Positions 1 to 58,153 of a stretch of DNA of 58,153 nucleotides are shown here, in pieces. Below the pieces are notes generated by a model. The model saw only the letters and a list, made by a program, of their open reading frames with translations. It was not told the DNA's origin and ran no database searches. Both the position numbers and the translations under genes were made by a program. How positions within the stretch are numbered: the first letter of the stretch is position 1; the number at the start of each line of letters is the position of its first letter. Source of the stretch: Nitrospirota bacterium (GTDB lineage Bacteria; Nitrospirota; Thermodesulfovibrionia; Thermodesulfovibrionales; UBA6898); the NCBI GenBank assembly GCA_016215155.1, contig JACRLQ010000089.1:1-58153 (forward strand). The letters are read 5' to 3'.

Positions 1-1
1 G

Positions 2-514
2 CAGACCGACCAGGGGGCACAGTCGGCAGTGCCTGTGTTAAACCAAAACGACTCCGGCCGCAGACTTCCGGCCCAGGAAACGGGCCAGGGCAAGTTTCTT
101 GTGGAGGGGTTGAAGGAAGGCACCCACAGGGTGGATATCGATATCACCGGGACTCTGCTTGGGCTTCCGACCGGGCCTATTACGGTCAAGGGCAGGGCAC
201 AGGGCACGGTGCTGGTCAGAAACCCCAATTTCAGCCTGGCCTTCGGACATCCGGATATCGTGCGGGACGGCGAGGAATATTCGCTATATGTTACGGTCAA
301 TAACACCTCGCAGGTGGACGCAAACCTCGTGACGCTCAACCTCTTTCCAAACGACATATACGGTGCGACCATGATTGCTGACTCCGATCCCTCGACCCCG
401 CTTGGCATCGTGAAGTTCAGGACGATCAAGCCTGGAGACTCGGCTGTCGCAGAATATAAGTTTATCGCAAGGAGGACCGGACGGGTGACCTCGACCGCCC
501 ATAGCGGTGTCTAG
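2..514 (+). pseudogene. 5' fragment of giant surface protein gene, ended by an in-frame TAG
   Basis: This frame is open from the left edge to a TAG at 512-514. It encodes a beta-rich extracellular segment typical of large bacterial surface proteins. After the TAG the same frame continues sensibly for 28 codons (GAKGIFNL..., then GVGEHGIPLSPDSI) to a second stop at 599-601. The motif GVGE-GIPLSPD is typical of these proteins and should run on into the next domain, which is found one frame away from about position 588 (GLAHSIST). The fragment and the 558-9782 frame therefore look like one gene broken by a nonsense codon and a one-base shift about 75 bases apart. Either the gene is decaying or the assembly has two local errors. 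The true start lies outside the window. Confidence 0.7.
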
Positions 515-557
515 GGCGCAAAGGGGATATTCAACTTAAGACCGGGCGTGGGCGAGC

Positions 558-3500
558 ATGGCATTCCGCTTTCACCTGACTCAATTGGGCCTTGCCCATA
601 GCATCTCGACCGCTCCCGTGCTTCCCGCGGGTATTACGAGAATACCAAAAGGCATGGTAATGCAGAGGGCCTATGAACTGACCGAGGCCGGCCTCAGGAT
701 CAAGCTGGGCGAGCCTGTGGCAAACTCGGTATATGGACTTCTCGAGGACTGGAACGGCGGAAACGCCTTCGACAAGGGCTTCGACGATATCTTAAGGACG
801 ATGGACGCGGGCGCCGATTTCCTTTCGGAGGCCCAGGCTGCCAAAGGCAATTACCAGCCTGCGGATACGACCTCAGGGCCGAAGCTTATCGCGGCGATGC
901 AGCTTCCTGAAGCGGATAACATCAAAAGGGGCAGGGTCGTTGCGCTGCTCTTCGACAAAAAAATATCCGTTGAGAGCGCGAACAACCCCGCTGCCTATAA
1001 GCTCCTTTACAGGACGGACACCAGGGCGCTTAAAAACCTGCCGAAGAATGTAAAAGTGCTGCCCGGCAGAAGGATCATCGAGGTCTATTTCCAGTCCACC
1101 GTCTCGCCGTTCTTCGATTACGACCTGGTCCTTTCGGGCATAAAAGGCCTTAACCTTAAGCCCCAGGAGCCCGAGCCGGCAAGGATTCCTGTAATAACGA
1201 CGCTCACTGAACCCGGAGGCATCATATCAGGCACTGTCCGGAAAGGCGACGGAAGCCCGATACCCCACACCGAGGTTTTTTTGAACGAGACGTTCAGAGA
1301 TGACGAAGGATACGGTTACACTGTAGTTACTAACAGGACTGTAACCGACTCAGCGGGGACTTACCGGATCGATTACGTTATTATGGGCAGCGACTTCAGT
1401 GTAAGCAGCAGCGACCCCGAGACCGGACAGCAAGGGTCGATGTCGTCGCGTATCATCATGGACAGGCAGCATCTGAAGCTCGATATCCTCCTTCTTGGCC
1501 TTGGGACGCTTACGGGACAGGTTATAAAGGCCGAGGACCAAAGCCCGGTCTGGGGCGCGACGGTGACCGCCGGTTCTCTTACCACCAGCGGGACCTACGG
1601 CGCCGTGACGGACTCTAAGGGAAGGTTTACCCTGAGGATGGTGCCGGTCGGAAACCTAAATCTCAGCGCGGAAGACGGGACCTCGAGCGGCTCGATAAGC
1701 GCAAGGATTTTGTCGGCGGGCGGCACGACGGACGTTACCATACCCATTTACTCCCATGAGACCGCAACCGGTTCGGTAAACGGCAGGGTCTTCGAAAACG
1801 ACAGCAGGACCCCGGTTCCGGGAGTGCCGGTGATGATCGGCGCGGGAGGCTACGGCAACTGGCAATATTCAGACAACGAAGGCAGGTATTCCTTTGAAAG
1901 GGTCCCGGCGGGAGGTGTGAAGGTCAACACCTTCAGGCAGTCTACCGGCGAACAGGCGCAGGCCGAAGGGACCGTTTTGCTCAATCTCCCAAGCACGATA
2001 AACCTGGTCTTGCCGGGCACGGGCGCGATAGTCGGGACCGTCTATAACCATAAATACGAGCCCGTGGCAGGGGCCGAGGTGATCGCGGGCATTACGCTTG
2101 TGGTCACCGACAAAAACGGGAATTTTACCTTCGATAAGGTCCCGATGGGCAGGACTACCTTATCGGCGGCGGTCCCCAATACCCCTGATGTCGGCTCGGC
2201 GGATGTGCAGATAGGAAGCCCCGGCGAAGTGGTCAGGGTCAATATCATCCTCACGCATAACTCGAAGGGCACGATCCAGGGCTACGTGAAGGACTCCCAT
2301 GGAAACCCGGCGGGGTACCAAAACGTCATCATCTGGGACGGCGTGACCACGCCTGTAACGACGATGACCGATAGCGCCGGGTTTTTCAGGAAAGAGCTGG
2401 ATCTTGGCGGCTATACGATCCGGATCGTAAATAACGCAGGCAACGACGGCGACATGAAATCCGCAAACCTGGTCCTCGATGGGCAGACGATAACATTAAA
2501 TCTTAGATTTAATGGGCTCGGAAGGGTGACCGGGGTCGTCTACCTGCCCGACGGGGTGTCTCCGACCGTTGCGAACGTCTATATCACAAGGACTTATTAC
2601 ACCGGCATAGGCTCTCCTTATATGCAGCGCGAGCGCTTTATAAGCGACCAGCCGACTCAGGCGGGCGGCCCAAGCGGCAGGTTTATCATCGAGAATGTGC
2701 CGCTTGGCAGCTTCAGGCTTGAGGCCTCGAGCGCCTTCTATTCCCAGCCGGTGGTGAGGACGGGACAGGTTACGACACAGGGCGAGACGGTCAACCTCGA
2801 TATCGTTCTGACTCCGACATCAACTGTCCGGGGGCAGGTCTTCCTGGCGAGCGGCGACAGGGCCGGGGCGGGGCTTGCGGTCAACCTCACACCTTCCAAT
2901 ACGTCCCCGAAGATGAGGGTCTTCACAAAAGACGACGGCACGTTCCAGTTCGATTTGGTGCCGCCTACGGGCTTTACCCTGGACGTCTATGATTCGCTTA
3001 CCGGTAACTACGGGGTGGCAAGGGGCGGTGTCGAGACTGGCGACGATGCGGAGCTCGACATATCCATACTAGGCAAGGGCACTGTGAAGGTGCATGTCAT
3101 AAACGGAAGCGGCGACCCTGTGCCTAATTCGAGGGTGCAGATAAACAGCGGCTCACCTATTGCGTATCTCTTAAACGGCTTTCCGAAGCTCACAACCAAT
3201 GCCTCGGGCGAGGCGGTATTCACAAATATCCCCGAGGGGAATTTCTCGGTCACGGCACAAGACCCGTTTACCCTTACCGGGGGCAGGTCAGGCGGCATAA
3301 TCCCCGAGGATTTGACAGAGGTGTCGGTCACGGTCGTTGTCTCGGCAAGCGGCGACGTCAAAGGTACGGTCTATATACCGGAGGGCACGGGGACAGTGCC
3401 ATACGCCCAGGTGAAACTCTTGATGGGCGGACGCCCTCCCTTTTATACAACGACCGATTCCGATGGCGCATATCTGTTCGATTATGTGCCGCTTGGGGCC

Positions 3501-6500
3501 TTTAAACTGGAGGTCTTCCATCCCGGCACGGGAAGATGGGGCAGGGCAGCTGGAGCGGTAAACTTCGATACAGAGGAAGTGGAAGTCGATGTCCGTCTGA
3601 TAGGGCAGGGGACTGTAGAGGGGTATGTGTATACCGCCTCAGGGGCCGCTGTTTCCAAGGCCAGGGTGAGTATCACAAGCAATGAATTCGGAGGGACGCT
3701 TGTCATGACCTCGAACCTGGAAGGCAGGTTCAGGGCCTCGGGTATTCCGGAGGGCAACTATACTGTCAGCGCCTACGATGACGGGAGGAAGATTTCCGGG
3801 AGCGCAGGCGGAAAGATCATAAGCGAAGGTGAAGAGGTGAAGACGGACGTGTATCTGGAGGCCACGGGAACGATTTATGGGAGGGTCTTCGCTGCAAACA
3901 GGACCACCCCGATAGCCTACGCGCAGGTCTCCCTCTCAGGCCCAAGGTCGGGCAATGCGGTAACGGATTCAGAGGGGAACTTCTCGTTTTCTACCCTGAC
4001 CCTTGGCGCATACCAGCTTACGGCCAGAGAGCAGACCGGGTTCGACGCGGGACGGAGTTCCGCGACACTCAGTTATGAAGGACAGATGAGCAATTCGGAC
4101 ATCGTCTTTATCGGCACATCCGATGTCACGGGCCGGGTGGTGAGGGCCGACGGCGAGCCGCTGGGTAAGCCCGCACTTCTTGCGCTCACAAAGACCGGCC
4201 TGTTCGGAGGCACGTTCTCAGGCTATTCCGATCTGGACGGGAATTTCGGGTTTTACGGCATCCCCTCCGGTAACATAAGCATATCGGCAAAGCTTTCGGG
4301 CACTCTCCTTGGCGGTCTCTATAGCGGGACTCTAAGCGGAGACGGAGGCAGTCTTTCGGGCGTGATCATCACGATCGAAGATTCGGGAGATATCTTCGGG
4401 ACGGTCCTAAGGCAGGACGGCGCGACACCCTGCAAGGACGCCGTCATCACCTGTACCCTTGTGACTCCGGACGGCAGGAGTTTCACGATCTATGCGACGG
4501 CTGCTTCCGACGGGAGCTTCTCCTTCCGTGACATACCCTTCGGCCGGTTTACGCTTAGCGTCTACGACTATTTTACGACAGGGATAGGCAAGGCCTCAGG
4601 GGTACTTTCCGCGTCACCCGGGTCGGTGACACTTGCTCCCATATTGCTCGACGAGATGAAGCCGTTCGTGATAAGCGTTGTCCCCGCCTCAGGGGCCTCG
4701 CAGGCGCCGCTTAATTCCGTGATCATGATCGAATTCTCTGAGCCGGTGGACCCCTCGACAGTGAATACTTCAAACATCAGGGTGACCGGCGGCCCCAACG
4801 CGGTTGCGGGGATTCTTGCGCTCGGCAGCGACAGAAAAACCGTCACTTTTACACCTTCTTCCGGCCTTCCGGAGTTTACCTCCATCAACGTTACGGTGAG
4901 GAACATACTGGACGACGCGGGGCAGCAAATGCCGACGGCGTTTTCGGCCACCTTCACAAGCGCGGATGTGACAGCTCCGACGGTGCTTTCGGCCCGGATG
5001 ATCAAGGGCAACTTCGTGGTCGAAATCTCGGAGGCGGTCATATCCGGAAGCGGGGTCTTTAGCGTTCGAAACACCGCCACTGGCGCGCTTGTCTCAGGGG
5101 CGCTCACTTATTCCTCTGGCAACGCTGTCGTTACGCTTTACCCCTCCGCCGCCCTGCCCGACGGCGTCGTCTTTGAGCTCTCGGTGTCCGGGTTCAAAGA
5201 TTCCTTCGGGAACACCCAAGCGGGTGAATTTAGGGCGACTTATCTTACGGGCGACAAGGTCCCGCCGGTAATGGGTCTTGCTGCCTCCCCGAACATAGCC
5301 ATAGAAGGCACGCCCGTTACCGTGACGGCTGCGCCCGATGACGCCAGCGATCTCTATACAGTGGATTTCAGGGTAAACGGGGTGCTCGCGCAGACGCTTT
5401 ATAAGGCCCCTTACTCGATCATCGTCAAACCATCGGCAACCGCAACGGTCACCGCGGTAGGCACTGACTATGCCGGAAATATGGGGCCCGAGGCCTCGGT
5501 CACGATCACGGTTGTACCGAATGCGGCCCCTTCAGCGGCCATAATCTCTCCGGCTGACGGGACGACCCTGGGCACAGGCAAGGGCGTGACGGTGAGGGTC
5601 CTGGCCGCGGACGACTTAGGCCTTAAAGAGCTTGAACTCAGGGTGAGGAGCCAGGATATTTCCCAGACGCAGGTCTACAGGCTCTCACCCGGCGCGCTTA
5701 CAGCGACCCATGATTTCAGTTTCAGTATTCCTTCTGCTTCGATGCCGGGCAACGACATCAGGGTCGAGGCCGTCTCAAGAGACATAAGGGGGCTCGAAAG
5801 TCCTGCGTCGGTGATAGTCCTTCACACAGAGGACAAAACGCTCCCCGTGGCGCAGATCACCTCCTTTACCCGGACGTTCCACGTGAGGGCCGGGCAGACC
5901 GTGCCGGTCAATGTCTATGCCTCCGACAACCAGGCGATAAGGCGGGTGGACTTCAGGACGGAAGGCGGGTTTGTGGTGTCGGATTACCGTATAGTCGAGC
6001 CGCCAACCTCCGATGTGGTGGCCCAGTTCAGCCTCACCATCCCGGCCAACTATTCGGGCGGGACGAAGGTGACGGTCGCGCCTTTTGCAACAGACGTTGC
6101 CGGCAACATCGGCTATGCGCCGAAGATCACACTGATAACGGATGATGTGACCCTGCCCACGGTCGAGCTCGTGTCCCCGGCCGACGGCACGTCGGTGCTT
6201 TCGAGGGCACAGGTGAAGGTCACGGCGCGGGCCTCTGATAACGACTCGGTCGACAGGGTCGAGTTTTATGTCGATGGAAAACCGTTTGCCGCGGACAAGG
6301 TCCCCTCAGGCGGTCTCTATGACGCCTCGTTCATCGCGCCTGCCGCGGACGGCACGTCGGTAAATGTTTCCGTGAAATCTTTTGATTCAGCCGGGAACGC
6401 CTCGCAATCGGCGGATGTAAATATAAGTATCGCAAAAGACACGGTCGCACCGACCGTGACCCTGGCGCAGAACCCCTCCTCGATGAAATTCACCGAGGGG

Positions 6501-9500
6501 CATAATGTAAATATAGGAGTCAACGCGGGCGACAACATAGGGGTCGCCTCGGTCCGGCTCATTATCAATAACGTGGAAGTAGGCGCGTTCGATAATCCAT
6601 CTTCTGGTTTCGTGAACTTTACTTACCTGGTCGAAAGGCTCATTCCGCAGGGAAGCGCAAACATCAGCGTACCCCTTGAGGTGAGGGCCGTGGACTTCGA
6701 CGGGAATCCCGCCACAACCGGAGTCTATACGATAACGCTCACCAAAGACATCCCGGCAGTTGTCACGATCGCGACCCCGCTTTCAGGACAGGAGCTGCTT
6801 GCCGGCTCAAGGGTGCATATCGAGGCAAAGGCGACCGACGACTATGGCATCAAGTCGCTCGAAATAAAAGTAAACGGTGTATCACTTTCGAAGGGGGCGT
6901 CGGCCTCGCTTTCCGCCGATTACGAATTGCCTGTCACAGCGATTGGCACATCGATTGCCATCGAGGCCTATGCCGTCGATACCATGGACCAGGGAGTATC
7001 GACAAACGCCGTGATGGGTGTGCCCATGAGCATGACCCAGGTCTCAGGACTTGCAACCGGCGGCGAGGTGATCGATGCCGCCCTTCATAACGGTTATGCC
7101 TACGCGCTTGAAAAAGGCGACGGTATCTCGGTGATAGACATAAGAGACTCGGCCTCGCCTGTCAAGGTCTCCACGCTATCGCTGCCAGGCGATTACGCAG
7201 GGCTTGAGATCTTCGAGAAAGTTGTTTATGTATATGGATTGGGCGGGGTGGCGATGGTGGATACGGTCAATCCTGCAAGCCCGGCGGTCATCAATCATTA
7301 TGCGACTTCGGCCAGGGTCCTTGGCATGGCCTTCAGGGCTGGCTACGCCTACGGAGCACTGGGTACCGGAGGGCTCCTGATTATGGATACTCATGATCCG
7401 TTAAGTATAGCGGGGGTCGTCCTCAGTCTCTCCGAGGTAAAGGGCGTAAAAGCTGACGGCGATTATCTCTATATATCACACGGTAGCACAAACCCGGCGC
7501 TCGACGTCTACTCGCTGTCCGACCCGTTAATCCCGGTCAAAGTGGCCTCCTATGCCACTGGACCTGTAAATTTATATGACACCGGGTCTTCAGATTCAGG
7601 ATCGAGCATCGGGATAGGGATTACAGGGAGCAACAGACTTACTTCGTTCGGCTTTAACGGATCGGCCTTAAGCAGGTATTCTGATATCACCCTCTCAAAG
7701 TTGCCGAACATCAAGGCGGTTGACCTCATGGGTCGCTATGTCTTTGTCTCATCCGGGGCCGACGGGTGGGGTGTGGTCAAGGCAGCGGCTGACGGAGGGC
7801 TGTTTGATCTTGGCTCGATAATCTCAGCAGGCGGCGCAAACAGGATAATCCCCGAAGGCGGATATGTCTATTCAGCTGCGGGGACGGCCGGATTCAGGAT
7901 ATACAGAATCTCCACAACAAACGCGATAACTCCGCAGGTACAGATAACATCGCCTGCCTCAGGCACAGCAGCTCAGGCCGGAGGAGAGTTGGAAGTCAGG
8001 GCGGATGTGATAAACGGAGACAACGCCTCGGTGATCTTCTACATAAACGGCGAAGAGGTCTTTAAGGACGACACGGCCCCGTATGCCTATCGTTTCAGGG
8101 CGCCCATCGGGCAGGCCGATCTTGTCATAAAGGCAAAGGCGTCCAATCTTTATGGTCTCACCGCCGAATCAGAGGAGATTACTCTTAATGTTACCGCTGA
8201 TACGGCAGCGCCTACGCTTGCGCTTACGTCTCCGCTACAAGGAAGCCTTTACACCTTGTTCGAGGGTGACATCCTGACGGTGAAGGGCACGGCGGCGGAC
8301 AACCTTGGCCTGAAGAAGGTCGAGCTCTTCGTAAACGGGGCACTTGCCGGCTCGACGATACTTCCTTCGTTCGAATTCAAATATACCGTACCGGACGATG
8401 GCGCGACCGGCACCGATTACCAGGTCCCGGTGATGGTCCGTGCCACGGATGTCTCCGGCAATGTTGTCGAAAGCGGCTTCAATCTGAGGGTCATCCAGGA
8501 CAATCCGCCAGTGGTGAGCTTTATAAGCCCGCAAAGCGGCACAGAGATATATAGCGGTGCGCCGGTCTCTCTATCTGTAACGGCGACGGATGACCGGTCA
8601 GTGAAAGAGGTGAAATTCCATGAAGGTGGTAACCTGCTTGGGACTGGTGTGCTGTCGGCGGGGAACGTATATTCGTTAGCGTCCCGCGCGCCCGCTGTGA
8701 CTCAGACCGGGACGAGGACCTTCAGGGCTGTGGCGACTGATTCAGCCGGGCTTACCTCGGAGGCGTCTGTGAATGTAACGATCCTTAAGGACAATGTCCT
8801 GCCGGTTGTTGTGATTAATTCGGACCTTGCCTCCATGAGGTTCACGGAGGGGCATAGTAACGCTGTCTCCGTTACCGCAAGCGATAACGCCGGGGTCTCA
8901 TCGGTCGAGCTCGTCGTAAACAATAAGACCGTGGCTGCGATAACGAATCCCGCCACAAGTTCCCTGACCCTCTCATATCTCGTCGAGAATCTCATTCCCC
9001 AGGGTCAGGGCAGCATCAGTGTCCCGCTTGAGGTGAGGGCCACGGACCGTAACGGTAACATCGGGACCTCCGGGGTCCGTGCGATCGAGATCTTCCCCGA
9101 CCTTCCGCCGGTGGTGACGGTATTGTCGCCTCTGGCTGGGCAGAATGTGTTGGGCGGGGCGAGCATTCGCCTTAATGCAACGGCAACGGACGACTTCGGG
9201 GTCGCCTCTATGGAACTGAAGGTTAACGGCATAAGTCTGCTGAAAAAATCCGGGGACCCGATATCGGCCGACTATACCGTGCCTGCATCGGCGCTTGGCT
9301 CGGTGATAAGCATAGAAGCGATTGCAACCGACACTCTCGGCAAGAACGTATCGAAGACCATTGTGATCAACGTGCCTCTGAAGGTGGGTCTTGTCTCATC
9401 GGTATCCACAGGCGGTGAGATCATCGATGCCGCGTTCAATGGCGGATATGTTTATACGCTGGATAAAGGAGTGGGTGTTTCAGTTATCGACGTGAGGGAC

Positions 9501-9782
9501 GCTACGTTACCGAACAAGGTGGGTGCGCTGCCGCTTGCGGGAAGCTTCAGCGGTCTCAGGATATTTGAAGGAGTGGCCTATGTGTATGGCACTAACGGCG
9601 TGACCCCGGTCGATCTGTCCGACCCGGCTTTGCCAAAGGTCATCAATACCTACACAACCCCCACGCCTGTCCTGGATATCACCTTCAGAAACGGCTATGC
9701 CTATTGCGCGATGGGCTCCGGAGGACTGTTGATACTGGACGTGCATAACCCACAGGCGCTTATCGGGACTTTGGGGCAGTAG
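558..9782 (+). CDS. Giant exported surface protein: carboxypeptidase-regulatory repeats, Ig-like domains, beta-propeller modules (C-terminus cut short)
   Basis: This 3,074-codon frame probably has no start of its own. The ATG at 558 lies just before the frameshift that separates it from the upstream fragment, and the preceding domain is in the other frame. Residues about 220-1360 are tandem carboxypeptidase-regulatory-like beta-sandwiches (repeated G-x-V...G-x-F...VP-G patterns). A Big_5-type Ig domain follows near 1367, then many Ig-like domains (SPADGT, VxFYVDG and DNxGVxxVEL motifs). An LVIVD-type propeller spans about 2160-2455, with more Ig domains to about 2930. A second propeller begins near 2941 but stops after its first half, at residues TLGQ followed by TAG. 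Codons for 1975-2290 and 2750-3074 form a long imperfect duplication. The likely role is adhesion or a cell-surface scaffold. No enzyme motif is visible. Confidence 0.75.
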   Translation: MAFRFHLTQLGLAHSISTAPVLPAGITRIPKGMVMQRAYELTEAGLRIKLGEPVANSVYGLLEDWNGGNAFDKGFDDILRTMDAGADFLSEAQAAKGNYQPADTTSGPKLIAAMQLPEADNIKRGRVVALLFDKKISVESANNPAAYKLLYRTDTRALKNLPKNVKVLPGRRIIEVYFQSTVSPFFDYDLVLSGIKGLNLKPQEPEPARIPVITTLTEPGGIISGTVRKGDGSPIPHTEVFLNETFRDDEGYGYTVVTNRTVTDSAGTYRIDYVIMGSDFSVSSSDPETGQQGSMSSRIIMDRQHLKLDILLLGLGTLTGQVIKAEDQSPVWGATVTAGSLTTSGTYGAVTDSKGRFTLRMVPVGNLNLSAEDGTSSGSISARILSAGGTTDVTIPIYSHETATGSVNGRVFENDSRTPVPGVPVMIGAGGYGNWQYSDNEGRYSFERVPAGGVKVNTFRQSTGEQAQAEGTVLLNLPSTINLVLPGTGAIVGTVYNHKYEPVAGAEVIAGITLVVTDKNGNFTFDKVPMGRTTLSAAVPNTPDVGSADVQIGSPGEVVRVNIILTHNSKGTIQGYVKDSHGNPAGYQNVIIWDGVTTPVTTMTDSAGFFRKELDLGGYTIRIVNNAGNDGDMKSANLVLDGQTITLNLRFNGLGRVTGVVYLPDGVSPTVANVYITRTYYTGIGSPYMQRERFISDQPTQAGGPSGRFIIENVPLGSFRLEASSAFYSQPVVRTGQVTTQGETVNLDIVLTPTSTVRGQVFLASGDRAGAGLAVNLTPSNTSPKMRVFTKDDGTFQFDLVPPTGFTLDVYDSLTGNYGVARGGVETGDDAELDISILGKGTVKVHVINGSGDPVPNSRVQINSGSPIAYLLNGFPKLTTNASGEAVFTNIPEGNFSVTAQDPFTLTGGRSGGIIPEDLTEVSVTVVVSASGDVKGTVYIPEGTGTVPYAQVKLLMGGRPPFYTTTDSDGAYLFDYVPLGAFKLEVFHPGTGRWGRAAGAVNFDTEEVEVDVRLIGQGTVEGYVYTASGAAVSKARVSITSNEFGGTLVMTSNLEGRFRASGIPEGNYTVSAYDDGRKISGSAGGKIISEGEEVKTDVYLEATGTIYGRVFAANRTTPIAYAQVSLSGPRSGNAVTDSEGNFSFSTLTLGAYQLTAREQTGFDAGRSSATLSYEGQMSNSDIVFIGTSDVTGRVVRADGEPLGKPALLALTKTGLFGGTFSGYSDLDGNFGFYGIPSGNISISAKLSGTLLGGLYSGTLSGDGGSLSGVIITIEDSGDIFGTVLRQDGATPCKDAVITCTLVTPDGRSFTIYATAASDGSFSFRDIPFGRFTLSVYDYFTTGIGKASGVLSASPGSVTLAPILLDEMKPFVISVVPASGASQAPLNSVIMIEFSEPVDPSTVNTSNIRVTGGPNAVAGILALGSDRKTVTFTPSSGLPEFTSINVTVRNILDDAGQQMPTAFSATFTSADVTAPTVLSARMIKGNFVVEISEAVISGSGVFSVRNTATGALVSGALTYSSGNAVVTLYPSAALPDGVVFELSVSGFKDSFGNTQAGEFRATYLTGDKVPPVMGLAASPNIAIEGTPVTVTAAPDDASDLYTVDFRVNGVLAQTLYKAPYSIIVKPSATATVTAVGTDYAGNMGPEASVTITVVPNAAPSAAIISPADGTTLGTGKGVTVRVLAADDLGLKELELRVRSQDISQTQVYRLSPGALTATHDFSFSIPSASMPGNDIRVEAVSRDIRGLESPASVIVLHTEDKTLPVAQITSFTRTFHVRAGQTVPVNVYASDNQAIRRVDFRTEGGFVVSDYRIVEPPTSDVVAQFSLTIPANYSGGTKVTVAPFATDVAGNIGYAPKITLITDDVTLPTVELVSPADGTSVLSRAQVKVTARASDNDSVDRVEFYVDGKPFAADKVPSGGLYDASFIAPAADGTSVNVSVKSFDSAGNASQSADVNISIAKDTVAPTVTLAQNPSSMKFTEGHNVNIGVNAGDNIGVASVRLIINNVEVGAFDNPSSGFVNFTYLVERLIPQGSANISVPLEVRAVDFDGNPATTGVYTITLTKDIPAVVTIATPLSGQELLAGSRVHIEAKATDDYGIKSLEIKVNGVSLSKGASASLSADYELPVTAIGTSIAIEAYAVDTMDQGVSTNAVMGVPMSMTQVSGLATGGEVIDAALHNGYAYALEKGDGISVIDIRDSASPVKVSTLSLPGDYAGLEIFEKVVYVYGLGGVAMVDTVNPASPAVINHYATSARVLGMAFRAGYAYGALGTGGLLIMDTHDPLSIAGVVLSLSEVKGVKADGDYLYISHGSTNPALDVYSLSDPLIPVKVASYATGPVNLYDTGSSDSGSSIGIGITGSNRLTSFGFNGSALSRYSDITLSKLPNIKAVDLMGRYVFVSSGADGWGVVKAAADGGLFDLGSIISAGGANRIIPEGGYVYSAAGTAGFRIYRISTTNAITPQVQITSPASGTAAQAGGELEVRADVINGDNASVIFYINGEEVFKDDTAPYAYRFRAPIGQADLVIKAKASNLYGLTAESEEITLNVTADTAAPTLALTSPLQGSLYTLFEGDILTVKGTAADNLGLKKVELFVNGALAGSTILPSFEFKYTVPDDGATGTDYQVPVMVRATDVSGNVVESGFNLRVIQDNPPVVSFISPQSGTEIYSGAPVSLSVTATDDRSVKEVKFHEGGNLLGTGVLSAGNVYSLASRAPAVTQTGTRTFRAVATDSAGLTSEASVNVTILKDNVLPVVVINSDLASMRFTEGHSNAVSVTASDNAGVSSVELVVNNKTVAAITNPATSSLTLSYLVENLIPQGQGSISVPLEVRATDRNGNIGTSGVRAIEIFPDLPPVVTVLSPLAGQNVLGGASIRLNATATDDFGVASMELKVNGISLLKKSGDPISADYTVPASALGSVISIEAIATDTLGKNVSKTIVINVPLKVGLVSSVSTGGEIIDAAFNGGYVYTLDKGVGVSVIDVRDATLPNKVGALPLAGSFSGLRIFEGVAYVYGTNGVTPVDLSDPALPKVINTYTTPTPVLDITFRNGYAYCAMGSGGLLILDVHNPQALIGTLGQ

Positions 9783-9790
9783 ATTAAAAT

Positions 9791-9820
9791 GGATTCCCGA
9801 CTAAGGTCCTCGGGAATGAC
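9791..9820. repeat. 30-bp palindromic dispersed repeat
   Basis: An inverted repeat (ATTCCCGA ... TCGGGAAT) begins nine bases after the truncating stop of the giant gene. A near-identical 30-base unit occurs at 26973-27002, differing only in the centre. This is the form of REP-like intergenic palindromes. Its place at the end of a broken module marks a possible rearrangement junction. Confidence 0.75.
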
Positions 9821-9891
9821 GGATAAAAAGTAGAATTAATACACAGACACTAATTATGAAAAAACATTTGAAACATACAGGAGGTAGAGAG

Positions 9892-11196
9892 ATGAAAAAG
9901 AGATGGGGTTTGTTTTTGCTGCTTGTATTGGTTATAGGTCTATTCGCGCATAGTGCCGCGCTGGCGTTTACAAGCGGCAGCACCGGTGCGGATGGGCCGT
10001 TTAACCCGACAACGAACACGGAGGTAGTTCTTCCGCCCGATGGGATATTAAATTATACGACAGTGAATATCCCGACAGGGGTAACGGTTACTTTCAAGAA
10101 AAACGCTAACAATACCCCGGTTTATATGCTTGCGACTGGAGACATTACGATCTCAGGGACGATCTCTGTAAACGGAGGCAATGGATCTACAATTTATCCT
10201 GGTATAGGGGGCCCTGGCGGCTATGATGGCGGATATGGCGGGACATTGGCGACATATGGGTCAAACGGGATGGGTCCCAATGGCGGGGCCGGGGGTGTCG
10301 GTTGGTACGGTTGGGCGTACGGCAATGTAGGAGGGAGCGGTTCCATAACAACTAACGATCGGGTAATACCTTCAGTTGGCGGCTCCGGCGGCGGTGGCGG
10401 TGGTGGCGCTAATGCAGGTTACAGCGGTTTTGGCGGTGGCGGTGGTGGTGGTGCAGGCGCTTTATTGATCGCTTCTTCAACAAAGGTGACAATCAATGGC
10501 ACTATTACCGCAAACGGCGGCAATGGTGGGGCTGCGTCCGGCACCGGCGGTGGTGGTGGTGGTGGCTCGGCAGGCACCATAAAAGTCGTTACGAACGAAC
10601 TTGCTGGTAATGGGACTGTTCAGGCGACGGGGGTCACAAATGGCAAGATCAGGTTTGAATTCAATACAATATCAAGAACTGCCAGTACGACACCTATGTA
10701 TACGTTCGATTACCCGGGACAGGTATTTTATTTCGCGGCTCCGTATCTTAAGATTACATCGGTAGGTGGGCTCAACGTCCCGCAAAATCCATCCGCGGAT
10801 TATATGAACACCGATATCACCTTGCCTGCCAATATCATCAACCCCGTGGCAGTAACTGTTTCCGCGTCGAATATCCCAGCAGGTTCGACAGTCACTGTCA
10901 AGGCAATACCGCAATACGAGACAATTGCCGCAGCAACCGCAACGGCCATACTGTCCGGGACAGATCAGTCTTCTTCTGCCACTGCCTCTATCACCCTTTC
11001 GACCAAGAGGCCGTCTATTTTGATAGCCACAACAACATTCAATGTCACAGTGGCTTCGAGTGGAACGCCGCTTTATGCAGATGGTGAAAAGGTTGCAAAG
11101 GTAAAGGTCGATACGCAGTTAAGCGGAGGATCGACGGTGACATACATAACTGAAAGCGGCAGGGAGGTCCTTGCCATGAATGCGCGGCGCTTCTGA
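9892..11196 (+). CDS. Exported glycine-rich protein
   Basis: The gene encodes 434 residues from an ATG preceded by AGGAGGT at 9879-9885; an ATG 36 bases upstream has no comparable site. A signal peptide (KKRWGLFLLLVLVIGLF, cleavage near ALA-F) is followed by a beta-helix-like region (GDITISGTISVNGG) and long Gly runs at about residues 110-235 coded by GGC/GGT tracts. The C-terminal part is an Ig-like beta domain. This is the style of large extracellular glycine-rich proteins found beside adhesins. It lies inside the 5-kb segment that separates two halves of a propeller module (9780-14831). The function is unknown, probably structural or cell-surface. Confidence 0.8.
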   Translation: MKKRWGLFLLLVLVIGLFAHSAALAFTSGSTGADGPFNPTTNTEVVLPPDGILNYTTVNIPTGVTVTFKKNANNTPVYMLATGDITISGTISVNGGNGSTIYPGIGGPGGYDGGYGGTLATYGSNGMGPNGGAGGVGWYGWAYGNVGGSGSITTNDRVIPSVGGSGGGGGGGANAGYSGFGGGGGGGAGALLIASSTKVTINGTITANGGNGGAASGTGGGGGGGSAGTIKVVTNELAGNGTVQATGVTNGKIRFEFNTISRTASTTPMYTFDYPGQVFYFAAPYLKITSVGGLNVPQNPSADYMNTDITLPANIINPVAVTVSASNIPAGSTVTVKAIPQYETIAAATATAILSGTDQSSSATASITLSTKRPSILIATTTFNVTVASSGTPLYADGEKVAKVKVDTQLSGGSTVTYITESGREVLAMNARRF

Positions 11197-11240
11197 AATG
11201 AGGTCTGAGGGAGGATGGCGCTGAGGTCGCTGGCTTGATT

Positions 11241-14200
11241 ATGAAAATGAAGACATTCTTTATATGGTTTTTCTTTTCCGGTCTGGCATTTGTTAATATT
11301 TGCGGGCAGACATTTGCCGAAAATATTACCGCATATACCAACCAGCCCGTCAGTGTGAAACTAAGTGCTCCTGCACAAACATACAACGAGGCGGTTTCAT
11401 CGCAGCCTATAAGTGTGAAGATTTTGCCTTCTTCACAAACATATGTTGAGGCCGTTTCATCGCAGCCGGTAAGTGTGAAACTAAGCCCGTCTTCACAAAC
11501 GTACGGCGAAGCGGTTTCGTCTCAACCGGTAAGTGTGAAAATAAGTCCGTCTTCACAAACGTTCGGCGAAGCTATTTCATCGCAACCTATAACTGTGAGG
11601 TTCGAGGCCCCGATGGCGTTGTGGCATATGGATGGCGATTGGCGCGACGCATCGGGCAACGGGAACAACGGTACCCCTTATAATGGCGCTACGTTTAATA
11701 CGAATTCAAAGATGGGAGCTACGGCGGGATCTTTCGACGGTATCGACGATTATGTGCTGATCGGAGACCCGGTCCCTGCCTCATTGCAGATCCAAAACGA
11801 GATATCATTGGAGGCGTGGATTTATGTGACTGCATATCCTTCCTCTTTAGGCCTTATTGTAGGGAGCCAGTATGATCCTAATCACTCTGGCGCGACTATA
11901 CTGCTGGACGGCAGGACAAACCCCGACGGTCAACCCGCGCCCCCGGGCCATATTCATTTTCAGATAGGAGACGGTTCCTGGCACACCACTAATGCCAATG
12001 CGCGAGTCCCCCTTAACCAGTGGGTCCATATTGCCGCCACAAGGCGGGCCAATGAAGATGCGAAGATATATTATAACGGTGTGCTTCAGCCCTCGACGAG
12101 TGTCTCGTGGTCGGGCTCTATTTCCTACAATGGCTCATGGTTTGCGATAGGAAGACAAAAAGACATGGGAAGATATTTCCCCGGCCTCATCGATGAGGTG
12201 GCCGTCTATAGCCGCGCACTGAGCGCAGAGGAGATAAAAAGACACTATGATCCTAACTTTGTTGAAGCCCCTACAGTCAATCCATTGCCGGCTATAACAT
12301 CGTCGCGCACGATTACACTTTCCGGGACCAAACCCGCAGGCACGTCAATAAAGGTCAACGGGACCCAAGCGGCTCAATTGGATAATGCCGCAACATGGCA
12401 AGGCTCATATGCGTTGCAGTCAGGTGTGAATACTTTGAATGTGATCGCAGCGGATTCATCCGGAAACCAGAGCCTTCCTGTAGTTGTGACCATTACCCTT
12501 GACGATATGCCGCCTGTGATTGTAAGATCTATGCCTGCTAACGGTGAAACTCTAAATTCCCCCCCCTTTATGGTGCAATTGAACATTTGGGATGAATTTT
12601 CGTTTATAGACTTTGACGCCTCGATGAGCGGCGCGAGTGTAGTAAACGCGCTGGGTCAGGCCATCCCCGGGTTCTGGTATCCTACAGTAGTTGAGTTTCC
12701 CGGAGCTCCGCCACCTCTGCCTCCAGGTTTCTTTTCCGCCGGAAGCGGGGCCTTGGTGTTCATCTTTTCAGGTCCTTCTCCAGACGGTGTATATACCTTG
12801 ACCGTGAACCCAACTGACGTCCTCGGCAACACGACGACGGCCTCGATTGTCTTTGCCGTTGACACATCCGCCCCCCCGGCGCCTGTGATAAACCCCGTCA
12901 TATCTCCTACAAATCAACAGACACAGGTCATCTCAGGCACGAAAACCGAAGACGCCGTGTCGATATTCTTTTCTGCGTCCGTTAGGGTCGAACGGATCTA
13001 CTATCCGACATCCACAACCTGGAGCGCGACTGTCTCAGGTCTCACGGAAGGCCAGAACACATTCACGGTCTATGCCCGGGATGCTGCGGGCAACACAAGC
13101 GCCGCCGCTGAGGCCGTTATCGTGTATGATTCCCTTGCCCCCGCGCCGCCCACTGTCAATCCTGTCTCTCCGACCAGGGACTCTTCCGTCGTCCTCACCG
13201 GCACAAAGGAGGCTGGAATGGCCATCGCGATAAATGGAGTCTTAAAGGTGGCCGGCGACTCCTCGACGGCCTGGACCTGTTCATATCAACTTTCCGAAGG
13301 CCAGAACAACCTCAGTATCACGGCAAGGGATGCGGTTGGCAATAGTTCGGCGGCCGCAAATCTGACGATCATCAGGGACACGACGCCCCCGTTATTCACT
13401 GTGGACACTTTTAAGAGTCCAACAGCATCGACGACAGAGACCATATCTGGAAGGAAAGAGGCGGGCTGCACCGTCAATATGAACGGTACCCGGATATTCG
13501 GTCCGGAGGATATGAATGCCTCGTGGTCATATACAGTCGGCCTCACCGCCGGGGCCGCGAACAGCTTTGTTTTCACCGCAGCGGACTCACTCGGGAACAC
13601 GACGACCAGGACAATAGAAATTATAAACGATAATACTCCTCCGGTCCCTCTTGCATCCGGCGTACTGAAGGCGGATGGAAGGGGGAAGGGGACGGAGATA
13701 ACCCTTTCGTGGAACACTTATGTTGAAGCTTCCGACCTCGACAGCTACCGTATCTATATATCTTCGTCCGACTTCGCCGACATCGCGGGGATGCAGGCCG
13801 CAGGGACAACCGCCAAAGGGACCCGGACATATAAGGCCACAGGCCTCATCCGTGGCAATGCTTATTACTTTGCTGTCGTGCCGGTCGATACAAGCGGGAA
13901 CCTCGATCCGGGCGTAAATACTGCTTCCGCAGTCGCTACGGATATCCTTGCGCCCGAGGATGTCACGATAACATCCGTCAGCGCAGGTTATGACTCAGCC
14001 ACTGGCAACTATATCACAGTTAATTGGACCCCAAGCGCAGACACCTCCGGCGATCTCGCCGAGCAGTTTTTGTATGTCGATGGCGGGGCGGGCTATGACG
14101 CGGGCGTTCCCATTGGGAAGACCCTGTCCACGTATTCGAAGTCAGGGCTTCTTGACGCGACGAAATATAAATTGAAGATAACCGTAAAGGACACCGGCGG

Positions 14201-16550
14201 TCTTGAAAGCGCGGGGGCAGTTACAGAAGGGGTAACCCGCCTGAACAATCCGACAGGTCTAGCCGCAAACGCGAGCGACACTAAGGTCACTCTGTCTTGG
14301 AACACGGTGGCATCCCCTTATTTGAGGCAATATAATATTTATAGACTTGCCTCATCATCCCCGCAGAGTGATGCGAAGGCCATGGCAGCTGTGGGCTCAG
14401 TCACATCTAATGCCTTCACGGACACGGCAGTTACGAACGGCACGGTATATCAGTATGCGGTGACGACCCTGAATACTTCAGGCGCTGAGCGGACTGACGT
14501 CGTAAGTGTTGCCGCAAGTCCGAAGATCGACGACAAGGGGCCGATGATAACGGTCTTCAACCTTATTCATGGACAGGTAGTGGCATTCCCCATGACCATA
14601 AACGCCACGGCGACGGACAACGACAGCGGCATGGACAGGCTTGAGCTATTCATGGACGGGACGCTTCTCAGGTCACAGACAGGCGGAAGCATCTCATACT
14701 TCTGGAACGTCGATACGGCCCCGGAAGGCAGCCACACGGTCAAGGTAAAGGCTTATGACCAGAGAGGGAACGTGACCGAAGACTCACGGCAGGTCATCGT
14801 AAGCCACGCTCATGTCATCAATATCGGCCAGGTGGCAAAGGTGGACGCCGACGGGGATTATCTCTATACGGCCCATGGCAGTTCCAGCCCATATCTTAGC
14901 GTTTACTCCCTGGAAGATCCTTTGAATCCAGTGCTTCTTTCTACATATGGCACAGGGAATATAAGCGCATTTGACGCGGAGGGAAGCATAGGGATAGGGC
15001 TCACGGGCAGTAATAGTATTTCGACCCTCAGCCATACAGGACAAGGTTTTACGAAACTTGCTGATATCAGCCTTCCGCGAGGCGCAATAAAAGGCATAGA
15101 TCTAAGGGGACAGTATGCATTTTATTCTTCCGGTCTCGACGGGTGGGGCATAGCCGAGGTCTCAAGCGGAGGCGGCCTGTCGGACATGGGGGCCGTCCGC
15201 TCAGGTTATAGCACAAACAGGTTAATATCCGGAGGCGGCTATTTATACGCAGCCGACGGGACAGGAGGCCTCAGGATATATACACTGGACTCCCTGAATT
15301 CAGAGTCGCCGGTCATAAGCATAACCTCCCCTCAAACCGGGACCTCCGTATTAAAAAGCTCCGAGGTGGAGGTCAAGGCTGAAGTGACCAACGGGGTCAG
15401 CGTCTCTGTTGTCTTCCTGGTTGACGGCAAAGAACTCTTTACCGATAAGTCTGCCCCTTACAGCTATCGTTTCAGGGCCCCAAACCAGGTAACGGCCCTG
15501 ACGCTTAAGGCGCGGGCCTGTAGCCTGACCGGTGGGTGCGCCGGCTCTTCAGAGGTAGCGTTGAATATTGTTGAATCCGAGGCAGGTTCCGGCATGCCGG
15601 TACTGGCAGTGAATCTGAAGTCGAAACCAGATGCTAAGATGGCAGATATCCCGCAGCAAAGTCTTAAGACTTCAGGAAAGGCCTTCGGCATGGACATAGG
15701 CGGATTCAATGCGTATGTTATGAGTGAATCCGGCCTCAATATCTATGATATAAGCAATTCGAAAAAACCTATTAGAGTCGGCTCGCTCGAGGGATTCGGG
15801 GCGGAGAGTACTATAATCGTTGACGGCGATTTTGGATACGTCAGTGACTCCGGATATGGCCTGCAGGTCATAGATATCAGCCGTCCGGAAGAGCCTAAAA
15901 TCATTAGTAGTCTCATGTCCGATGAAACCCCGGGGGCATTGAATAAAGTCGGGGATTATATCTATATGGCAAATGGGTCTTCAGGCCTCAGGATAATCGA
16001 TATTACGGATCCCTATGTGCCGCTTGACGCAGGGGTAACAGAGCTTGATGAAGAGGCCCTCGATATCGATATAGTGGATGATGCCGCATATGTAACAACT
16101 GGTTCAGGGGTGAAGGCATATGATATATCCATGCCGTGGGAGCCGATATTTGACGATGAGATCTTGATCAAGGGTGTCCGCAAGGCCGCGGTGGATGGTA
16201 AGGGGAACATCGCCGGCGCAATCGTTATGGATGACGAGGGAAGGCAGAAGCTGTATTTGATCGATATCGGCAACCGGAGGTCCCCCGGCATCGTCGCAAC
16301 GTTGACCATGGGGAAATTGCCGCTGATTGATATCGATGTCAAAGATGGAAAAGTCTTTTTGACGGAAGAAACGGGTGGGACAATCGTGTTGGATGTAAGC
16401 GATCCTGCCCTCCCATCAGTAACAGGTATTCATAAAAACACATTTGCCAAGGGTGTGCGGGCGGGCAGGCAGGTCTTTTATGAGGCCGACAGTTCTGTCG
16501 GGCTGAGGATGGTCAGGGCCGGGAAATCTAAAAAAAGTGGCGGGGATTGA
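11241..16550 (+). CDS. Exported LamG / Ig-like / fibronectin-III protein with half-propeller and LVIVD repeats
   Basis: About 1,769 residues with a signal peptide (KTFFIWFFFSGLAFVNICG). ATG 11241 is preferred over the TTG two codons earlier, although no strong ribosome site is visible. Domains in order: four 20-residue repeats (34-120), a LamG/concanavalin-like domain (125-337, ending AEEIKRHYD), Ig-like repeats (345-790), FN3-like domains (800-1093) and an Ig-like domain to about 1190. Residue 1196 then enters an LVIVD propeller at its midpoint, with no N-terminal blades. Another Ig domain follows, then LVIVD repeats (1454-1769: GLQVIDIS, GLRIIDIT). The entry point matches where the giant gene breaks off. 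A surface adhesin or carbohydrate-binding role is likely. Confidence 0.8.
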   Translation: MKMKTFFIWFFFSGLAFVNICGQTFAENITAYTNQPVSVKLSAPAQTYNEAVSSQPISVKILPSSQTYVEAVSSQPVSVKLSPSSQTYGEAVSSQPVSVKISPSSQTFGEAISSQPITVRFEAPMALWHMDGDWRDASGNGNNGTPYNGATFNTNSKMGATAGSFDGIDDYVLIGDPVPASLQIQNEISLEAWIYVTAYPSSLGLIVGSQYDPNHSGATILLDGRTNPDGQPAPPGHIHFQIGDGSWHTTNANARVPLNQWVHIAATRRANEDAKIYYNGVLQPSTSVSWSGSISYNGSWFAIGRQKDMGRYFPGLIDEVAVYSRALSAEEIKRHYDPNFVEAPTVNPLPAITSSRTITLSGTKPAGTSIKVNGTQAAQLDNAATWQGSYALQSGVNTLNVIAADSSGNQSLPVVVTITLDDMPPVIVRSMPANGETLNSPPFMVQLNIWDEFSFIDFDASMSGASVVNALGQAIPGFWYPTVVEFPGAPPPLPPGFFSAGSGALVFIFSGPSPDGVYTLTVNPTDVLGNTTTASIVFAVDTSAPPAPVINPVISPTNQQTQVISGTKTEDAVSIFFSASVRVERIYYPTSTTWSATVSGLTEGQNTFTVYARDAAGNTSAAAEAVIVYDSLAPAPPTVNPVSPTRDSSVVLTGTKEAGMAIAINGVLKVAGDSSTAWTCSYQLSEGQNNLSITARDAVGNSSAAANLTIIRDTTPPLFTVDTFKSPTASTTETISGRKEAGCTVNMNGTRIFGPEDMNASWSYTVGLTAGAANSFVFTAADSLGNTTTRTIEIINDNTPPVPLASGVLKADGRGKGTEITLSWNTYVEASDLDSYRIYISSSDFADIAGMQAAGTTAKGTRTYKATGLIRGNAYYFAVVPVDTSGNLDPGVNTASAVATDILAPEDVTITSVSAGYDSATGNYITVNWTPSADTSGDLAEQFLYVDGGAGYDAGVPIGKTLSTYSKSGLLDATKYKLKITVKDTGGLESAGAVTEGVTRLNNPTGLAANASDTKVTLSWNTVASPYLRQYNIYRLASSSPQSDAKAMAAVGSVTSNAFTDTAVTNGTVYQYAVTTLNTSGAERTDVVSVAASPKIDDKGPMITVFNLIHGQVVAFPMTINATATDNDSGMDRLELFMDGTLLRSQTGGSISYFWNVDTAPEGSHTVKVKAYDQRGNVTEDSRQVIVSHAHVINIGQVAKVDADGDYLYTAHGSSSPYLSVYSLEDPLNPVLLSTYGTGNISAFDAEGSIGIGLTGSNSISTLSHTGQGFTKLADISLPRGAIKGIDLRGQYAFYSSGLDGWGIAEVSSGGGLSDMGAVRSGYSTNRLISGGGYLYAADGTGGLRIYTLDSLNSESPVISITSPQTGTSVLKSSEVEVKAEVTNGVSVSVVFLVDGKELFTDKSAPYSYRFRAPNQVTALTLKARACSLTGGCAGSSEVALNIVESEAGSGMPVLAVNLKSKPDAKMADIPQQSLKTSGKAFGMDIGGFNAYVMSESGLNIYDISNSKKPIRVGSLEGFGAESTIIVDGDFGYVSDSGYGLQVIDISRPEEPKIISSLMSDETPGALNKVGDYIYMANGSSGLRIIDITDPYVPLDAGVTELDEEALDIDIVDDAAYVTTGSGVKAYDISMPWEPIFDDEILIKGVRKAAVDGKGNIAGAIVMDDEGRQKLYLIDIGNRRSPGIVATLTMGKLPLIDIDVKDGKVFLTEETGGTIVLDVSDPALPSVTGIHKNTFAKGVRAGRQVFYEADSSVGLRMVRAGKSKKSGGD
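11341..11600 (+). repeat. 60-bp tandem repeats inside the LamG protein gene
   Basis: Four to five copies of a 60-base unit encode 20-residue repeats with core SSQPVSVK and PSSQT. The copies are in frame and differ mainly at codon third positions. They form a linker just after the signal peptide. Confidence 0.85.
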
Positions 16551-16617
16551 GCGCGTTTATACCTTTTAATCTTTTGAGGGACTCCGGCAAGAGGGATAGG
16601 ATAACTGAACAAAATCG

Positions 16618-16648
16618 TTCAGAGGTCCAAATCCTCTTCCCGCCACCA
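16618..16648 (+). other. tRNA 3'-end-like sequence (T arm, acceptor strand, CCA); possible attachment-site relic
   Basis: A 5-bp T-stem (AGAGG/CCTCT) encloses a 7-base loop TCCAAAT, near the TTCAAAT consensus. It is followed by TCCCGCC, a discriminator A and an encoded CCA. Just upstream, TGAAC/GTTCA forms a hairpin like a long variable arm. The acceptor partner GGCGGGG exists at 16539-16545 inside the last codons of the preceding gene, but the 110-base span lacks a convincing D arm and anticodon arm. This is either a degenerate tRNA or the 3' part left by integration at a tRNA gene. Confidence 0.4.
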
Positions 16649-16659
16649 AACAAGACCAA

Positions 16660-16688
16660 GGGTCCGCAGAAATGCAGGCCCTTTTTTT
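16660..16688 (+). terminator. Rho-independent terminator after the tRNA-like sequence
   Basis: A 9-bp stem with one mismatch (GGGTCCGCA / TGCAGGCCC) and a GAAA loop is followed by seven T residues. Confidence 0.8.
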
Positions 16689-16800
16689 AGCGATTTTTAG
16701 CCATTTCTTCTGGCAGTTTTCTTACGAAACGGAGGGGCGTTCAAACAGTTCATCCTGTTGTCTGTTACACACAGCATCAATCTTCTGCCTCTTACGGATA

Positions 16801-16829
16801 TTGCAGCCGTTCAAATCACGGGTTACAAT
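16801..16829 (+). promoter_or_regulatory. Candidate sigma70 promoter for the NNC lipoprotein
   Basis: TTGCAG and TACAAT are separated by 17 bases, about 85 bases before the lipoprotein ATG. The rest of 16689-16915 shows no other clear feature. Confidence 0.55.
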
Positions 16830-16915
16830 AGTGACTGAAAAGGAACATGGACATTAATGACCCCTGAAAACAGGGATGCAGGACAGTGTTGGTGGCGGAG
16901 GAGGAGAAAAAATCG

Positions 16916-17731
16916 ATGTCCCTCATCAGATTGCTTTTGTTCGTTTCGGCTATCTGGACCACGGGCTGCGCCCACCAAAGCAGGCTACATTCTCCGATGC
17001 AGCCTGATGGCTGGAGTGCCCAGCCCGTTTCGATTACCTGTCGCTTTGCCCCTGATGCCGACCTCGATCCCGATACCAAAACTCCCGTTGGGGATGAGGG
17101 ATATTATCTTTATATCCTGACCGACAGCGCCGGCATCAGGGACTACGGCACCCCTCTGTCAGTTGCATTCACTTTTAAGAAGAACCCCGGAGGGCACAGC
17201 TGGATCATGCTTGAAAGTCCCGGGAAGCGCCTGGAATATGGCCACACCGGTAACTTCGGGTTGAAGAAACCGGATTACCTGGAGGGTGTACGTCAGAGGT
17301 TTTCGGACAATCATCCTGATCCCTTTGCCTATTTGTGGGAGGTGATGGACGACGGCCGGTTAGAGACCGGGAGGCCTGATCGTACTCCCACGTTTGCCTG
17401 GCGAATGCCGATCACCAAACGGCGGTACAAATTGATCCATGAATACGTGCTGCAGAGGACCTATGATCAGTTCGACGTGAGGACGAACAACTGCGTCGAT
17501 ATGGTGACGGATGCGGCAGCGCTGGCCGGTATAAACCTGGTCCACCGTCTTCGTCTGACCATCCCGCCGGAAATAAAGATACTGGGCAGGAGACTGCGTG
17601 CCCGGACGGACCCAAAGTATAGTGTGCTGGAGTTCAGCACTCCTGAGGTGCTTCAGATGGACCTCCGCCAGCTTGCCCAGTTAGGAATAGGAAGTGATGT
17701 TACGGAATGGTATCAGGGCTTGAGGCAGTGA
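16916..17731 (+). CDS. Lipoprotein with H...NNC motif, possible papain-like (NlpC/LRAT-type) periplasmic enzyme
   Basis: 271 residues starting at the ATG preceded by GGAGGAG (16898-16904); an upstream in-frame ATG has no such site. A short lipoprotein signal ends at TTGC (Cys18). Conserved positions shared with the paralogue at 34678-35523 are the QPDGW entry, GYYLYIL, HSW-MLESP, FGHTG/YGHTG, FxWRMPITK and NNC-DMV. A His followed by a downstream Asn-Asn-Cys is the pattern of permuted NlpC/P60- or LRAT-like hydrolases, so a periplasmic hydrolase or acyltransferase is possible but unproven. It converges on the radical SAM gene with a 12-base gap and no obvious terminator. About half the residues match the paralogue by eye. 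Confidence 0.7.
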   Translation: MSLIRLLLFVSAIWTTGCAHQSRLHSPMQPDGWSAQPVSITCRFAPDADLDPDTKTPVGDEGYYLYILTDSAGIRDYGTPLSVAFTFKKNPGGHSWIMLESPGKRLEYGHTGNFGLKKPDYLEGVRQRFSDNHPDPFAYLWEVMDDGRLETGRPDRTPTFAWRMPITKRRYKLIHEYVLQRTYDQFDVRTNNCVDMVTDAAALAGINLVHRLRLTIPPEIKILGRRLRARTDPKYSVLEFSTPEVLQMDLRQLAQLGIGSDVTEWYQGLRQ

Positions 17732-17743
17732 CGAGTGCCTCTT

Positions 17744-19069
17744 CTATGCAAAGGGCTGCGGATTACTCAGACCTTTGAAATAGCGTTTGCGGGTAGCCAG
17801 ATTCATCCCGGCATACACCTGACAGCCAAGCAGAGTCCGTTTCCATGGGGTCATGCCAAAGAACCTTTTTGCTATCGCGCCGAAGGAATAGGCTTGCCTG
17901 TTCAGGCGGGCGAAGCCGTCAAGAAGTTCATCTGCAGTCATGCCTATGGGTTTATAAAGAAGTGTATCAGGGGGATATCCATGGAGCCACCAGTCTGGCT
18001 CGAACAGCCTGCCTTCGCTTAGGAGGCGGTCATATAAACGTGTCCCGGGATAAGGGGTGAGTATGCGAAGCTCGGCACAATCCATGCGACTCTTCAATAT
18101 GAACTCAAGGGTCTGGTCGAACACATCCCTGTTTTCGTGGTCAAAGCCAAGGACAAACGCCCCCAGCACCCCGAACCCTTCGCCATGGAAACGGCGCATC
18201 GCCTCATAAAAATCGATCCTTAGGTTCTTTATCTTCCTCACCTCATTCTGTGCCGCCTTCTGTACTGATTCGAACCCGATCAAAAGCCCGAGGCATCCCG
18301 AACGTTTCATCAACCTTAAAAGCTCCACATCCTCAGCCAAAGACACAGTGCCCTGCCCAAGCCACAGCCGTTTAAGAGGTATCATTTCTGAGAAAAGCTT
18401 TTTGGCTTCATGCCGGTTGAGCGCAAGCGCATCATCGACAAAGAAGATGTAAGGGGAATCGATGGTCTCAATCTCTGCAATCACTTCCTGAGCCGGCCTG
18501 ACCCTATATTGAGACCCCAATGTCCGGCCTATGGAACAGAACTCGCAATCGTTCGGACAACCCCTGGACGTCTCGACGCCGACAGGGGCCGGTATGTAGC
18601 TTTTACCTTTTGACTCAGGGAAGAGGTCCCGCCGTGGTGTCGGCAGGCCTTTGATATTAGTCATTTTACTGGCTTTATATATCCTCTGCATCTGACCCGA
18701 GGCGGCATCCGACAGAAGCCGCGGCCAGCTGCCCTCCGCTTCTCCGATGACTACGGCGTCTGCATGCTGTAACGCCTCCTCAGGCAATACCGTGGGATGT
18801 ATTCCCCCCATCACGACCTTCACACCCTTCCGGCGATAGGAGTCAGCAATATCATAGGCCCTGGGCACAACGTCGGTCATGACGGTGATCCCAACCAGAT
18901 CCAGATCCTGGTCAGCGTCATCGGGAGCAAAGGCCTCATCGACCAGTGTGACTGTGTGGCCGGGAGGGGTAAGCGCTGCCAGAAGAGGAAGGTTTACCCT
19001 CTTCAGCCTGAAAGGGCTCGACAATGTATCTTCGCGTTGCTCACGAGGTGCGATCAGTTTTATTTTCAT
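17744..19069 (-). CDS. B12-binding-domain radical SAM enzyme
   Basis: 441 residues. The N-terminal 140 residues look like a cobalamin-binding Rossmann domain (VGITVMTDVVPRAYDIA; VVMGGIHPTVLPEEAL). The radical SAM cluster motif is Cys-x3-Cys-x2-Cys at about residue 175 (RGCPNDCEFC), followed by SAM-domain motifs (YIFFVDDAL, LLIGFES). The C-terminal region ends in YSFGAIAKRFF, resembling the tail of the BchE/HpnP-like group. Such enzymes carry out radical methylation or cyclisation, and lipid-linked substrates are common, which would suit the nearby lipid/polyketide locus. The substrate cannot be read from the sequence. A sulfatase relic lies directly upstream. Confidence 0.85.
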   Translation of the reverse strand: MKIKLIAPREQREDTLSSPFRLKRVNLPLLAALTPPGHTVTLVDEAFAPDDADQDLDLVGITVMTDVVPRAYDIADSYRRKGVKVVMGGIHPTVLPEEALQHADAVVIGEAEGSWPRLLSDAASGQMQRIYKASKMTNIKGLPTPRRDLFPESKGKSYIPAPVGVETSRGCPNDCEFCSIGRTLGSQYRVRPAQEVIAEIETIDSPYIFFVDDALALNRHEAKKLFSEMIPLKRLWLGQGTVSLAEDVELLRLMKRSGCLGLLIGFESVQKAAQNEVRKIKNLRIDFYEAMRRFHGEGFGVLGAFVLGFDHENRDVFDQTLEFILKSRMDCAELRILTPYPGTRLYDRLLSEGRLFEPDWWLHGYPPDTLLYKPIGMTADELLDGFARLNRQAYSFGAIAKRFFGMTPWKRTLLGCQVYAGMNLATRKRYFKGLSNPQPFA

Positions 19070-19071
19070 TG

Positions 19072-19160
19072 TTCAGGGTTGGCCCTATTGCCGGATCATG
19101 AAGAGCGCCGCTCATATAGTAACGCACGTCATTGTCAGCGGTCAAAGAATCGGATACCCG
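19072..19160 (-). pseudogene. Relic of the C-terminus of a sulfatase-fold (EptA-like) gene
   Basis: Read on the minus strand, this stretch gives DNDVRYYMSGALHD, matching PRYYMSGSLHG near the end of the intact enzyme at 21121-22908. Base identity is high over CCGCTCATATAGTAACGC. The tail (CCTATTG... TTCAGG) also resembles the end of that gene, but about 60 bases between are missing. Only this fragment remains, between the radical SAM start and the DHH gene. Confidence 0.65.
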
Positions 19161-19212
19161 TATTTCTAACATTTTTCTCACAAATGCCTGTTATTGTGCT
19201 ATTAATTAATTG

Positions 19213-20250
19213 ATGACGGTAATAGTGGCAAACGATAACACCCGCAACAAACTTGAACGCCTGAGGGAAATATGCGACGGGGCGAAACTTATCAGCGTCA
19301 TAATATACGCGAATCCTGATCCTGACGCGCTCGCCAGCGCCTTTGCCCTTAAAAAGATACTTGAGACAAAAAAGAACACTGTCAATATAGGCTATACGGG
19401 GGCTGTCGGGAGGCCGGAGAACGCCTCTATGATAAGGAGACTGAAGATCCCGGCATTTCCGCTGAGCGAGGAGCAGGCCAGACAGGCCGACATCATAGCG
19501 CTGGTCGATTCCCAGCCCCAGTTCTTTACCGACTTTATCCTTCCTCGGTGCGATATCGTGATAGACCATCATCCGCTCCGGGATGTTATCTCAGCCGGGT
19601 TTGCCGACGTACGGTCCAATTACCTCTCTACTTCGTCAATTTTGACGGAATATCTGAGGACCGCAGGAAAGCGCCTTACAAAAGACCTCGCGAGTGCCCT
19701 TTTTTACGGGATTAAAACAGACACCCGCCGTTTCCTGGTTGAAATGAGCCACTCCGACATGGAGGCCGTCAGATGGCTCAGGCGCAAGGCCGACCTTGAT
19801 ATCGTTCAGCAGATAGAGTTCTCGCAGTTTTCCAGGGAGGGACTCGATTACTTCAGCATTGCGCTGGTCAGAAGGCATTTTTTCAACGGAGTTATGTTTT
19901 CACATCTGGGGCCGGTCCCGTTTTTCGATGTCTGCGTGCAGGTGGCTGATTTTTTTATCCGGGTGGAAAACGTAGCCTGGGCATTGGTTTCCGGTGTGGT
20001 GGGCAACACGCTTGTCGTAATCTTCAGGAACGACGGCGTTAAAAAGGACGCCGGTTATCTGGCCCGCTCGGCATTCGGGCACATAGGCAGCGCGGGCGGA
20101 CATGAGTCGATGGGCCGGGCGCAAATCAAACAGGACGACCTGCCGGGCGGACTCCTCCTGTCTGATAACAGGGGCGTCGAAGAGTTTGTGATTGGTTCAC
20201 TGGCGAAGATCGATCCCGCTTTTCTCCGGGTCCTCAAAGCATTCCACTGA
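19213..20250 (+). CDS. DHH-family phosphoesterase (bifunctional oligoribonuclease/PAP phosphatase-like)
   Basis: 345 residues from ATG 19213; the TTG one codon earlier is less likely. The signature Asp-His-His (IDHHPL) is at about residue 118, and the DHHA1 glycine-rich motif GSAGGHESMGRA near residue 293. Other metal-site positions are ALVDSQP and IKTDTRRF. The usual HxDxDA box reads NPDPDALAS, with Asn in place of the first His, which may alter metal binding. NrnA-type members degrade nano-RNA or 3'-phosphoadenosine 5'-phosphate, and cyclic dinucleotide cleavage is also possible. The gene stands alone and converges on the toxin-antitoxin pair with a 22-base gap. Confidence 0.85.
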   Translation: MTVIVANDNTRNKLERLREICDGAKLISVIIYANPDPDALASAFALKKILETKKNTVNIGYTGAVGRPENASMIRRLKIPAFPLSEEQARQADIIALVDSQPQFFTDFILPRCDIVIDHHPLRDVISAGFADVRSNYLSTSSILTEYLRTAGKRLTKDLASALFYGIKTDTRRFLVEMSHSDMEAVRWLRRKADLDIVQQIEFSQFSREGLDYFSIALVRRHFFNGVMFSHLGPVPFFDVCVQVADFFIRVENVAWALVSGVVGNTLVVIFRNDGVKKDAGYLARSAFGHIGSAGGHESMGRAQIKQDDLPGGLLLSDNRGVEEFVIGSLAKIDPAFLRVLKAFH

Positions 20251-20272
20251 TTGGCCGGCCTGCAATGATATT

Positions 20273-20779
20273 TTACCGGGATTTTATTGCAGCGCGGAGT
20301 GTTTTTAGAGGCAGGAACAACGTATTGTCCTGTCCGGCAAGAGAGACAAATCCATAGCGCTTGTAGAAATCTCCGGCGCGGTCGTTTTTGGCATCCACAA
20401 ACAGACCTATGCTCCCGGACTGATCAGCGATGAGAATCGTCCGGTGGACCGCTTCCGCAACCAGAAGGGTCCCGTATCCCTTGGCCTGATGCCTTAGCGA
20501 TACCGCGAGACGGGCGAGGCGCACAGCAGGGAGGTTGTGTTTGGGATACATTGCGGTGAAAGAAGGAGGAAGATGTTCCGCTGTGATTTCACAAAGCGCA
20601 AGGGTGAAAAATCCGAGAATAACACCGGCCCTGTCACTTTCAATAAGGACAAACGTGCGGGAGAGCCCTTTTTCTCCATGTTGGCGGGCTGTGGCCTTAA
20701 GAAAGGCGTTCAGTTCCTCAACGCCGCAATCAAAGGCGGCGCGGTCGTGCTCGCGGGAAAGCGGAGCTATTTTAAGCAC
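20273..20779 (-). CDS. GNAT toxin of TacT type
   Basis: 168 residues with the acetyltransferase fold. The start REHDRAAFDCGVEELNAFL is typical of the TacT/AtaT group. The acetyl-CoA loop is RLAVSLRHQAKGYGTLL, and YKRYGF lies near the C-terminus. Family members acetylate charged tRNAs and stop translation. The start overlaps the antitoxin gene by 13 bases, the usual translationally coupled arrangement. Confidence 0.85.
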   Translation of the reverse strand: MLKIAPLSREHDRAAFDCGVEELNAFLKATARQHGEKGLSRTFVLIESDRAGVILGFFTLALCEITAEHLPPSFTAMYPKHNLPAVRLARLAVSLRHQAKGYGTLLVAEAVHRTILIADQSGSIGLFVDAKNDRAGDFYKRYGFVSLAGQDNTLFLPLKTLRAAIKSR

Positions 20780-21048
20780 AAAAGATTTTTTCTATGCTGA
20801 AGGGCCTTTTTCAATTTCGAGGCGGGTTGAGGCGGGTTTTCCAGGAGATTAAAGACGGTTTTTGCCGCCTGGGCAGACAGATGAATAGTACGTTCCCGCT
20901 CTATGATGTCGTTGGCCTTTTCGAGCGCTGACTGAACTATGAACTGGTTGAGCGTTGCGCCGACGGTTTTGGCGGCCTCGGCTATGCGCTCATAAACCTC
21001 GTGGGGCATCCGGGCCGGAATTCTGTCTTCTGTTTTTGTGATAGCCAT
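20767..21048 (-). CDS. DUF1778 antitoxin of TacA type
   Basis: 93 residues. The N-terminal ribbon-helix-helix (DRIPARMPHEVYERIAEAAKTVG, then LNQFIVQSAL) binds DNA, and the C-terminal half (TVFNLLENPPQP) would wrap the toxin. The ATG is preceded by a GGAG site and a good promoter. The pair is probably autorepressed through direct repeats in that promoter. Confidence 0.88.
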   Translation of the reverse strand: MAITKTEDRIPARMPHEVYERIAEAAKTVGATLNQFIVQSALEKANDIIERERTIHLSAQAAKTVFNLLENPPQPASKLKKALQHRKNLLCLK

Positions 21049-21063
21049 ACTGAATTATCTCCT

Positions 21064-21097
21064 TTGATAGAGTTTAGCAAAATGGCGTCAAAATGGC
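21064..21097 (-). promoter_or_regulatory. Promoter and candidate operator of the tacAT-type pair
   Basis: On the minus strand, TTGACG (21091-21086) and TATCAA (21069-21064) are 16 bases apart. Two direct copies of CAAAATGGC (21078-21086 and 21089-21097, plus-strand reading) overlap the -35 region with an 11-base period, as expected for a ribbon-helix-helix operator. Confidence 0.65.
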
Positions 21098-21120
21098 AAC
21101 ATTAACAGGTCCCACTTCCA

Positions 21121-22908
21121 TCATTCAGGTTTGGTCCTATTGACGAACGTTTTAGAAATGGTCCAGGCAGCATGAGACAGCGCAGGCACCGTCTTAACGA
21201 CGTAATCACCGGTACCATGGAGAGAGCCGCTCATATAGTAACGCGGACTGTCGTCGCCTGACAGAGAGAATATCGATTTGTCGTAAGGACGGACCCGCAA
21301 AGATGCCGGCACGTCCATCAGGTCCAGAAGGGTCGCGAAATTGTTGAGATGGGAAACCCTGATGCCTTGCGGAATGCCGGCCAGGAGATCTTTCCTTTCA
21401 TACCGCTCGCCTGACACCAGGAAATCGGGCACATCGACAATCACCCTGTCAGGCTTCATATGGGTATACACCTGTCCATGCTCGGACAAGGTCTGGCCAT
21501 GGTCTGAAGTGTACAGAATGACATAGTTCCGGTTAGTAGTTTCTGAAACCAGCACCCGGAAGAATTCATCCACCTGAAAGCGGATACCGTTATCATATGT
21601 ATTGACCAGCTTCTCACGTCCGGCCGCGCTGGTGTCGATCGGCTCCGATGCCCCCATGACAGGCCTCCAGATCGTATTGGCCCGATCGTCAGGGTATCTG
21701 TAGCTATAGTGAAAATGCAGGCCTTTTTTGTTGACGACAATGAAATAACCGCCCCTTTCGTTCAGGAGACTGCTGACAATGCGGGCGATGGCCGGGTCCA
21801 TCCGGGTTTCGAGGTCGATGCGGCGATCCTCGAACCACTGCTCGTTCATCCACCGGTCAAGCGACCTCACCGGACCATCCCCCGCCGCTTTCAGGAGCTT
21901 GGGGAGGTAGCCCTGATTGACGTCAATGTAGATCGTCTCGTAGCCCATTTTCTTTGCGTAGTCGAAGATGGTCGGGTTCCTGTCGGTCCGATAGGCGTTG
22001 TCGGGAAATTCGTTATGACCGGAAATCAGATAGGCGTTGCTGATATGGGAAAAGGAACCTGCGGCAACACAGATGCCGAGATTGTTGAGCCGGCCCTGTT
22101 TTTCGAGGGATTGAAGAAACGGGGTGGTTGGACGCGGATAGCCGTTGAGGCTCAGGCTGCTGCCGCGGACCGACTCGTCGATGACATAGATGATGCTGTC
22201 GGAAGGCCTTTTCGAGTGTTGAAACGGAGGCAGGCCGTCACGCGGTCCATGATACGCGCCGAGGTTCTCAAGCCCGTAATGAATTGTTAAACGGACAAAG
22301 GAGGTCAGGGGATTAAGGTGAAAGCTCCGTTCCGGCACGTAGAGAAAGAGGGCATAATTGGAAGAGACGAGAAAAAACGCCGGCAGGAGGCTGAGGGCGA
22401 AGGTCTTCCTGAAGGTCGAGGCAAATGGGCCCGCGGCAGGGGCAAGCATCAGGGAAGAGAGAACGAGTATGTAGGGAAGGGCATACAGGAGCACGAGCGG
22501 CTGAAAGAAGCTTGTGATGGCGTCCGCCCGGTTTTCACCGCTGACGGTAAGGGCCAGGAGTAGGTCTGTGCCTGTCATGAACTGTGAGAGGGTAAGCCAG
22601 TAGGAGAACTGGACGATGACGACTAATACAGAGACAAGGATAACCAACGCGCGAAGAATTCTGGGCAGAAGAATTATGAGATAAAAGAGGGCTGCCACCT
22701 GCAGAAAGGCAAGAGCGAGGGGGACCAAAAAGTTCATTAGGCCTGCGGTATGAAGCAGTCGAAGCAGATCCCTGTAATCGCTGGACCTCACAACGGAATC
22801 GATGAGGACCGCGAGCGTTGCCGCAAGCATGGCGCTCAAGGCACGGGGCCAGGGTGTCCGAGTGATAGCGCGGAGAGAGTATTTTGCGATCACGTGCCTT
22901 CTTCCCAC
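21121..22908 (-). CDS. Membrane sulfatase-fold enzyme, phosphoethanolamine transferase-like
   Basis: 595 residues. About five membrane helices span residues 20-210, followed by a periplasmic alkaline-phosphatase-fold domain. Motifs are IYVIDESVRGSSLSLNGYPRPTTP (metal site and loop), GSFSHISNAY near residue 288 where Ser or Thr would be the nucleophile, and TSDHGQTLSEHG near 470. EptA/CptA enzymes use Thr at the nucleophile; here Ser287/Ser289 seem to be the candidates. The start overlaps the ABC permease gene by 19 bases, so the gene is probably the last of the lipid operon. It may decorate an exported glycolipid or lipid A. A relic of a second copy lies at 19.1 kb. Confidence 0.8.
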   Translation of the reverse strand: MGRRHVIAKYSLRAITRTPWPRALSAMLAATLAVLIDSVVRSSDYRDLLRLLHTAGLMNFLVPLALAFLQVAALFYLIILLPRILRALVILVSVLVVIVQFSYWLTLSQFMTGTDLLLALTVSGENRADAITSFFQPLVLLYALPYILVLSSLMLAPAAGPFASTFRKTFALSLLPAFFLVSSNYALFLYVPERSFHLNPLTSFVRLTIHYGLENLGAYHGPRDGLPPFQHSKRPSDSIIYVIDESVRGSSLSLNGYPRPTTPFLQSLEKQGRLNNLGICVAAGSFSHISNAYLISGHNEFPDNAYRTDRNPTIFDYAKKMGYETIYIDVNQGYLPKLLKAAGDGPVRSLDRWMNEQWFEDRRIDLETRMDPAIARIVSSLLNERGGYFIVVNKKGLHFHYSYRYPDDRANTIWRPVMGASEPIDTSAAGREKLVNTYDNGIRFQVDEFFRVLVSETTNRNYVILYTSDHGQTLSEHGQVYTHMKPDRVIVDVPDFLVSGERYERKDLLAGIPQGIRVSHLNNFATLLDLMDVPASLRVRPYDKSIFSLSGDDSPRYYMSGSLHGTGDYVVKTVPALSHAAWTISKTFVNRTKPE

Positions 22909-24005
22909 TTGGTGGCCATGATCCCCAATACGAATACCACGGCAGCATAAACTCCTATGACCGCAGAGGCCTTGAGCGCAGCAAGGTTGTCCTGAAATAT
23001 CATTGAGGCCCGGAGCCCCTCGTTCACATAAAAAAGCGGCAGAGTCCGTGCGATCTTCTGCAGCAGCCCCGGCATAAGCTCAATGGGGAAGAAGCTGCCC
23101 GAGAGGAACATCAGCGGGTAACTGATGGCGTTTGCCGCCGCAGCCGCGCTCTGCGCCTCTTTGACGAATCGGGTCAGTATCATACCGGTACCGACAAACG
23201 CGAAGACATCAAGCAAAACGAACGCGGGGAGCCAGGCGTCGATATGCAGGCTGACGTCGAAAACAGCGTAGCTCACAAGCAGCATCGCAATCGTGGATAT
23301 GACCGCGAGTGTGAAGTTGTACAGGATGTTCGAAAGTATCCAGTCTGTGCGGGTGATGGGCGTGGTGGAGAGCTTTCTGATGACCCCCTTCTGGCGAAGC
23401 TCGGTGTCCGAGTCCACAGTGCCGAAGAGGCTCAGGGTCATAACCGACATGGCGATAATCCCGGGGACGAAAAACTCGATGAACCGGTATTTCCTGGTGA
23501 GTATCGATCTTTCAGCCGACCTGAGAAACGGGGGTTTTCCGGCTATACGCTGGTTTATTCCGGCCAGCACCGCGTTTAAGATCTGGATCTTCGTCATAAC
23601 AGAAGAAGAGCTGGGGTCGTATACATAGGTGATCGTTACGGACGCGTTGTTGTCGTTGAAGGTCGTCCTCTGTATGAGGTACTTTTCAAAGCCTTTGGGA
23701 ATGACGAGTAAAAGGTTGACCTTGCTGTCCATGACATACTGCCTGGCGTCTATCGCGGGGTCCACGGTGGTTATTTTGAATTTACCCTTCGTCTCAAGGG
23801 TCTTGACGGCATCTATTGACGCCTGGGTCTGATCGAGGTCCTGGACGCTAAGGCGGTATTCCATGCTGTCCTGGCTCATGAATATCGTGCCGAATACGAG
23901 TATCAGGATTATCGGGAACGCAAACGTGAAGAACATCGTCGTCTTTTCACGGTAGAAGCCGGTGAGCTTAACGATGAGATTCGCAAAGATGATGCGCGGG
24001 TTCAT
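22890..24005 (-). CDS. ABC-2 type exporter permease
   Basis: 371 residues. One N-terminal membrane segment (FTFAFPIILILVFGTIF) is followed by a large extracytoplasmic loop, then five helices from about residue 165, ending with the typical MFLSGSFFPIELMP segment before the last helix. It overlaps the ATPase gene by 4 bases (ATGA), so the two form one exporter of the DrrB/YhhJ type. Its place after the synthase genes suggests export of the locus product or a lipid precursor. Confidence 0.9.
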   Translation of the reverse strand: MNPRIIFANLIVKLTGFYREKTTMFFTFAFPIILILVFGTIFMSQDSMEYRLSVQDLDQTQASIDAVKTLETKGKFKITTVDPAIDARQYVMDSKVNLLLVIPKGFEKYLIQRTTFNDNNASVTITYVYDPSSSSVMTKIQILNAVLAGINQRIAGKPPFLRSAERSILTRKYRFIEFFVPGIIAMSVMTLSLFGTVDSDTELRQKGVIRKLSTTPITRTDWILSNILYNFTLAVISTIAMLLVSYAVFDVSLHIDAWLPAFVLLDVFAFVGTGMILTRFVKEAQSAAAAANAISYPLMFLSGSFFPIELMPGLLQKIARTLPLFYVNEGLRASMIFQDNLAALKASAVIGVYAAVVFVLGIMATKWEEGT

Positions 24006-24949
24006 TCTGTCTCCATTTCGCCCGGGACCTCCCGGAGGGCCTCTCCGGTGAGCTTCAGGAAGACCTCTTCAAGGTTGGGTTTCCGAACGTCCAGGCCAAG
24101 GTACCCGGCGCCGGACTCCTTGATGGCATTGAGTATCTTCTGGACGTCGTAGGTGTGTTCCACCCTGACCCTGATGTTTTTATGAGTATCGAGGACAGGT
24201 CCGAGGCCCATCTGCCGGACGATTTCAAAGACTTTATCATCGACAGGTCTTAGCGTGAGGGCCAGGTAATTGGCGTTACGTTCGATGAGTTCTACCGGCG
24301 AGCCCATGGCGATTATCTTTCCCTTCGAGATTATGGCTACCGTATCCGCAAGGAGCTCCGCTTCCTCCATATAGTGCGTCGTGAGAAATACCGTCTTCCC
24401 CTTTTTCTTAAGGCCGAGCAGGACTTCCCATACTTCGTGCCTTGCACGGGGGTCGAGGCCTGTCGTCGGTTCGTCGAGGAAGACGACCTCAGGGTCGTTT
24501 ACAAGTGCAATCGCAATCCCCAGCCGCTGTTTCAGGCCCCCTGAGAGGTTCTTATACTGCTCTTTGGCCTTGTCCCGGAGGTTGACTAGTTCGATCAGCC
24601 CATCGATATCGGTCTTCACGTTGAACAACCGCGAGTAGTACTGCAGGGTCTCCCTGACCGTGATCCTGTCAAACGAGCTGAACCCCTGCGGGAGGACCCC
24701 GATGCGCTGGACGATGTCGCGCTTCTTCTTCGTTACGTCCATCCCAAGGAGTGTCACTCTGCCGGACGTGAACGGACGTATCGTCTCTATGATCTCGACC
24801 GTCGTTGTTTTTCCTGCGCCGTTTGGCCCCAGGAAGGCGAAGACCTCGCCTTTACTGACGTTGAACGATATGTCGTTGACCGCCTGTAAATCCCCGTAAC
24901 GCTTCGTCAGCCTGTCGACCTCTATTGCGTATTCAGCTTCTTTGGTCAT
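24002..24949 (-). CDS. ABC transporter ATP-binding protein (DrrA-like)
   Basis: 315 residues with Walker A GPNGAGKTTT, Q-loop VLPQGF, signature LSGGLKQRL, Walker B VVFLDEPTTGLDP and switch His in FLTTHYMEE. A C-terminal DUF4162-like extension follows residue 220. The gene overlaps its neighbours by 4 bases on both sides, showing translational coupling in the operon. Confidence 0.93.
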   Translation of the reverse strand: MTKEAEYAIEVDRLTKRYGDLQAVNDISFNVSKGEVFAFLGPNGAGKTTTVEIIETIRPFTSGRVTLLGMDVTKKKRDIVQRIGVLPQGFSSFDRITVRETLQYYSRLFNVKTDIDGLIELVNLRDKAKEQYKNLSGGLKQRLGIAIALVNDPEVVFLDEPTTGLDPRARHEVWEVLLGLKKKGKTVFLTTHYMEEAELLADTVAIISKGKIIAMGSPVELIERNANYLALTLRPVDDKVFEIVRQMGLGPVLDTHKNIRVRVEHTYDVQKILNAIKESGAGYLGLDVRKPNLEEVFLKLTGEALREVPGEMETE

Positions 24950-26166
24950 CGATTTCCAACCCCTCCAAACCTCCCCTTGCCGGGGGCGGCGTTAAGGCTT
25001 CCCCCCTGACAAGGGGGGACTGAGGGGGGTTGCTTTTGGGAGCCCCCCGGCCAGAACCTGAGGCGGCTCAAAAACTTATTGTTGACCGCAGGGCTTGCTG
25101 AAAGTATGCGGTCAATTACCGGCAGTCTGTGTTTATAAAAAATATAGCCGGGGACCAATGTTGCGCCCAGATGTGACTTGGTTTTTTCCGCGCCTTGCCC
25201 GGCGTAATATAAGGGGATTTTCCGTTCGACACAGATGCGGACGTTTTCGAGCCAGGACAAAGCATAAATATTATGTTTGCGGCCCAAGCTATAATCCATG
25301 CAGAAATATTTATCCACCATCGATTCCTGTTTTACCACAAGAAGATTGAATGCAGCGAGTGCTTCCTGCACAAAATAGAGCGTGTATTCGGTCCCCGGGA
25401 CCCTCTCACAGATTTTCTCAAAAAATAATCGTTTGTTTACGCCGAACGTTACGGGGCTCCTCGCCACTGTTTCAAGATAAAGCCTGTAGATCTTCTCCAT
25501 ATAAGGAGAGATATCGCGGCTTCGGATTACTCTGACTTCGTCCGAGACGCGCATTTTGCGGCGCAGGTCTTTTCTTGCGGCCTTCGAAAAACGGGACAGG
25601 AATTCCTCCATGCTGTTAAAATCTATTTCAAGCCGGGCGCAGGGCTGGCATTGCACCCGGTTGAATTTTTTGAATATCTCTCCGGGAAGTCGTCCATAAT
25701 CATTAAAATTGTAGAGCGCAAGGATGTCGCTTTTAAGATCAACCGCCAGCGCCTGAAGCGCGTCAAAGGCCATATTGAAGGCCTCCCCGAGCGTTGCCTT
25801 ATCGGTTTTTGGATCAATCCCGATTTCGCTCCATTCCCCTACCAGAAGCCCCACGGCCAAAATACGCGGCTGAAAAACAGAAGGTATAATCCGGGCTGCT
25901 GCTTTCAGCGATTTCTTTGCCCATCCCTTCACAAAAGTTGAGAGATCAAAATGGGTTTCAAACAAAGGCAATAAGACAACAGGCAGATCATCTTTTGACA
26001 CTACAATGCTCCGAATGACAAAGCCGTCAATGCCCGATTCCTGCAAAAGGGAAAGAAGAGGCCCGGTGCTGGAAGGCTCAGGGAAGAGCCGTAAAAGATC
26101 CGCCGCGGAGACTCCGTCCAACCCCTCCACGCAACGGCAGGTAAGCTTATTCATTACCTCATTCAT
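24946..26166 (-). CDS. GNAT/FemX-like acyltransferase with repeat-derived C-terminus
   Basis: 406 residues. The middle (FLSRFSKAARKDLRRKMR) and the C-terminal acyltransferase half (FNLLVVKQESMVDKYFCMDYSL; YALSWLENVRICVERKIPLYYAG) resemble peptidoglycan-recognition/BioF2-type GNAT proteins (PF13480 or PF04339 style). These transfer acyl or aminoacyl groups. Here a step on the polyketide or fatty-acyl product is plausible. The last roughly 32 residues (from GSQKQPPSVPPCQGG) are coded by a palindromic dispersed repeat and are probably not part of the ancestral fold. The stop overlaps the ATPase start by 4 bases, and the start overlaps the phosphopantetheinyl transferase gene by 8. Confidence 0.7.
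   Translation of the reverse strand: MNEVMNKLTCRCVEGLDGVSAADLLRLFPEPSSTGPLLSLLQESGIDGFVIRSIVVSKDDLPVVLLPLFETHFDLSTFVKGWAKKSLKAAARIIPSVFQPRILAVGLLVGEWSEIGIDPKTDKATLGEAFNMAFDALQALAVDLKSDILALYNFNDYGRLPGEIFKKFNRVQCQPCARLEIDFNSMEEFLSRFSKAARKDLRRKMRVSDEVRVIRSRDISPYMEKIYRLYLETVARSPVTFGVNKRLFFEKICERVPGTEYTLYFVQEALAAFNLLVVKQESMVDKYFCMDYSLGRKHNIYALSWLENVRICVERKIPLYYAGQGAEKTKSHLGATLVPGYIFYKHRLPVIDRILSASPAVNNKFLSRLRFWPGGSQKQPPSVPPCQGGSLNAAPGKGRFGGVGNR
24957..25040. repeat. C-rich palindromic repeat inside the acyltransferase gene
   Basis: The arms CCCCCCTGACAAGGGGGG and CCCCTTGCCGGGGG form nested inverted repeats of the kind seen elsewhere between genes in this window. Here the repeat is read through and encodes a Gly/Pro-rich tail. 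Confidence 0.7.
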
Positions 26167-26899
26167 GGTCTGTCGGCCTCTCGTTCAAAAGTGCTATCGA
26201 TAGCCACATATTACCCTTTGGAAGCGAACATACCCTTAAGGAACCGTCTGACACCAGGGGAAACCGAAACAGGGCCTTTCCTGACAGGCCCACAGGAAAG
26301 GTATGTCCGGAGTTTCCTTCCGTCATGCCTTCTTCAGCCGGATATACGGTGATCTGCAGCGGGTCCACGAGATGGAACGCAGATCCCAGGGCCTTGACGG
26401 AGGCCTCTTTGACAGACCAGAGCAGGGCTGCAGCCTTCTCCAAATTTCCACCGGTCAAGACCAGGGCATGTTCAAGCTCCTGAGAATTAAAGACCCGATG
26501 AAAGGGGTATCCTCCCTGAAATTCGTCAGGCGCTGCCGCATCGATGCCGATATCAGAGTCATCTCCCGAGAGGGCAGCCCAGATTTTTCCTCCGCCCTCG
26601 CTGAAGGAGATGGCCGGACCCGGACGTTCTCCCATGAGGAGGAGGAGGGGTCTGCCAAGCGGACCCCGGACTACCTGAAGCGGAAACGCCTTCCTGTCGG
26701 AGGCGTGACTGTGTTTCAGATGAGGACTTTCGAACTCCAGAAGGTGCTCCAAGAGGGTGGAGACGAGAAAGCGCCTGAGGGGTCCGGAGGCAGCTGATCC
26801 GCATGGTAAAGACGCATAGAAGATGGGGCCCAGTCGAGGAGCAAAGCTCATTGCATGAACGGATAATTCTTCGCTATTTTTTATCATGACCACATTCAT
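26159..26899 (-). CDS. 4'-phosphopantetheinyl transferase (Sfp-type)
   Basis: 246 residues with the family core IGIDAAAPDEF (metal-binding Asp), then FNSQELEHA and WSVKEASVKALG (the W-S/T-x-K-E-A-x-x-K box). Such enzymes attach the CoA-derived phosphopantetheine arm to Ser of acyl carrier domains. The adjacent synthase has one ACP and would need this. A 138-base gap with palindromic repeats separates the two genes. The start is uncertain: ATG 26899 and ATG 26887 both lack a well-spaced ribosome site. Confidence 0.85.
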   Translation of the reverse strand: MNVVMIKNSEELSVHAMSFAPRLGPIFYASLPCGSAASGPLRRFLVSTLLEHLLEFESPHLKHSHASDRKAFPLQVVRGPLGRPLLLLMGERPGPAISFSEGGGKIWAALSGDDSDIGIDAAAPDEFQGGYPFHRVFNSQELEHALVLTGGNLEKAAALLWSVKEASVKALGSAFHLVDPLQITVYPAEEGMTEGNSGHTFPVGLSGKALFRFPLVSDGSLRVCSLPKGNMWLSIALLNERPTDHE

Positions 26900-26925
26900 C
26901 TATTATGATAAACTCCTAAAAAGTC

Positions 26926-27002
26926 GTCATACCCGCGAAGGCGGGTATCCAGGTTATAACTACAAAAAAATTGGATTCCCGATTAAGGACTTCGGGAATG
27001 AC
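26926..27002. repeat. Paired palindromic repeats between synthase and PPTase genes
   Basis: Two inverted repeats lie side by side: TACCCGC...GCGGGTA (26929-26948) and GGATTCCCGA...TCGGGAATGAC (26973-27002). The second is the same unit as at 9791-9820. They fill most of the 138-base gap. Confidence 0.8.
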
Positions 27003-27037
27003 TGCATGAAAAGGACTTTAAAATTACCTTCAGGCGC

Positions 27038-30000
27038 TCAGTCCGAAACCCAGTGCATCCGGATACCCTGAATCTGCATGATGGTGCTGCCCTGATCGTC
27101 AGTCCCTCTGGCGTCCCAGGTGAGACCTTCGTCGTCCTTCGCCCTCATGCGTGCCTCAAGGGTTATCACTTCCCCTGCACGACATTTCCGCGAAAACCTC
27201 ATTTCAGCGATCTCCACGGGAATAAGCGACCGCCGTTCCGATGGGTCGGTAAGAGCGACCGTGAAGCCGGCCAGCTGCAAAAGGGCCTCGAAAAGATATG
27301 GCGAGTATTGGTATACCGCGTTCCGCAGATCTGAAAAATCTCTCGTCTCCCGATAGATTGTCCTGCCCCGCACTGCCGCCGGCCCCGCACCCTCAATGGA
27401 CTCAATCACGCGATACCGGTCTTCGAGGCCGCTTCGGTCTTTGTACCATTTAAGCACTTTCTTATGGTCCATCGGCCCCGTCAGCAGTTCCTCCTTCCGG
27501 ACAGGAAAATCAGTCAGCCCGTCTCCGGTATATCCTTCCGCCATGGCCGCGCCTCCAAGCATTACCTGTCCACTGTAGTGTGTAATGAAGCGGTCGGTCA
27601 ATCTCCCGGACGGGGATATCTCCTGCGCTGAGAGGGAGACCTCGCACAATACCTCAGGAAGACCGATGCCGGCATTGCGACAGGAGATCCTGGTGGCCCG
27701 TGTGACCCCGGGCGGACACTGGATCATGTCCATGAGGCGTACATGGCGAACGCCTCTCACCCGCAGATGGGGGTAGAGCATCCGGGCCGCTTCCATGAAG
27801 GTCTCAAGGACCATGCAGGCTGAAACCAGCGGATGCTTAACGAACCTGAAAGGCCTGTGGTCGGCGATCCAGAGGTCCTTATCAACGGAGAAGGACCTCT
27901 CCACTTCCAGTTGTTCCCGGCGCATGTCCATGGAAACGATACTTTCTATCATGGGAAAGTCCCCGGGCCTGAGGGACAATGTGCCGCCGTTGAGCGCTCC
28001 AATCAGGCCTGCATCATTGATATGATTATCCGTGTCCGTTATCAGCGCCGTCCTCACGGATGGCAGCCTCCTCATAAACATCACCCAGACGTCGTCGGCA
28101 GGGGCGGTAAAGAGCTCCCTGCAAAAAAGCCCCGCAAGCTCATTCACATGGATATACCCGACGCCCTTTTGTTTCAGCAGCGCCCGGACCTCAGGGTCTT
28201 CGGCCATGCCGGCCCCCTCGACGGGGGGGAGCATCAAGGCCTTGAACACGATCGCTTTGTTTTTCCGGCGGAGGTCCCTCAGTAACCCGGACATCATCCG
28301 GTTGGCGGCAGCGTAGTTGGCCTGGCCGGGATTCCCCTGGATTGCGGCCGCGGAGGAGAGGCCTATGAAAAACCTGAGACCGGTATTCTCCGCAGCTGAA
28401 AAAAGGTTCCAGGCCCCCAGAAATTTGACGTCCGTTACCATAGAGAAATCTTCCTGGGTCATCCGGCTTAAGAAGCCGTCTCTGAGGACACCCGCGCCAT
28501 GGATGATCCCGTCGATCCTGCCATAGCGGCCTGTCACCTCGCCCATGATCGCACGGACGGCATCGGGGTCGGTCACATCGCAGGTATAGTATGTTGCCTC
28601 GATCCCTGCTGAGGTTAAATCAGTCAGGGTATGCGCGATCTCCGAGGTCCTGGCGTTGCATGAATCCAGAGACGTTCTTCCCAGAAAGACCAATCGGGGA
28701 TTAAACGGCGCAAGGCAGCGGGCCAGATGGGCGCTGATACCTGTTGCGCCGCCGGACATGACTATAACATCTCCGGCGCTCAGAGCCAGCCCCGGTGAAG
28801 CACCAAAGACCGATGGGGCGAGCTGCCCCTCAGAGGTTAAGACCCTTCCCTCACGATGTATCATCTCAACCACGCAATAGCCTCTGTCGAGAGCATTCCT
28901 GAGCGCAAGGCGAAGCTCGGGGCTGCTCCCGATTCCCCCGTTTATTTCCAATGTCCGAAACTGGACCGATGGGTATTCCTGGGCAGCGCTCAGAAAAAGT
29001 CCGAGCATCCCTTCCGAAAGCAGCACGCCAGGGGAGTCAGCACCCTCTCCTCCATGGATCATAAACACAAATTTTTTGGACGGTGATTTAAGAAATGCCT
29101 TAAGTGACAAAAACAGGCCCCTCAACAGCCGCGAAACATCCGCCATTTCTTTTATCTCTTCAGACAAGCCTTTGGGCAGGGTGATTACCATCCCCGAAAG
29201 GTTCGATAACTCCGCGATTTGCTCTGATAGCAAGGGTGAGGGGGCTTTACTCATGACCTCTCTCATATACTGCATCGAGATTGTGTCAATCCCATAATCT
29301 TTATGAAATACATCAGCGGCATCTTTGGCAATCCCGTCGTCCGTCTCCGGCGAGAGAAAAAGCACTGTATCGCCCCGGGTCAATGTTATGGGGGCCGATG
29401 CGGATAAATCCACAGGAACGTTTCTGAATATGAGGCGCTTTAAACCCGCCTCAGTCTGTAAGGGTTTCAGTGCTTCATCATGAACTAAGACGGAGGCTGT
29501 TGCATCTGCGGAGGGTGTCTGGCTGGCGCCTTCTTTTGCGCCGACTATATCCGAGATCTTCCGGGCGATGTCCCTGACTGTTCGGACCTCGATGAAATCC
29601 TCGAATTCAATGGTGATCCCGAAATGGCGTTCGGCAGCGTCCATGATTATCGGGAGGCGGCTCGAGCGTATGGAGAGGTCCCTTCTGAGGTCCATGTCGG
29701 GTTCAATTTCATCCCTGTTGAATCCCGTTGCTTCCATTATGATCTGAATGAGCGCCTCTATATGGTCCTGACGCGCAGACGTCCCGGCTGAGGCAGGGGA
29801 AGCCTGCTCGACTGCAGTGTTACGATCGGATGCCGGGGCCTTATTGGATGAAGACAGGGAAACAAACGTCGGTCCTTCTTCAACCTTCAGATGTCCCCCA
29901 GAGAAGAGCCGGGCAAGGGCGGTCCTATAGGTCGGTCCCTCAGACGAAGGAATGCATGTCTGGATGCAGACAGAGTCAGTCAGCGTGTCCGTGATGAGAC

Positions 30001-33000
30001 TGCTTAGTATGTCGCCGGGGCCCACCTCCACGAAATGCCTGACTCCGTAGTCATTCCGGAGGGTCCGGACATTATCCATCCAGTGGACGGTAGATTCCAG
30101 GTGGGACATCAGGATCCGCCTGATCTCAACGGGATCTGACGGATATGGCTCCATCGTGGTGTTGGAGATGACCGGAATCTGCGGGGGATGAAATGTAATG
30201 CCGGAAATATATGCCGCCAGCTCATCATGGATGACCCTCATTATGGGAGAGTGGAAGGCCATGCTGACCGGCAACATGGTGGCCCTGTACCCCATTGCCT
30301 TAATTTTTTTGCCAAGATCCTTGACCGCTCCGGTGCTGCCGCTCAGGACGATCTGGTTTGGAGAATTGATATTTCCGATATGGACGTTTCCCAGTCCCCG
30401 GATCATCTCTTTCAGCGGATCGAGGGGGACGTCCACGGCAGCCATAACGCCCGGTTCCACGTTCATGGCAGCGGCCTTGTCCATACAAAGGGCCCTCTTG
30501 TTCACAATACGGAACCCGTCTTCCGGGGAATACACGCCGGCCATGCACAGGGCGGTCAATTCGCCCAGGCTATGGCCGGCCATTGCCACGGGCCGGATGC
30601 CGAGGGCAGTGAGATATCTGGCCATGGCGTGTTCAATAGCGAACATGGCCGGCTGCTGCCAGCGGGTTTTTTGAAGATTCTCCTCCCGGTCGTGGAACAA
30701 TAAGTTAAGGAGGTCGAAGTCCGCCGCGGCAGCGGCCCTGTCCATCCACTCCCTGATGACCGGAAAAGACTCGTAGAGGTCCCGTCCCATTCCCGGATAC
30801 TGTGACCCCTGTCCCGGAAATACAAAGGCGAGCGGTCGCGCAGGCATTTCTTCGCGGCCGATGAAAATCCCCTGCTGCGCCAGAGACCTCACTACACCGG
30901 GAGAGTCGATTCCGGCTTCAGTAAGGTACGCCGACCTCCCGATTACCATGAGCGCCTCCTCTTTGGATGGCGCTACTACGGCGATGCGGCAGTTTTTGTC
31001 TTCGAGCTCAGTCCGGAAGAAAGAGACGCCCTGCATAGTTGCATCAATAGCTGACGGACCGCCTGACATCTCTACGTCGCGGACCGGATGCCCACCCTGC
31101 AATGCCATGACCGTATCCCGGTCATCCATGGCCTGTTCCACCTGGACCACATAGTTGGAACCCCCAAACCCGAAGGCGTTGACCTGAAGCCTTCTGGGTT
31201 GGCCGCTTCCGCGGTTCCAGTCGAGCGGTTCCCGTGCTATGAAGAGACCCGATCCATCCAGTGAGATTTCCGGGTCCGGATGCTGATAATTGAGGGTGGG
31301 AGGGAAAATCCCCGCCTTCATGGCTGTTACTCCCCGAATCAGACTGTTAAGGCCGGAAGCCCCCAGTGTGTGTCCGATCTGTGATTTGAATGCCGTGAGG
31401 ACTGTCCGCCTTGAGGGATCAAAGACGGCCTTCAGAGCGCGTACCTCTTCCACGTCTCCCTGCCGGGTGCTTGTGGCATGACATTCGACCAGGTCCACTG
31501 CATCCGGTCCATATGGTGTCCCATCGAAAGAGGCGCGGATGGCCATCTGCTGGCTGACACTGGAGGATTCCACCATGCCGAGATTGTTGTTGCTCGCGCC
31601 CATGCCTGTGATGACGGCGTGGAGACACGCCCCTCTTTTGCGCGCAAGATCTTCGCGTTCGATTACGATCATTCCCCCGCCTTCGCCAAGGACCATCCCG
31701 CCTCTTTCGGCATCGAAGGGGCGGGAGGCTTCCTGCGCGGGTCTTTCCTTTTCGGACAGACCATAGAGCGCGCCCAACGCCGAGAATTCCAGAAAATGCA
31801 GGTGGGTGAGGGTCTCCTCTCCCCCGCCGACGATGGCTGCATCGAGGATGCCGGTCCGGACCATCTGTATGGCGCTGTAGAGCGCGACCAGTGAGGTGGC
31901 ACAGGCTGCGGAAACAGCGTAGCTCGGCCCCATAAAACCGTATCTGTTACAGATGAAGCCGGCTGCGGCGGAGTTGAGTCTGCCCAGGAGTGTAGTGTCG
32001 TCCGGTGCAATACGTCCTGATTTTACCTCTCGTTCGATGGCGCTTTGCTGCTCAGGCGTGAGGGGGACGGCTCTTTTTACTGCGGCAAGTATATCATGAA
32101 CGTACGCCCTGATTATCGTATTGTTGAGGGCCCCTGCAGCCTCTCCCGAGTTTTGGGAGACGAAGACCCCGATTCTTTCGCGTGGGATGTCCGATTCCAG
32201 GATGCCGGATGCCCGGATGGCCCTGTCCGCAAGCCACAGGGTGAGCTTGGTCGCGTCGGTCATGCTCCTGAAATCATGAGGCGGGATGCCCAATTCATGG
32301 CGTGATACATTAAAATCCAGAAAGGCGCCCACCTTGCAATAGGTCTTGTCCGGAATCTGCGGCCGGGGGTCATAAAAAAGTCCGTGGTCCCAACGGGAAG
32401 GCGGGACTAAGGTAATGCCGCTCTTCATGGCAAGGCTTGCAGTCCAGACTTCCTCGGGAGTATTCCCCAGTGCATTGAGTATACTCATCCCGGTGATGGC
32501 AACCCTCTCCTGATCGTATATGGCACGACAGTCTCCGCCCGGATATCCTCTGGTCGGCGCGCTCCTTCTAATTCCGCCGCTGACCTCTGAGGCCTTAGTT
32601 CCAGGAGTTTCCTCTGCCACCGCAAAAACGGGCTGATGAAGATCAAAAGGGCCTTCCGCCAGTTCGGCGTGAAAGGACTTAAGCGCGAGGACCTCACCGA
32701 TAAGTCCGGCGCACGACCCGCTCATGAATTGTCCGCGCTCAATACAGGCCCTCTCATCCAGAGGGGTCTCACCCGGCCTGTCCATTCCCCGGGCCGCGGC
32801 GAAGAGGCTGCCGGCGGCCATCTCCTCCATCTTTGCCCTGAAGGCTGGTTCGTCCTCACGGCCTGCCGCAAACTCCCTTTCGAGCGATAAAATAGCTTCT
32901 ACTTTAGGGGTCCTCAGAGACCGTACACGAAGGCCGGTGTCCTTTCCTGTAACGACCGCAGCCCCGGGAGGCGATTTTAAAATCATCCGCTGGTAGAGCG

Positions 33001-34702
33001 CCGTCAATGCGCCGGTTTCGACGATGTCCCCGGCGGCCAGGTAGGCAGTGCCCATCTGGATGGCGTCCGCGCCGAGCATTGCGGCCATGAAAGCGGTTTC
33101 CCGGTTAAATATGCCACCGGCAAGGACGACGCGGCAGTTCTTAAACAGCGATGGCGTACGCCGTTTCATCTCAAGCACCATCTGGGCGAGAGTGAGTGTG
33201 CTATGCCGCCCCACATGGCCCCCCGCCTCATATCCCTCACAGACGACGTATCTGACTCCCGCCTCAAGGGCGAGTCTCAAAAGTGCTTCATCCGGGGCGA
33301 TATAAATGACCTCTATGGAGCATTCTTTCAATTCCTTTAAGGCGGAGAGATCGCCGCCCGCGATCACTACAAATCCCGGTCTCTGTTTTTTTATCCAGGC
33401 CAGATGCGTCTCTCTGTATGGATTTTCCGCCAACGTGACGACGTTCACTGCATATGGGCGTCCCCCCATAATCTCGGGCAGGTTTCCCAGCCTCCGGTCA
33501 AGGGTCTCCGCGTCCATCAGTCCAAGGGCGATGGTCGGCAATCCGCCGGCATCGGCCACTCTTGCGGCGAACTCAGGGACGTCCGTTATCCAGGACATGG
33601 CCCCCTGGATAAACGGATACCTGGTCCCCATCTCTCCGGCAACGGGGTTGTCAATATAACAATTCCTTCTTGTCCCGGCCAGCCGGCACGTTTTACGAAT
33701 TTCTTCCACGAAGGTCTTTAAAGCCTCTGTTGTTTCGGTCCCATAACGCTCCACGAACGATTGGGCAAAGGCCGCTTCGACGCCAAGAGGGATGACCTCG
33801 TCGTTGCTGAACCGGCCAGTAAGAGGGTGGACGGCACCGGACTGGATGCTGTTTGCGAAGGCGCGGCGGCTTTCCTCAGTGATCTCTTTTCCGCACAGGG
33901 TGTCCTCGAACTTTCTGATCTCCCTAAACGCAAGAGAGTTTCCCTTGTTGAAAAGGCGGCAGGAGACCTGCAGGTCCAGGCCGACCAGGTCAGTAGAATC
34001 CAGGCGGAGCTTCGAGATCCGCCCTCGCTGCGCGTCATCAATGGCGACCATATCCGTCAGCCAATGCACGCTCTCGAAGACTATCCCTTTGGCCCCGGTA
34101 GTAAGAAATGCCGCGGCCGCCTCAGGGGTGGAAATGCCTCCCCAGATCAGGAGATCAGGGGACTTTGAATCCGCGCGCAGCATTTTCTTTGCAATTGAAT
34201 AAAGAGAAAAGGCAGTCTCACCGCTCACGAAGCCTGAGGCCTCGCATCCCTTTAGGGCAATGCGCCCGACTCCGGAGCTGTCCTTCAAAATCTCTGTCAG
34301 GAGATCCAGGTCGCCGATAATCGGAAAGCACCGAAAATCAGCCGACAAATCCTTCAATCTACCCAGAAGGACGGAGGTATCTGCCTGAAAAAGCCGGGGG
34401 TTGCACTCTACCCAGATCTCACGGACGCCGGTTCCCTTCAGTGATCTCCCCAAAGACGGATCCATAAGGGCAGGGAAAGAAATCCTGATATCCCTGGCGC
34501 AGCCGGAAGAAACGGTTTTAAGTAATGAGGTCCGTAACTCCTCCACACTCCTCATGGAAAAATCGAAAATGGCCCTGCTGCCAGTCATTCGGGCCGTCCG
34601 GACCACCTGAGGGGTCGCCTCTTCGGGCCGCCAGACGAAACCTATGATAGAAACCGGATCTTCAGACACTATGCCGGTTACCACTTCAAAGCCAGATACC
34701 AT
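27038..34702 (-). CDS. Iterative type I polyketide/fatty-acid synthase (NPD-like barrel, NPD enoylreductase, KS, AT, ACP, KR, DH)
   Basis: 2,554 residues. Two 2-nitropropane-dioxygenase/FabK/PfaD-like TIM barrels open the protein. The second has GYEAGGHVGRH (about residue 493); the first has a degenerate counterpart (GCEASGFVSGE). Next come the ketosynthase (SAACATSL, Cys near 935; ECHATST; KSQIGHTLGASG), the acyltransferase (GHSLGE, about 1377; AFHSPIM) and one ACP with Ser in DLSIRSSRL near 1680. The ketoreductase follows (GGATGI, about 1986; SSAAAIQGNPGQANYAAAN), then a double-hotdog dehydratase (ADHRPF, about 2280). No thioesterase is visible. This is the PUFA/heterocyst-glycolipid synthase style in a single chain with its own reductase. 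The start overlaps the lipoprotein gene by 25 bases and lacks a clear ribosome site; GTG starts a few codons in are possible. Confidence 0.9.
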   Translation of the reverse strand: MVSGFEVVTGIVSEDPVSIIGFVWRPEEATPQVVRTARMTGSRAIFDFSMRSVEELRTSLLKTVSSGCARDIRISFPALMDPSLGRSLKGTGVREIWVECNPRLFQADTSVLLGRLKDLSADFRCFPIIGDLDLLTEILKDSSGVGRIALKGCEASGFVSGETAFSLYSIAKKMLRADSKSPDLLIWGGISTPEAAAAFLTTGAKGIVFESVHWLTDMVAIDDAQRGRISKLRLDSTDLVGLDLQVSCRLFNKGNSLAFREIRKFEDTLCGKEITEESRRAFANSIQSGAVHPLTGRFSNDEVIPLGVEAAFAQSFVERYGTETTEALKTFVEEIRKTCRLAGTRRNCYIDNPVAGEMGTRYPFIQGAMSWITDVPEFAARVADAGGLPTIALGLMDAETLDRRLGNLPEIMGGRPYAVNVVTLAENPYRETHLAWIKKQRPGFVVIAGGDLSALKELKECSIEVIYIAPDEALLRLALEAGVRYVVCEGYEAGGHVGRHSTLTLAQMVLEMKRRTPSLFKNCRVVLAGGIFNRETAFMAAMLGADAIQMGTAYLAAGDIVETGALTALYQRMILKSPPGAAVVTGKDTGLRVRSLRTPKVEAILSLEREFAAGREDEPAFRAKMEEMAAGSLFAAARGMDRPGETPLDERACIERGQFMSGSCAGLIGEVLALKSFHAELAEGPFDLHQPVFAVAEETPGTKASEVSGGIRRSAPTRGYPGGDCRAIYDQERVAITGMSILNALGNTPEEVWTASLAMKSGITLVPPSRWDHGLFYDPRPQIPDKTYCKVGAFLDFNVSRHELGIPPHDFRSMTDATKLTLWLADRAIRASGILESDIPRERIGVFVSQNSGEAAGALNNTIIRAYVHDILAAVKRAVPLTPEQQSAIEREVKSGRIAPDDTTLLGRLNSAAAGFICNRYGFMGPSYAVSAACATSLVALYSAIQMVRTGILDAAIVGGGEETLTHLHFLEFSALGALYGLSEKERPAQEASRPFDAERGGMVLGEGGGMIVIEREDLARKRGACLHAVITGMGASNNNLGMVESSSVSQQMAIRASFDGTPYGPDAVDLVECHATSTRQGDVEEVRALKAVFDPSRRTVLTAFKSQIGHTLGASGLNSLIRGVTAMKAGIFPPTLNYQHPDPEISLDGSGLFIAREPLDWNRGSGQPRRLQVNAFGFGGSNYVVQVEQAMDDRDTVMALQGGHPVRDVEMSGGPSAIDATMQGVSFFRTELEDKNCRIAVVAPSKEEALMVIGRSAYLTEAGIDSPGVVRSLAQQGIFIGREEMPARPLAFVFPGQGSQYPGMGRDLYESFPVIREWMDRAAAAADFDLLNLLFHDREENLQKTRWQQPAMFAIEHAMARYLTALGIRPVAMAGHSLGELTALCMAGVYSPEDGFRIVNKRALCMDKAAAMNVEPGVMAAVDVPLDPLKEMIRGLGNVHIGNINSPNQIVLSGSTGAVKDLGKKIKAMGYRATMLPVSMAFHSPIMRVIHDELAAYISGITFHPPQIPVISNTTMEPYPSDPVEIRRILMSHLESTVHWMDNVRTLRNDYGVRHFVEVGPGDILSSLITDTLTDSVCIQTCIPSSEGPTYRTALARLFSGGHLKVEEGPTFVSLSSSNKAPASDRNTAVEQASPASAGTSARQDHIEALIQIIMEATGFNRDEIEPDMDLRRDLSIRSSRLPIIMDAAERHFGITIEFEDFIEVRTVRDIARKISDIVGAKEGASQTPSADATASVLVHDEALKPLQTEAGLKRLIFRNVPVDLSASAPITLTRGDTVLFLSPETDDGIAKDAADVFHKDYGIDTISMQYMREVMSKAPSPLLSEQIAELSNLSGMVITLPKGLSEEIKEMADVSRLLRGLFLSLKAFLKSPSKKFVFMIHGGEGADSPGVLLSEGMLGLFLSAAQEYPSVQFRTLEINGGIGSSPELRLALRNALDRGYCVVEMIHREGRVLTSEGQLAPSVFGASPGLALSAGDVIVMSGGATGISAHLARCLAPFNPRLVFLGRTSLDSCNARTSEIAHTLTDLTSAGIEATYYTCDVTDPDAVRAIMGEVTGRYGRIDGIIHGAGVLRDGFLSRMTQEDFSMVTDVKFLGAWNLFSAAENTGLRFFIGLSSAAAIQGNPGQANYAAANRMMSGLLRDLRRKNKAIVFKALMLPPVEGAGMAEDPEVRALLKQKGVGYIHVNELAGLFCRELFTAPADDVWVMFMRRLPSVRTALITDTDNHINDAGLIGALNGGTLSLRPGDFPMIESIVSMDMRREQLEVERSFSVDKDLWIADHRPFRFVKHPLVSACMVLETFMEAARMLYPHLRVRGVRHVRLMDMIQCPPGVTRATRISCRNAGIGLPEVLCEVSLSAQEISPSGRLTDRFITHYSGQVMLGGAAMAEGYTGDGLTDFPVRKEELLTGPMDHKKVLKWYKDRSGLEDRYRVIESIEGAGPAAVRGRTIYRETRDFSDLRNAVYQYSPYLFEALLQLAGFTVALTDPSERRSLIPVEIAEMRFSRKCRAGEVITLEARMRAKDDEGLTWDARGTDDQGSTIMQIQGIRMHWVSD

Positions 34703-35523
34703 TCGGTGACGTCACTGCCGATTCCCAGCCGGGCAAGCTGTCGCAGGTCCGCATCCAGCACTTCGGGCGTTCCATACTCCAGTATGCGGTATTGAGGGTC
34801 CGTCCAGACGCGCAGCGTCTTGCCCATAACCTTTGTTTCCGGCGGGAGTGTGAGGCGAATCCTGTGGATAAGATTGATGCCCGCCAGCGCCGCTGCTTCA
34901 GTCACCATATCGGTGCAGTTGTTGGACCTCACGCCGAACTGGTCATATTTCCGCTGATTCACGTATTCCCGGATCAAATGATATTTTTGTTTCGTAATGG
35001 GCATTCGCCAGACGAACGTGGGGGGGCGGTTGGGCTTGCCGATCTGTAATTGGCCATCAGACATCATCTGCCATAAATAGGAGATAGGGTTTGGGTCCCC
35101 GTCCCGAATTTTCTGATACACGCCGTCATGGAAACGGAGTTTCGTTATCCCGAGGTCGCCGGTGTGGCCGAATTCCATGCGGTCCTCGGGACTTTCCAGC
35201 ATGAGCCAGCTATGGGCCCACGGCCGCTGCCAGATCGAAAAGACAAGCGTCGAGGCATCGCTGTAGTCCCAATCGGCAGCTTCGTTGAGGATATAAAGGT
35301 AATACCCCTGGTCCCCCACGGGAGTTCCGGTGGCAGGATCAAGCTCAGCATCGGCGGTAAAACGGCAGACGATTGAGATGGGCTGGGCAGTCCACCCGTC
35401 GGGTTGCGTCCGGGCATATAGTTTGGGCGATCGGTGGGCGCATCCTGCGGCGCATCCCACAAGTAATATCACCGCCAGGACGAGACGTATTTGATATATT
35501 AGTCGGGGTTTTTTATTGTTCAT
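34678..35523 (-). CDS. Lipoprotein with H...NNC motif, paralogue of the one at 16.9 kb
   Basis: 281 residues. The lipoprotein signal ends at AAGC (Cys28). The mature part aligns over its full length with the protein at 16916-17731: QPDGW-AQPISI, GYYLYIL, HSWLMLESP, EFGHTG, NNCTDMV and LGIGSDVTEWY. The His and Asn-Asn-Cys suggest an NlpC/LRAT-like active site. It overlaps the synthase gene by 25 bases and may be the first gene of that operon. The copy at 16.9 kb is on the opposite strand, so the two flank about 17 kb as an inverted pair. Confidence 0.7.
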   Translation of the reverse strand: MNNKKPRLIYQIRLVLAVILLVGCAAGCAHRSPKLYARTQPDGWTAQPISIVCRFTADAELDPATGTPVGDQGYYLYILNEAADWDYSDASTLVFSIWQRPWAHSWLMLESPEDRMEFGHTGDLGITKLRFHDGVYQKIRDGDPNPISYLWQMMSDGQLQIGKPNRPPTFVWRMPITKQKYHLIREYVNQRKYDQFGVRSNNCTDMVTEAAALAGINLIHRIRLTLPPETKVMGKTLRVWTDPQYRILEYGTPEVLDADLRQLARLGIGSDVTEWYLALKW

Positions 35524-35592
35524 TCGGTTTTTTACATTCTACCTTTGGCTGGATCAGACGTCAACCGCTCATCGGGGTAATCAGTGCACAAA

Positions 35593-36714
35593 TTATAATG
35601 ACTTTCTGAATATTCGATATTTTTTGTATCTTCTTGCTCCAGTTTCCTCTATCAATCCATTTATTGCTTCGTTGTCCTCAAGGGTCCAGCCCATCTCCAG
35701 GTTCTGATATTTCTTTTGCACCCTCGCAATCTCATAGATGTGGTGGAAGGCCAGCATGGGAAGCCCAAGCTGCCGGAACTTCTCCCTGATCCCGAACATC
35801 AGCAACCGCAAGCCCCTGATCTTCCGCCAGCAGATGAACGCCTTAATCAGACCAAGCGGGCTGATACGGCCGTTAAGGCATTTGAGCAGCGGGTTGACGT
35901 CAGGGAAAATGACGCAGACCGCCGCCGGTTCATCGTTATAATACATGAAGAACACCAACCCGGGGTCCGCAAAGGGCGTTACACTTTTTTGAATGTCCCG
36001 CATCTCATTGACAGTCAGGGGGACGAACCCCCAGTTGCCGCTCCAGGAGTCATTATAGATCTCTCTGATCAGGTCGTACTCGGCATCCATTTTCTTCTTA
36101 TCAACATGCCTTATGCGCACGCCTTTTTTTTGAGCAGTCCGCTGAGCAAGCCGCTCCATCCAGTCCGGCAGCCGGTACTCGCCATCGAGCAGGAAGGCCA
36201 GCAGGTCCTTCTCTTTGGTGAGGCCGCGGGATTCGATCAGCCTGAGGTAATACGGCGGGTTATAGGTCATACCCACGGCAGGCGGATAATCGAACCCCTC
36301 TATAAGAAGCCCGGTCTCGTAATTCATCGACGGGCTGAGCGGACCTCTCATGAAGGTCATGCCTTTCCGGCGGCCCCACTCCTCGACAGCGCTGAAGAGG
36401 GCAGAAGCAGCCTCCCGGTCATCAGCGCATTCAAAAAATCCCCAGATACCCATCTTTTCGTTATGGCATTGGTTGTAATTACGATCTACGATGCCGGCAA
36501 TCCTTCCGACAGTCTCCGGGCCTCGGCGGGCCAGAAAAAGGGTGCGCTCGGAAAATTCCCAGAAAGGGTGCCTGAGCGGGTCGAGCAGCAGGCGGACATC
36601 TTTTTTTATGGGGGGGACCCAGTTGGGATATTCGGAATAGATCTTCCATGGGAGGTCAATGAAGTCCTCTAATTCCGATCCACCTTCCACGGTAATAATC
36701 TCAACTTCGGCCAT
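35593..36714 (-). CDS. YghO-like GNAT-related protein
   Basis: 373 residues from ATG 36714. A frame extending 36 bases further upstream would overlap a strong promoter. The opening FIDLPWKIYSEYPNWVPPIKKD and the central GPLSPSMNYETGLLIEGFDYPP are characteristic of the YghO-type family related to GNAT acetyltransferases. The middle holds EIYNDSWSGNWGFVPLT. The biochemical role of the family is not established. A 69-base gap separates it from the lipoprotein upstream of the synthase, so co-transcription into the lipid locus is possible. Confidence 0.8.
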   Translation of the reverse strand: MAEVEIITVEGGSELEDFIDLPWKIYSEYPNWVPPIKKDVRLLLDPLRHPFWEFSERTLFLARRGPETVGRIAGIVDRNYNQCHNEKMGIWGFFECADDREAASALFSAVEEWGRRKGMTFMRGPLSPSMNYETGLLIEGFDYPPAVGMTYNPPYYLRLIESRGLTKEKDLLAFLLDGEYRLPDWMERLAQRTAQKKGVRIRHVDKKKMDAEYDLIREIYNDSWSGNWGFVPLTVNEMRDIQKSVTPFADPGLVFFMYYNDEPAAVCVIFPDVNPLLKCLNGRISPLGLIKAFICWRKIRGLRLLMFGIREKFRQLGLPMLAFHHIYEIARVQKKYQNLEMGWTLEDNEAINGLIEETGARRYKKYRIFRKSL

Positions 36715-36721
36715 AGTCGAT

Positions 36722-36750
36722 ATTATCGAATGCATATGGGAGGTTGTCAA
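36722..36750 (-). promoter_or_regulatory. Strong promoter for the YghO-like gene, predicting a leaderless mRNA
   Basis: On the minus strand, consensus TTGACA (36750-36745) and GATAAT (36727-36722) are 17 bases apart. Transcription should begin about seven bases after the -10, at or beside the ATG at 36714. Confidence 0.7.
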
Positions 36751-36910
36751 GTAATAGAATCAAACACATGGATTTCCGCCTGCGGGGATAATGTCGCCTG
36801 TCCCCTTTTTGGTGTTTCAATTTATTTTGCTGTAATACTTTTTTTACTTGATTATTGTCCGTATAACTGCTAAGCTACATTCAGGATTTTAGAAGTTTTT
36901 GCTGTTTACA

Positions 36911-36943
36911 AAACCACAAAGACTTTCACCTTTGTGGTTTTTT
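36911..36943 (+). terminator. Terminator-like hairpin in the cold-shock gene leader (possible attenuator)
   Basis: A perfect 9-bp stem ACCACAAAG/CTTTGTGGT with an 8-base loop is followed by TTTTTT, 50 bases before the csp start codon. No plus-strand gene ends here; the gene on the left runs away. Regulation of csp by attenuation or temperature-dependent folding is therefore possible. Confidence 0.65.
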
Positions 36944-36993
36944 ATTTGTTAAGACCTTCTGAGATTTGAGTTTATAGAAAAGGAGGTAGAAAA

Positions 36994-37194
36994 ATGGCTA
37001 ATGGAACAGTAAAGTGGTTCAATGACTCAAAGGGTTTTGGCTTTATCACAAGCGAAGACGGCGGGGACGTATTTGTTCACCACACTTCAATCCAGGGTAA
37101 CGGCTTTAAGAGCCTTGCCGAGGGTGATTCAGTCAGTTTCGATACCGAAAAGGGACCTAAAGGTCCCAAGGCTATCAATGTCACAAAGCTTTAA
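36994..37194 (+). CDS. Cold-shock protein, CspA family
   Basis: 66 residues, the normal length. RNA-binding motifs RNP1 (KGFGFI) and RNP2 (VFVHH) are intact. AAGGAGG lies ten bases before the ATG. It binds single-stranded RNA or DNA and melts RNA structure. It stands alone between a leader hairpin and a strong terminator. Confidence 0.97.
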
Positions 37195-37206
37195 TTGATA
37201 CCAAAA

Positions 37207-37241
37207 AGCCCCCCTTGCCCAGGCAAGGGGGGCTTTTTTTT
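37207..37241 (+). terminator. Strong Rho-independent terminator of csp
   Basis: A 13-bp perfect stem (AGCCCCCCTTGCC / GGCAAGGGGGGCT) with a 2-base loop ends in eight T residues. Confidence 0.95.
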
Positions 37242-37269
37242 GACTTCGCGCTGCATTATTACGGACGCA

Positions 37270-38709
37270 CTACTGTCCGCCGCCTTTAACTCTGTCAAAG
37301 GGATTGCCCTTACCGTCTCTGGCGCCGCCCTGCTTATCTTTGCCTAACGGTCCGTCACTGAGAGATTTTCCTTGTCCTGACTGACCGCCGCCGCGATTAC
37401 CACCCGAGGGACCGCCTGAAGGACCGGCTGGTTGTCCGCCTCGATTACCGCCCAACTGGCTGCCGAACTGGCTGCCTGACTGACCGCCGCCCTGTTTGCC
37501 CTTGCCCATAGGTCCGCCACTGAGAGATTTTCCTTGTCCTGACTGACCGCCGCCGCGATTACCACCCGAGGGACCGCCTGAAGGACCGGCTGGTTGTCCG
37601 CCGCGATTACCGCCCAACTGGCTTCCGAACTTGCTGCCTGACTGACCGCCGCCCTGTTTGCCCTTGCCGAAGGGCCCATCACTGAGAGATTTGCCGGCCA
37701 CCGTCTGACCGCCGCCGCGATTACCGCTTGAGGGACCACCTGACTGACCGCCGCCTTTACCGTCTCTTGCGCCGTCACCTTTGCCCTTGTCAAAGAGACC
37801 TCCGGCCTTGCCGTCCCTCGCGCCTCCGCCTTTACCGTCTCTTGCGCCGTCACCCTTGCCCCTGTCAAAGAGACCTCCGCCTTTGCCGTCTCCTGTGCCG
37901 CCGCCTTTACCGTCTCTTGCGCCGTCACCTTTGCCCCTGTCAAAGAGACCTCCGCCTTTACCGTCTCTTGTGCCGTCTCGTCCATCTCTGCGACCATCGC
38001 GTCCGCCTCTGCCGTCACTGAACCGGTCATCTTTCAGCCTGTCATTTTGATTACGCAGTCTGTCGTTTTCATCTCTCAGCCTGTCGCGTTCATTCCTGAT
38101 GCGCTCGAACCTTTCCCTTCTTATGTCACTCCTTCTCTCCTGAGCAAACCAGCTTTGATCGCTCCAGTACCCGCTACGGTCCCAGTCGCTCCACCCCCTA
38201 TGAAATTCGCGGTAATGTATCCTGTGATATGTGGGCGGCAGGTATGTAACATATTCCGGCGGCACGTCACGCACGAAATAAGGCACCGTCGATACGCCGA
38301 CATAGGCCCAGGGGCCGTTATAGATTGAAGAACGGTACCAGTAACCTCTATGAAATCTGTACCAGTTGCCGCCATAAAAATAGACACCAGGGTAATCCGG
38401 CGCCATATATACGTATCTCTCGCCGCTGGGGACGACGACCATTTCCGGCTCGGACTGAAATACCAGGGGAGGGGGGCTGGCCGCGCCTCTGCCGTCATCG
38501 TCCATGTAAAGCGGCGGCAACTGATCACCTCCGGAAGGCGCCTGCGCGGTTGACGTTTCAGGAGCAGGCGGATTTGCCGGGACCTGGGGTTCAGCCTGAG
38601 CAGGTGTTTCAGGTTTCGGGGCCTGAGACTTAAGAAGATCACAGCCTAAAAAGAGGGACAGAGAAAAAACCAAGAGCATTAAAAGCGCAAGCCGGATAAA
38701 GTTCTTCAT
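37270..38709 (-). CDS. Repeat-rich lipoprotein with Tyr/Trp-rich domain
   Basis: 479 residues from ATG 38709; in-frame ATGs further upstream precede the signal and are less likely. The lipobox LFLGC has Cys23. A Pro/Ala linker leads to a compact Tyr/Trp-rich domain (VYFYGGNWYRFHRGYWYRS...YNGPWAYV). A charged coiled-coil-like stretch follows (RNERDRLRDENDRLRNQNDRL), then about 220 residues of Gly/Lys/Asp- and Gly/Gln/Ser-rich tandem repeats. The last half is low complexity and positively charged, suggesting attachment to polyanions or the cell wall. The function is unknown. It is probably the only gene in its transcript and converges on csp. Confidence 0.8.
   Translation of the reverse strand: MKNFIRLALLMLLVFSLSLFLGCDLLKSQAPKPETPAQAEPQVPANPPAPETSTAQAPSGGDQLPPLYMDDDGRGAASPPPLVFQSEPEMVVVPSGERYVYMAPDYPGVYFYGGNWYRFHRGYWYRSSIYNGPWAYVGVSTVPYFVRDVPPEYVTYLPPTYHRIHYREFHRGWSDWDRSGYWSDQSWFAQERRSDIRRERFERIRNERDRLRDENDRLRNQNDRLKDDRFSDGRGGRDGRRDGRDGTRDGKGGGLFDRGKGDGARDGKGGGTGDGKGGGLFDRGKGDGARDGKGGGARDGKAGGLFDKGKGDGARDGKGGGQSGGPSSGNRGGGQTVAGKSLSDGPFGKGKQGGGQSGSKFGSQLGGNRGGQPAGPSGGPSGGNRGGGQSGQGKSLSGGPMGKGKQGGGQSGSQFGSQLGGNRGGQPAGPSGGPSGGNRGGGQSGQGKSLSDGPLGKDKQGGARDGKGNPFDRVKGGGQ
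37357..37700. repeat. 162-bp tandem repeats in lipoprotein gene
   Basis: The phrase ACTGAGAGATTT recurs at 37357, 37519 and 37681, exactly 162 bases (54 codons) apart. There are two near-identical units and the start of a third. The reading frame is kept. Confidence 0.9.
37755..37985. repeat. Short-period tandem repeats (18/25-residue units) in lipoprotein gene
   Basis: Repeated in-frame copies encode GLFDRGKGDGARDGKGGG with variants. The unit is near 54-75 bases and is present three to four times. Confidence 0.8.
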
Positions 38710-38960
38710 AATCCAATTACGTCCTTTCATAAGAATAATGTTGTTACTATAGCCATAATAAGGAATATTATCACTACCGCTCACTTTATACTTTTTGCTG
38801 AATTCTGTCAATGCCGCAAATGCCGCGAGTAAAGATTATTGTGTAGATGAGGCAGGGAAAAAACGGGGAATTATATTCATGAGTGCCGCATGTCCCAAAT
38901 AGACATGCAGCACTGTCTGGGTCCTTCCGGGCTCTCCGTGAATTTCTTCTTCAGCGGGCC

Positions 38961-40130
38961 TTACCTGCTGAAACTCACCCTCTTCAAGACGTTATGGACC
39001 TCATGTTCGTGGCCCTCTGAAACTATATATTTCAGCCTCACCCCGATTTCGGCCGTCTTTACTTCAGGCGGAAATTCAGCCAGAAAGACCTCTTCTTTTT
39101 TCTTCCCGGGTTGAAGGGAAAGATCGAGTATCTCCTTTATCTGCCATGCGCCGAGCCTCTCATTTCCTTCGAGGTCGAGTCCGACCTCTCTGTATTCCCT
39201 GCTGCCGATCGCAATTGTCCTTCCGTCGTCGGTCCTGGCGGTCACATCCATGACCAGCTTTGCGGTCCAGGGTCAGCCGTCCGGTATCCTGTGTCCGGCC
39301 TTGTTGATAAGGCCGATGGCTATGACGGCGGTCGGGACGGCCTTCCCCGGCCTCATTCTGGCGCCGTCCACCCGAACTTCCATTTGAATGCCTTCACGCA
39401 CCATCTCTTCATTATAAGCGCCGGGGAAGGAGTGTCCGGCCCCCTTCTTTCTCATATGGCAGTCCTGGCAGGTAGCTGGACCGCCCCCGGCCCGGTATGA
39501 GTCCTGATAGCTTCCGTAGAGGGTGTTACAGTACAGCGTATCGCCGTCGGGCGGGGTATAAAGCCAGTGGCACCTTCCGCAGAAGGACGGCGACGACAGG
39601 GCAGGGGTCTTCTCCGTACCATGGGCCTGGGTCGGACTGCCGGAGGTCCCATAATAAACACCTTTTTTGGGCAGGCCCCTGAGGTTTTTTTCGACCACAG
39701 CGACCGTGTTATGACATACGATACAGTTGACATTGAGCCGTGCCAGCTCCTTTTTAGCCGCTTCGTCGCCCCCGGAAGCCGAAACGATCATGCCTCCTAT
39801 TTTGCGTACAAGGGATTCGGAGGCATATTCAAGGAGAGGGGCATGGCAGTGCATACACCTCATGAGGTTTTCCTTGTCGACCGGCTTTTTCCAGTCCCTC
39901 TCGAGGCCGAAGACGATGAAGTTCCTCATGCCGCCCAGGGAATGGACAACCGATCTCGAATGCATGGATTTAGTCCATTCGCCGTGGATTTTTTCGTGGC
40001 AGGTCCCGCACGCGCCGTCCCCATATGCCTGGGTCAGCTGCTCAATAGTATCGATTTCGGCGGCGGAAGCGACCGCTGCGGTCATGAGCATAAACAAGAA
40101 AAAAACCTTAACAACCGGCAGTGTTTTCAT
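38961..40130 (-). CDS. Candidate selenocysteine-containing five-haem c-type cytochrome
   Basis: A 285-codon stretch ends at TGA (39275-39273), and the same frame continues without interruption for 103 more codons to TAA at 38961. Read through, the protein has 389 residues with Sec286 in the context PDG-U-PWTAKL. A signal peptide (KTLPVVKVFFLFMLMTAAVASA) follows a strong AGGAGG site. Five CxxCH haem sites are present: CGTCH, CMHCH, CIVCH, CGRCH, CQDCH. The part beyond the TGA is a beta-rich domain (VTARTDDGRTIAIGS...). A bSECIS-like hairpin follows the TGA. The role would be periplasmic electron transfer; Sec could be a redox residue or haem ligand. A nonsense mutation is the alternative, but the 103-codon open continuation argues against long decay. 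Confidence 0.72.
39240..39255 (-). other. bSECIS-like hairpin downstream of the cytochrome UGA
   Basis: The mRNA forms a 5-bp stem GGUCA/UGACC with a 6-base loop UGGAUG. The loop starts 22 nucleotides after the UGA, inside the usual bacterial window, and has G at its second position. The lower stem is weak. Confidence 0.5.
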
Positions 40131-40412
40131 AAAAACCTCCTGATCATCCCTGTAAATCCCAGTTTAGTCCGGATTTTTGAAATGTCAAGTCCATTCGCCG
40201 CATTGTCAAGCCGGAATCCGACGACTGCCGCAGGTCATCCGGGGACGAAAAATTATGGTAAAGTGTATATATATGGAACATTTTATGATGAAGCCCGGCC
40301 TCAGGCGCGGCCTGCATCGGGCCTGTGACGCCTCAGGGCTGATACGTGTCCGAGGTAGAATGCGCGTCCCGTTTGTCACCGTTACGGCTTATTTTTTATA
40401 CTACGCTGAATA

Positions 40413-41099
40413 ATGGAACTTGCGATTCTTCTTATTGTCGTCTTCCTCATGGGTTTTGTGGTGGCCATTCCGGCCGGACCGGTCCAGATAGAGGTTGTCA
40501 GGAGATCGGTCAACGGTTTCCGGATGTCTTCTTTTATGGTTATCCTTGGGGCGTTTATGGTGGACATGTTCTACGGGACCGTGGCCCTGTTCGGGATAGC
40601 GCCCTTTCTTAAGAACAGGACCGTGATGTCGGTCTTCTGGCTGACGGGGAGCGTAATACTGGCCGTTTTGGGGACATATACCATAGTCCACAGCAGAAGG
40701 CCCCATGATTTACACCAGAGGTCCGTTTTCCTCGGCAGAAAGCGCTGGGGTCTCCTGACCGGGATCTCCCTTTCCATTACCAATCCCGTGATGATAATTT
40801 GGTGGCTTTCTAGCCTTCAGATATTTACCGACCTCGGCCTGGTTACCGCGCTTACTCTATCGACGGCGCTCTCCTATCTGGTTGCCGGCAGTCTCGGTCT
40901 TGCCGCCTATCTTGCGGTACTGTCGCTCGTACTCTACAGGGTGAAGGACTTCATATCCATCAGAAAGATGAAGCAGATCGATCTGGTCCTCGGTATTTTT
41001 CTTACTTTGCTGGCAGCCTATTTCTTCGTGCATTCGATCGGGATGTTCATAGACCGTCCCGAAAACATCCCTGCCGGACATTCAATTCCAGGGCGATAA
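40413..41099 (+). CDS. LysE/RhtB-family exporter
   Basis: 228 residues with about six membrane helices. The family signature lies at the N-terminus (AIPAGPVQIEVVRRSVNGF), with GISLSITNPVMIIWW in the fourth helix region. LysE-type carriers export amino acids or similar small zwitterions. It sits alone between two candidate selenoprotein genes. A substrate such as a sulfonated amino acid would suit the cysteate genes nearby, but nothing in the sequence shows this. The 280 bases upstream hold no clear feature except an A/T-rich stretch near 40250-40280. Confidence 0.88.
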   Translation: MELAILLIVVFLMGFVVAIPAGPVQIEVVRRSVNGFRMSSFMVILGAFMVDMFYGTVALFGIAPFLKNRTVMSVFWLTGSVILAVLGTYTIVHSRRPHDLHQRSVFLGRKRWGLLTGISLSITNPVMIIWWLSSLQIFTDLGLVTALTLSTALSYLVAGSLGLAAYLAVLSLVLYRVKDFISIRKMKQIDLVLGIFLTLLAAYFFVHSIGMFIDRPENIPAGHSIPGR

Positions 41100-41231
41100 G
41101 GCATCCCTCATGCTCCGCGACGGGGAGGGGATTTAAAAACCCGCGCAATAGGGGCCTTTTTTAGTAGTACGTTGATTTTTTCCTGGCACTGCCAACAAAA
41201 TAAAGTCATGAGATTCAACCCGGAGGATACA

Positions 41232-41540
41232 ATGATAAGGACACTGATATTGTCAGCTGCATCTGCCTGCGCTGTCTTTGCCTGCCTGCTTTCCACGGCG
41301 GTCTTTGCCGCTGATGTGAAGATTTGGTTAAGTGTCCCCGGCGTGACGTGAGCAAGTTCCGGCGTCGCGGCAAGTTCTGCCGCAAGGAACATTCCCGGAG
41401 TGAGCTTCGCCGACGATAACCCCGATGACCAGTCATTGACGGTGATTTTTGACGATGCAAAGACAGGGACCGATGCGATCAAAGAAGCGCTTAAGAAGGA
41501 CGGTTTCCCCGTTTCCGGAGAACCCAGGATAATTAAATAG
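41232..41540 (+). CDS. Candidate selenoprotein: periplasmic heavy-metal-associated (MerP/CopZ-like) protein with Sec in place of the first metal-binding Cys
   Basis: A GGAGG site six bases before ATG 41232 opens a 102-residue frame with one in-frame TGA at codon 40 (41349-41351). A signal peptide (ILSAASACAVFACLLSTAVFA) precedes a short betaalphabetabetaalphabeta domain: VPGVT-U-ASSGVAASSAARNIPGV, then LTVIFDD and AIKEALKKDGFPV. This matches HMA domains, where GMTCxxC binds metal. Sec replaces the first Cys and Ser the second. A strong bSECIS hairpin lies right after the TGA. The reading frame stays open for 62 codons to TAG and its 3' end overlaps comDE on the other strand by 8 bases. The role could be metal or selenium/mercury binding, or redox. 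Conventional gene finders would miss it. Confidence 0.82.
41356..41390 (+). other. bacterial SECIS element
   Basis: The lower stem GUUCC/GGAAC (5 bp) and upper stem GCGGCA/UGCCGC (6 bp) are separated by an internal loop. The 5-base apical loop AGUUC begins 21 nucleotides after the UGA. G at loop position 2 followed by U fits SelB-binding bSECIS rules. Confidence 0.8.
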
Positions 41541-42684
41541 AGCCTGGTCCCTTTATGAAGGCCTGCACCTGCTTTTTTATCTCCAGATGACCGACGGGTA
41601 TATTCGGCTGGTCGGTGTTGCCTGAAACCGCGATTACATGAATAAACCTCGGTCCATCTGTTTTTTCCCTGAGCGCGGAAACCAGGTCTTTTTTTGAGGC
41701 GGTCTTCAGGGTGTTATGCACCCCAAACCCCCTCGCCACGGCCTCGAGGTCCACGCATGAGCCTGTGAGCGTCGGCTGGTTGCCGGTCGACCCGTAAGAG
41801 CTGTTATCGATCGCCACCACGGTGAGGTTGGACGGGGCGGCATAGGCCAGGGTCGCAAGGGTCCCAGGGTTCATAAGCAGGCTGCCGTCGCCGTCGATCA
41901 CTACTACCTCTTTGTCGGTGGTAAGGCTTATTCCAAGCGCGATAGGGGTCGCCATGCCCATGCTCCCCAGCATGTAAAAATTCGACGGCTGGTGTTTCAG
42001 CGCGTAAAGTTCCTTCGACGGGACCCCAAGATTGCAGACAACAATCTTTGATCCCAGCCGGGCTGCAATCGCCTTAAGTATCTCAAAACGGGTATATTTG
42101 GGCAGAGGCGTTTTCAGTCCTGATTCCACGACTGCCGATGGCCTTCTGCCGGTCTTACGGACTATGGCCTCTCTTTTCGGCGCCTTTGCCGCGGACCCTT
42201 CCCATATGGCCGGGCTCAGGAGAAACGCGTGGGTCCTGTTATTTTTGAAGACCTCCCGGAGCTTCTTCTCAATCGTCTTGAAATCGTCAGAGCTTTGGAC
42301 CGTCGAAAACGGGATGCCTGAACCCCTCAGAATACCTGGCAGTCTCTGCCCCATCGGAAGCTGCGCCTCTATGCGTTCTTTGTAAATCCCCCGCTGGCTT
42401 ACGAAGATCGCAAGCGGCAGTTCATAAAAGCCCGTCAAAGACAGAAGCGCGTTTATCATGTTGCCTATGCCCGAACTCTGGACGAATATCGCGGGCCTCC
42501 TGCCGGAAAGCGCCGCCCCGGCGCATATGCCGACACCCTCTTCCTCCCTTGTAAGCGGCAGGTGGAAAAAACTGTCAGGGAGCATCTCCAGAAGGACCTT
42601 GATCTTCTCGCAGGGGAGGGAACAGGTGAAGTCCACCCCTGACCGTGTCAATACGGCAATCAGTTCTTCTTCAGGACTGAACAC
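41533..42684 (-). CDS. comDE: Sulfopyruvate decarboxylase, fused alpha-beta (ComDE)
   Basis: 383 residues from GTG 42684, chosen because GGAG lies five bases before it and the text MFSPEEELIAVLTRSGVDF starts at the usual place. The frame could extend 30 codons more, but those overlap cysteate synthase. The N-terminal half is ComD-like (FTCSLPCEKIKVLLEML; LPLTREEEGVGICAGAALSG). The C-terminal half is ComE-like with the thiamine-diphosphate motif GDGSLLMNPG...DNSSYGSTG. The enzyme decarboxylates sulfopyruvate to sulfoacetaldehyde in coenzyme M synthesis. The overlap with cysteate synthase gives a two-gene unit like that of Methanosarcina-type CoM synthesis. Confidence 0.9.
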   Translation of the reverse strand: MFSPEEELIAVLTRSGVDFTCSLPCEKIKVLLEMLPDSFFHLPLTREEEGVGICAGAALSGRRPAIFVQSSGIGNMINALLSLTGFYELPLAIFVSQRGIYKERIEAQLPMGQRLPGILRGSGIPFSTVQSSDDFKTIEKKLREVFKNNRTHAFLLSPAIWEGSAAKAPKREAIVRKTGRRPSAVVESGLKTPLPKYTRFEILKAIAARLGSKIVVCNLGVPSKELYALKHQPSNFYMLGSMGMATPIALGISLTTDKEVVVIDGDGSLLMNPGTLATLAYAAPSNLTVVAIDNSSYGSTGNQPTLTGSCVDLEAVARGFGVHNTLKTASKKDLVSALREKTDGPRFIHVIAVSGNTDQPNIPVGHLEIKKQVQAFIKGPGSI

Positions 42685-43916
42685 AGGATCTCCGATATAT
42701 CGTGGTCCGATATTTTTTTTGAAATTACGACGGGTTCGACGTTGTACCTCATTTTGTCCGCCCCGAGTCTGCACTCTCCGCCGCCCGTAATATTCAGAAG
42801 GACCGTCTCACTACTTTTTACGGACCCTTCCGACACGGCCCGCCTCAGGGCCCCGACGGCCACGCCGGCAGCCGGTACGATATCGATGCCCTCCTCTTTT
42901 TCGAACAGGTCCATGGCATAGTATACCTCATCGTTTACGATGCCATACATTTGTCCGCCCGAGGCCTTCATGGCGTCATAGACCCCGCCCGTTACGGAAT
43001 AGGCCGGATATCGGGTCGAAAGCACCCTCGTGGTTATCTCCCCTATGAGTTCGGGTCTCAGGTCTTCAGGGAACAGGGCCCTGCTGTCTTTGTGCCAGGC
43101 CTTGACCATCGGGGCAAACGGCAGGTTCTGGGCGAGATGCATCTTGGGCAGGGTGTTGCCGAAGCGGCCGTCCCTGATAAGCCTCTCGGACATCTCCCAG
43201 ACCCCTATGCCCCCGGTGCCGCTTCCGACAGCCTGAAAATAATGGTCCGGGAGTCTTCCGATAAAGGACACGGCGGAGAGCATGGTGGAGCCCAGGCCGT
43301 CACGCTTGGCGATATTTTTCACTCCGCCCTCGAATGGGAAGCCTGATATGCCGGCTATTCTTTTTGCGACGTCTATGGCATCGGAATAATCTCCGTCGGA
43401 GACAGTAACGGTCGGGACCTTCGAGGACTTCTCAAGGTACCACATCTCCTGAAGGCACATAATCGGCACGACGATGATGACCGGGAACCCTGATACCACG
43501 GAGAGGTGCGCGAAGGCCCGCGCGGTGTTTCCGGCAGATGCGACGACAAGGCCCTCGATCCTGTTTTCGACCGCGTTCTGAAGCACTACCGCGGCCTCAA
43601 ACTCCTTGAAGGTGCAAGTCTGAAGGTCCGCCCCCATTTCAGGCCAATAGCCGTTGAAGGCGATGTAGAGATTGTCGAGTCCGAGTGACTTTCCAAGACC
43701 TTTTGATTTATATGCGACCGTCCCGGGCTGGGGAAATGAGGGGGTATGGACCGGAAGCCATCTGAACCGCCATATCCCTTCTCCGAGATCGTCCCTGAAT
43801 TCCCTGTCCTTATACACACTGACAAGGAGCGAGTCCCTGCAGTGTTCGCAAAAGGCGCAATATACCTCGGTAAGTTCCTTGCCGCATCTTCTGCACTTTA
43901 TCGTGAAGTGGCTCAT
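42660..43916 (-). CDS. Cysteate synthase (threonine-synthase-like, PLP)
   Basis: 418 residues. An N-terminal Cys-rich zinc-ribbon-like segment (CRRCGKELTEVYCAFCEHC) is followed by the cysteate-synthase hallmark IAFNGYWPEMGADLQTCTFKEFEA, with the PLP Lys probably in CTFKE. Further motifs are SAGNTARAF, VGSGTGGIGVWE and LLNITGGGE. Ordinary threonine synthase has SFKDR and lacks the GYWPE block. The enzyme makes L-cysteate from O-phosphoserine and sulfite, the first step of the Methanosarcinales CoM route. It overlaps the HdrD-like gene by 4 bases and comDE by 25. Cysteate-to-sulfopyruvate transamination is not encoded here and may use a general aspartate aminotransferase. Confidence 0.88.
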   Translation of the reverse strand: MSHFTIKCRRCGKELTEVYCAFCEHCRDSLLVSVYKDREFRDDLGEGIWRFRWLPVHTPSFPQPGTVAYKSKGLGKSLGLDNLYIAFNGYWPEMGADLQTCTFKEFEAAVVLQNAVENRIEGLVVASAGNTARAFAHLSVVSGFPVIIVVPIMCLQEMWYLEKSSKVPTVTVSDGDYSDAIDVAKRIAGISGFPFEGGVKNIAKRDGLGSTMLSAVSFIGRLPDHYFQAVGSGTGGIGVWEMSERLIRDGRFGNTLPKMHLAQNLPFAPMVKAWHKDSRALFPEDLRPELIGEITTRVLSTRYPAYSVTGGVYDAMKASGGQMYGIVNDEVYYAMDLFEKEEGIDIVPAAGVAVGALRRAVSEGSVKSSETVLLNITGGGECRLGADKMRYNVEPVVISKKISDHDISEILCSVLKKN

Positions 43917-45181
43917 CCATTTCCCCTTTCTACGAATTCAGAAAATAGTTCCATAATGTCAACTATGCGTATCCTGTTTTTATGGTCCTGCATCGCCTCA
44001 TTGACCTTGCCGTAACAGGCGGGACAGCTGAGGACCAGCCTGTCGGCTTTCTTCTCCACCGCCTCGTCTATCGCTAGTCTGCCCATCGCAATGGCGTTTT
44101 CATGGAAGACCTTGCGGACCGCGCCCCCGGCCCCGCAGCAGCGGGAGTTCAACCCATGACGCTCAAACTCTAGAAGCTCAACGCCCGGGATGCTCCTTAG
44201 CACATCCCTTGGCTCCTCGATAATCCCCACACCCCTGCTTAAGTAGCATGGGTCATGGTAGATAAGCCTTTCCCTCAGTTGCCGTTTTACGGCTATCTTC
44301 CCGCTTTTCAGGGCCGCAGATACATATTGCGTCATGTGGAGCACCCTGAAGGGCAGCTCCCTTCCGTAAAATGAAGGCCAATGTCTCGTCATTACGTTTA
44401 CGCAGCATGGACAGGAGCATATCAGGGTCTTTACCCCCTTTGCCGCGTATGACTCAACAAGACGCTTTGTGATCTCCTCAAGCATATCATGCTGACCCGA
44501 GATAAAAAGCGGAAAGCCGCAGCAGACCTCGTCTTTTTCAGAAAGCATCGTAAACGGCGCGCCGATCGTCCCGAGCACAAGCGCGTCGCCGCGCACCATC
44601 GGCTGCGCCTGATAGGCGCCTGAACATCCGGCGTAATAGGCTATCTCCGCCTTGTCCAGCACCTCCACTGATTCGGGGAACCAGGGTTTATACCGGTCTT
44701 CCGTGGGGGAGTTGTAGGGATTGCCTGATTTCCTGATCGCCTCCGGCATATCAGTCAGGAGCTTATAGTCCACCATGCCCCTTTCGATCATCTCTTTCCT
44801 GAGATAAGGCCAGAGCCTCTGGGTGAAGATACCGACCGTGCACTGCTGTCCGCAGGCCCCGCACGTCGTGCATTCAAATACGGCCCTTGTAAATTCCTCA
44901 AGGAGTTTTCTGTCGGCCTCATTTTTTCCGAGGAAGCGCGCCTTAAGTCCGGCAGTGGCCTTTATGAACTGTCTGAACATCCTGATCTTCTCAGGGGGCG
45001 ATATGGCAGGTCTGCCCGTGACCTCCTGGACCGGGCAGGCCTTAAGGCATTCCCCGCACCCGGTACAGGAATCAAGCTCGATCAGCTGAAGCGGAGACAG
45101 GTTTTCGGTGAATGACCCGCCACAGGCGGGTCTTACTTTCTGACTGTCTTTACGGGTATCAACTTTGCCGCCGTCGGACAT
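43913..45181 (-). CDS. HdrD/DsrK-like Fe-S protein with two CCG domains
   Basis: 422 residues from ATG 45181 with GGAG five bases upstream; the frame extends 17 codons further but runs into the neighbouring gene. Two [4Fe-4S] sites lie at about residues 43 (CTGCGECLKACP) and 103 (CTTCGACGQQC). Two CCG domains have VCCGFPL near 220 with CSCPCCVNV, and RCCGAGGAVRK near 347. CCG domains hold the unusual cluster that cleaves disulfides in heterodisulfide reductase HdrD and in DsrK/TmcB. With the preceding cytochrome b gene it forms an HdrED-like membrane pair. Location directly before CoM-synthesis genes suggests a CoM-containing disulfide substrate, though GlpC-like or DsrMK-like roles remain possible. 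Confidence 0.85.
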   Translation of the reverse strand: MSDGGKVDTRKDSQKVRPACGGSFTENLSPLQLIELDSCTGCGECLKACPVQEVTGRPAISPPEKIRMFRQFIKATAGLKARFLGKNEADRKLLEEFTRAVFECTTCGACGQQCTVGIFTQRLWPYLRKEMIERGMVDYKLLTDMPEAIRKSGNPYNSPTEDRYKPWFPESVEVLDKAEIAYYAGCSGAYQAQPMVRGDALVLGTIGAPFTMLSEKDEVCCGFPLFISGQHDMLEEITKRLVESYAAKGVKTLICSCPCCVNVMTRHWPSFYGRELPFRVLHMTQYVSAALKSGKIAVKRQLRERLIYHDPCYLSRGVGIIEEPRDVLRSIPGVELLEFERHGLNSRCCGAGGAVRKVFHENAIAMGRLAIDEAVEKKADRLVLSCPACYGKVNEAMQDHKNRIRIVDIMELFSEFVERGNG

Positions 45182-45194
45182 GTCAACTCCGGTT

Positions 45195-45878
45195 TTATTT
45201 TTCATGCATAACCAGAGGAAGGGACTCTTCACGTCTTCTGGCCTCCATTGTTATGACGGGAGCGGAAAAGACATGGGACGGAAGGAGCAGCGCAAGAAGA
45301 AAAAAGACCGCTGTGTGAATCAAAAACAGATAGCTTCCCCCGACGTGTGTAGGATGAAACGCGAGGAGGCCCAGAGAAAATTCCTTTATGAGCAGAAGAT
45401 CGGGTTTAAAAAAGTTCAGCATAAAGAGACCTGTCAGGCTGATTAGAAGCGTAAGCCCCAATACGAGATAATTATCATAGGTCAGATACCTGTGTTTAAT
45501 TGAAATTGTACGTATGGAAAGAAGATACAGGATGGAAGCCGGGAGGACATATCCGGCGACTATTCCGCAGACCTGCATGTCCTGGACCCAAAAAGGAACA
45601 GGGTCTGTAAAATATCTCAGATGCCTTATGCATACCAAAAAGAATGATACATGGAAAAGCATAGAGCCGAACCATAGAGGCCCGCTAGAGACAAAGACCC
45701 TGCGGAAGGTCAATAAATCAATAATCATGAGGACCCATGTGCCCGGGGATGTCCTCCGCTTTTGGGTGTATCTCCCGGGCGGGCCGGGCGCCCTCAGCCA
45801 TAGAAGCAGGTGCCACAGCAGGCGCAGGCAGAATGTAAAATAAACAATATATGCTATGGCAGCAAGTATCAAGGACAT
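45195..45878 (-). CDS. HdrE/DsrM/NarI-like cytochrome b membrane subunit
   Basis: 227 residues with five membrane helices (LILAAIAYIVYFTFCLRLLW at the N-terminus). Conserved His residues in GSMLFHVSFFLVCIRHLRYF and LLAFHPTH...LIHTAVFF would bind haem b. The domain is that of nitrate reductase gamma subunits, as in HdrE and DsrM, which pass electrons between quinone and a cytoplasmic Fe-S partner. The partner is the HdrD-like gene 13 bases downstream. The start lacks a strong ribosome site. Confidence 0.85.
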   Translation of the reverse strand: MSLILAAIAYIVYFTFCLRLLWHLLLWLRAPGPPGRYTQKRRTSPGTWVLMIIDLLTFRRVFVSSGPLWFGSMLFHVSFFLVCIRHLRYFTDPVPFWVQDMQVCGIVAGYVLPASILYLLSIRTISIKHRYLTYDNYLVLGLTLLISLTGLFMLNFFKPDLLLIKEFSLGLLAFHPTHVGGSYLFLIHTAVFFLLALLLPSHVFSAPVITMEARRREESLPLVMHEK

Positions 45879-45931
45879 TATCTTCTATGTTAACCCTTTC
45901 AGATGTATAAAAAAATTCCCCCTCACCCAAA

Positions 45932-45953
45932 CCTTCTCCCTACAGGGAGAAGG
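45932..45953. repeat. Palindromic intergenic repeat
   Basis: A perfect 10-bp inverted repeat (CCTTCTCCCT / AGGGAGAAGG, 2-base loop) lies in the 90-base gap between the small conserved gene and the cytochrome b gene. Confidence 0.75.
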
Positions 45954-45968
45954 TGTCCCGATAATCAG

Positions 45969-46292
45969 TTATTCTGATTTGTTGCGCATGAAATGCATCG
46001 TCACGTCTCTGGGCACCGCAAGGCCGGCCTCGACCTCCAGGGCCTTTAGGATTCCTGCCGGAACTGGGCAGGCAACATGCCTGAGGCATGCTGCCCCCTT
46101 CGTATAGACAGGATTTTCTAGCAGCCGCCGAAACGCGTCCATCAGTGTAAGTTCTTCGAGCTCGAAGCCGAGTTTCTGGACCATCTTGCATTCTGATTCC
46201 AGCTTCACAGAGAAGGTTTTTTTGTCCTTCTGCTGAACTTCCACCGTGACCTGTGTTCCGCAGGCTCCGGGGTCGATAATAAGCCTTGTCAT
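45969..46292 (-). CDS. Small conserved protein, DUF6951-like
   Basis: 107 residues. The opening IDPGACG-x-VTVE, the Cys in ESECKMVQKLG and the C-terminal ACLRHVACPVPAGILKALEVEAG give four to five conserved Cys residues. Proteins of this form sit beside RACo-type activators and corrinoid methyltransferases. The function is unknown; metal or cofactor binding is a reasonable guess from the Cys pattern. It lies 15 bases after the activator gene. Confidence 0.6.
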   Translation of the reverse strand: MTRLIIDPGACGTQVTVEVQQKDKKTFSVKLESECKMVQKLGFELEELTLMDAFRRLLENPVYTKGAACLRHVACPVPAGILKALEVEAGLAVPRDVTMHFMRNKSE

Positions 46293-46307
46293 GCCGGGGC
46301 CGGTCTC

Positions 46308-48299
46308 CTACCCTTTGATGCCTGCGGCCGCGGGGGCCTTCTGACCTTCGAGCAGCGCCTTCAGATTAGGGAATTTGTCTTTCATGTGAGGTATATGCAT
46401 CGCCTGCATGAACTCCTTTTCGAACGTAGGTTCAGTCGCTATCTCGACAAATTCGACCCATCTGGCGCGCTCGTCGGCTTCTTTGCGCTTGTTTTTATTG
46501 AGCAGGGCCATCCTGGAGCCGTCGCCTGCGGCATTTCCCACCACGACCACCTTGTCAATCGGGACATCCGGGAACAGGCCGAGGGTCAGCGACGCCTCCC
46601 GGTCGATATGGCTCCCGAAGGCCCCGGCGAGCTCGACACGGTCCAGCTTCGTGACCCCCATCTTTTGCATCATCAGTTTGACGCCGGCATATAGGGCGCC
46701 CTTTGCAAGCTGAAGCGCCCTCACGTCTCCCTGTGTTACCGTGATGTCCTGGTCGATGGAAGTCTCCCCGGCCCAGGCAAGAACATACTCGGGCTTACCT
46801 TCCGCATTCTTTCTGACCCTGTTTGTGCCCAGGTCGGAAACGAATTTGCCGGACTTGTCGATTATGCCGGCCTTGAACATCTCGGCGATAACGTCTATGA
46901 TGGCTGAACCGCATATGCCCTTAGCGTTGATCTTGCCTTCTATGTGGGTGTGCCAGTCTGCCTTGCCTATGACCTTATACCTGGGCTCCTTTGTCTCATA
47001 ATCTATTTTTACCTTTTCTATGGCCCCCGGTGCTGCTCTCATGCCGAACTTTATCTGAGCGCCTTCAAAAGCTGGACCCGTTGCGCAAGACGTCGAGCAG
47101 ACCCTGTCTTTGTTGCCAAGGAGGAGTTCCCCGTTGGTGCCTATATCGATAATCAGGACCATATCGTCCTGGAAATACTGTTCCTGGGCGATAAGGACAC
47201 CCACGTTATCAGCGCCTACGAACCCTGCCTCGATAGGCAGCACATGGATGAATGCGCCGGGGTTTATCTTAAGCCCCAGGTCTCGGGCCTTGATGTCAAG
47301 GGACTGCTGGACGGCAGGGATGAAGGGCGAGCGCCCGATATAAACAGGGTTCAGGCCGAGGAATATATGGTGCATCGCGGTATTAAAAACTATCGTCAGA
47401 TCATCTATCGCATGGCCCGGGTGAGGGCCGTCTTTCCTTATTTCAGATACGACCTTGTCTATGATCTCATTGAGGCCTGTTATGATCGCATCCTGCATCG
47501 TCTTTAGGCCTTCAGGGTTCGTCATCGCGTAGGTAATCCTCGACATGACATCCTCACCATAGGGGACCTGCGGGTTCATGATAGATTCCGTGTTGATGAC
47601 GCTCCCCGTGGACATGTCACAGAGATAGCCGACACAGGTGGTTGTTCCTATGTCAACTGCAAGACCATAGCAGACATCGACATGACCGGGTTCCACCTTG
47701 ATGATCTCCTTATCCATCCATACGGTCACCGTTATAGTCCAATCGCCGTTACGCAGGGCATCCTGGAGCTGCAGCAGTGCCTCGAAATCAAATTTCAGGC
47801 CCTTGATTCCATAGATTTCATCGATCCTGCTTATTACCCTTTCATAATCGCCTGTTGTCATGTCATGAAGGGTCGGCGGGGTGAAGGTCAACACATATTT
47901 TTTGACTGCGGGGTCGAGCGCAATGATCAACTCCTTTGCCGCTTTTCTAACCACCTGCTTGCCGGCCCTCGACCTCTCAGGTACAAATACCTTCAGGTCG
48001 CCGTGTATTTCGCAGGAGCAGGCAAGCCTGATGCCCGGGCCGTCCTCAGGTTTTATATGTTTTAATTCATCCGCGGTCGGCTCCTGAGGGGTAATATGAG
48101 ACATCCTCGATTCCATGTTGTCTTTTTCGAAATAGCCTTCTTCTATCCTGACCTTGCATTTCCCGCAGACCTTCTTGTCTCCGCAGAGCGCCTCGAGGTC
48201 AACGCCCAGCCGCTGGGCTGCCTTCAATATCGTAGTGCCTTCCTCTATTTCTCCACGCCGGCCAGCCGGCTGGAATATTACCTTGAATGTGCGACCCAT
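46308..48299 (-). CDS. Corrinoid activation protein, RACo/MtoD-type (ferredoxin plus ASKHA domain)
   Basis: 663 residues with AGGAGG before the ATG. The N-terminal [2Fe-2S] ferredoxin domain has CGDKKVCGKCKVRI and LACSCEIHG. A middle domain leads to an ASKHA ATPase part with VDIGTTTCVGYLCD, FNTAMHHIFLGL, IDIGTNGELLLG and ELAGAFGSHID. RACo-type proteins use ATP and an electron to return inactive Co(II) corrinoid proteins to Co(I). The corrinoid protein and methyltransferases are in the same run of genes. Length and domain order are normal for the family. Confidence 0.93.
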   Translation of the reverse strand: MGRTFKVIFQPAGRRGEIEEGTTILKAAQRLGVDLEALCGDKKVCGKCKVRIEEGYFEKDNMESRMSHITPQEPTADELKHIKPEDGPGIRLACSCEIHGDLKVFVPERSRAGKQVVRKAAKELIIALDPAVKKYVLTFTPPTLHDMTTGDYERVISRIDEIYGIKGLKFDFEALLQLQDALRNGDWTITVTVWMDKEIIKVEPGHVDVCYGLAVDIGTTTCVGYLCDMSTGSVINTESIMNPQVPYGEDVMSRITYAMTNPEGLKTMQDAIITGLNEIIDKVVSEIRKDGPHPGHAIDDLTIVFNTAMHHIFLGLNPVYIGRSPFIPAVQQSLDIKARDLGLKINPGAFIHVLPIEAGFVGADNVGVLIAQEQYFQDDMVLIIDIGTNGELLLGNKDRVCSTSCATGPAFEGAQIKFGMRAAPGAIEKVKIDYETKEPRYKVIGKADWHTHIEGKINAKGICGSAIIDVIAEMFKAGIIDKSGKFVSDLGTNRVRKNAEGKPEYVLAWAGETSIDQDITVTQGDVRALQLAKGALYAGVKLMMQKMGVTKLDRVELAGAFGSHIDREASLTLGLFPDVPIDKVVVVGNAAGDGSRMALLNKNKRKEADERARWVEFVEIATEPTFEKEFMQAMHIPHMKDKFPNLKALLEGQKAPAAAGIKG

Positions 48300-48367
48300 T
48301 TGTCAATCCTCCTGATTGTTATTCTTGCGAATACCTCAAAATATTTAATGTGCATTATTCAGAAAAT

Positions 48368-48470
48368 CTCCCTCACCCTCTTTTCCTGAGAGGGGAATTA
48401 TGCCTCCCTTAGGAAAAGGGAGGTTGCCCGCCTCTGGCGGCGCCAAAGGCGACCAGGGGGTAGGAGGGAT
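48368..48470. repeat. G/C-rich palindromic repeats upstream of the activator gene
   Basis: Overlapping inverted repeats (CTCTTTTCCTGAGAGG-like, CCTCCCTTAGGAAAAGGGAGG, GCCTCTGGCGGC) fill this 222-base intergenic stretch (48300-48521). The rest shows nothing recognisable. Confidence 0.65.
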
Positions 48471-48521
48471 TTTATAATGTAATGCCTATTTTGCGATTGT
48501 TAATAGTTTATTCTTTTCCAT

Positions 48522-49178
48522 TCAACCCGAATTTTTTAGCTCAGCGTTCCTAATATTTCTGGAATACGGACATACTGTTATGCAGAAACCGCAGTTTGGT
48601 TTTTCATCAAGCGCGGTCCTGTTTTTTTTCAGCGACCTGCATTTTTCATACACCACCAGTTCCTTTAATGGGTCGCCGAGGGACCACAGATGTCCCTTAA
48701 GGGCCTTTGAAGGGCAGTGCGTCACACAGAGTTCGCAGTCTCCGCACTCTGACTCGGACGTCGGCTCATCAGGGATGAACGCCGCATTCGTAAGCACCGT
48801 GGCCCAGGACAATTTTGAGCCGTATTGCCTGTTTATCAAAAGCCCGTTTTTACCTATCCAGCCCAGGCCCGAGCAGGTCGCGGCCGTCTTATGGCAAAAG
48901 AGCTTATAAAGCCTGCTGATATATTTCCCGTTTTTTCTGTCCGAGTCGGGCGGGATTAAAAGACTTCTGAACCCCCGGACCTTAAGCCAGCCTGACGCCA
49001 GGTCCTGCAGCCCCGAAAGCAGCTCCACGGTCTCGGCCCCGAGGCCCCTGTTTACCGCAATCGCTATGCCGCGGTCCAGATGAGAGATCTCACTCGACAG
49101 GGCCGCGGTAACATCGCCGACCCCTACAAGGGTCGCGCCTTCACGCAGCAAAAACCGCTTCAGGGCATCAGACTCCAC
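48522..49178 (-). CDS. Double [4Fe-4S] protein, QueG-like, linked to the corrinoid system
   Basis: 218 residues from a GTG. The N-terminal part (REGATLVGVGDV, AIAVNRGLGAETVELL) and middle (KTAATCSGLGWIGKNGLLINRQYGS) resemble epoxyqueuosine reductase/QueG-related proteins. The ferredoxin motifs are CGDCELCVTHCP and CGFCITVCPYSR. It is shorter than QueG and lacks the C-terminal HEAT region, so tRNA modification is unlikely. Proteins of this type occur with corrinoid methyltransferases, probably as electron donors or corrinoid handlers. It follows the corrinoid protein gene by 3 bases. Confidence 0.75.
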   Translation of the reverse strand: MESDALKRFLLREGATLVGVGDVTAALSSEISHLDRGIAIAVNRGLGAETVELLSGLQDLASGWLKVRGFRSLLIPPDSDRKNGKYISRLYKLFCHKTAATCSGLGWIGKNGLLINRQYGSKLSWATVLTNAAFIPDEPTSESECGDCELCVTHCPSKALKGHLWSLGDPLKELVVYEKCRSLKKNRTALDEKPNCGFCITVCPYSRNIRNAELKNSG

Positions 49179-49181
49179 GAC

Positions 49182-49865
49182 CTATTTATTCAGCTTCTCA
49201 TCCCTTAGTTTTTTAAGGAATGCAACCATCTTGATGGCTTCCTTCAGTGCGTTTCCGGCGTCCTCGGCATAGCCGTCAGCGCCCCATTTGTCAGCCAGCT
49301 CTTTCGAAGTGGGTGCGCCTCCGATCATGATCATGCAGTCGGGGTTCTTTTCTTTTATCTTTTCGATGACCTTCGGCATTCCGACCATCGAGGTCGTCAT
49401 CATGGCCGAAAGACATACAAGCTCGGAGTCGGTTTTTATCTGTTCCTCGACGAACTGGTCAAGAGGCACGTCCCTGCCAAGGTCATAGACAGTAAAGCCC
49501 GCCACATCGAACATCATTCTCACAAGGTTTTTCCCGATGTCATGCACATCGCCTTCCACAGTGCCTATGACCACGGACCCCCTGACGCCCAGGTCCATCT
49601 GCTTGCAATGCGGCTTCAGTATGTCGAGCCCTGCGTAAAGGGCATCGGCGCACATGAGGATCTCGGGCACGAAATACTCCTGGGCCTCAAAGAGCCTGCC
49701 CACCTCCTCCATGCCGGAGACCAGGCCGTCAAATATGGCCTCGTTGGCGTCCAGCCCCGCATCGACCGCCTCCTGGGCACCTTCTCTGCAGGCGTCCTCG
49801 TCATACTGGATGACCCCGTTTCTGAGTTTTTCAAGGATCTCTTTCTTTTTTGTTTCATCTGCCAT
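49182..49865 (-). CDS. Corrinoid methyl-carrier protein (MtoC/MtbC-like)
   Basis: 227 residues. A helical cap domain (ETFDG-like stretch NEAIFDGLVSGMEEVGRLFE; YFVPEILMCADALYAGL) is followed by the B12-binding fold with DVHDIGKN near residue 105, whose His is the lower Co ligand, and GGAPTSKELADKWGADGYAEDA at the end. It carries the methyl group between a substrate-specific methyltransferase and an acceptor enzyme. Its ATG overlaps the preceding stop (TAATG), so the two are translationally coupled. Confidence 0.95.
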   Translation of the reverse strand: MADETKKKEILEKLRNGVIQYDEDACREGAQEAVDAGLDANEAIFDGLVSGMEEVGRLFEAQEYFVPEILMCADALYAGLDILKPHCKQMDLGVRGSVVIGTVEGDVHDIGKNLVRMMFDVAGFTVYDLGRDVPLDQFVEEQIKTDSELVCLSAMMTTSMVGMPKVIEKIKEKNPDCMIMIGGAPTSKELADKWGADGYAEDAGNALKEAIKMVAFLKKLRDEKLNK

Positions 49866-50890
49866 TACTTTTTACCTCCATATTTTTTAATTTCATCCAT
49901 CATCGCAATCATGTTCTGTGGAGGGACCGTAGGCCAAATATCGCAGCCCGGCCATACGGCGCTCACCCCGTCATCGATGCATTTTCTCATTGTCGAGCGG
50001 ACCAGTTCCTCGGTCCCGGAGACCAGGACATTGTATGCGTCGAAATTGCCGAAGATCAGGGCGCTGTCGCCCAGTTTCTTCCTTGTCTCGACGACATCGT
50101 TTTTATGCTCTACGCTGATGGCGGTGGGACCGGCCTCCATCATGGACTCAACGATATCGTTCGTTTTGCCGCAGATATGGAGCACGGAACTGACGGACAG
50201 GGCGCTATGGACCTTCTTAAGCGGAGGGAGGATCAGGTTTTTAAATACCCTCGGGCTGAGCACGTCGCTCGTTGCGCCCATCTCCCTGACGGTTATATAG
50301 TCAACACCGGCCTTCTCATATTCCTTCGCTACTATTATGATGGCGTCGGCCATCAGGTCGAGAAGCTTCGCTACCTTGTCGGCCTTTTTGAACGAAAGCT
50401 TGAGAAGGTCGTTTAGCTCCATGATCTGTCCCGCAAGGGTAAACGGACCAAGCACGTAGGAGCCGACTGCGACTTCGCTGCCGATATCGGCCTTGAGGAT
50501 CCGGATCGCCTCCCGCATCAAAGGCACCCTGCCTCTTTCAGAGAGGTCAGCCGGGACCTGAATGTCCATTTCGTCTTCGTTATGGATAAGCTTTTCCTTG
50601 ATCGTGGGATAGAGTATGCCCTCCGCGTGGGGATAGACATTGATCACGCAGCCAAGCGCCTCCGCCTCCACGCAGAGATCTACCGGCACTATTCCGCATT
50701 CGTAGCCATACAGCCTGAACGTCGAGGCTGCTGTCTCCGCCATCTGCCTGGCGTCAAGGTGTATGCCCGCAAATCTGTATCCAAGCGTATTTATTCCGGT
50801 CTCCGTGATGTTTCCCATGCCGCTGAAACACGGGACCCTGTCGATGGGTTCCTTTCTGAAAAGCTTTAAGACCCTTTCTCTTGAATTCAT
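49865..50890 (-). CDS. UroD-family methyltransferase, MtaA/MtoB-like (first copy)
   Basis: 341 residues from ATG 50890, eleven bases after GGAGAAG; a TTG seven codons earlier overlaps that site. Family features: NSRERVLKLFRKEPIDRVPCF at the start, GPFTLAGQIM, and the zinc motif HICG near 236 with a distant Cys in PGCDIWP near 315. In MtaA/MtbA this His-Cys...Cys zinc site binds the CoM thiolate; in MtoB/OdmB relatives it handles aromatic O-methyl groups. Either role is possible. It is coupled to the corrinoid protein gene by a 1-base overlap and follows the MtrH-like gene by 26 bases. Confidence 0.88.
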   Translation of the reverse strand: MNSRERVLKLFRKEPIDRVPCFSGMGNITETGINTLGYRFAGIHLDARQMAETAASTFRLYGYECGIVPVDLCVEAEALGCVINVYPHAEGILYPTIKEKLIHNEDEMDIQVPADLSERGRVPLMREAIRILKADIGSEVAVGSYVLGPFTLAGQIMELNDLLKLSFKKADKVAKLLDLMADAIIIVAKEYEKAGVDYITVREMGATSDVLSPRVFKNLILPPLKKVHSALSVSSVLHICGKTNDIVESMMEAGPTAISVEHKNDVVETRKKLGDSALIFGNFDAYNVLVSGTEELVRSTMRKCIDDGVSAVWPGCDIWPTVPPQNMIAMMDEIKKYGGKK

Positions 50891-50916
50891 TAAAATAACT
50901 TCTCCTTTCAAAATGG

Positions 50917-51873
50917 TTATTTACCTTTTTTCCTTGAACCGCCCTCCGTGATCTTTGTAATAAACTCGCCGAAATATTTTCGGAGGGGAAGTTCAGGATT
51001 GTCGTATATGATCCCCGTTTCATCGAAGACGAAGGTTGAGAGCATCATATGGGCGCTCGCCACGGCGGGGAATACCCTGGGGGCGGTAACGGCCGGCCCG
51101 CAGAAGTTGAAGTCGGACCAGAGAGCGGAAGACATGCCCTGTACCACGGCATCCATCGCTTTGAACCCGTCCATGCCCCAGATCTCCTTGATCTCCTTCC
51201 ACATATGCGTGCCGTTCGAATACGCGCCGCCGCAGGGCAGACCGTGTTTTTCCTTTATCATCCTGTTTGCGACGAGCGAAAATGAGGTCGAAGGCATATT
51301 CATGACAGAAGTATCGACGATAACGGTCTCAAACGAGTCCGCTCCCTGGGCCATGATCGACTCAAGTGACTTGACCCGGCCGGACGGGGACTGGTCCTGA
51401 TCGTCAAATGCCTGTATAACGACATGTTTTATCCCAAGGTCTTTCAGGCGTTCCACCTGCCCTTTAATGTCCTTGTCCCAGGGAGTAATGCTGTTATAAA
51501 GGAATTTGTGCTGAACCCCGAGTTTGGAAACATATTCCGTGGCCTTTGCGCGCTGCTCGGCGACCCACATGTCGATGCCGAAGGGCATGTCCGTCGTTTC
51601 GAGGAAGAAATCGATGTAAATCTTCGCCTCCTCGGGCGAATTGGCGACCATCGCGACCATGCCGGGAATGCCTGTAACCTTTGAGAGTTCTTCCTGTTTT
51701 TTTATGATCTCCGTGGCCCTGGCCCTGTCGAAATTGCCCTTCCTGTCCACGACTATCCTGTCTTTGTTGTGGAACATAGACGATATCATCAGTGGCGGAT
51801 TTTCGCCTGGCTGTCCCCCGATCTTTATACCATTTATATTAAAGACCTTCTGTTGTTTCTCGAATGTAAACAT
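50917..51873 (-). CDS. MtrH-family methyltransferase (MtgA/MtoA-like)
   Basis: 318 residues from ATG 51873, five bases after AAGGAG; a frame extending 14 codons upstream has no such site. Family text: FNINGIKIGGQPGENPPLMISSMFHNKD, PGMVAMVANSPEEAKIYIDFF, GIDMWVAEQRAKATEYV, GLPCGGAYSNGTHMW. MtrH-type enzymes move methyl between tetrahydro(methano)pterin and a corrinoid. Bacterial relatives serve glycine-betaine and O-demethylation systems with tetrahydrofolate. Here it would connect the corrinoid protein to the pterin pool. Confidence 0.92.
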   Translation of the reverse strand: MFTFEKQQKVFNINGIKIGGQPGENPPLMISSMFHNKDRIVVDRKGNFDRARATEIIKKQEELSKVTGIPGMVAMVANSPEEAKIYIDFFLETTDMPFGIDMWVAEQRAKATEYVSKLGVQHKFLYNSITPWDKDIKGQVERLKDLGIKHVVIQAFDDQDQSPSGRVKSLESIMAQGADSFETVIVDTSVMNMPSTSFSLVANRMIKEKHGLPCGGAYSNGTHMWKEIKEIWGMDGFKAMDAVVQGMSSALWSDFNFCGPAVTAPRVFPAVASAHMMLSTFVFDETGIIYDNPELPLRKYFGEFITKITEGGSRKKGK

Positions 51874-51922
51874 TAAATCTCCTTGTCCCTGATTTGTGCT
51901 AAAATATGTCATCACTTACTTG

Positions 51923-51965
51923 GGGCAGCTCTGTCAGAGATTAAACAGGCTGCCCTCTTTTTTTG
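51923..51965 (+). terminator. Hairpin with T tract upstream of the MtrH-like gene
   Basis: GGGCAGC/GCTGCCC plus CTGT/ACAG form an 11-bp stem with one bulged T, followed on the plus strand by TCTTTTTTTT. No plus-strand gene ends here. On the minus strand the same hairpin would lie in the leader of the MtrH-like gene, where it may act in RNA processing or as a block to antisense transcription. Confidence 0.5.
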
Positions 51966-51973
51966 CTCAGCCA

Positions 51974-52030
51974 TTAACGCCCCCAGGCTTCGCCTCTCCC
52001 CCTCTTAAGATAAGAGGGGGTTAAAGGGGA
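51974..52030. repeat. Palindromic intergenic repeat
   Basis: A perfect 10-bp inverted repeat CCCCCTCTTA/TAAGAGGGGG (51998-52020) lies within a longer C-rich/G-rich pair, between the CMD and MtrH-like genes. Confidence 0.75.
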
Positions 52031-52043
52031 GTTATGATTTTCC

Positions 52044-52490
52044 TTAAAATACCCCATGATCAAACTTGGGCGCAGGCAGGTATTCCCACTTTTCGCCCTT
52101 TCTGTATTTTGCCTCTATATCAAGGCACTTAAGAGCGTATTCGAAGGCATACGGTATGCCGGGGCCGCCCGGAACAAAACCGGCCAGGATCATACCTACG
52201 GACGCGGCCTCAAAGATCTCACCGGTCGTTGCGCCTGCATTGATCGCCGGAATGACATGGATTATGCATCTGGGGGAACAGTAGCCTACGCCGCCCGACA
52301 TGAACATAAGTTCCTTGGTCTTTCTTGAAAGCGCGCCGTCTCCGAATATGCTCTCATAAAAATCGGCGAAGGTCCTGCCCGGATCGGGGGTAACGGTGTT
52401 GATGATCTGGAACATCCTCGGCACAAAACCGCATTTTTTCTTCATGTAGTCATTTACTTCTTCAACAGTCATCTTTTTCTCGTCTGTCAT
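52044..52490 (-). CDS. Carboxymuconolactone-decarboxylase (AhpD-like) family protein
   Basis: 148 residues from ATG 52490 preceded by GGGAGG; the longer frame upstream is not needed. The CMD helical core has DFYESIFGDGALSRKTKELMFMSGG and the redox-type pair CSPRC near residue 69, followed by HVIPAINAGATTGEIFEAA. AhpD-type proteins use two such Cys residues as a thiol reductant. The spacing here is C-x3-C rather than C-x2-C. Members often occur in corrinoid methyltransferase clusters. A small hairpin (CCGGCC/GGCCGG) lies before its ribosome site in the 145-base gap to the upstream gene. Confidence 0.82.
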   Translation of the reverse strand: MTDEKKMTVEEVNDYMKKKCGFVPRMFQIINTVTPDPGRTFADFYESIFGDGALSRKTKELMFMSGGVGYCSPRCIIHVIPAINAGATTGEIFEAASVGMILAGFVPGGPGIPYAFEYALKCLDIEAKYRKGEKWEYLPAPKFDHGVF

Positions 52491-52635
52491 TTCTGTTTCC
52501 TCCCTTGTTTTTCTCCGGCCCCAAGGCCGGAAACTGCCTGATGATATCAATTATTCCCATCGTCTCCTCCCGGATTGTATGGGTCAGACCTCACGCCAAA
52601 AATGCTTCACCTCCCTTCTTCTCAGGAACCGTTAC

Positions 52636-53676
52636 TCAGTATTTCCAGTTAAACGCCGTGTCATGGAACATCCTCAGGTTCTCGTAGGGTATTGTCGGCG
52701 GGATATCGCACCCTGGGACGAGGACGAACCCTCCGTCCCTGCCGGCTATTTCTATCACTTCCTTACACGCGGCTTCGACCTCCGCCGCGGTCTTGTTCAA
52801 AAGCACATGCACGGGCGCCACGTTACCCCCGAAGCACATCTTCCCGAAGAGGACTTCTTTTGCCTTCGCGATGTCCACCTTCTGGTCGAAGAATATGGCG
52901 CTGCAGCCGGTGTCTATGAACTGTTCGAGCCGGTCTCCGGTGTTTCCGCATATATGAAGGATGGTATGGGCGTTTTTTGATTTCGCCCAGTCGCTCAGCT
53001 TTTTCAGTGGCGGGACCGCGAACCTGGCCATCTGCTTGGGGTTAATGAGATCGCCTGAGGCGGTGGGGTCCGCTATACTCAGACACTGGATCGAGCCGTC
53101 ATCCACCAGGGGGGCATAAAGGTGGATGAGAAGGTCGGCGCAGAAATTCACCATCTTTTCCACGAGGGCCGGCTTCTTGAAGGTATATTTCATGAAGGCC
53201 TCTTCCCCCACAAACCGCGCGGCAAGGGTGAACGGTCCCCAGCAGGTCATAGTGACGAGATATTTGCTGCCTATCGCCCTGTTGACCAGACGTGTCGCCT
53301 CGAACACGTTATTGATGACAGGGTCCCTGAAAAGATCGTCCATATTGAGTTTATCGATCACTTCTTCCGAATCAACGAAATGTTTCGTGAGGTCGGGGGC
53401 GCCTATCTCCCTGTACTTTATACCGGCCCCGAAGGCGGTCCCCAAAGCCGAGGCATGGAAGTTGTTGAAGCCTGAGCCGACATACACCACGTCGCTCCTG
53501 ATCCTCTCGGCCTCCTTGATGCACATGTCGGCCATTTTTTTTTCGTCTTTGGCGAGTTCCTCGAAGCTCGATCCGTAGTCCCTTATGCTCCACATACCGC
53601 CTCCGAAAAGCGTTACAGGGACCCTCTCGGGTCTTCCCCCGTCAAATGCCTTCAGAATAATCTCTTTCGGTTCCAT
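52636..53676 (-). CDS. UroD-family methyltransferase, MtaA/MtoB-like (second copy)
   Basis: 346 residues. GGRPERVPVTLFGGGMW at the start, WGPFTLAARFVG, HICG near residue 240 and PGCDIPPTIPYENL near 320 show the UroD-type barrel with the zinc-binding His-Cys...Cys of corrinoid methyltransferases. True uroporphyrinogen decarboxylase lacks this zinc set. It diverges clearly from the copy at 49865-50890, so one may demethylate the substrate and the other pass methyl to a thiol. It is the first enzyme gene in the run, 18 bases after the receiver-protein gene. Confidence 0.88.
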   Translation of the reverse strand: MEPKEIILKAFDGGRPERVPVTLFGGGMWSIRDYGSSFEELAKDEKKMADMCIKEAERIRSDVVYVGSGFNNFHASALGTAFGAGIKYREIGAPDLTKHFVDSEEVIDKLNMDDLFRDPVINNVFEATRLVNRAIGSKYLVTMTCWGPFTLAARFVGEEAFMKYTFKKPALVEKMVNFCADLLIHLYAPLVDDGSIQCLSIADPTASGDLINPKQMARFAVPPLKKLSDWAKSKNAHTILHICGNTGDRLEQFIDTGCSAIFFDQKVDIAKAKEVLFGKMCFGGNVAPVHVLLNKTAAEVEAACKEVIEIAGRDGGFVLVPGCDIPPTIPYENLRMFHDTAFNWKY

Positions 53677-53694
53677 GTTTCCCCCTTTTTTTAT

Positions 53695-54039
53695 TTAGTG
53701 TGTGTATTTAAGAGTATGGAGTCCATTCAATGTGCGCTTGAACTCATCGAGGTCCAGCGGTGATTCTATGCTCAGCGCGTCAGAGCCAATTTTATCATAT
53801 CCTATGAATATTACAAGCATATCGGGCACGATCGTCCTGATGATCTTGATCGCGTCGTCAACGGTAAGTCCGAAGGGTTCCGAGTCGATGATCAGCGCGG
53901 CATATGTCTTTTTGAGGACCATCTGGACGGCAAGGGAAGGGTGTTCAGCGGTTTCGACACCATAACCCTCGTCCCTGAGCATCCCGTAGAGGCTTCTGGT
54001 CAGCAGCTGGTTGTTCGAGCATAGCAATAAGTCAGTCAT
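53695..54039 (-). CDS. Degenerate stand-alone receiver-domain protein
   Basis: 114 residues with the CheY-like alternation of beta and alpha segments: LLLCSNNQLLTRSLYGMLRDEGYGVETAE, ALIIDSEPFGLTVDDAIKII, DMLVIFIGYD. Asp52 stands where phosphorylation occurs, but the acidic pair near the N-terminus is replaced by Cys-Ser-Asn-Asn and the conserved Lys near the end is not evident. It probably works without phosphorylation, as a protein-binding module. Position at the head of the methyltransferase operon suggests a regulatory link. Its start codon lies at the centre of a 30-bp palindrome. Confidence 0.7.
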   Translation of the reverse strand: MTDLLLCSNNQLLTRSLYGMLRDEGYGVETAEHPSLAVQMVLKKTYAALIIDSEPFGLTVDDAIKIIRTIVPDMLVIFIGYDKIGSDALSIESPLDLDEFKRTLNGLHTLKYTH

Positions 54040-54053
54040 GACTGACTTATTGC
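54024..54053. promoter_or_regulatory. 30-bp perfect palindrome centred on a start codon
   Basis: GCAATAAGTCAGTCA is followed at once by its exact reverse complement. The ATG of the receiver gene (54039-54037) spans the centre. It could be an operator for a dimeric regulator or, in RNA, a hairpin that hides the start codon. No ribosome site is visible before it. Confidence 0.6.
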
Positions 54054-54184
54054 AATATGGGGGCCATATAAAAATGCTCTTAAAATAAGGGGTTATCGCG
54101 CAGATATATCAGCGCAAAGACGGAAAATGTAGAATAATTCCCCGCCTTTGCGGGTAAATATTACCCAACCACGACGGGGGCAAA

Positions 54185-54232
54185 AAAAAGATCAGATCCG
54201 GCCCCGTTTGGTATCCGGGCCGGACCCGTCTT
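54185..54232 (-). terminator. Rho-independent terminator of the small Lys-rich protein
   Basis: On the minus strand an 8-bp stem TCCGGCCC/GGGCCGGA encloses a roughly 11-base loop and is followed after six bases by eight T residues. Confidence 0.75.
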
Positions 54233-54240
54233 TTATAAAT

Positions 54241-54366
54241 TCAATGGGGGCCGAATTGGAGGGGCTTGCCCTCGGATTTTTCCTTCTTTGCCTGTCTTTT
54301 TTCTTTCAGGGTGTGTTGCGGTTTCTTCTTTGCATTTGCCTTCTGCTTGTCTTTTTCTTTGCTCAT
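54241..54366 (-). CDS. Small lysine-rich protein (41 residues)
   Basis: An AAGGAGG site lies seven bases before ATG 54366. The peptide starts SKEKDKQKANAKKKPQHT, continues KEKRQAKKEKSEGK and ends PLQFGPH. It is strongly basic with no hydrophobic core, and a terminator follows the stop directly. This looks like a real small gene, perhaps for a nucleic-acid-associated or disordered protein. No family is recognised. Confidence 0.65.
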   Translation of the reverse strand: MSKEKDKQKANAKKKPQHTLKEKRQAKKEKSEGKPLQFGPH

Positions 54367-54425
54367 TTCATGCCTCCTTGATAAGACCTACCTTCATTCT
54401 ACCCGATCCCCCGGAGAAGTCAACC

Positions 54426-54698
54426 TCAGGTCCGTCCAGCGGCCCGTCCGATGGTTGGGCAGGGTTGATGCGCCGGGGCCGGCCGCGAGTTCAAAAGATG
54501 GATATAAATGTAAAACGCGCACCCCTCGCACGATTTGGTCTTTTGCGTACGCTCCCCATGCACCTTGCCGCCGCACAGCGTTTTTTCCACGAGCCAGCAC
54601 GAGTTGCCGGCCTTCTCATGCACAGTCGGACATAAGGAATCCAGCTCATGGCCGCACGCGTTGTAATTCCAGCATTTCATGTTCTTGTTGCTTTCCAT
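54426..54698 (-). CDS. Small cysteine-rich protein (two-CW/CW-Y-x-C type)
   Basis: 90 residues from ATG 54698, directly after AGGAGG; a longer upstream frame is not needed. The ordered Cys pattern is KCWNYNACGHE, LCPT, SCWLVEKTLCGG, SCEGCAFY. Short CW-x-y-x-x-CG domains of this type occur in anaerobic bacteria, alone or attached to signalling proteins, and probably bind a metal. The last 20 residues are Pro/Ala/Arg-rich and not conserved in appearance. Confidence 0.7.
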   Translation of the reverse strand: MESNKNMKCWNYNACGHELDSLCPTVHEKAGNSCWLVEKTLCGGKVHGERTQKTKSCEGCAFYIYIHLLNSRPAPAHQPCPTIGRAAGRT

Positions 54699-54810
54699 AA
54701 TCCTCCTGCCTTTTAGAGGCCACATGATATATACGTACCATAACACATATCCGCGGTATTGATTTCAGGATGTGATTCTGACGCGGCCTGACCCATACCT
54801 GAAAATCCGT

Positions 54811-54832
54811 CGCCGCTGCGGCGTGTTATACT
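54811..54832 (+). promoter_or_regulatory. Palindrome and -10 element before the small-protein operon
   Basis: CGCCGC-T-GCGGCG (54811-54823) lies three bases before a consensus TATACT (54827-54832). The -35 is poor, so the palindrome may be an activator or repressor site. Confidence 0.4.
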
Positions 54833-54857
54833 AAAGATACAGGCAAGGAGGACGACA

Positions 54858-55079
54858 ATGGCAACTTTGGACTGCTTATATAACGCTCTTACAAAAAAAG
54901 TACAGACAGTGAACAAGGACATCACCAGGGAAGTAGTTGAAGATTGGGTCGGGAGCGCCGGGTACAGGGCCCAGCAGATCGCCTTCATGACCGTGGCCCT
55001 GAGTGATCTGGCAAGCGGGAAATATACCCCGGAAGACATGGTTGAGGACATGCTTCAACTGGCCTGTCCGGACAATTGA
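54858..55079 (+). CDS. Small conserved-looking helical protein
   Basis: 73 residues with AAGGAGG before the ATG. Text: DCLYNALTKKVQTVNKDITREVVEDWVGSAG, then YTPEDMVEDMLQLACPD. It seems all-helical and acidic. The stop overlaps the next start (TGATG), so the two genes are translationally coupled. The function is unknown. Confidence 0.7.
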   Translation: MATLDCLYNALTKKVQTVNKDITREVVEDWVGSAGYRAQQIAFMTVALSDLASGKYTPEDMVEDMLQLACPDN

Positions 55080-55387
55080 TGAAAAGGAAAAAGGCGTCTC
55101 ATTTCTCGGTTGAGGACATAATCAGGCGCGAGTTCAGGAAGCCGGTCAGCAGGGGGACAATAGGGAGAGATGCCGGCGGCTTGATGTGGGCGTATGGCGT
55201 CATCCTCAGAGACTCTCTGTATTGTGTCGAGGTCATAGGCATAGACATGGAGAGCCATGAGACAAAAAGGCTGTCAGAAAGGGAAAAGTCATTTGAGCGA
55301 AGGGAAGAGGCAAACGCTTACATAACGGGACTGAAAAGGGAAATCCGTCCGACGGTCCCGGAGACCGCGACAGCTGACGCGGCGTAA
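55079..55387 (+). CDS. Small basic protein of unknown function
   Basis: 102 residues starting at the ATG that overlaps the previous stop. A beta-rich centre (GGLMWAYGVILRDSLYCVEVIGIDM) is followed by a charged helix (KRLSEREKSFERREEANAYITGLKREI). The partner upstream is small and acidic, this one basic, so a complex is possible. No family is recognised. Confidence 0.65.
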   Translation: MKRKKASHFSVEDIIRREFRKPVSRGTIGRDAGGLMWAYGVILRDSLYCVEVIGIDMESHETKRLSEREKSFERREEANAYITGLKREIRPTVPETATADAA

Positions 55388-55411
55388 AGATAAATAAAGA
55401 GGAGGATCACC

Positions 55412-55594
55412 TTGTCTTCAGCGCTAAGAGTACAATTTATATCCACGGCGTTAATGGTCCTTATAGGGATATGGCTGACAGGTTTTGACAGGGTCCATTG
55501 GTTTTTGTACGTTCCCGTTGCCGCTCTTACCTTTGCGGGGATAACAGGGATTTGTCCCGGGCTTATGTTCTGGAAAAAAATCGGACTCAAATAA
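55412..55594 (+). CDS. Small DUF2892-like membrane protein
   Basis: 60 residues from a TTG start six bases after GGAGG. Two membrane helices (STALMVLIGIWLTGF and FLYVPVAALTFAGITGICPG) end in FWKKIGLK. This resembles the YgaP-type inner-membrane domain (DUF2892) that often has a GxCP motif. The function is unknown. It may be the third gene of the small operon. Confidence 0.7.
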   Translation: MSSALRVQFISTALMVLIGIWLTGFDRVHWFLYVPVAALTFAGITGICPGLMFWKKIGLK

Positions 55595-55600
55595 TATCCC

Positions 55601-57658
55601 TTATTTAAATTTATATCTGACACTGAAAAGCGCGGAAATGCCCTCTCTCGGATAATCATGGGGAATAAACCGTGAAGCGCCGGATAGATCGGGGTCCTCG
55701 TATTTTTCGTCAAACAGATTATGAATTGCCGCCTGAATCTCAAGGGTTTTATAAATGTTTCTCAAGGTCAGTGTCAGATCGACCGTGGTGTATGAAGCCA
55801 CATCATCCCTTGTATCTCCCCAGGGCCTCGGGCGCGGACCCGTCCATAAGACATCGGCATGCGATACAAGATATTTAGAAAAACCGTAATTCACGCTTGC
55901 ACTCGCCCTGTTGCCCGGGACGAAGGCTATCCTTTCCCCCGTATGAGAGTCCCTGGGGTCCTGCCAGGAATATGCGATCTTCCAGTAATTGTCATTAGAG
56001 TACTTTCCGGAAAGCACCGCCTCGATGCCGTTGATCTCCGCTCTTCCCAGGTTTGCATAGGTTGCAGGTGAGGTGGAGGGATCACGAACGATCAGGTCAT
56101 CGATGTCGTTATAAAAATAGTTCAGGTCGAACCTGAACCGCTCTGAATAAGTGTAACCGATGCCCGCCTCATACGTCCTGATTTTTTCAGGGGCGAGATG
56201 AGGGTTCCCCATGAGCGTAGGATTGTTGACGGTGTATAACTCGGTGAAAGTGGGCGCCCTGAATGCCTGACCGTAAAGCAGTTTGAGCTCTGCCTTATCA
56301 AGAAACCTCCAGACTATGCCAAACCTGGGATTTGTCGTATCGCCGAAATCACTGTAATGGTCGTAGCGTATCCCGGCGGTAAGGCTTACCTTGTCTTTGA
56401 TCTTCCACTCATCCTGAAGATAGGCCGCGAAAATATACCTTTTGACATTCCTGCTCCAGTTGCCCCATGACGAAATATCCTGAACTGACCCAAGGTATTC
56501 ACCGGTGTTGGGATTAAAATTCGAGATGGCCTTCACATCATATTGCCTCAACTCTTCGTAATCAACGCCCGCAAGCAGATGGTTTGCGGCGGAGATGTCG
56601 TAATCGAGCTGAATTTCACCGCCTGTCGTCCTGTCCTTTGCCTTCGGCCCGCCGATCATTCCATCTGGAAACGAGCCGGCGAAACCGTCCGGAAAGACTT
56701 TCACAAGCCAGTCCTGATTAAAATAGTCATAATAAAATTTCATCTTCGCGGAGAATTTCTCCGTGAAGGAATGACTGTAACTCAGTTCGTGCCAGAAATT
56801 GTCCGACTTGAGGGAATTGTAATCCGTCAGCGCGTTACCAAGACCGATGTAGGCGCCCCTGTCATTGGCCAGATATTGGCCTCGGTAGGTCAAATCTTTA
56901 TACGAGGCCTCAAAATATATCCCTGTTCCCTCAAACCGGGTGTCAGCATTGCCCGGGGCAGCTGTGAACGGCGTCCCTGACAGCCGGTCCCTTGTAATGC
57001 GAAGGTCAGGGCCCTGTGTCTTCATGTAGTCAATGCTGCCCGATATCTTCAGCCCGTTTTTAAAGGTCTTTCCCGCAAGAAGATTGTATTTCCGGGTATC
57101 GAAGCTTCCTCCGGAAACCGAAAACGTCGCGCCCTCCACGTCCTCCGCGCCCTTGGTGATGATGTTTATCACCGCGACAAATGCGTTCGTGCCGTACAGG
57201 GCGGAGCCGGGTCCTCTGACGATCTCAATTTTTTTGATGTTATCGACACTCAGATAATCCAGAAAAAAAGGGAATGCGCTCCCCGCGTGGTTTCTGTTGA
57301 GGCTGTGTCCGTCGATCATGATAAGGACCTTTTCAGATTGTCCGGTGACCGTTCCTCTTACCTCCAACCTGAAAAAACCCTGGTCGGTTATTGCGACGCC
57401 CATCCCGGGAACAAGCTTTAGGACATCCATCAGGGTCCTCGCCCCCATATTGTGTATTTCCCTGCCCGTAATCACCGTGGCGATAGCAGGGGCTTTTATC
57501 AATGAAATAGCCCGCCGGGTGGAGATCTCCAGTTCCTCGGGCTTGAAATACATCGACAGAAACGCCTGTTCTTCTTCCGATGCTGCCCGTGCAGGCGGGA
57601 CGCAACAAAACAGCGACACGAACAACAGGCAGATCATGGAGATTCTTATGAGATTCAC
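55601..57658 (-). CDS. TonB-dependent outer-membrane receptor
   Basis: 685 residues with a signal peptide (NLIRISMICLLFVSLFCC). A plug domain (APAIATVITGREIHNMGARTLMDVLKLVPGM; RGPGSALYGTNAFVAVINIITKGA) is followed by a 22-strand barrel (FRAPTFTELY, NLFDEKYEDP) ending in an aromatic-rich FSVRYKFK with terminal basic residues. The group includes vitamin B12 and siderophore receptors. Corrinoid uptake would fit the neighbouring methyltransferase operon, but no cobalamin riboswitch-like leader was found. It converges on the small-protein operon with a 6-base gap. Confidence 0.92.
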   Translation of the reverse strand: MNLIRISMICLLFVSLFCCVPPARAASEEEQAFLSMYFKPEELEISTRRAISLIKAPAIATVITGREIHNMGARTLMDVLKLVPGMGVAITDQGFFRLEVRGTVTGQSEKVLIMIDGHSLNRNHAGSAFPFFLDYLSVDNIKKIEIVRGPGSALYGTNAFVAVINIITKGAEDVEGATFSVSGGSFDTRKYNLLAGKTFKNGLKISGSIDYMKTQGPDLRITRDRLSGTPFTAAPGNADTRFEGTGIYFEASYKDLTYRGQYLANDRGAYIGLGNALTDYNSLKSDNFWHELSYSHSFTEKFSAKMKFYYDYFNQDWLVKVFPDGFAGSFPDGMIGGPKAKDRTTGGEIQLDYDISAANHLLAGVDYEELRQYDVKAISNFNPNTGEYLGSVQDISSWGNWSRNVKRYIFAAYLQDEWKIKDKVSLTAGIRYDHYSDFGDTTNPRFGIVWRFLDKAELKLLYGQAFRAPTFTELYTVNNPTLMGNPHLAPEKIRTYEAGIGYTYSERFRFDLNYFYNDIDDLIVRDPSTSPATYANLGRAEINGIEAVLSGKYSNDNYWKIAYSWQDPRDSHTGERIAFVPGNRASASVNYGFSKYLVSHADVLWTGPRPRPWGDTRDDVASYTTVDLTLTLRNIYKTLEIQAAIHNLFDEKYEDPDLSGASRFIPHDYPREGISALFSVRYKFK

Positions 57659-57756
57659 TGCACCGCCTTCTTTTTGAAATACCGCTCAATTATAGAGTAT
57701 CAGATATTTTTAAAGAAAAAAACGTCTCCGCTACAGTACACGGTTGAATGGATAAA

Positions 57757-57872
57757 GGCTTTTAAGCAAAGGAAAGGCTGAGGGACAAATAATCGCAAAG
57801 GAGTTCTACCGTCTCCATAAGGACGAATGCGACTTTCTCGTCATCTTGCAATCAATTCGGGATGAGCAATAA
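57757..57872 (+). pseudogene. Short reading-frame relic
   Basis: One frame reads GQIIAKEFYRLHKDECDFLVI and ends at TAA (57870-57872) but has no start codon. The phrase resembles a segment of large secreted proteins (IAxxFYxxHxDxYDFLVxF). It is probably a remnant, too short to classify firmly. Confidence 0.3.
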
Positions 57873-57894
57873 ACCCTAAAACTATAATTTGATA

Positions 57895-57922
57895 TTGACA
57901 AGTATTAGGGCTGGGATATAAA
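57895..57922 (+). promoter_or_regulatory. Consensus sigma70 promoter
   Basis: TTGACA (57895-57900) and TATAAA (57917-57922) have a 16-base spacer. It lies about 70 bases before the partial gene at the right edge. The rest of 57659-57990 shows no other feature apart from the short relic. Confidence 0.7.
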
Positions 57923-57990
57923 TTAGCACATATATTCTTTGGGGGTCGGAAACTCCGGGGATGGAAATCGGGAAGGGATGGGGTCTGGAC

Positions 57991-58153
57991 ATGCCTGATA
58001 TGATTAAACGCGGCAGGGGATCTGCAAAGCCTCTCACCATTACCATAATATCGATATCGATTATCTTATTTATGGTCTCATTTGGCTATGCGTCTGACAC
58101 CGCCATAGAGAAAGACCTCCAGTTGAAACTAAGGCAGAGCAATTCATATCTCG
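57991..58153 (+). CDS. N-terminus of an exported or membrane protein (cut by window edge)
   Basis: 54 codons are visible. The start MPDMIKRGRGSAKPLTIT is followed by a hydrophobic segment (IISISIILFMVSFGYASD) and then a charged helix (AIEKDLQLKLRQSNSYL). This is a signal peptide or first membrane helix, possibly of a sensor protein, but too little is present to tell. An in-frame ATG at 57961 could be used instead. Confidence 0.6.
   Translation, partial: MPDMIKRGRGSAKPLTITIISISIILFMVSFGYASDTAIEKDLQLKLRQSNSYL

Follow-up and report, generated by a model that had tools for sequence, protein, structure and literature searches.

Gene content and organisation of the cluster

The window analysed is contig JACRLQ010000089.1, 58,153 nucleotides long, from Nitrospirota bacterium GCA_016215155.1 (lineage Thermodesulfovibrionia, Thermodesulfovibrionales, UBA6898). 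Its minus strand carries a cluster of thirteen genes at 41533–54039 (Table 1); an ORF check, in which 13/13 genes were present at the claimed position, and family scans bear out the gene families proposed in the initial annotation.

Table 1. Genes of the cluster and the separately encoded SsuA-fold protein (SBP)
Protein	Position	Strand	Family evidence
RR, receiver-like small protein, first cluster gene	53695..54039	-	Pfam Response_reg, below cut-off
UroD1, MtaA/CmuA-like corrinoid methyltransferase, zinc site H241-x-C243...C323	52636..53676	-	PF01208; TIGR01463 below cut-off
CMD/AhpD-like protein, conserved Cys/His	52044..52550	-	PF02627
MtrH-family methylcorrinoid:tetrahydrofolate methyltransferase	50917..51915	-	PF02007, 180 bits; NCBIfam PRK00979, 335.9 vs 287
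UroD2, methylcobalamin:CoM methyltransferase-like, zinc site H245-x-C247...C323	49865..50911	-	NCBIfam PRK06252, 244.9 vs 244
Corrinoid methyl carrier protein (Corr), two B12-binding domains	49182..49865	-	PF02310, PF02607, TIGR02370
Short QueG-like 2x[4Fe-4S] protein	48522..49178	-	Fer4_16
RACo-type corrinoid reductive activase	46308..48299	-	RACo linker, middle and C-terminal Pfam domains; Fer2
DUF6951 small protein	45969..46292	-	PF22263, 102.8 bits
HdrE/DsrM-like membrane b-type cytochrome, small	45195..45878	-	NCBIfam DsrM, partial match
HdrD-like iron-sulfur subunit, two complete CCG and two [4Fe-4S] motifs	43913..45232	-	PF02754, twice
Cysteate synthase (CS)	42660..43916	-	TIGR03844, 478.6 bits vs cut-off 324.9; tree
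Fused sulfopyruvate decarboxylase ComDE, ORF as called	41533..42774	-	TIGR03845, 183.2 vs 147.95; TIGR03846, 225.3 vs 221.5
SBP, outside the operon	G000:C81:32307-33227		SsuA/TauA fold, Z 29

The genes had been taken for one unit on account of overlapping starts and stops. Real overlaps are found in the UroD2/Corr, HdrE/HdrD, HdrD/CS and CS/ComDE pairs; other neighbouring genes are spaced by 85, 128, 222 and 90 bp. The unity of the operon is better supported by the conservation of its order, which is maintained in 53 of the 54 loci having at least four of the genes. The ComDE ORF as called probably starts too far upstream, and position 42684 is the more likely start, since a 25-nt overlap is usual among relatives.

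Cysteate synthase and ComDE

CS and both halves of ComDE score above their NCBIfam cut-offs, as the initial annotation would predict. It had named grouping of the PLP enzyme with threonine synthase as evidence against its reading; the tree separates CS from the threonine synthases of the host itself (support 100/99) and places it with archaeal cysteate synthases, the bacterial sequences forming a separate branch (90/82). The TIGR03844 score and the tree rule out a mis-annotated threonine synthase, and by these sequence criteria CS and ComDE are both genuine.

Distribution in related genomes

Relatives were sampled as 199 genomes around the host (Nitrospirota, Thermodesulfovibrionia), 64 of which encode CS above the cut-off. 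CS and MtrH, whose co-occurrence in bacteria had been proposed as a check, are found together almost one to one (61/3/9/126, p = 2e-37), and their linkage across this bacterial class is near-obligate. It is rare for the methyltransferases to be kept without the CoM genes, a pattern that the initial annotation would have held against itself: few genomes show it, and in some of these an ABC transporter protein of the sulfonate type lies within the cluster or close by. Chance is excluded as the origin of the cluster, which is ancient and real. A mis-binned archaeal contig is also ruled out, because the cluster recurs in fixed order in bacteria (60 loci, many bacterial genomes) and the bacterial cysteate synthases form a branch of their own.

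UroD-family methyltransferases

UroD1 and UroD2 match PF01208 with 194 and 225 bits, respectively. The His-Cys...Cys zinc site noted in the initial annotation is invariant in both families, with the ligands conserved in 39 sequences for UroD1 and in 32 for UroD2. UroD1 is below every curated cut-off, and UroD2 exceeds one alone, that of the methylcobalamin:CoM methyltransferase model PRK06252, by a margin of 0.9 bits; its nearest solved structure is MtaA (4ay7). According to a published criterion, O-demethylases have one or both Cys replaced by carboxylates or other residues, and His-Cys-Cys is the type of S/Se-methyltransferases (PMC10418091). Since both proteins have His-Cys-Cys sites, S- or Se-methyl transfer is favoured over O-demethylation, and a thiol would be the more likely substrate of UroD1 and UroD2. 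The UroD protein of an unrelated cluster (G071) likewise has His-Cys...Cys, and so the zinc site alone is no proof of the substrate.

HdrE- and HdrD-like proteins

HdrD contains two complete motifs, C-x33-CC-x35-CxxC and C-x35-CC-x36-CxxC, which are conserved in 54 sequences and fit the HdrDE criterion CX31-39CCX35-36CXXC. In HdrE, five His are conserved in a comparison of only six sequences. The pair resembles HdrDE of Methanosarcinales in consisting of a cytochrome b subunit and a subunit with two CCG motifs; however, the nearest models are those of the TfrB, DsrM and DsrK families, and all matches are below the cut-offs. HdrED is absent at some loci (L053, L155, L156).

The last biosynthetic step

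The initial annotation recommended looking elsewhere in the genome for the step from sulfoacetaldehyde to CoM. The known enzyme, MMP16/ComF (COG1900, PF01837), gave no match in the host genome, with control searches giving matches; an MMP16 gene hidden outside the cluster is thereby rejected, and a different protein family fits the gap. Only one of the 199 relatives has a PF01837 match, and that genome lacks CS. PF01837 proteins are also present in the deep bacterial relatives G208 and G209, but these are probably homocysteine-type enzymes, judging from the G208 protein, whose score with the MMP16 model is 120 bits (cut-off 364). DUF6951 was considered as the missing CoM synthase. It has three invariant Cys and one His, and its model (pLDDT 94) has a weak IscU/SufE-like resemblance (Z about 6); it is confined to MtrH-bearing genomes (65/65), and is a less likely candidate because its distribution follows MtrH and not CS.

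The protein that fits the gap is SBP, a cytosolic protein with the sulfonate-binding (SsuA) fold. Its co-occurrence with CS over the 199 genomes is 61/3/6/129 (p = 3e-40). CS without a strong SBP is found in G166, G171 and G176, and these searches gave SBP without CS in G001, G012, G080, G182 and two genomes with split or partial CS. In bacteria, the SBP gene is close to comDE at over 20 loci; in four loci of non-methanogenic archaea it adjoins CS or comDE. Four archaea have SBP only, and three have only PF01837 (MMP16-family) genes and no strong SBP; archaeal genomes with SBP have neither PF01837 nor Mcr. Enzymes of the same fold include Thi5, MqnD and DszB. Linkage and co-occurrence, together with the fold and the mutual exclusion with MMP16, make SBP a candidate second CoM synthase that would act in place of MMP16. 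If this is true, SBP is a concrete candidate for the missing CoM synthase, which matters because MMP16 deletion mutants still grow (PMC12068725). For MMP16, a test of CoM formation with MJ1681 is cited in PMC12068725 as successful.

Proposed function and alternatives

On a modest balance of probability, this non-methanogenic bacterium uses the operon to make coenzyme M, or a very similar two-carbon sulfonate thiol, and to put it to use. The presence of CoM, the identity of the methyl substrate and the flux direction are inferences. As expected from their families, CS would convert phosphoserine and sulfite to cysteate and ComDE would convert sulfopyruvate to sulfoacetaldehyde; an aminotransferase encoded elsewhere would form sulfopyruvate from cysteate, and SBP, as the MMP16/ComF substitute, would turn sulfoacetaldehyde into the thiol. 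The zinc methyltransferases UroD2 and UroD1 may exchange a methyl group, in either direction, between the presumed thiol and the corrinoid protein. MtrH would transfer it onto tetrahydrofolate or, in the reverse direction, off it, while RACo and the QueG-like protein could hold the cobalt reduced. HdrED, in which a membrane cytochrome b is paired with a subunit bearing two CCG motifs, would let the thiol/disulfide couple exchange electrons with the quinone pool. The mcr genes, which the initial annotation suggested looking for, were not found: the methyl-CoM reductase alpha subunit is present in 0 of 121 genomes, the host's included. The methyl group therefore probably passes into or out of folate C1 metabolism and not to methane. 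Counting against this explanation are the position of SBP outside the operon here, the genomes in which SBP and CS occur apart, the missing MMP16, the low scores of UroD1 and UroD2 on curated models, the His-Cys...Cys site of the unrelated G071 protein, the distribution of DUF6951 and the absence of HdrED at some loci.

An unlikely alternative, to be taken seriously nonetheless, is that the thiol serves in redox chemistry and carries no methyl group. HdrED would then reduce CoM disulfide or oxidise CoM against the quinone pool, while the substrate of the methyltransferases would be some other S-methyl compound (methanethiol, dimethyl sulfide or methyl-selenide), whose methyl group is delivered to folate. 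HdrED-CS-ComDE is indeed the tightest-spaced segment of the cluster, and an HdrE-HdrD-CS-ComDE-SBP array recurs in Hydrothermarchaeum (L167) with no bacterial methyltransferase set alongside; its HdrD and HdrE are 39% (over 398 aa) and 45% (over 264 aa) identical to a Thermodesulfovibrionia variant. The recurrence of this array also favours the main explanation. Type 1 mlp clusters, moreover, use S/Se-methyl compounds without CoM genes (PMC10418091). However, the deep bacterial relatives L155 and L156 combine CS-ComDE and the methyltransferases without HdrED, and the co-occurrence of CS and MtrH over the 199 genomes also speaks against this alternative.

It is improbable that the pathway ends not in CoM but in a different C2 sulfonate (taurine, isethionate or some further sulfoacetaldehyde product), which SBP would bind or sense. 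The absence of MMP16 would agree with this, as would the nearness of SBP to sulfonate-binding proteins in both sequence and fold and the frequent presence of an NMT1-type ABC transporter protein in or close to the cluster. The near-obligate tie to thiol-type methyltransferases and HdrED would nevertheless be left unexplained, and SBP has no signal peptide, is not adjoined by permease genes in this genome and retains two invariant Cys (C73 and C256) and several His.

The initial annotation matched the methyl-transfer genes to the O-demethylation systems MtoABCD and OdmABCD. Under this reading, which now appears very improbable, methoxyl groups would be fed to folate, with the CoM enzymes attached. 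The MtrH-like methyltransferase, corrinoid protein and RACo-type activase are all present, and MtoABCD of Methermicoccus and Archaeoglobus (PMC8630106, PMC8359953) likewise includes a UroD-type methyltransferase, an MtrH-like MtoA, a corrinoid protein and an activator. The match fails at the zinc site, as neither UroD family is of the O-type by the criterion above (PMC10418091); no genes for CoM synthesis or HdrED are described in the MtoABCD cluster, and the Mto system does not use CoM (PMC8630106). Dissimilation of cysteate and sulfopyruvate, with sulfite as an electron acceptor, deserves hardly any credence: sulfate reducers are described in the host's order (PMC9469722) and some clusters have a binding protein of the sulfonate type nearby, but the sulfite-releasing Xsc, IslA, SuyAB and CuyA were not identified among the cluster genes by family scans, the methyltransferases and RACo would be purposeless, and the cysteate synthase family is biosynthetic.

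Relation to known systems and implications

Known occurrences of CoM in bacteria concern alkene metabolism and a separate pathway. The Xanthobacter pathway (Wu et al. 2022, as cited in PMC12068725) has phosphoenolpyruvate as its starting point and differs from the archaeal versions; the cluster shares with it the synthesis of CoM in a bacterium, as predicted from its genes, but contains genes of the phosphoserine/cysteate route. The closer likeness is to archaeal type 2 CoM biosynthesis, in Methanosarcina carried out by cysteate synthase, ComDE and MMP16/ComF (PMC12068725), as CS and fused ComDE are adjacent and over curated cut-offs. The present version differs in being bacterial, in having SBP instead of MMP16, in being joined to methyltransferase and HdrED genes and in lacking Mcr. 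Type 1 mlp clusters (Kountz and Balskus, PMC10418091) also combine several His-Cys-Cys UroD proteins with one corrinoid protein and one reductive activase, but they lack a tetrahydrofolate methylase, whereas an MtrH-family protein is present here; cysteate synthase, ComDE and MtrH, none of which that paper mentions, all occur in this cluster in fixed order. Of the type 1 set, Mlp2 and Mlp3 orthologues with a corrinoid protein and Ram/RACE, the two UroD proteins, the corrinoid protein and RACo are possible counterparts. As the initial annotation had supposed, no description of such a bacterial gene set was found in the open-access papers searched, nor were papers on CoM in Nitrospirota.

The cluster, which is found throughout a class of uncultured Nitrospirota, joins two signature enzymes of methanogen-type CoM synthesis to thiol-type methyl-transfer enzymes and a disulfide-reductase-like membrane complex. 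This suggests that a CoM-type cofactor is made and used in these non-methanogenic bacteria, probably via an unrecognised last enzyme. More tentatively, and at somewhat less than even chances, Thermodesulfovibrionia and several non-methanogenic archaea may share a CoM route whose last enzyme is a cytosolic SsuA-fold protein non-homologous to the known CoM synthase. In the bacteria, CoM would carry methyl groups and also serve as the thiol/disulfide couple of a metabolism that is tied to folate and lacks Mcr. CoM-dependent C1 metabolism would then be neither solely archaeal nor bound to methane, and CoM would be a general C1/redox cofactor of anaerobes; this would bear on the question of whether CoM metabolism predates methanogenesis. 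The cluster occurs widely in subsurface lineages with sulfate-reducing relatives, and may therefore affect how metagenomes are interpreted for C1 and sulfur compounds.

Accessory genes

The RR gene matches the response-regulator family weakly, at 16.9 bits where 30.2 are required, and RR-like proteins are present at the equivalent position in loci L090, L155, L159, L190, L194, L197, L201 and L203. FolD is inserted within the cluster in nine loci, in support of the proposed function. The QueG-like protein keeps its eight cluster Cys in 48 sequences. In the CMD/AhpD-like protein, C95, H98 and C142 are kept in 36 sequences; a gene of this type lies near CS-ComDE in one archaeon (L161) as well.

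Gene content of the operon

All 13 ORFs of the minus-strand cluster were found again and identified by family scans, and the identities named in the initial annotation were confirmed. From 5′ to 3′ they encode a weak receiver-like protein, the UroD-family corrinoid methyltransferase UroD1, a CMD/AhpD-like protein, MtrH, a second UroD-family methyltransferase (UroD2), a corrinoid protein (Corr), a short QueG-like 2×[4Fe-4S] protein, RACo, DUF6951, an HdrE-like cytochrome, HdrD, cysteate synthase (CS) and fused ComDE. The PLP enzyme is a cysteate synthase, not a threonine synthase; it scores 478.6 bits against a curated equivalog (cut-off 324.9), and a tree with threonine synthase-like proteins of the host itself as the outgroup splits the bacterial and archaeal cysteate synthases from these (support 100/99), so it does not group with ordinary threonine synthase. 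Both halves of ComDE exceed their respective curated cut-offs, and HdrD has two conserved CCG motifs. The argument that overlapping starts and stops make the cluster one unit stands in part: certain adjacent genes overlap, but others are separated by 85–222 bp, so overlap alone does not prove a single transcript. Short G+C-rich palindromic repeat-like elements occur in operon gaps. DUF6951 has three invariant Cys and one His, and its predicted model bears a weak likeness to the IscU/SufE scaffolds for sulfur or Fe-S clusters; of the 14 control genomes, Methanosarcina acetivorans alone carries it.

Coordinates of the operon and of other features discussed
Feature	Sequence	Position	Strand
13-gene operon	window	54039-41533	minus
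DUF6951	window	45969-46292	
Palindromic elements	window	near 45920, 48380-48450, 52000	
Synthase-like protein	window	27038-34702	
Giant surface-type proteins	window	558-9782; 11235-16550	
Host SBP	G000:C81	32307-33227	
Host SBP, fetched locus	L185	8299-9231	minus
Family c1 protein (example)	L084, oriented locus	11735-12334	
HdrE-HdrD-ComDE-SBP	G080:C61 (L197)	14115-18238	

Conservation across relatives

The sample comprised 199 genomes around the host, the named relatives being Nitrospirota, several labelled Thermodesulfovibrionia. CS is above the cut-off in 64. The initial annotation proposed checking co-occurrence in bacteria, and CS and MtrH do co-occur here: 61 genomes have both, 3 have CS without MtrH and 9 have MtrH without CS (p = 2e-37), two of the nine having a split or partial CS. 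The arrangement UroD1-CMD-MtrH-UroD2-Corr-QueG-RACo-DUF6951-(FolD)-HdrE-HdrD-CS-ComDE recurs, up to contig ends, in 60 loci; the order is kept in 53 of the 54 with at least four cluster genes. DUF6951 is always accompanied by MtrH (65/65 genomes). In nine loci (L038, L042, L047, L048, L058, L060, L061, L068 and L088) a FolD gene separates DUF6951 from HdrE, which ties the cluster to folate C1 metabolism. Two deep bacterial relatives (L155, L156) retain the methyltransferases and CS-ComDE without the HdrE–HdrD pair (HdrED), so the link between methyltransferases and coenzyme M (CoM) is independent of HdrED. No earlier description of such a bacterial gene set was found in the open-access papers searched.

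Type of methyl transfer

The best-supported model is that the operon combines synthesis of a CoM-type thiol with methyl exchange and a quinone-coupled thiol/disulfide pair. Gene identities, conservation, co-occurrence and site types were observed directly. We infer that the product would be CoM or a close relative, that a methyl group would be exchanged among this thiol, the corrinoid protein and folate, with the substrate and direction of the exchange likewise predicted, and that HdrED, with its conserved CCG motifs, would link the quinone pool to this thiol and its disulfide. The HdrED gene pair also occurs together with CS-ComDE-SBP in Hydrothermarchaeum.

The initial annotation had equated the methyltransferases with O-demethylation systems. 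This reading is not favoured, because the zinc ligands His-x-Cys...Cys are conserved in 39 UroD1 and 32 UroD2 sequences, and UroD2 narrowly exceeds the cut-off of the NCBIfam methylcobalamin:CoM methyltransferase model and has MtaA as its nearest solved structure. In the UroD superfamily, S/Se-methyltransferases have His-Cys-Cys and O-methyltransferases have one or both Cys replaced (Kountz and Balskus, PMC10418091); both proteins are of the S/Se type by this criterion. A UroD from another cluster shares the same residues, which cautions against relying on the zinc site alone. A second, divergent UroD-corrinoid-MtrH-RACo cluster (G071:C35, L195; about 30% identity) is perhaps a true demethylase system.

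A candidate for the last step of CoM synthesis

The CoM synthase of methanogens is MMP16/ComF (PMC12068725), a member of PF01837. A sulfoacetaldehyde-to-CoM enzyme of this family, sought elsewhere in the genome, was not found in the host; PF01837 is absent from 198 of the 199 genomes searched, and the sole positive genome lacks CS. We propose SBP, a cytosolic protein with the fold of sulfonate-binding proteins (SsuA) that is encoded outside the operon in the host (467 bits, profile search), as a candidate CoM synthase replacing MMP16. SBP was detected in 61/64 genomes with CS versus 6/135 without (p = 3e-40, profile search). It directly adjoins the CS/ComDE genes in Hecatella, Pyrohabitans, Hydrothermarchaeum and archaeon 128-326, four archaea with neither PF01837 nor Mcr, and a bacterial homologue, 42–48% identical, lies near comDE in >20 Thermodesulfovibrionia loci. 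The Syntrophoarchaeum, Methanosarcinales and Methanosarcinaceae genomes (one each) have PF01837 and no strong SBP copy; a curated model confirmed MMP16 in the latter two, and two of the three have Mcr. A Methanophagales genome has neither PF01837 nor a strong SBP copy. SBP has no signal peptide and keeps many residues, including two Cys and several His; its confident AlphaFold model (pLDDT 91) has the SsuA/TauA fold (Z about 28–29), which includes the enzymes Thi5, MqnD and the desulfinase DszB.

Near SBP, L185-L188 encode a conserved ~193-aa protein beginning 'MKEIKEIIDMGRRLDELA'. Another conserved protein, Gly/Lys-rich and ~200 aa long (family c1), is encoded in 18 loci downstream of ComDE, in the interval before the SBP gene and in most cases on the other strand.

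Variants and possible importers

The refuting case, relatives keeping the methyltransferases without CoM genes, applies to only a few genomes, among them G071 and G164, which lack CS and ComDE. A transporter-type NMT1/SsuA-family binding protein is encoded between RACo and DUF6951 in G071, likewise in G080 and in loci such as L041; G164 has a related gene on a different contig. CoM-auxotrophic methanogens take up the cofactor, and by analogy these proteins may import a sulfonate cofactor. L041, L052, L054, L194, L197 and L200 have such a gene inserted within the methyltransferase cluster or close to it; in L041, permease and ATPase genes follow. G080 also has HdrE-HdrD-ComDE-SBP without CS. 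The mcr genes suggested as a further check were not found in the 121 genomes searched.

Other genes in the window

A 2554-aa polyketide or polyunsaturated-fatty-acid synthase-like protein has NMO, KS, AT, ACP, KR and DH domains; ABC-2 transporter and sulfatase-family genes lie downstream. Giant surface-type proteins contain Ig-like/carboxypeptidase-regulatory domains.
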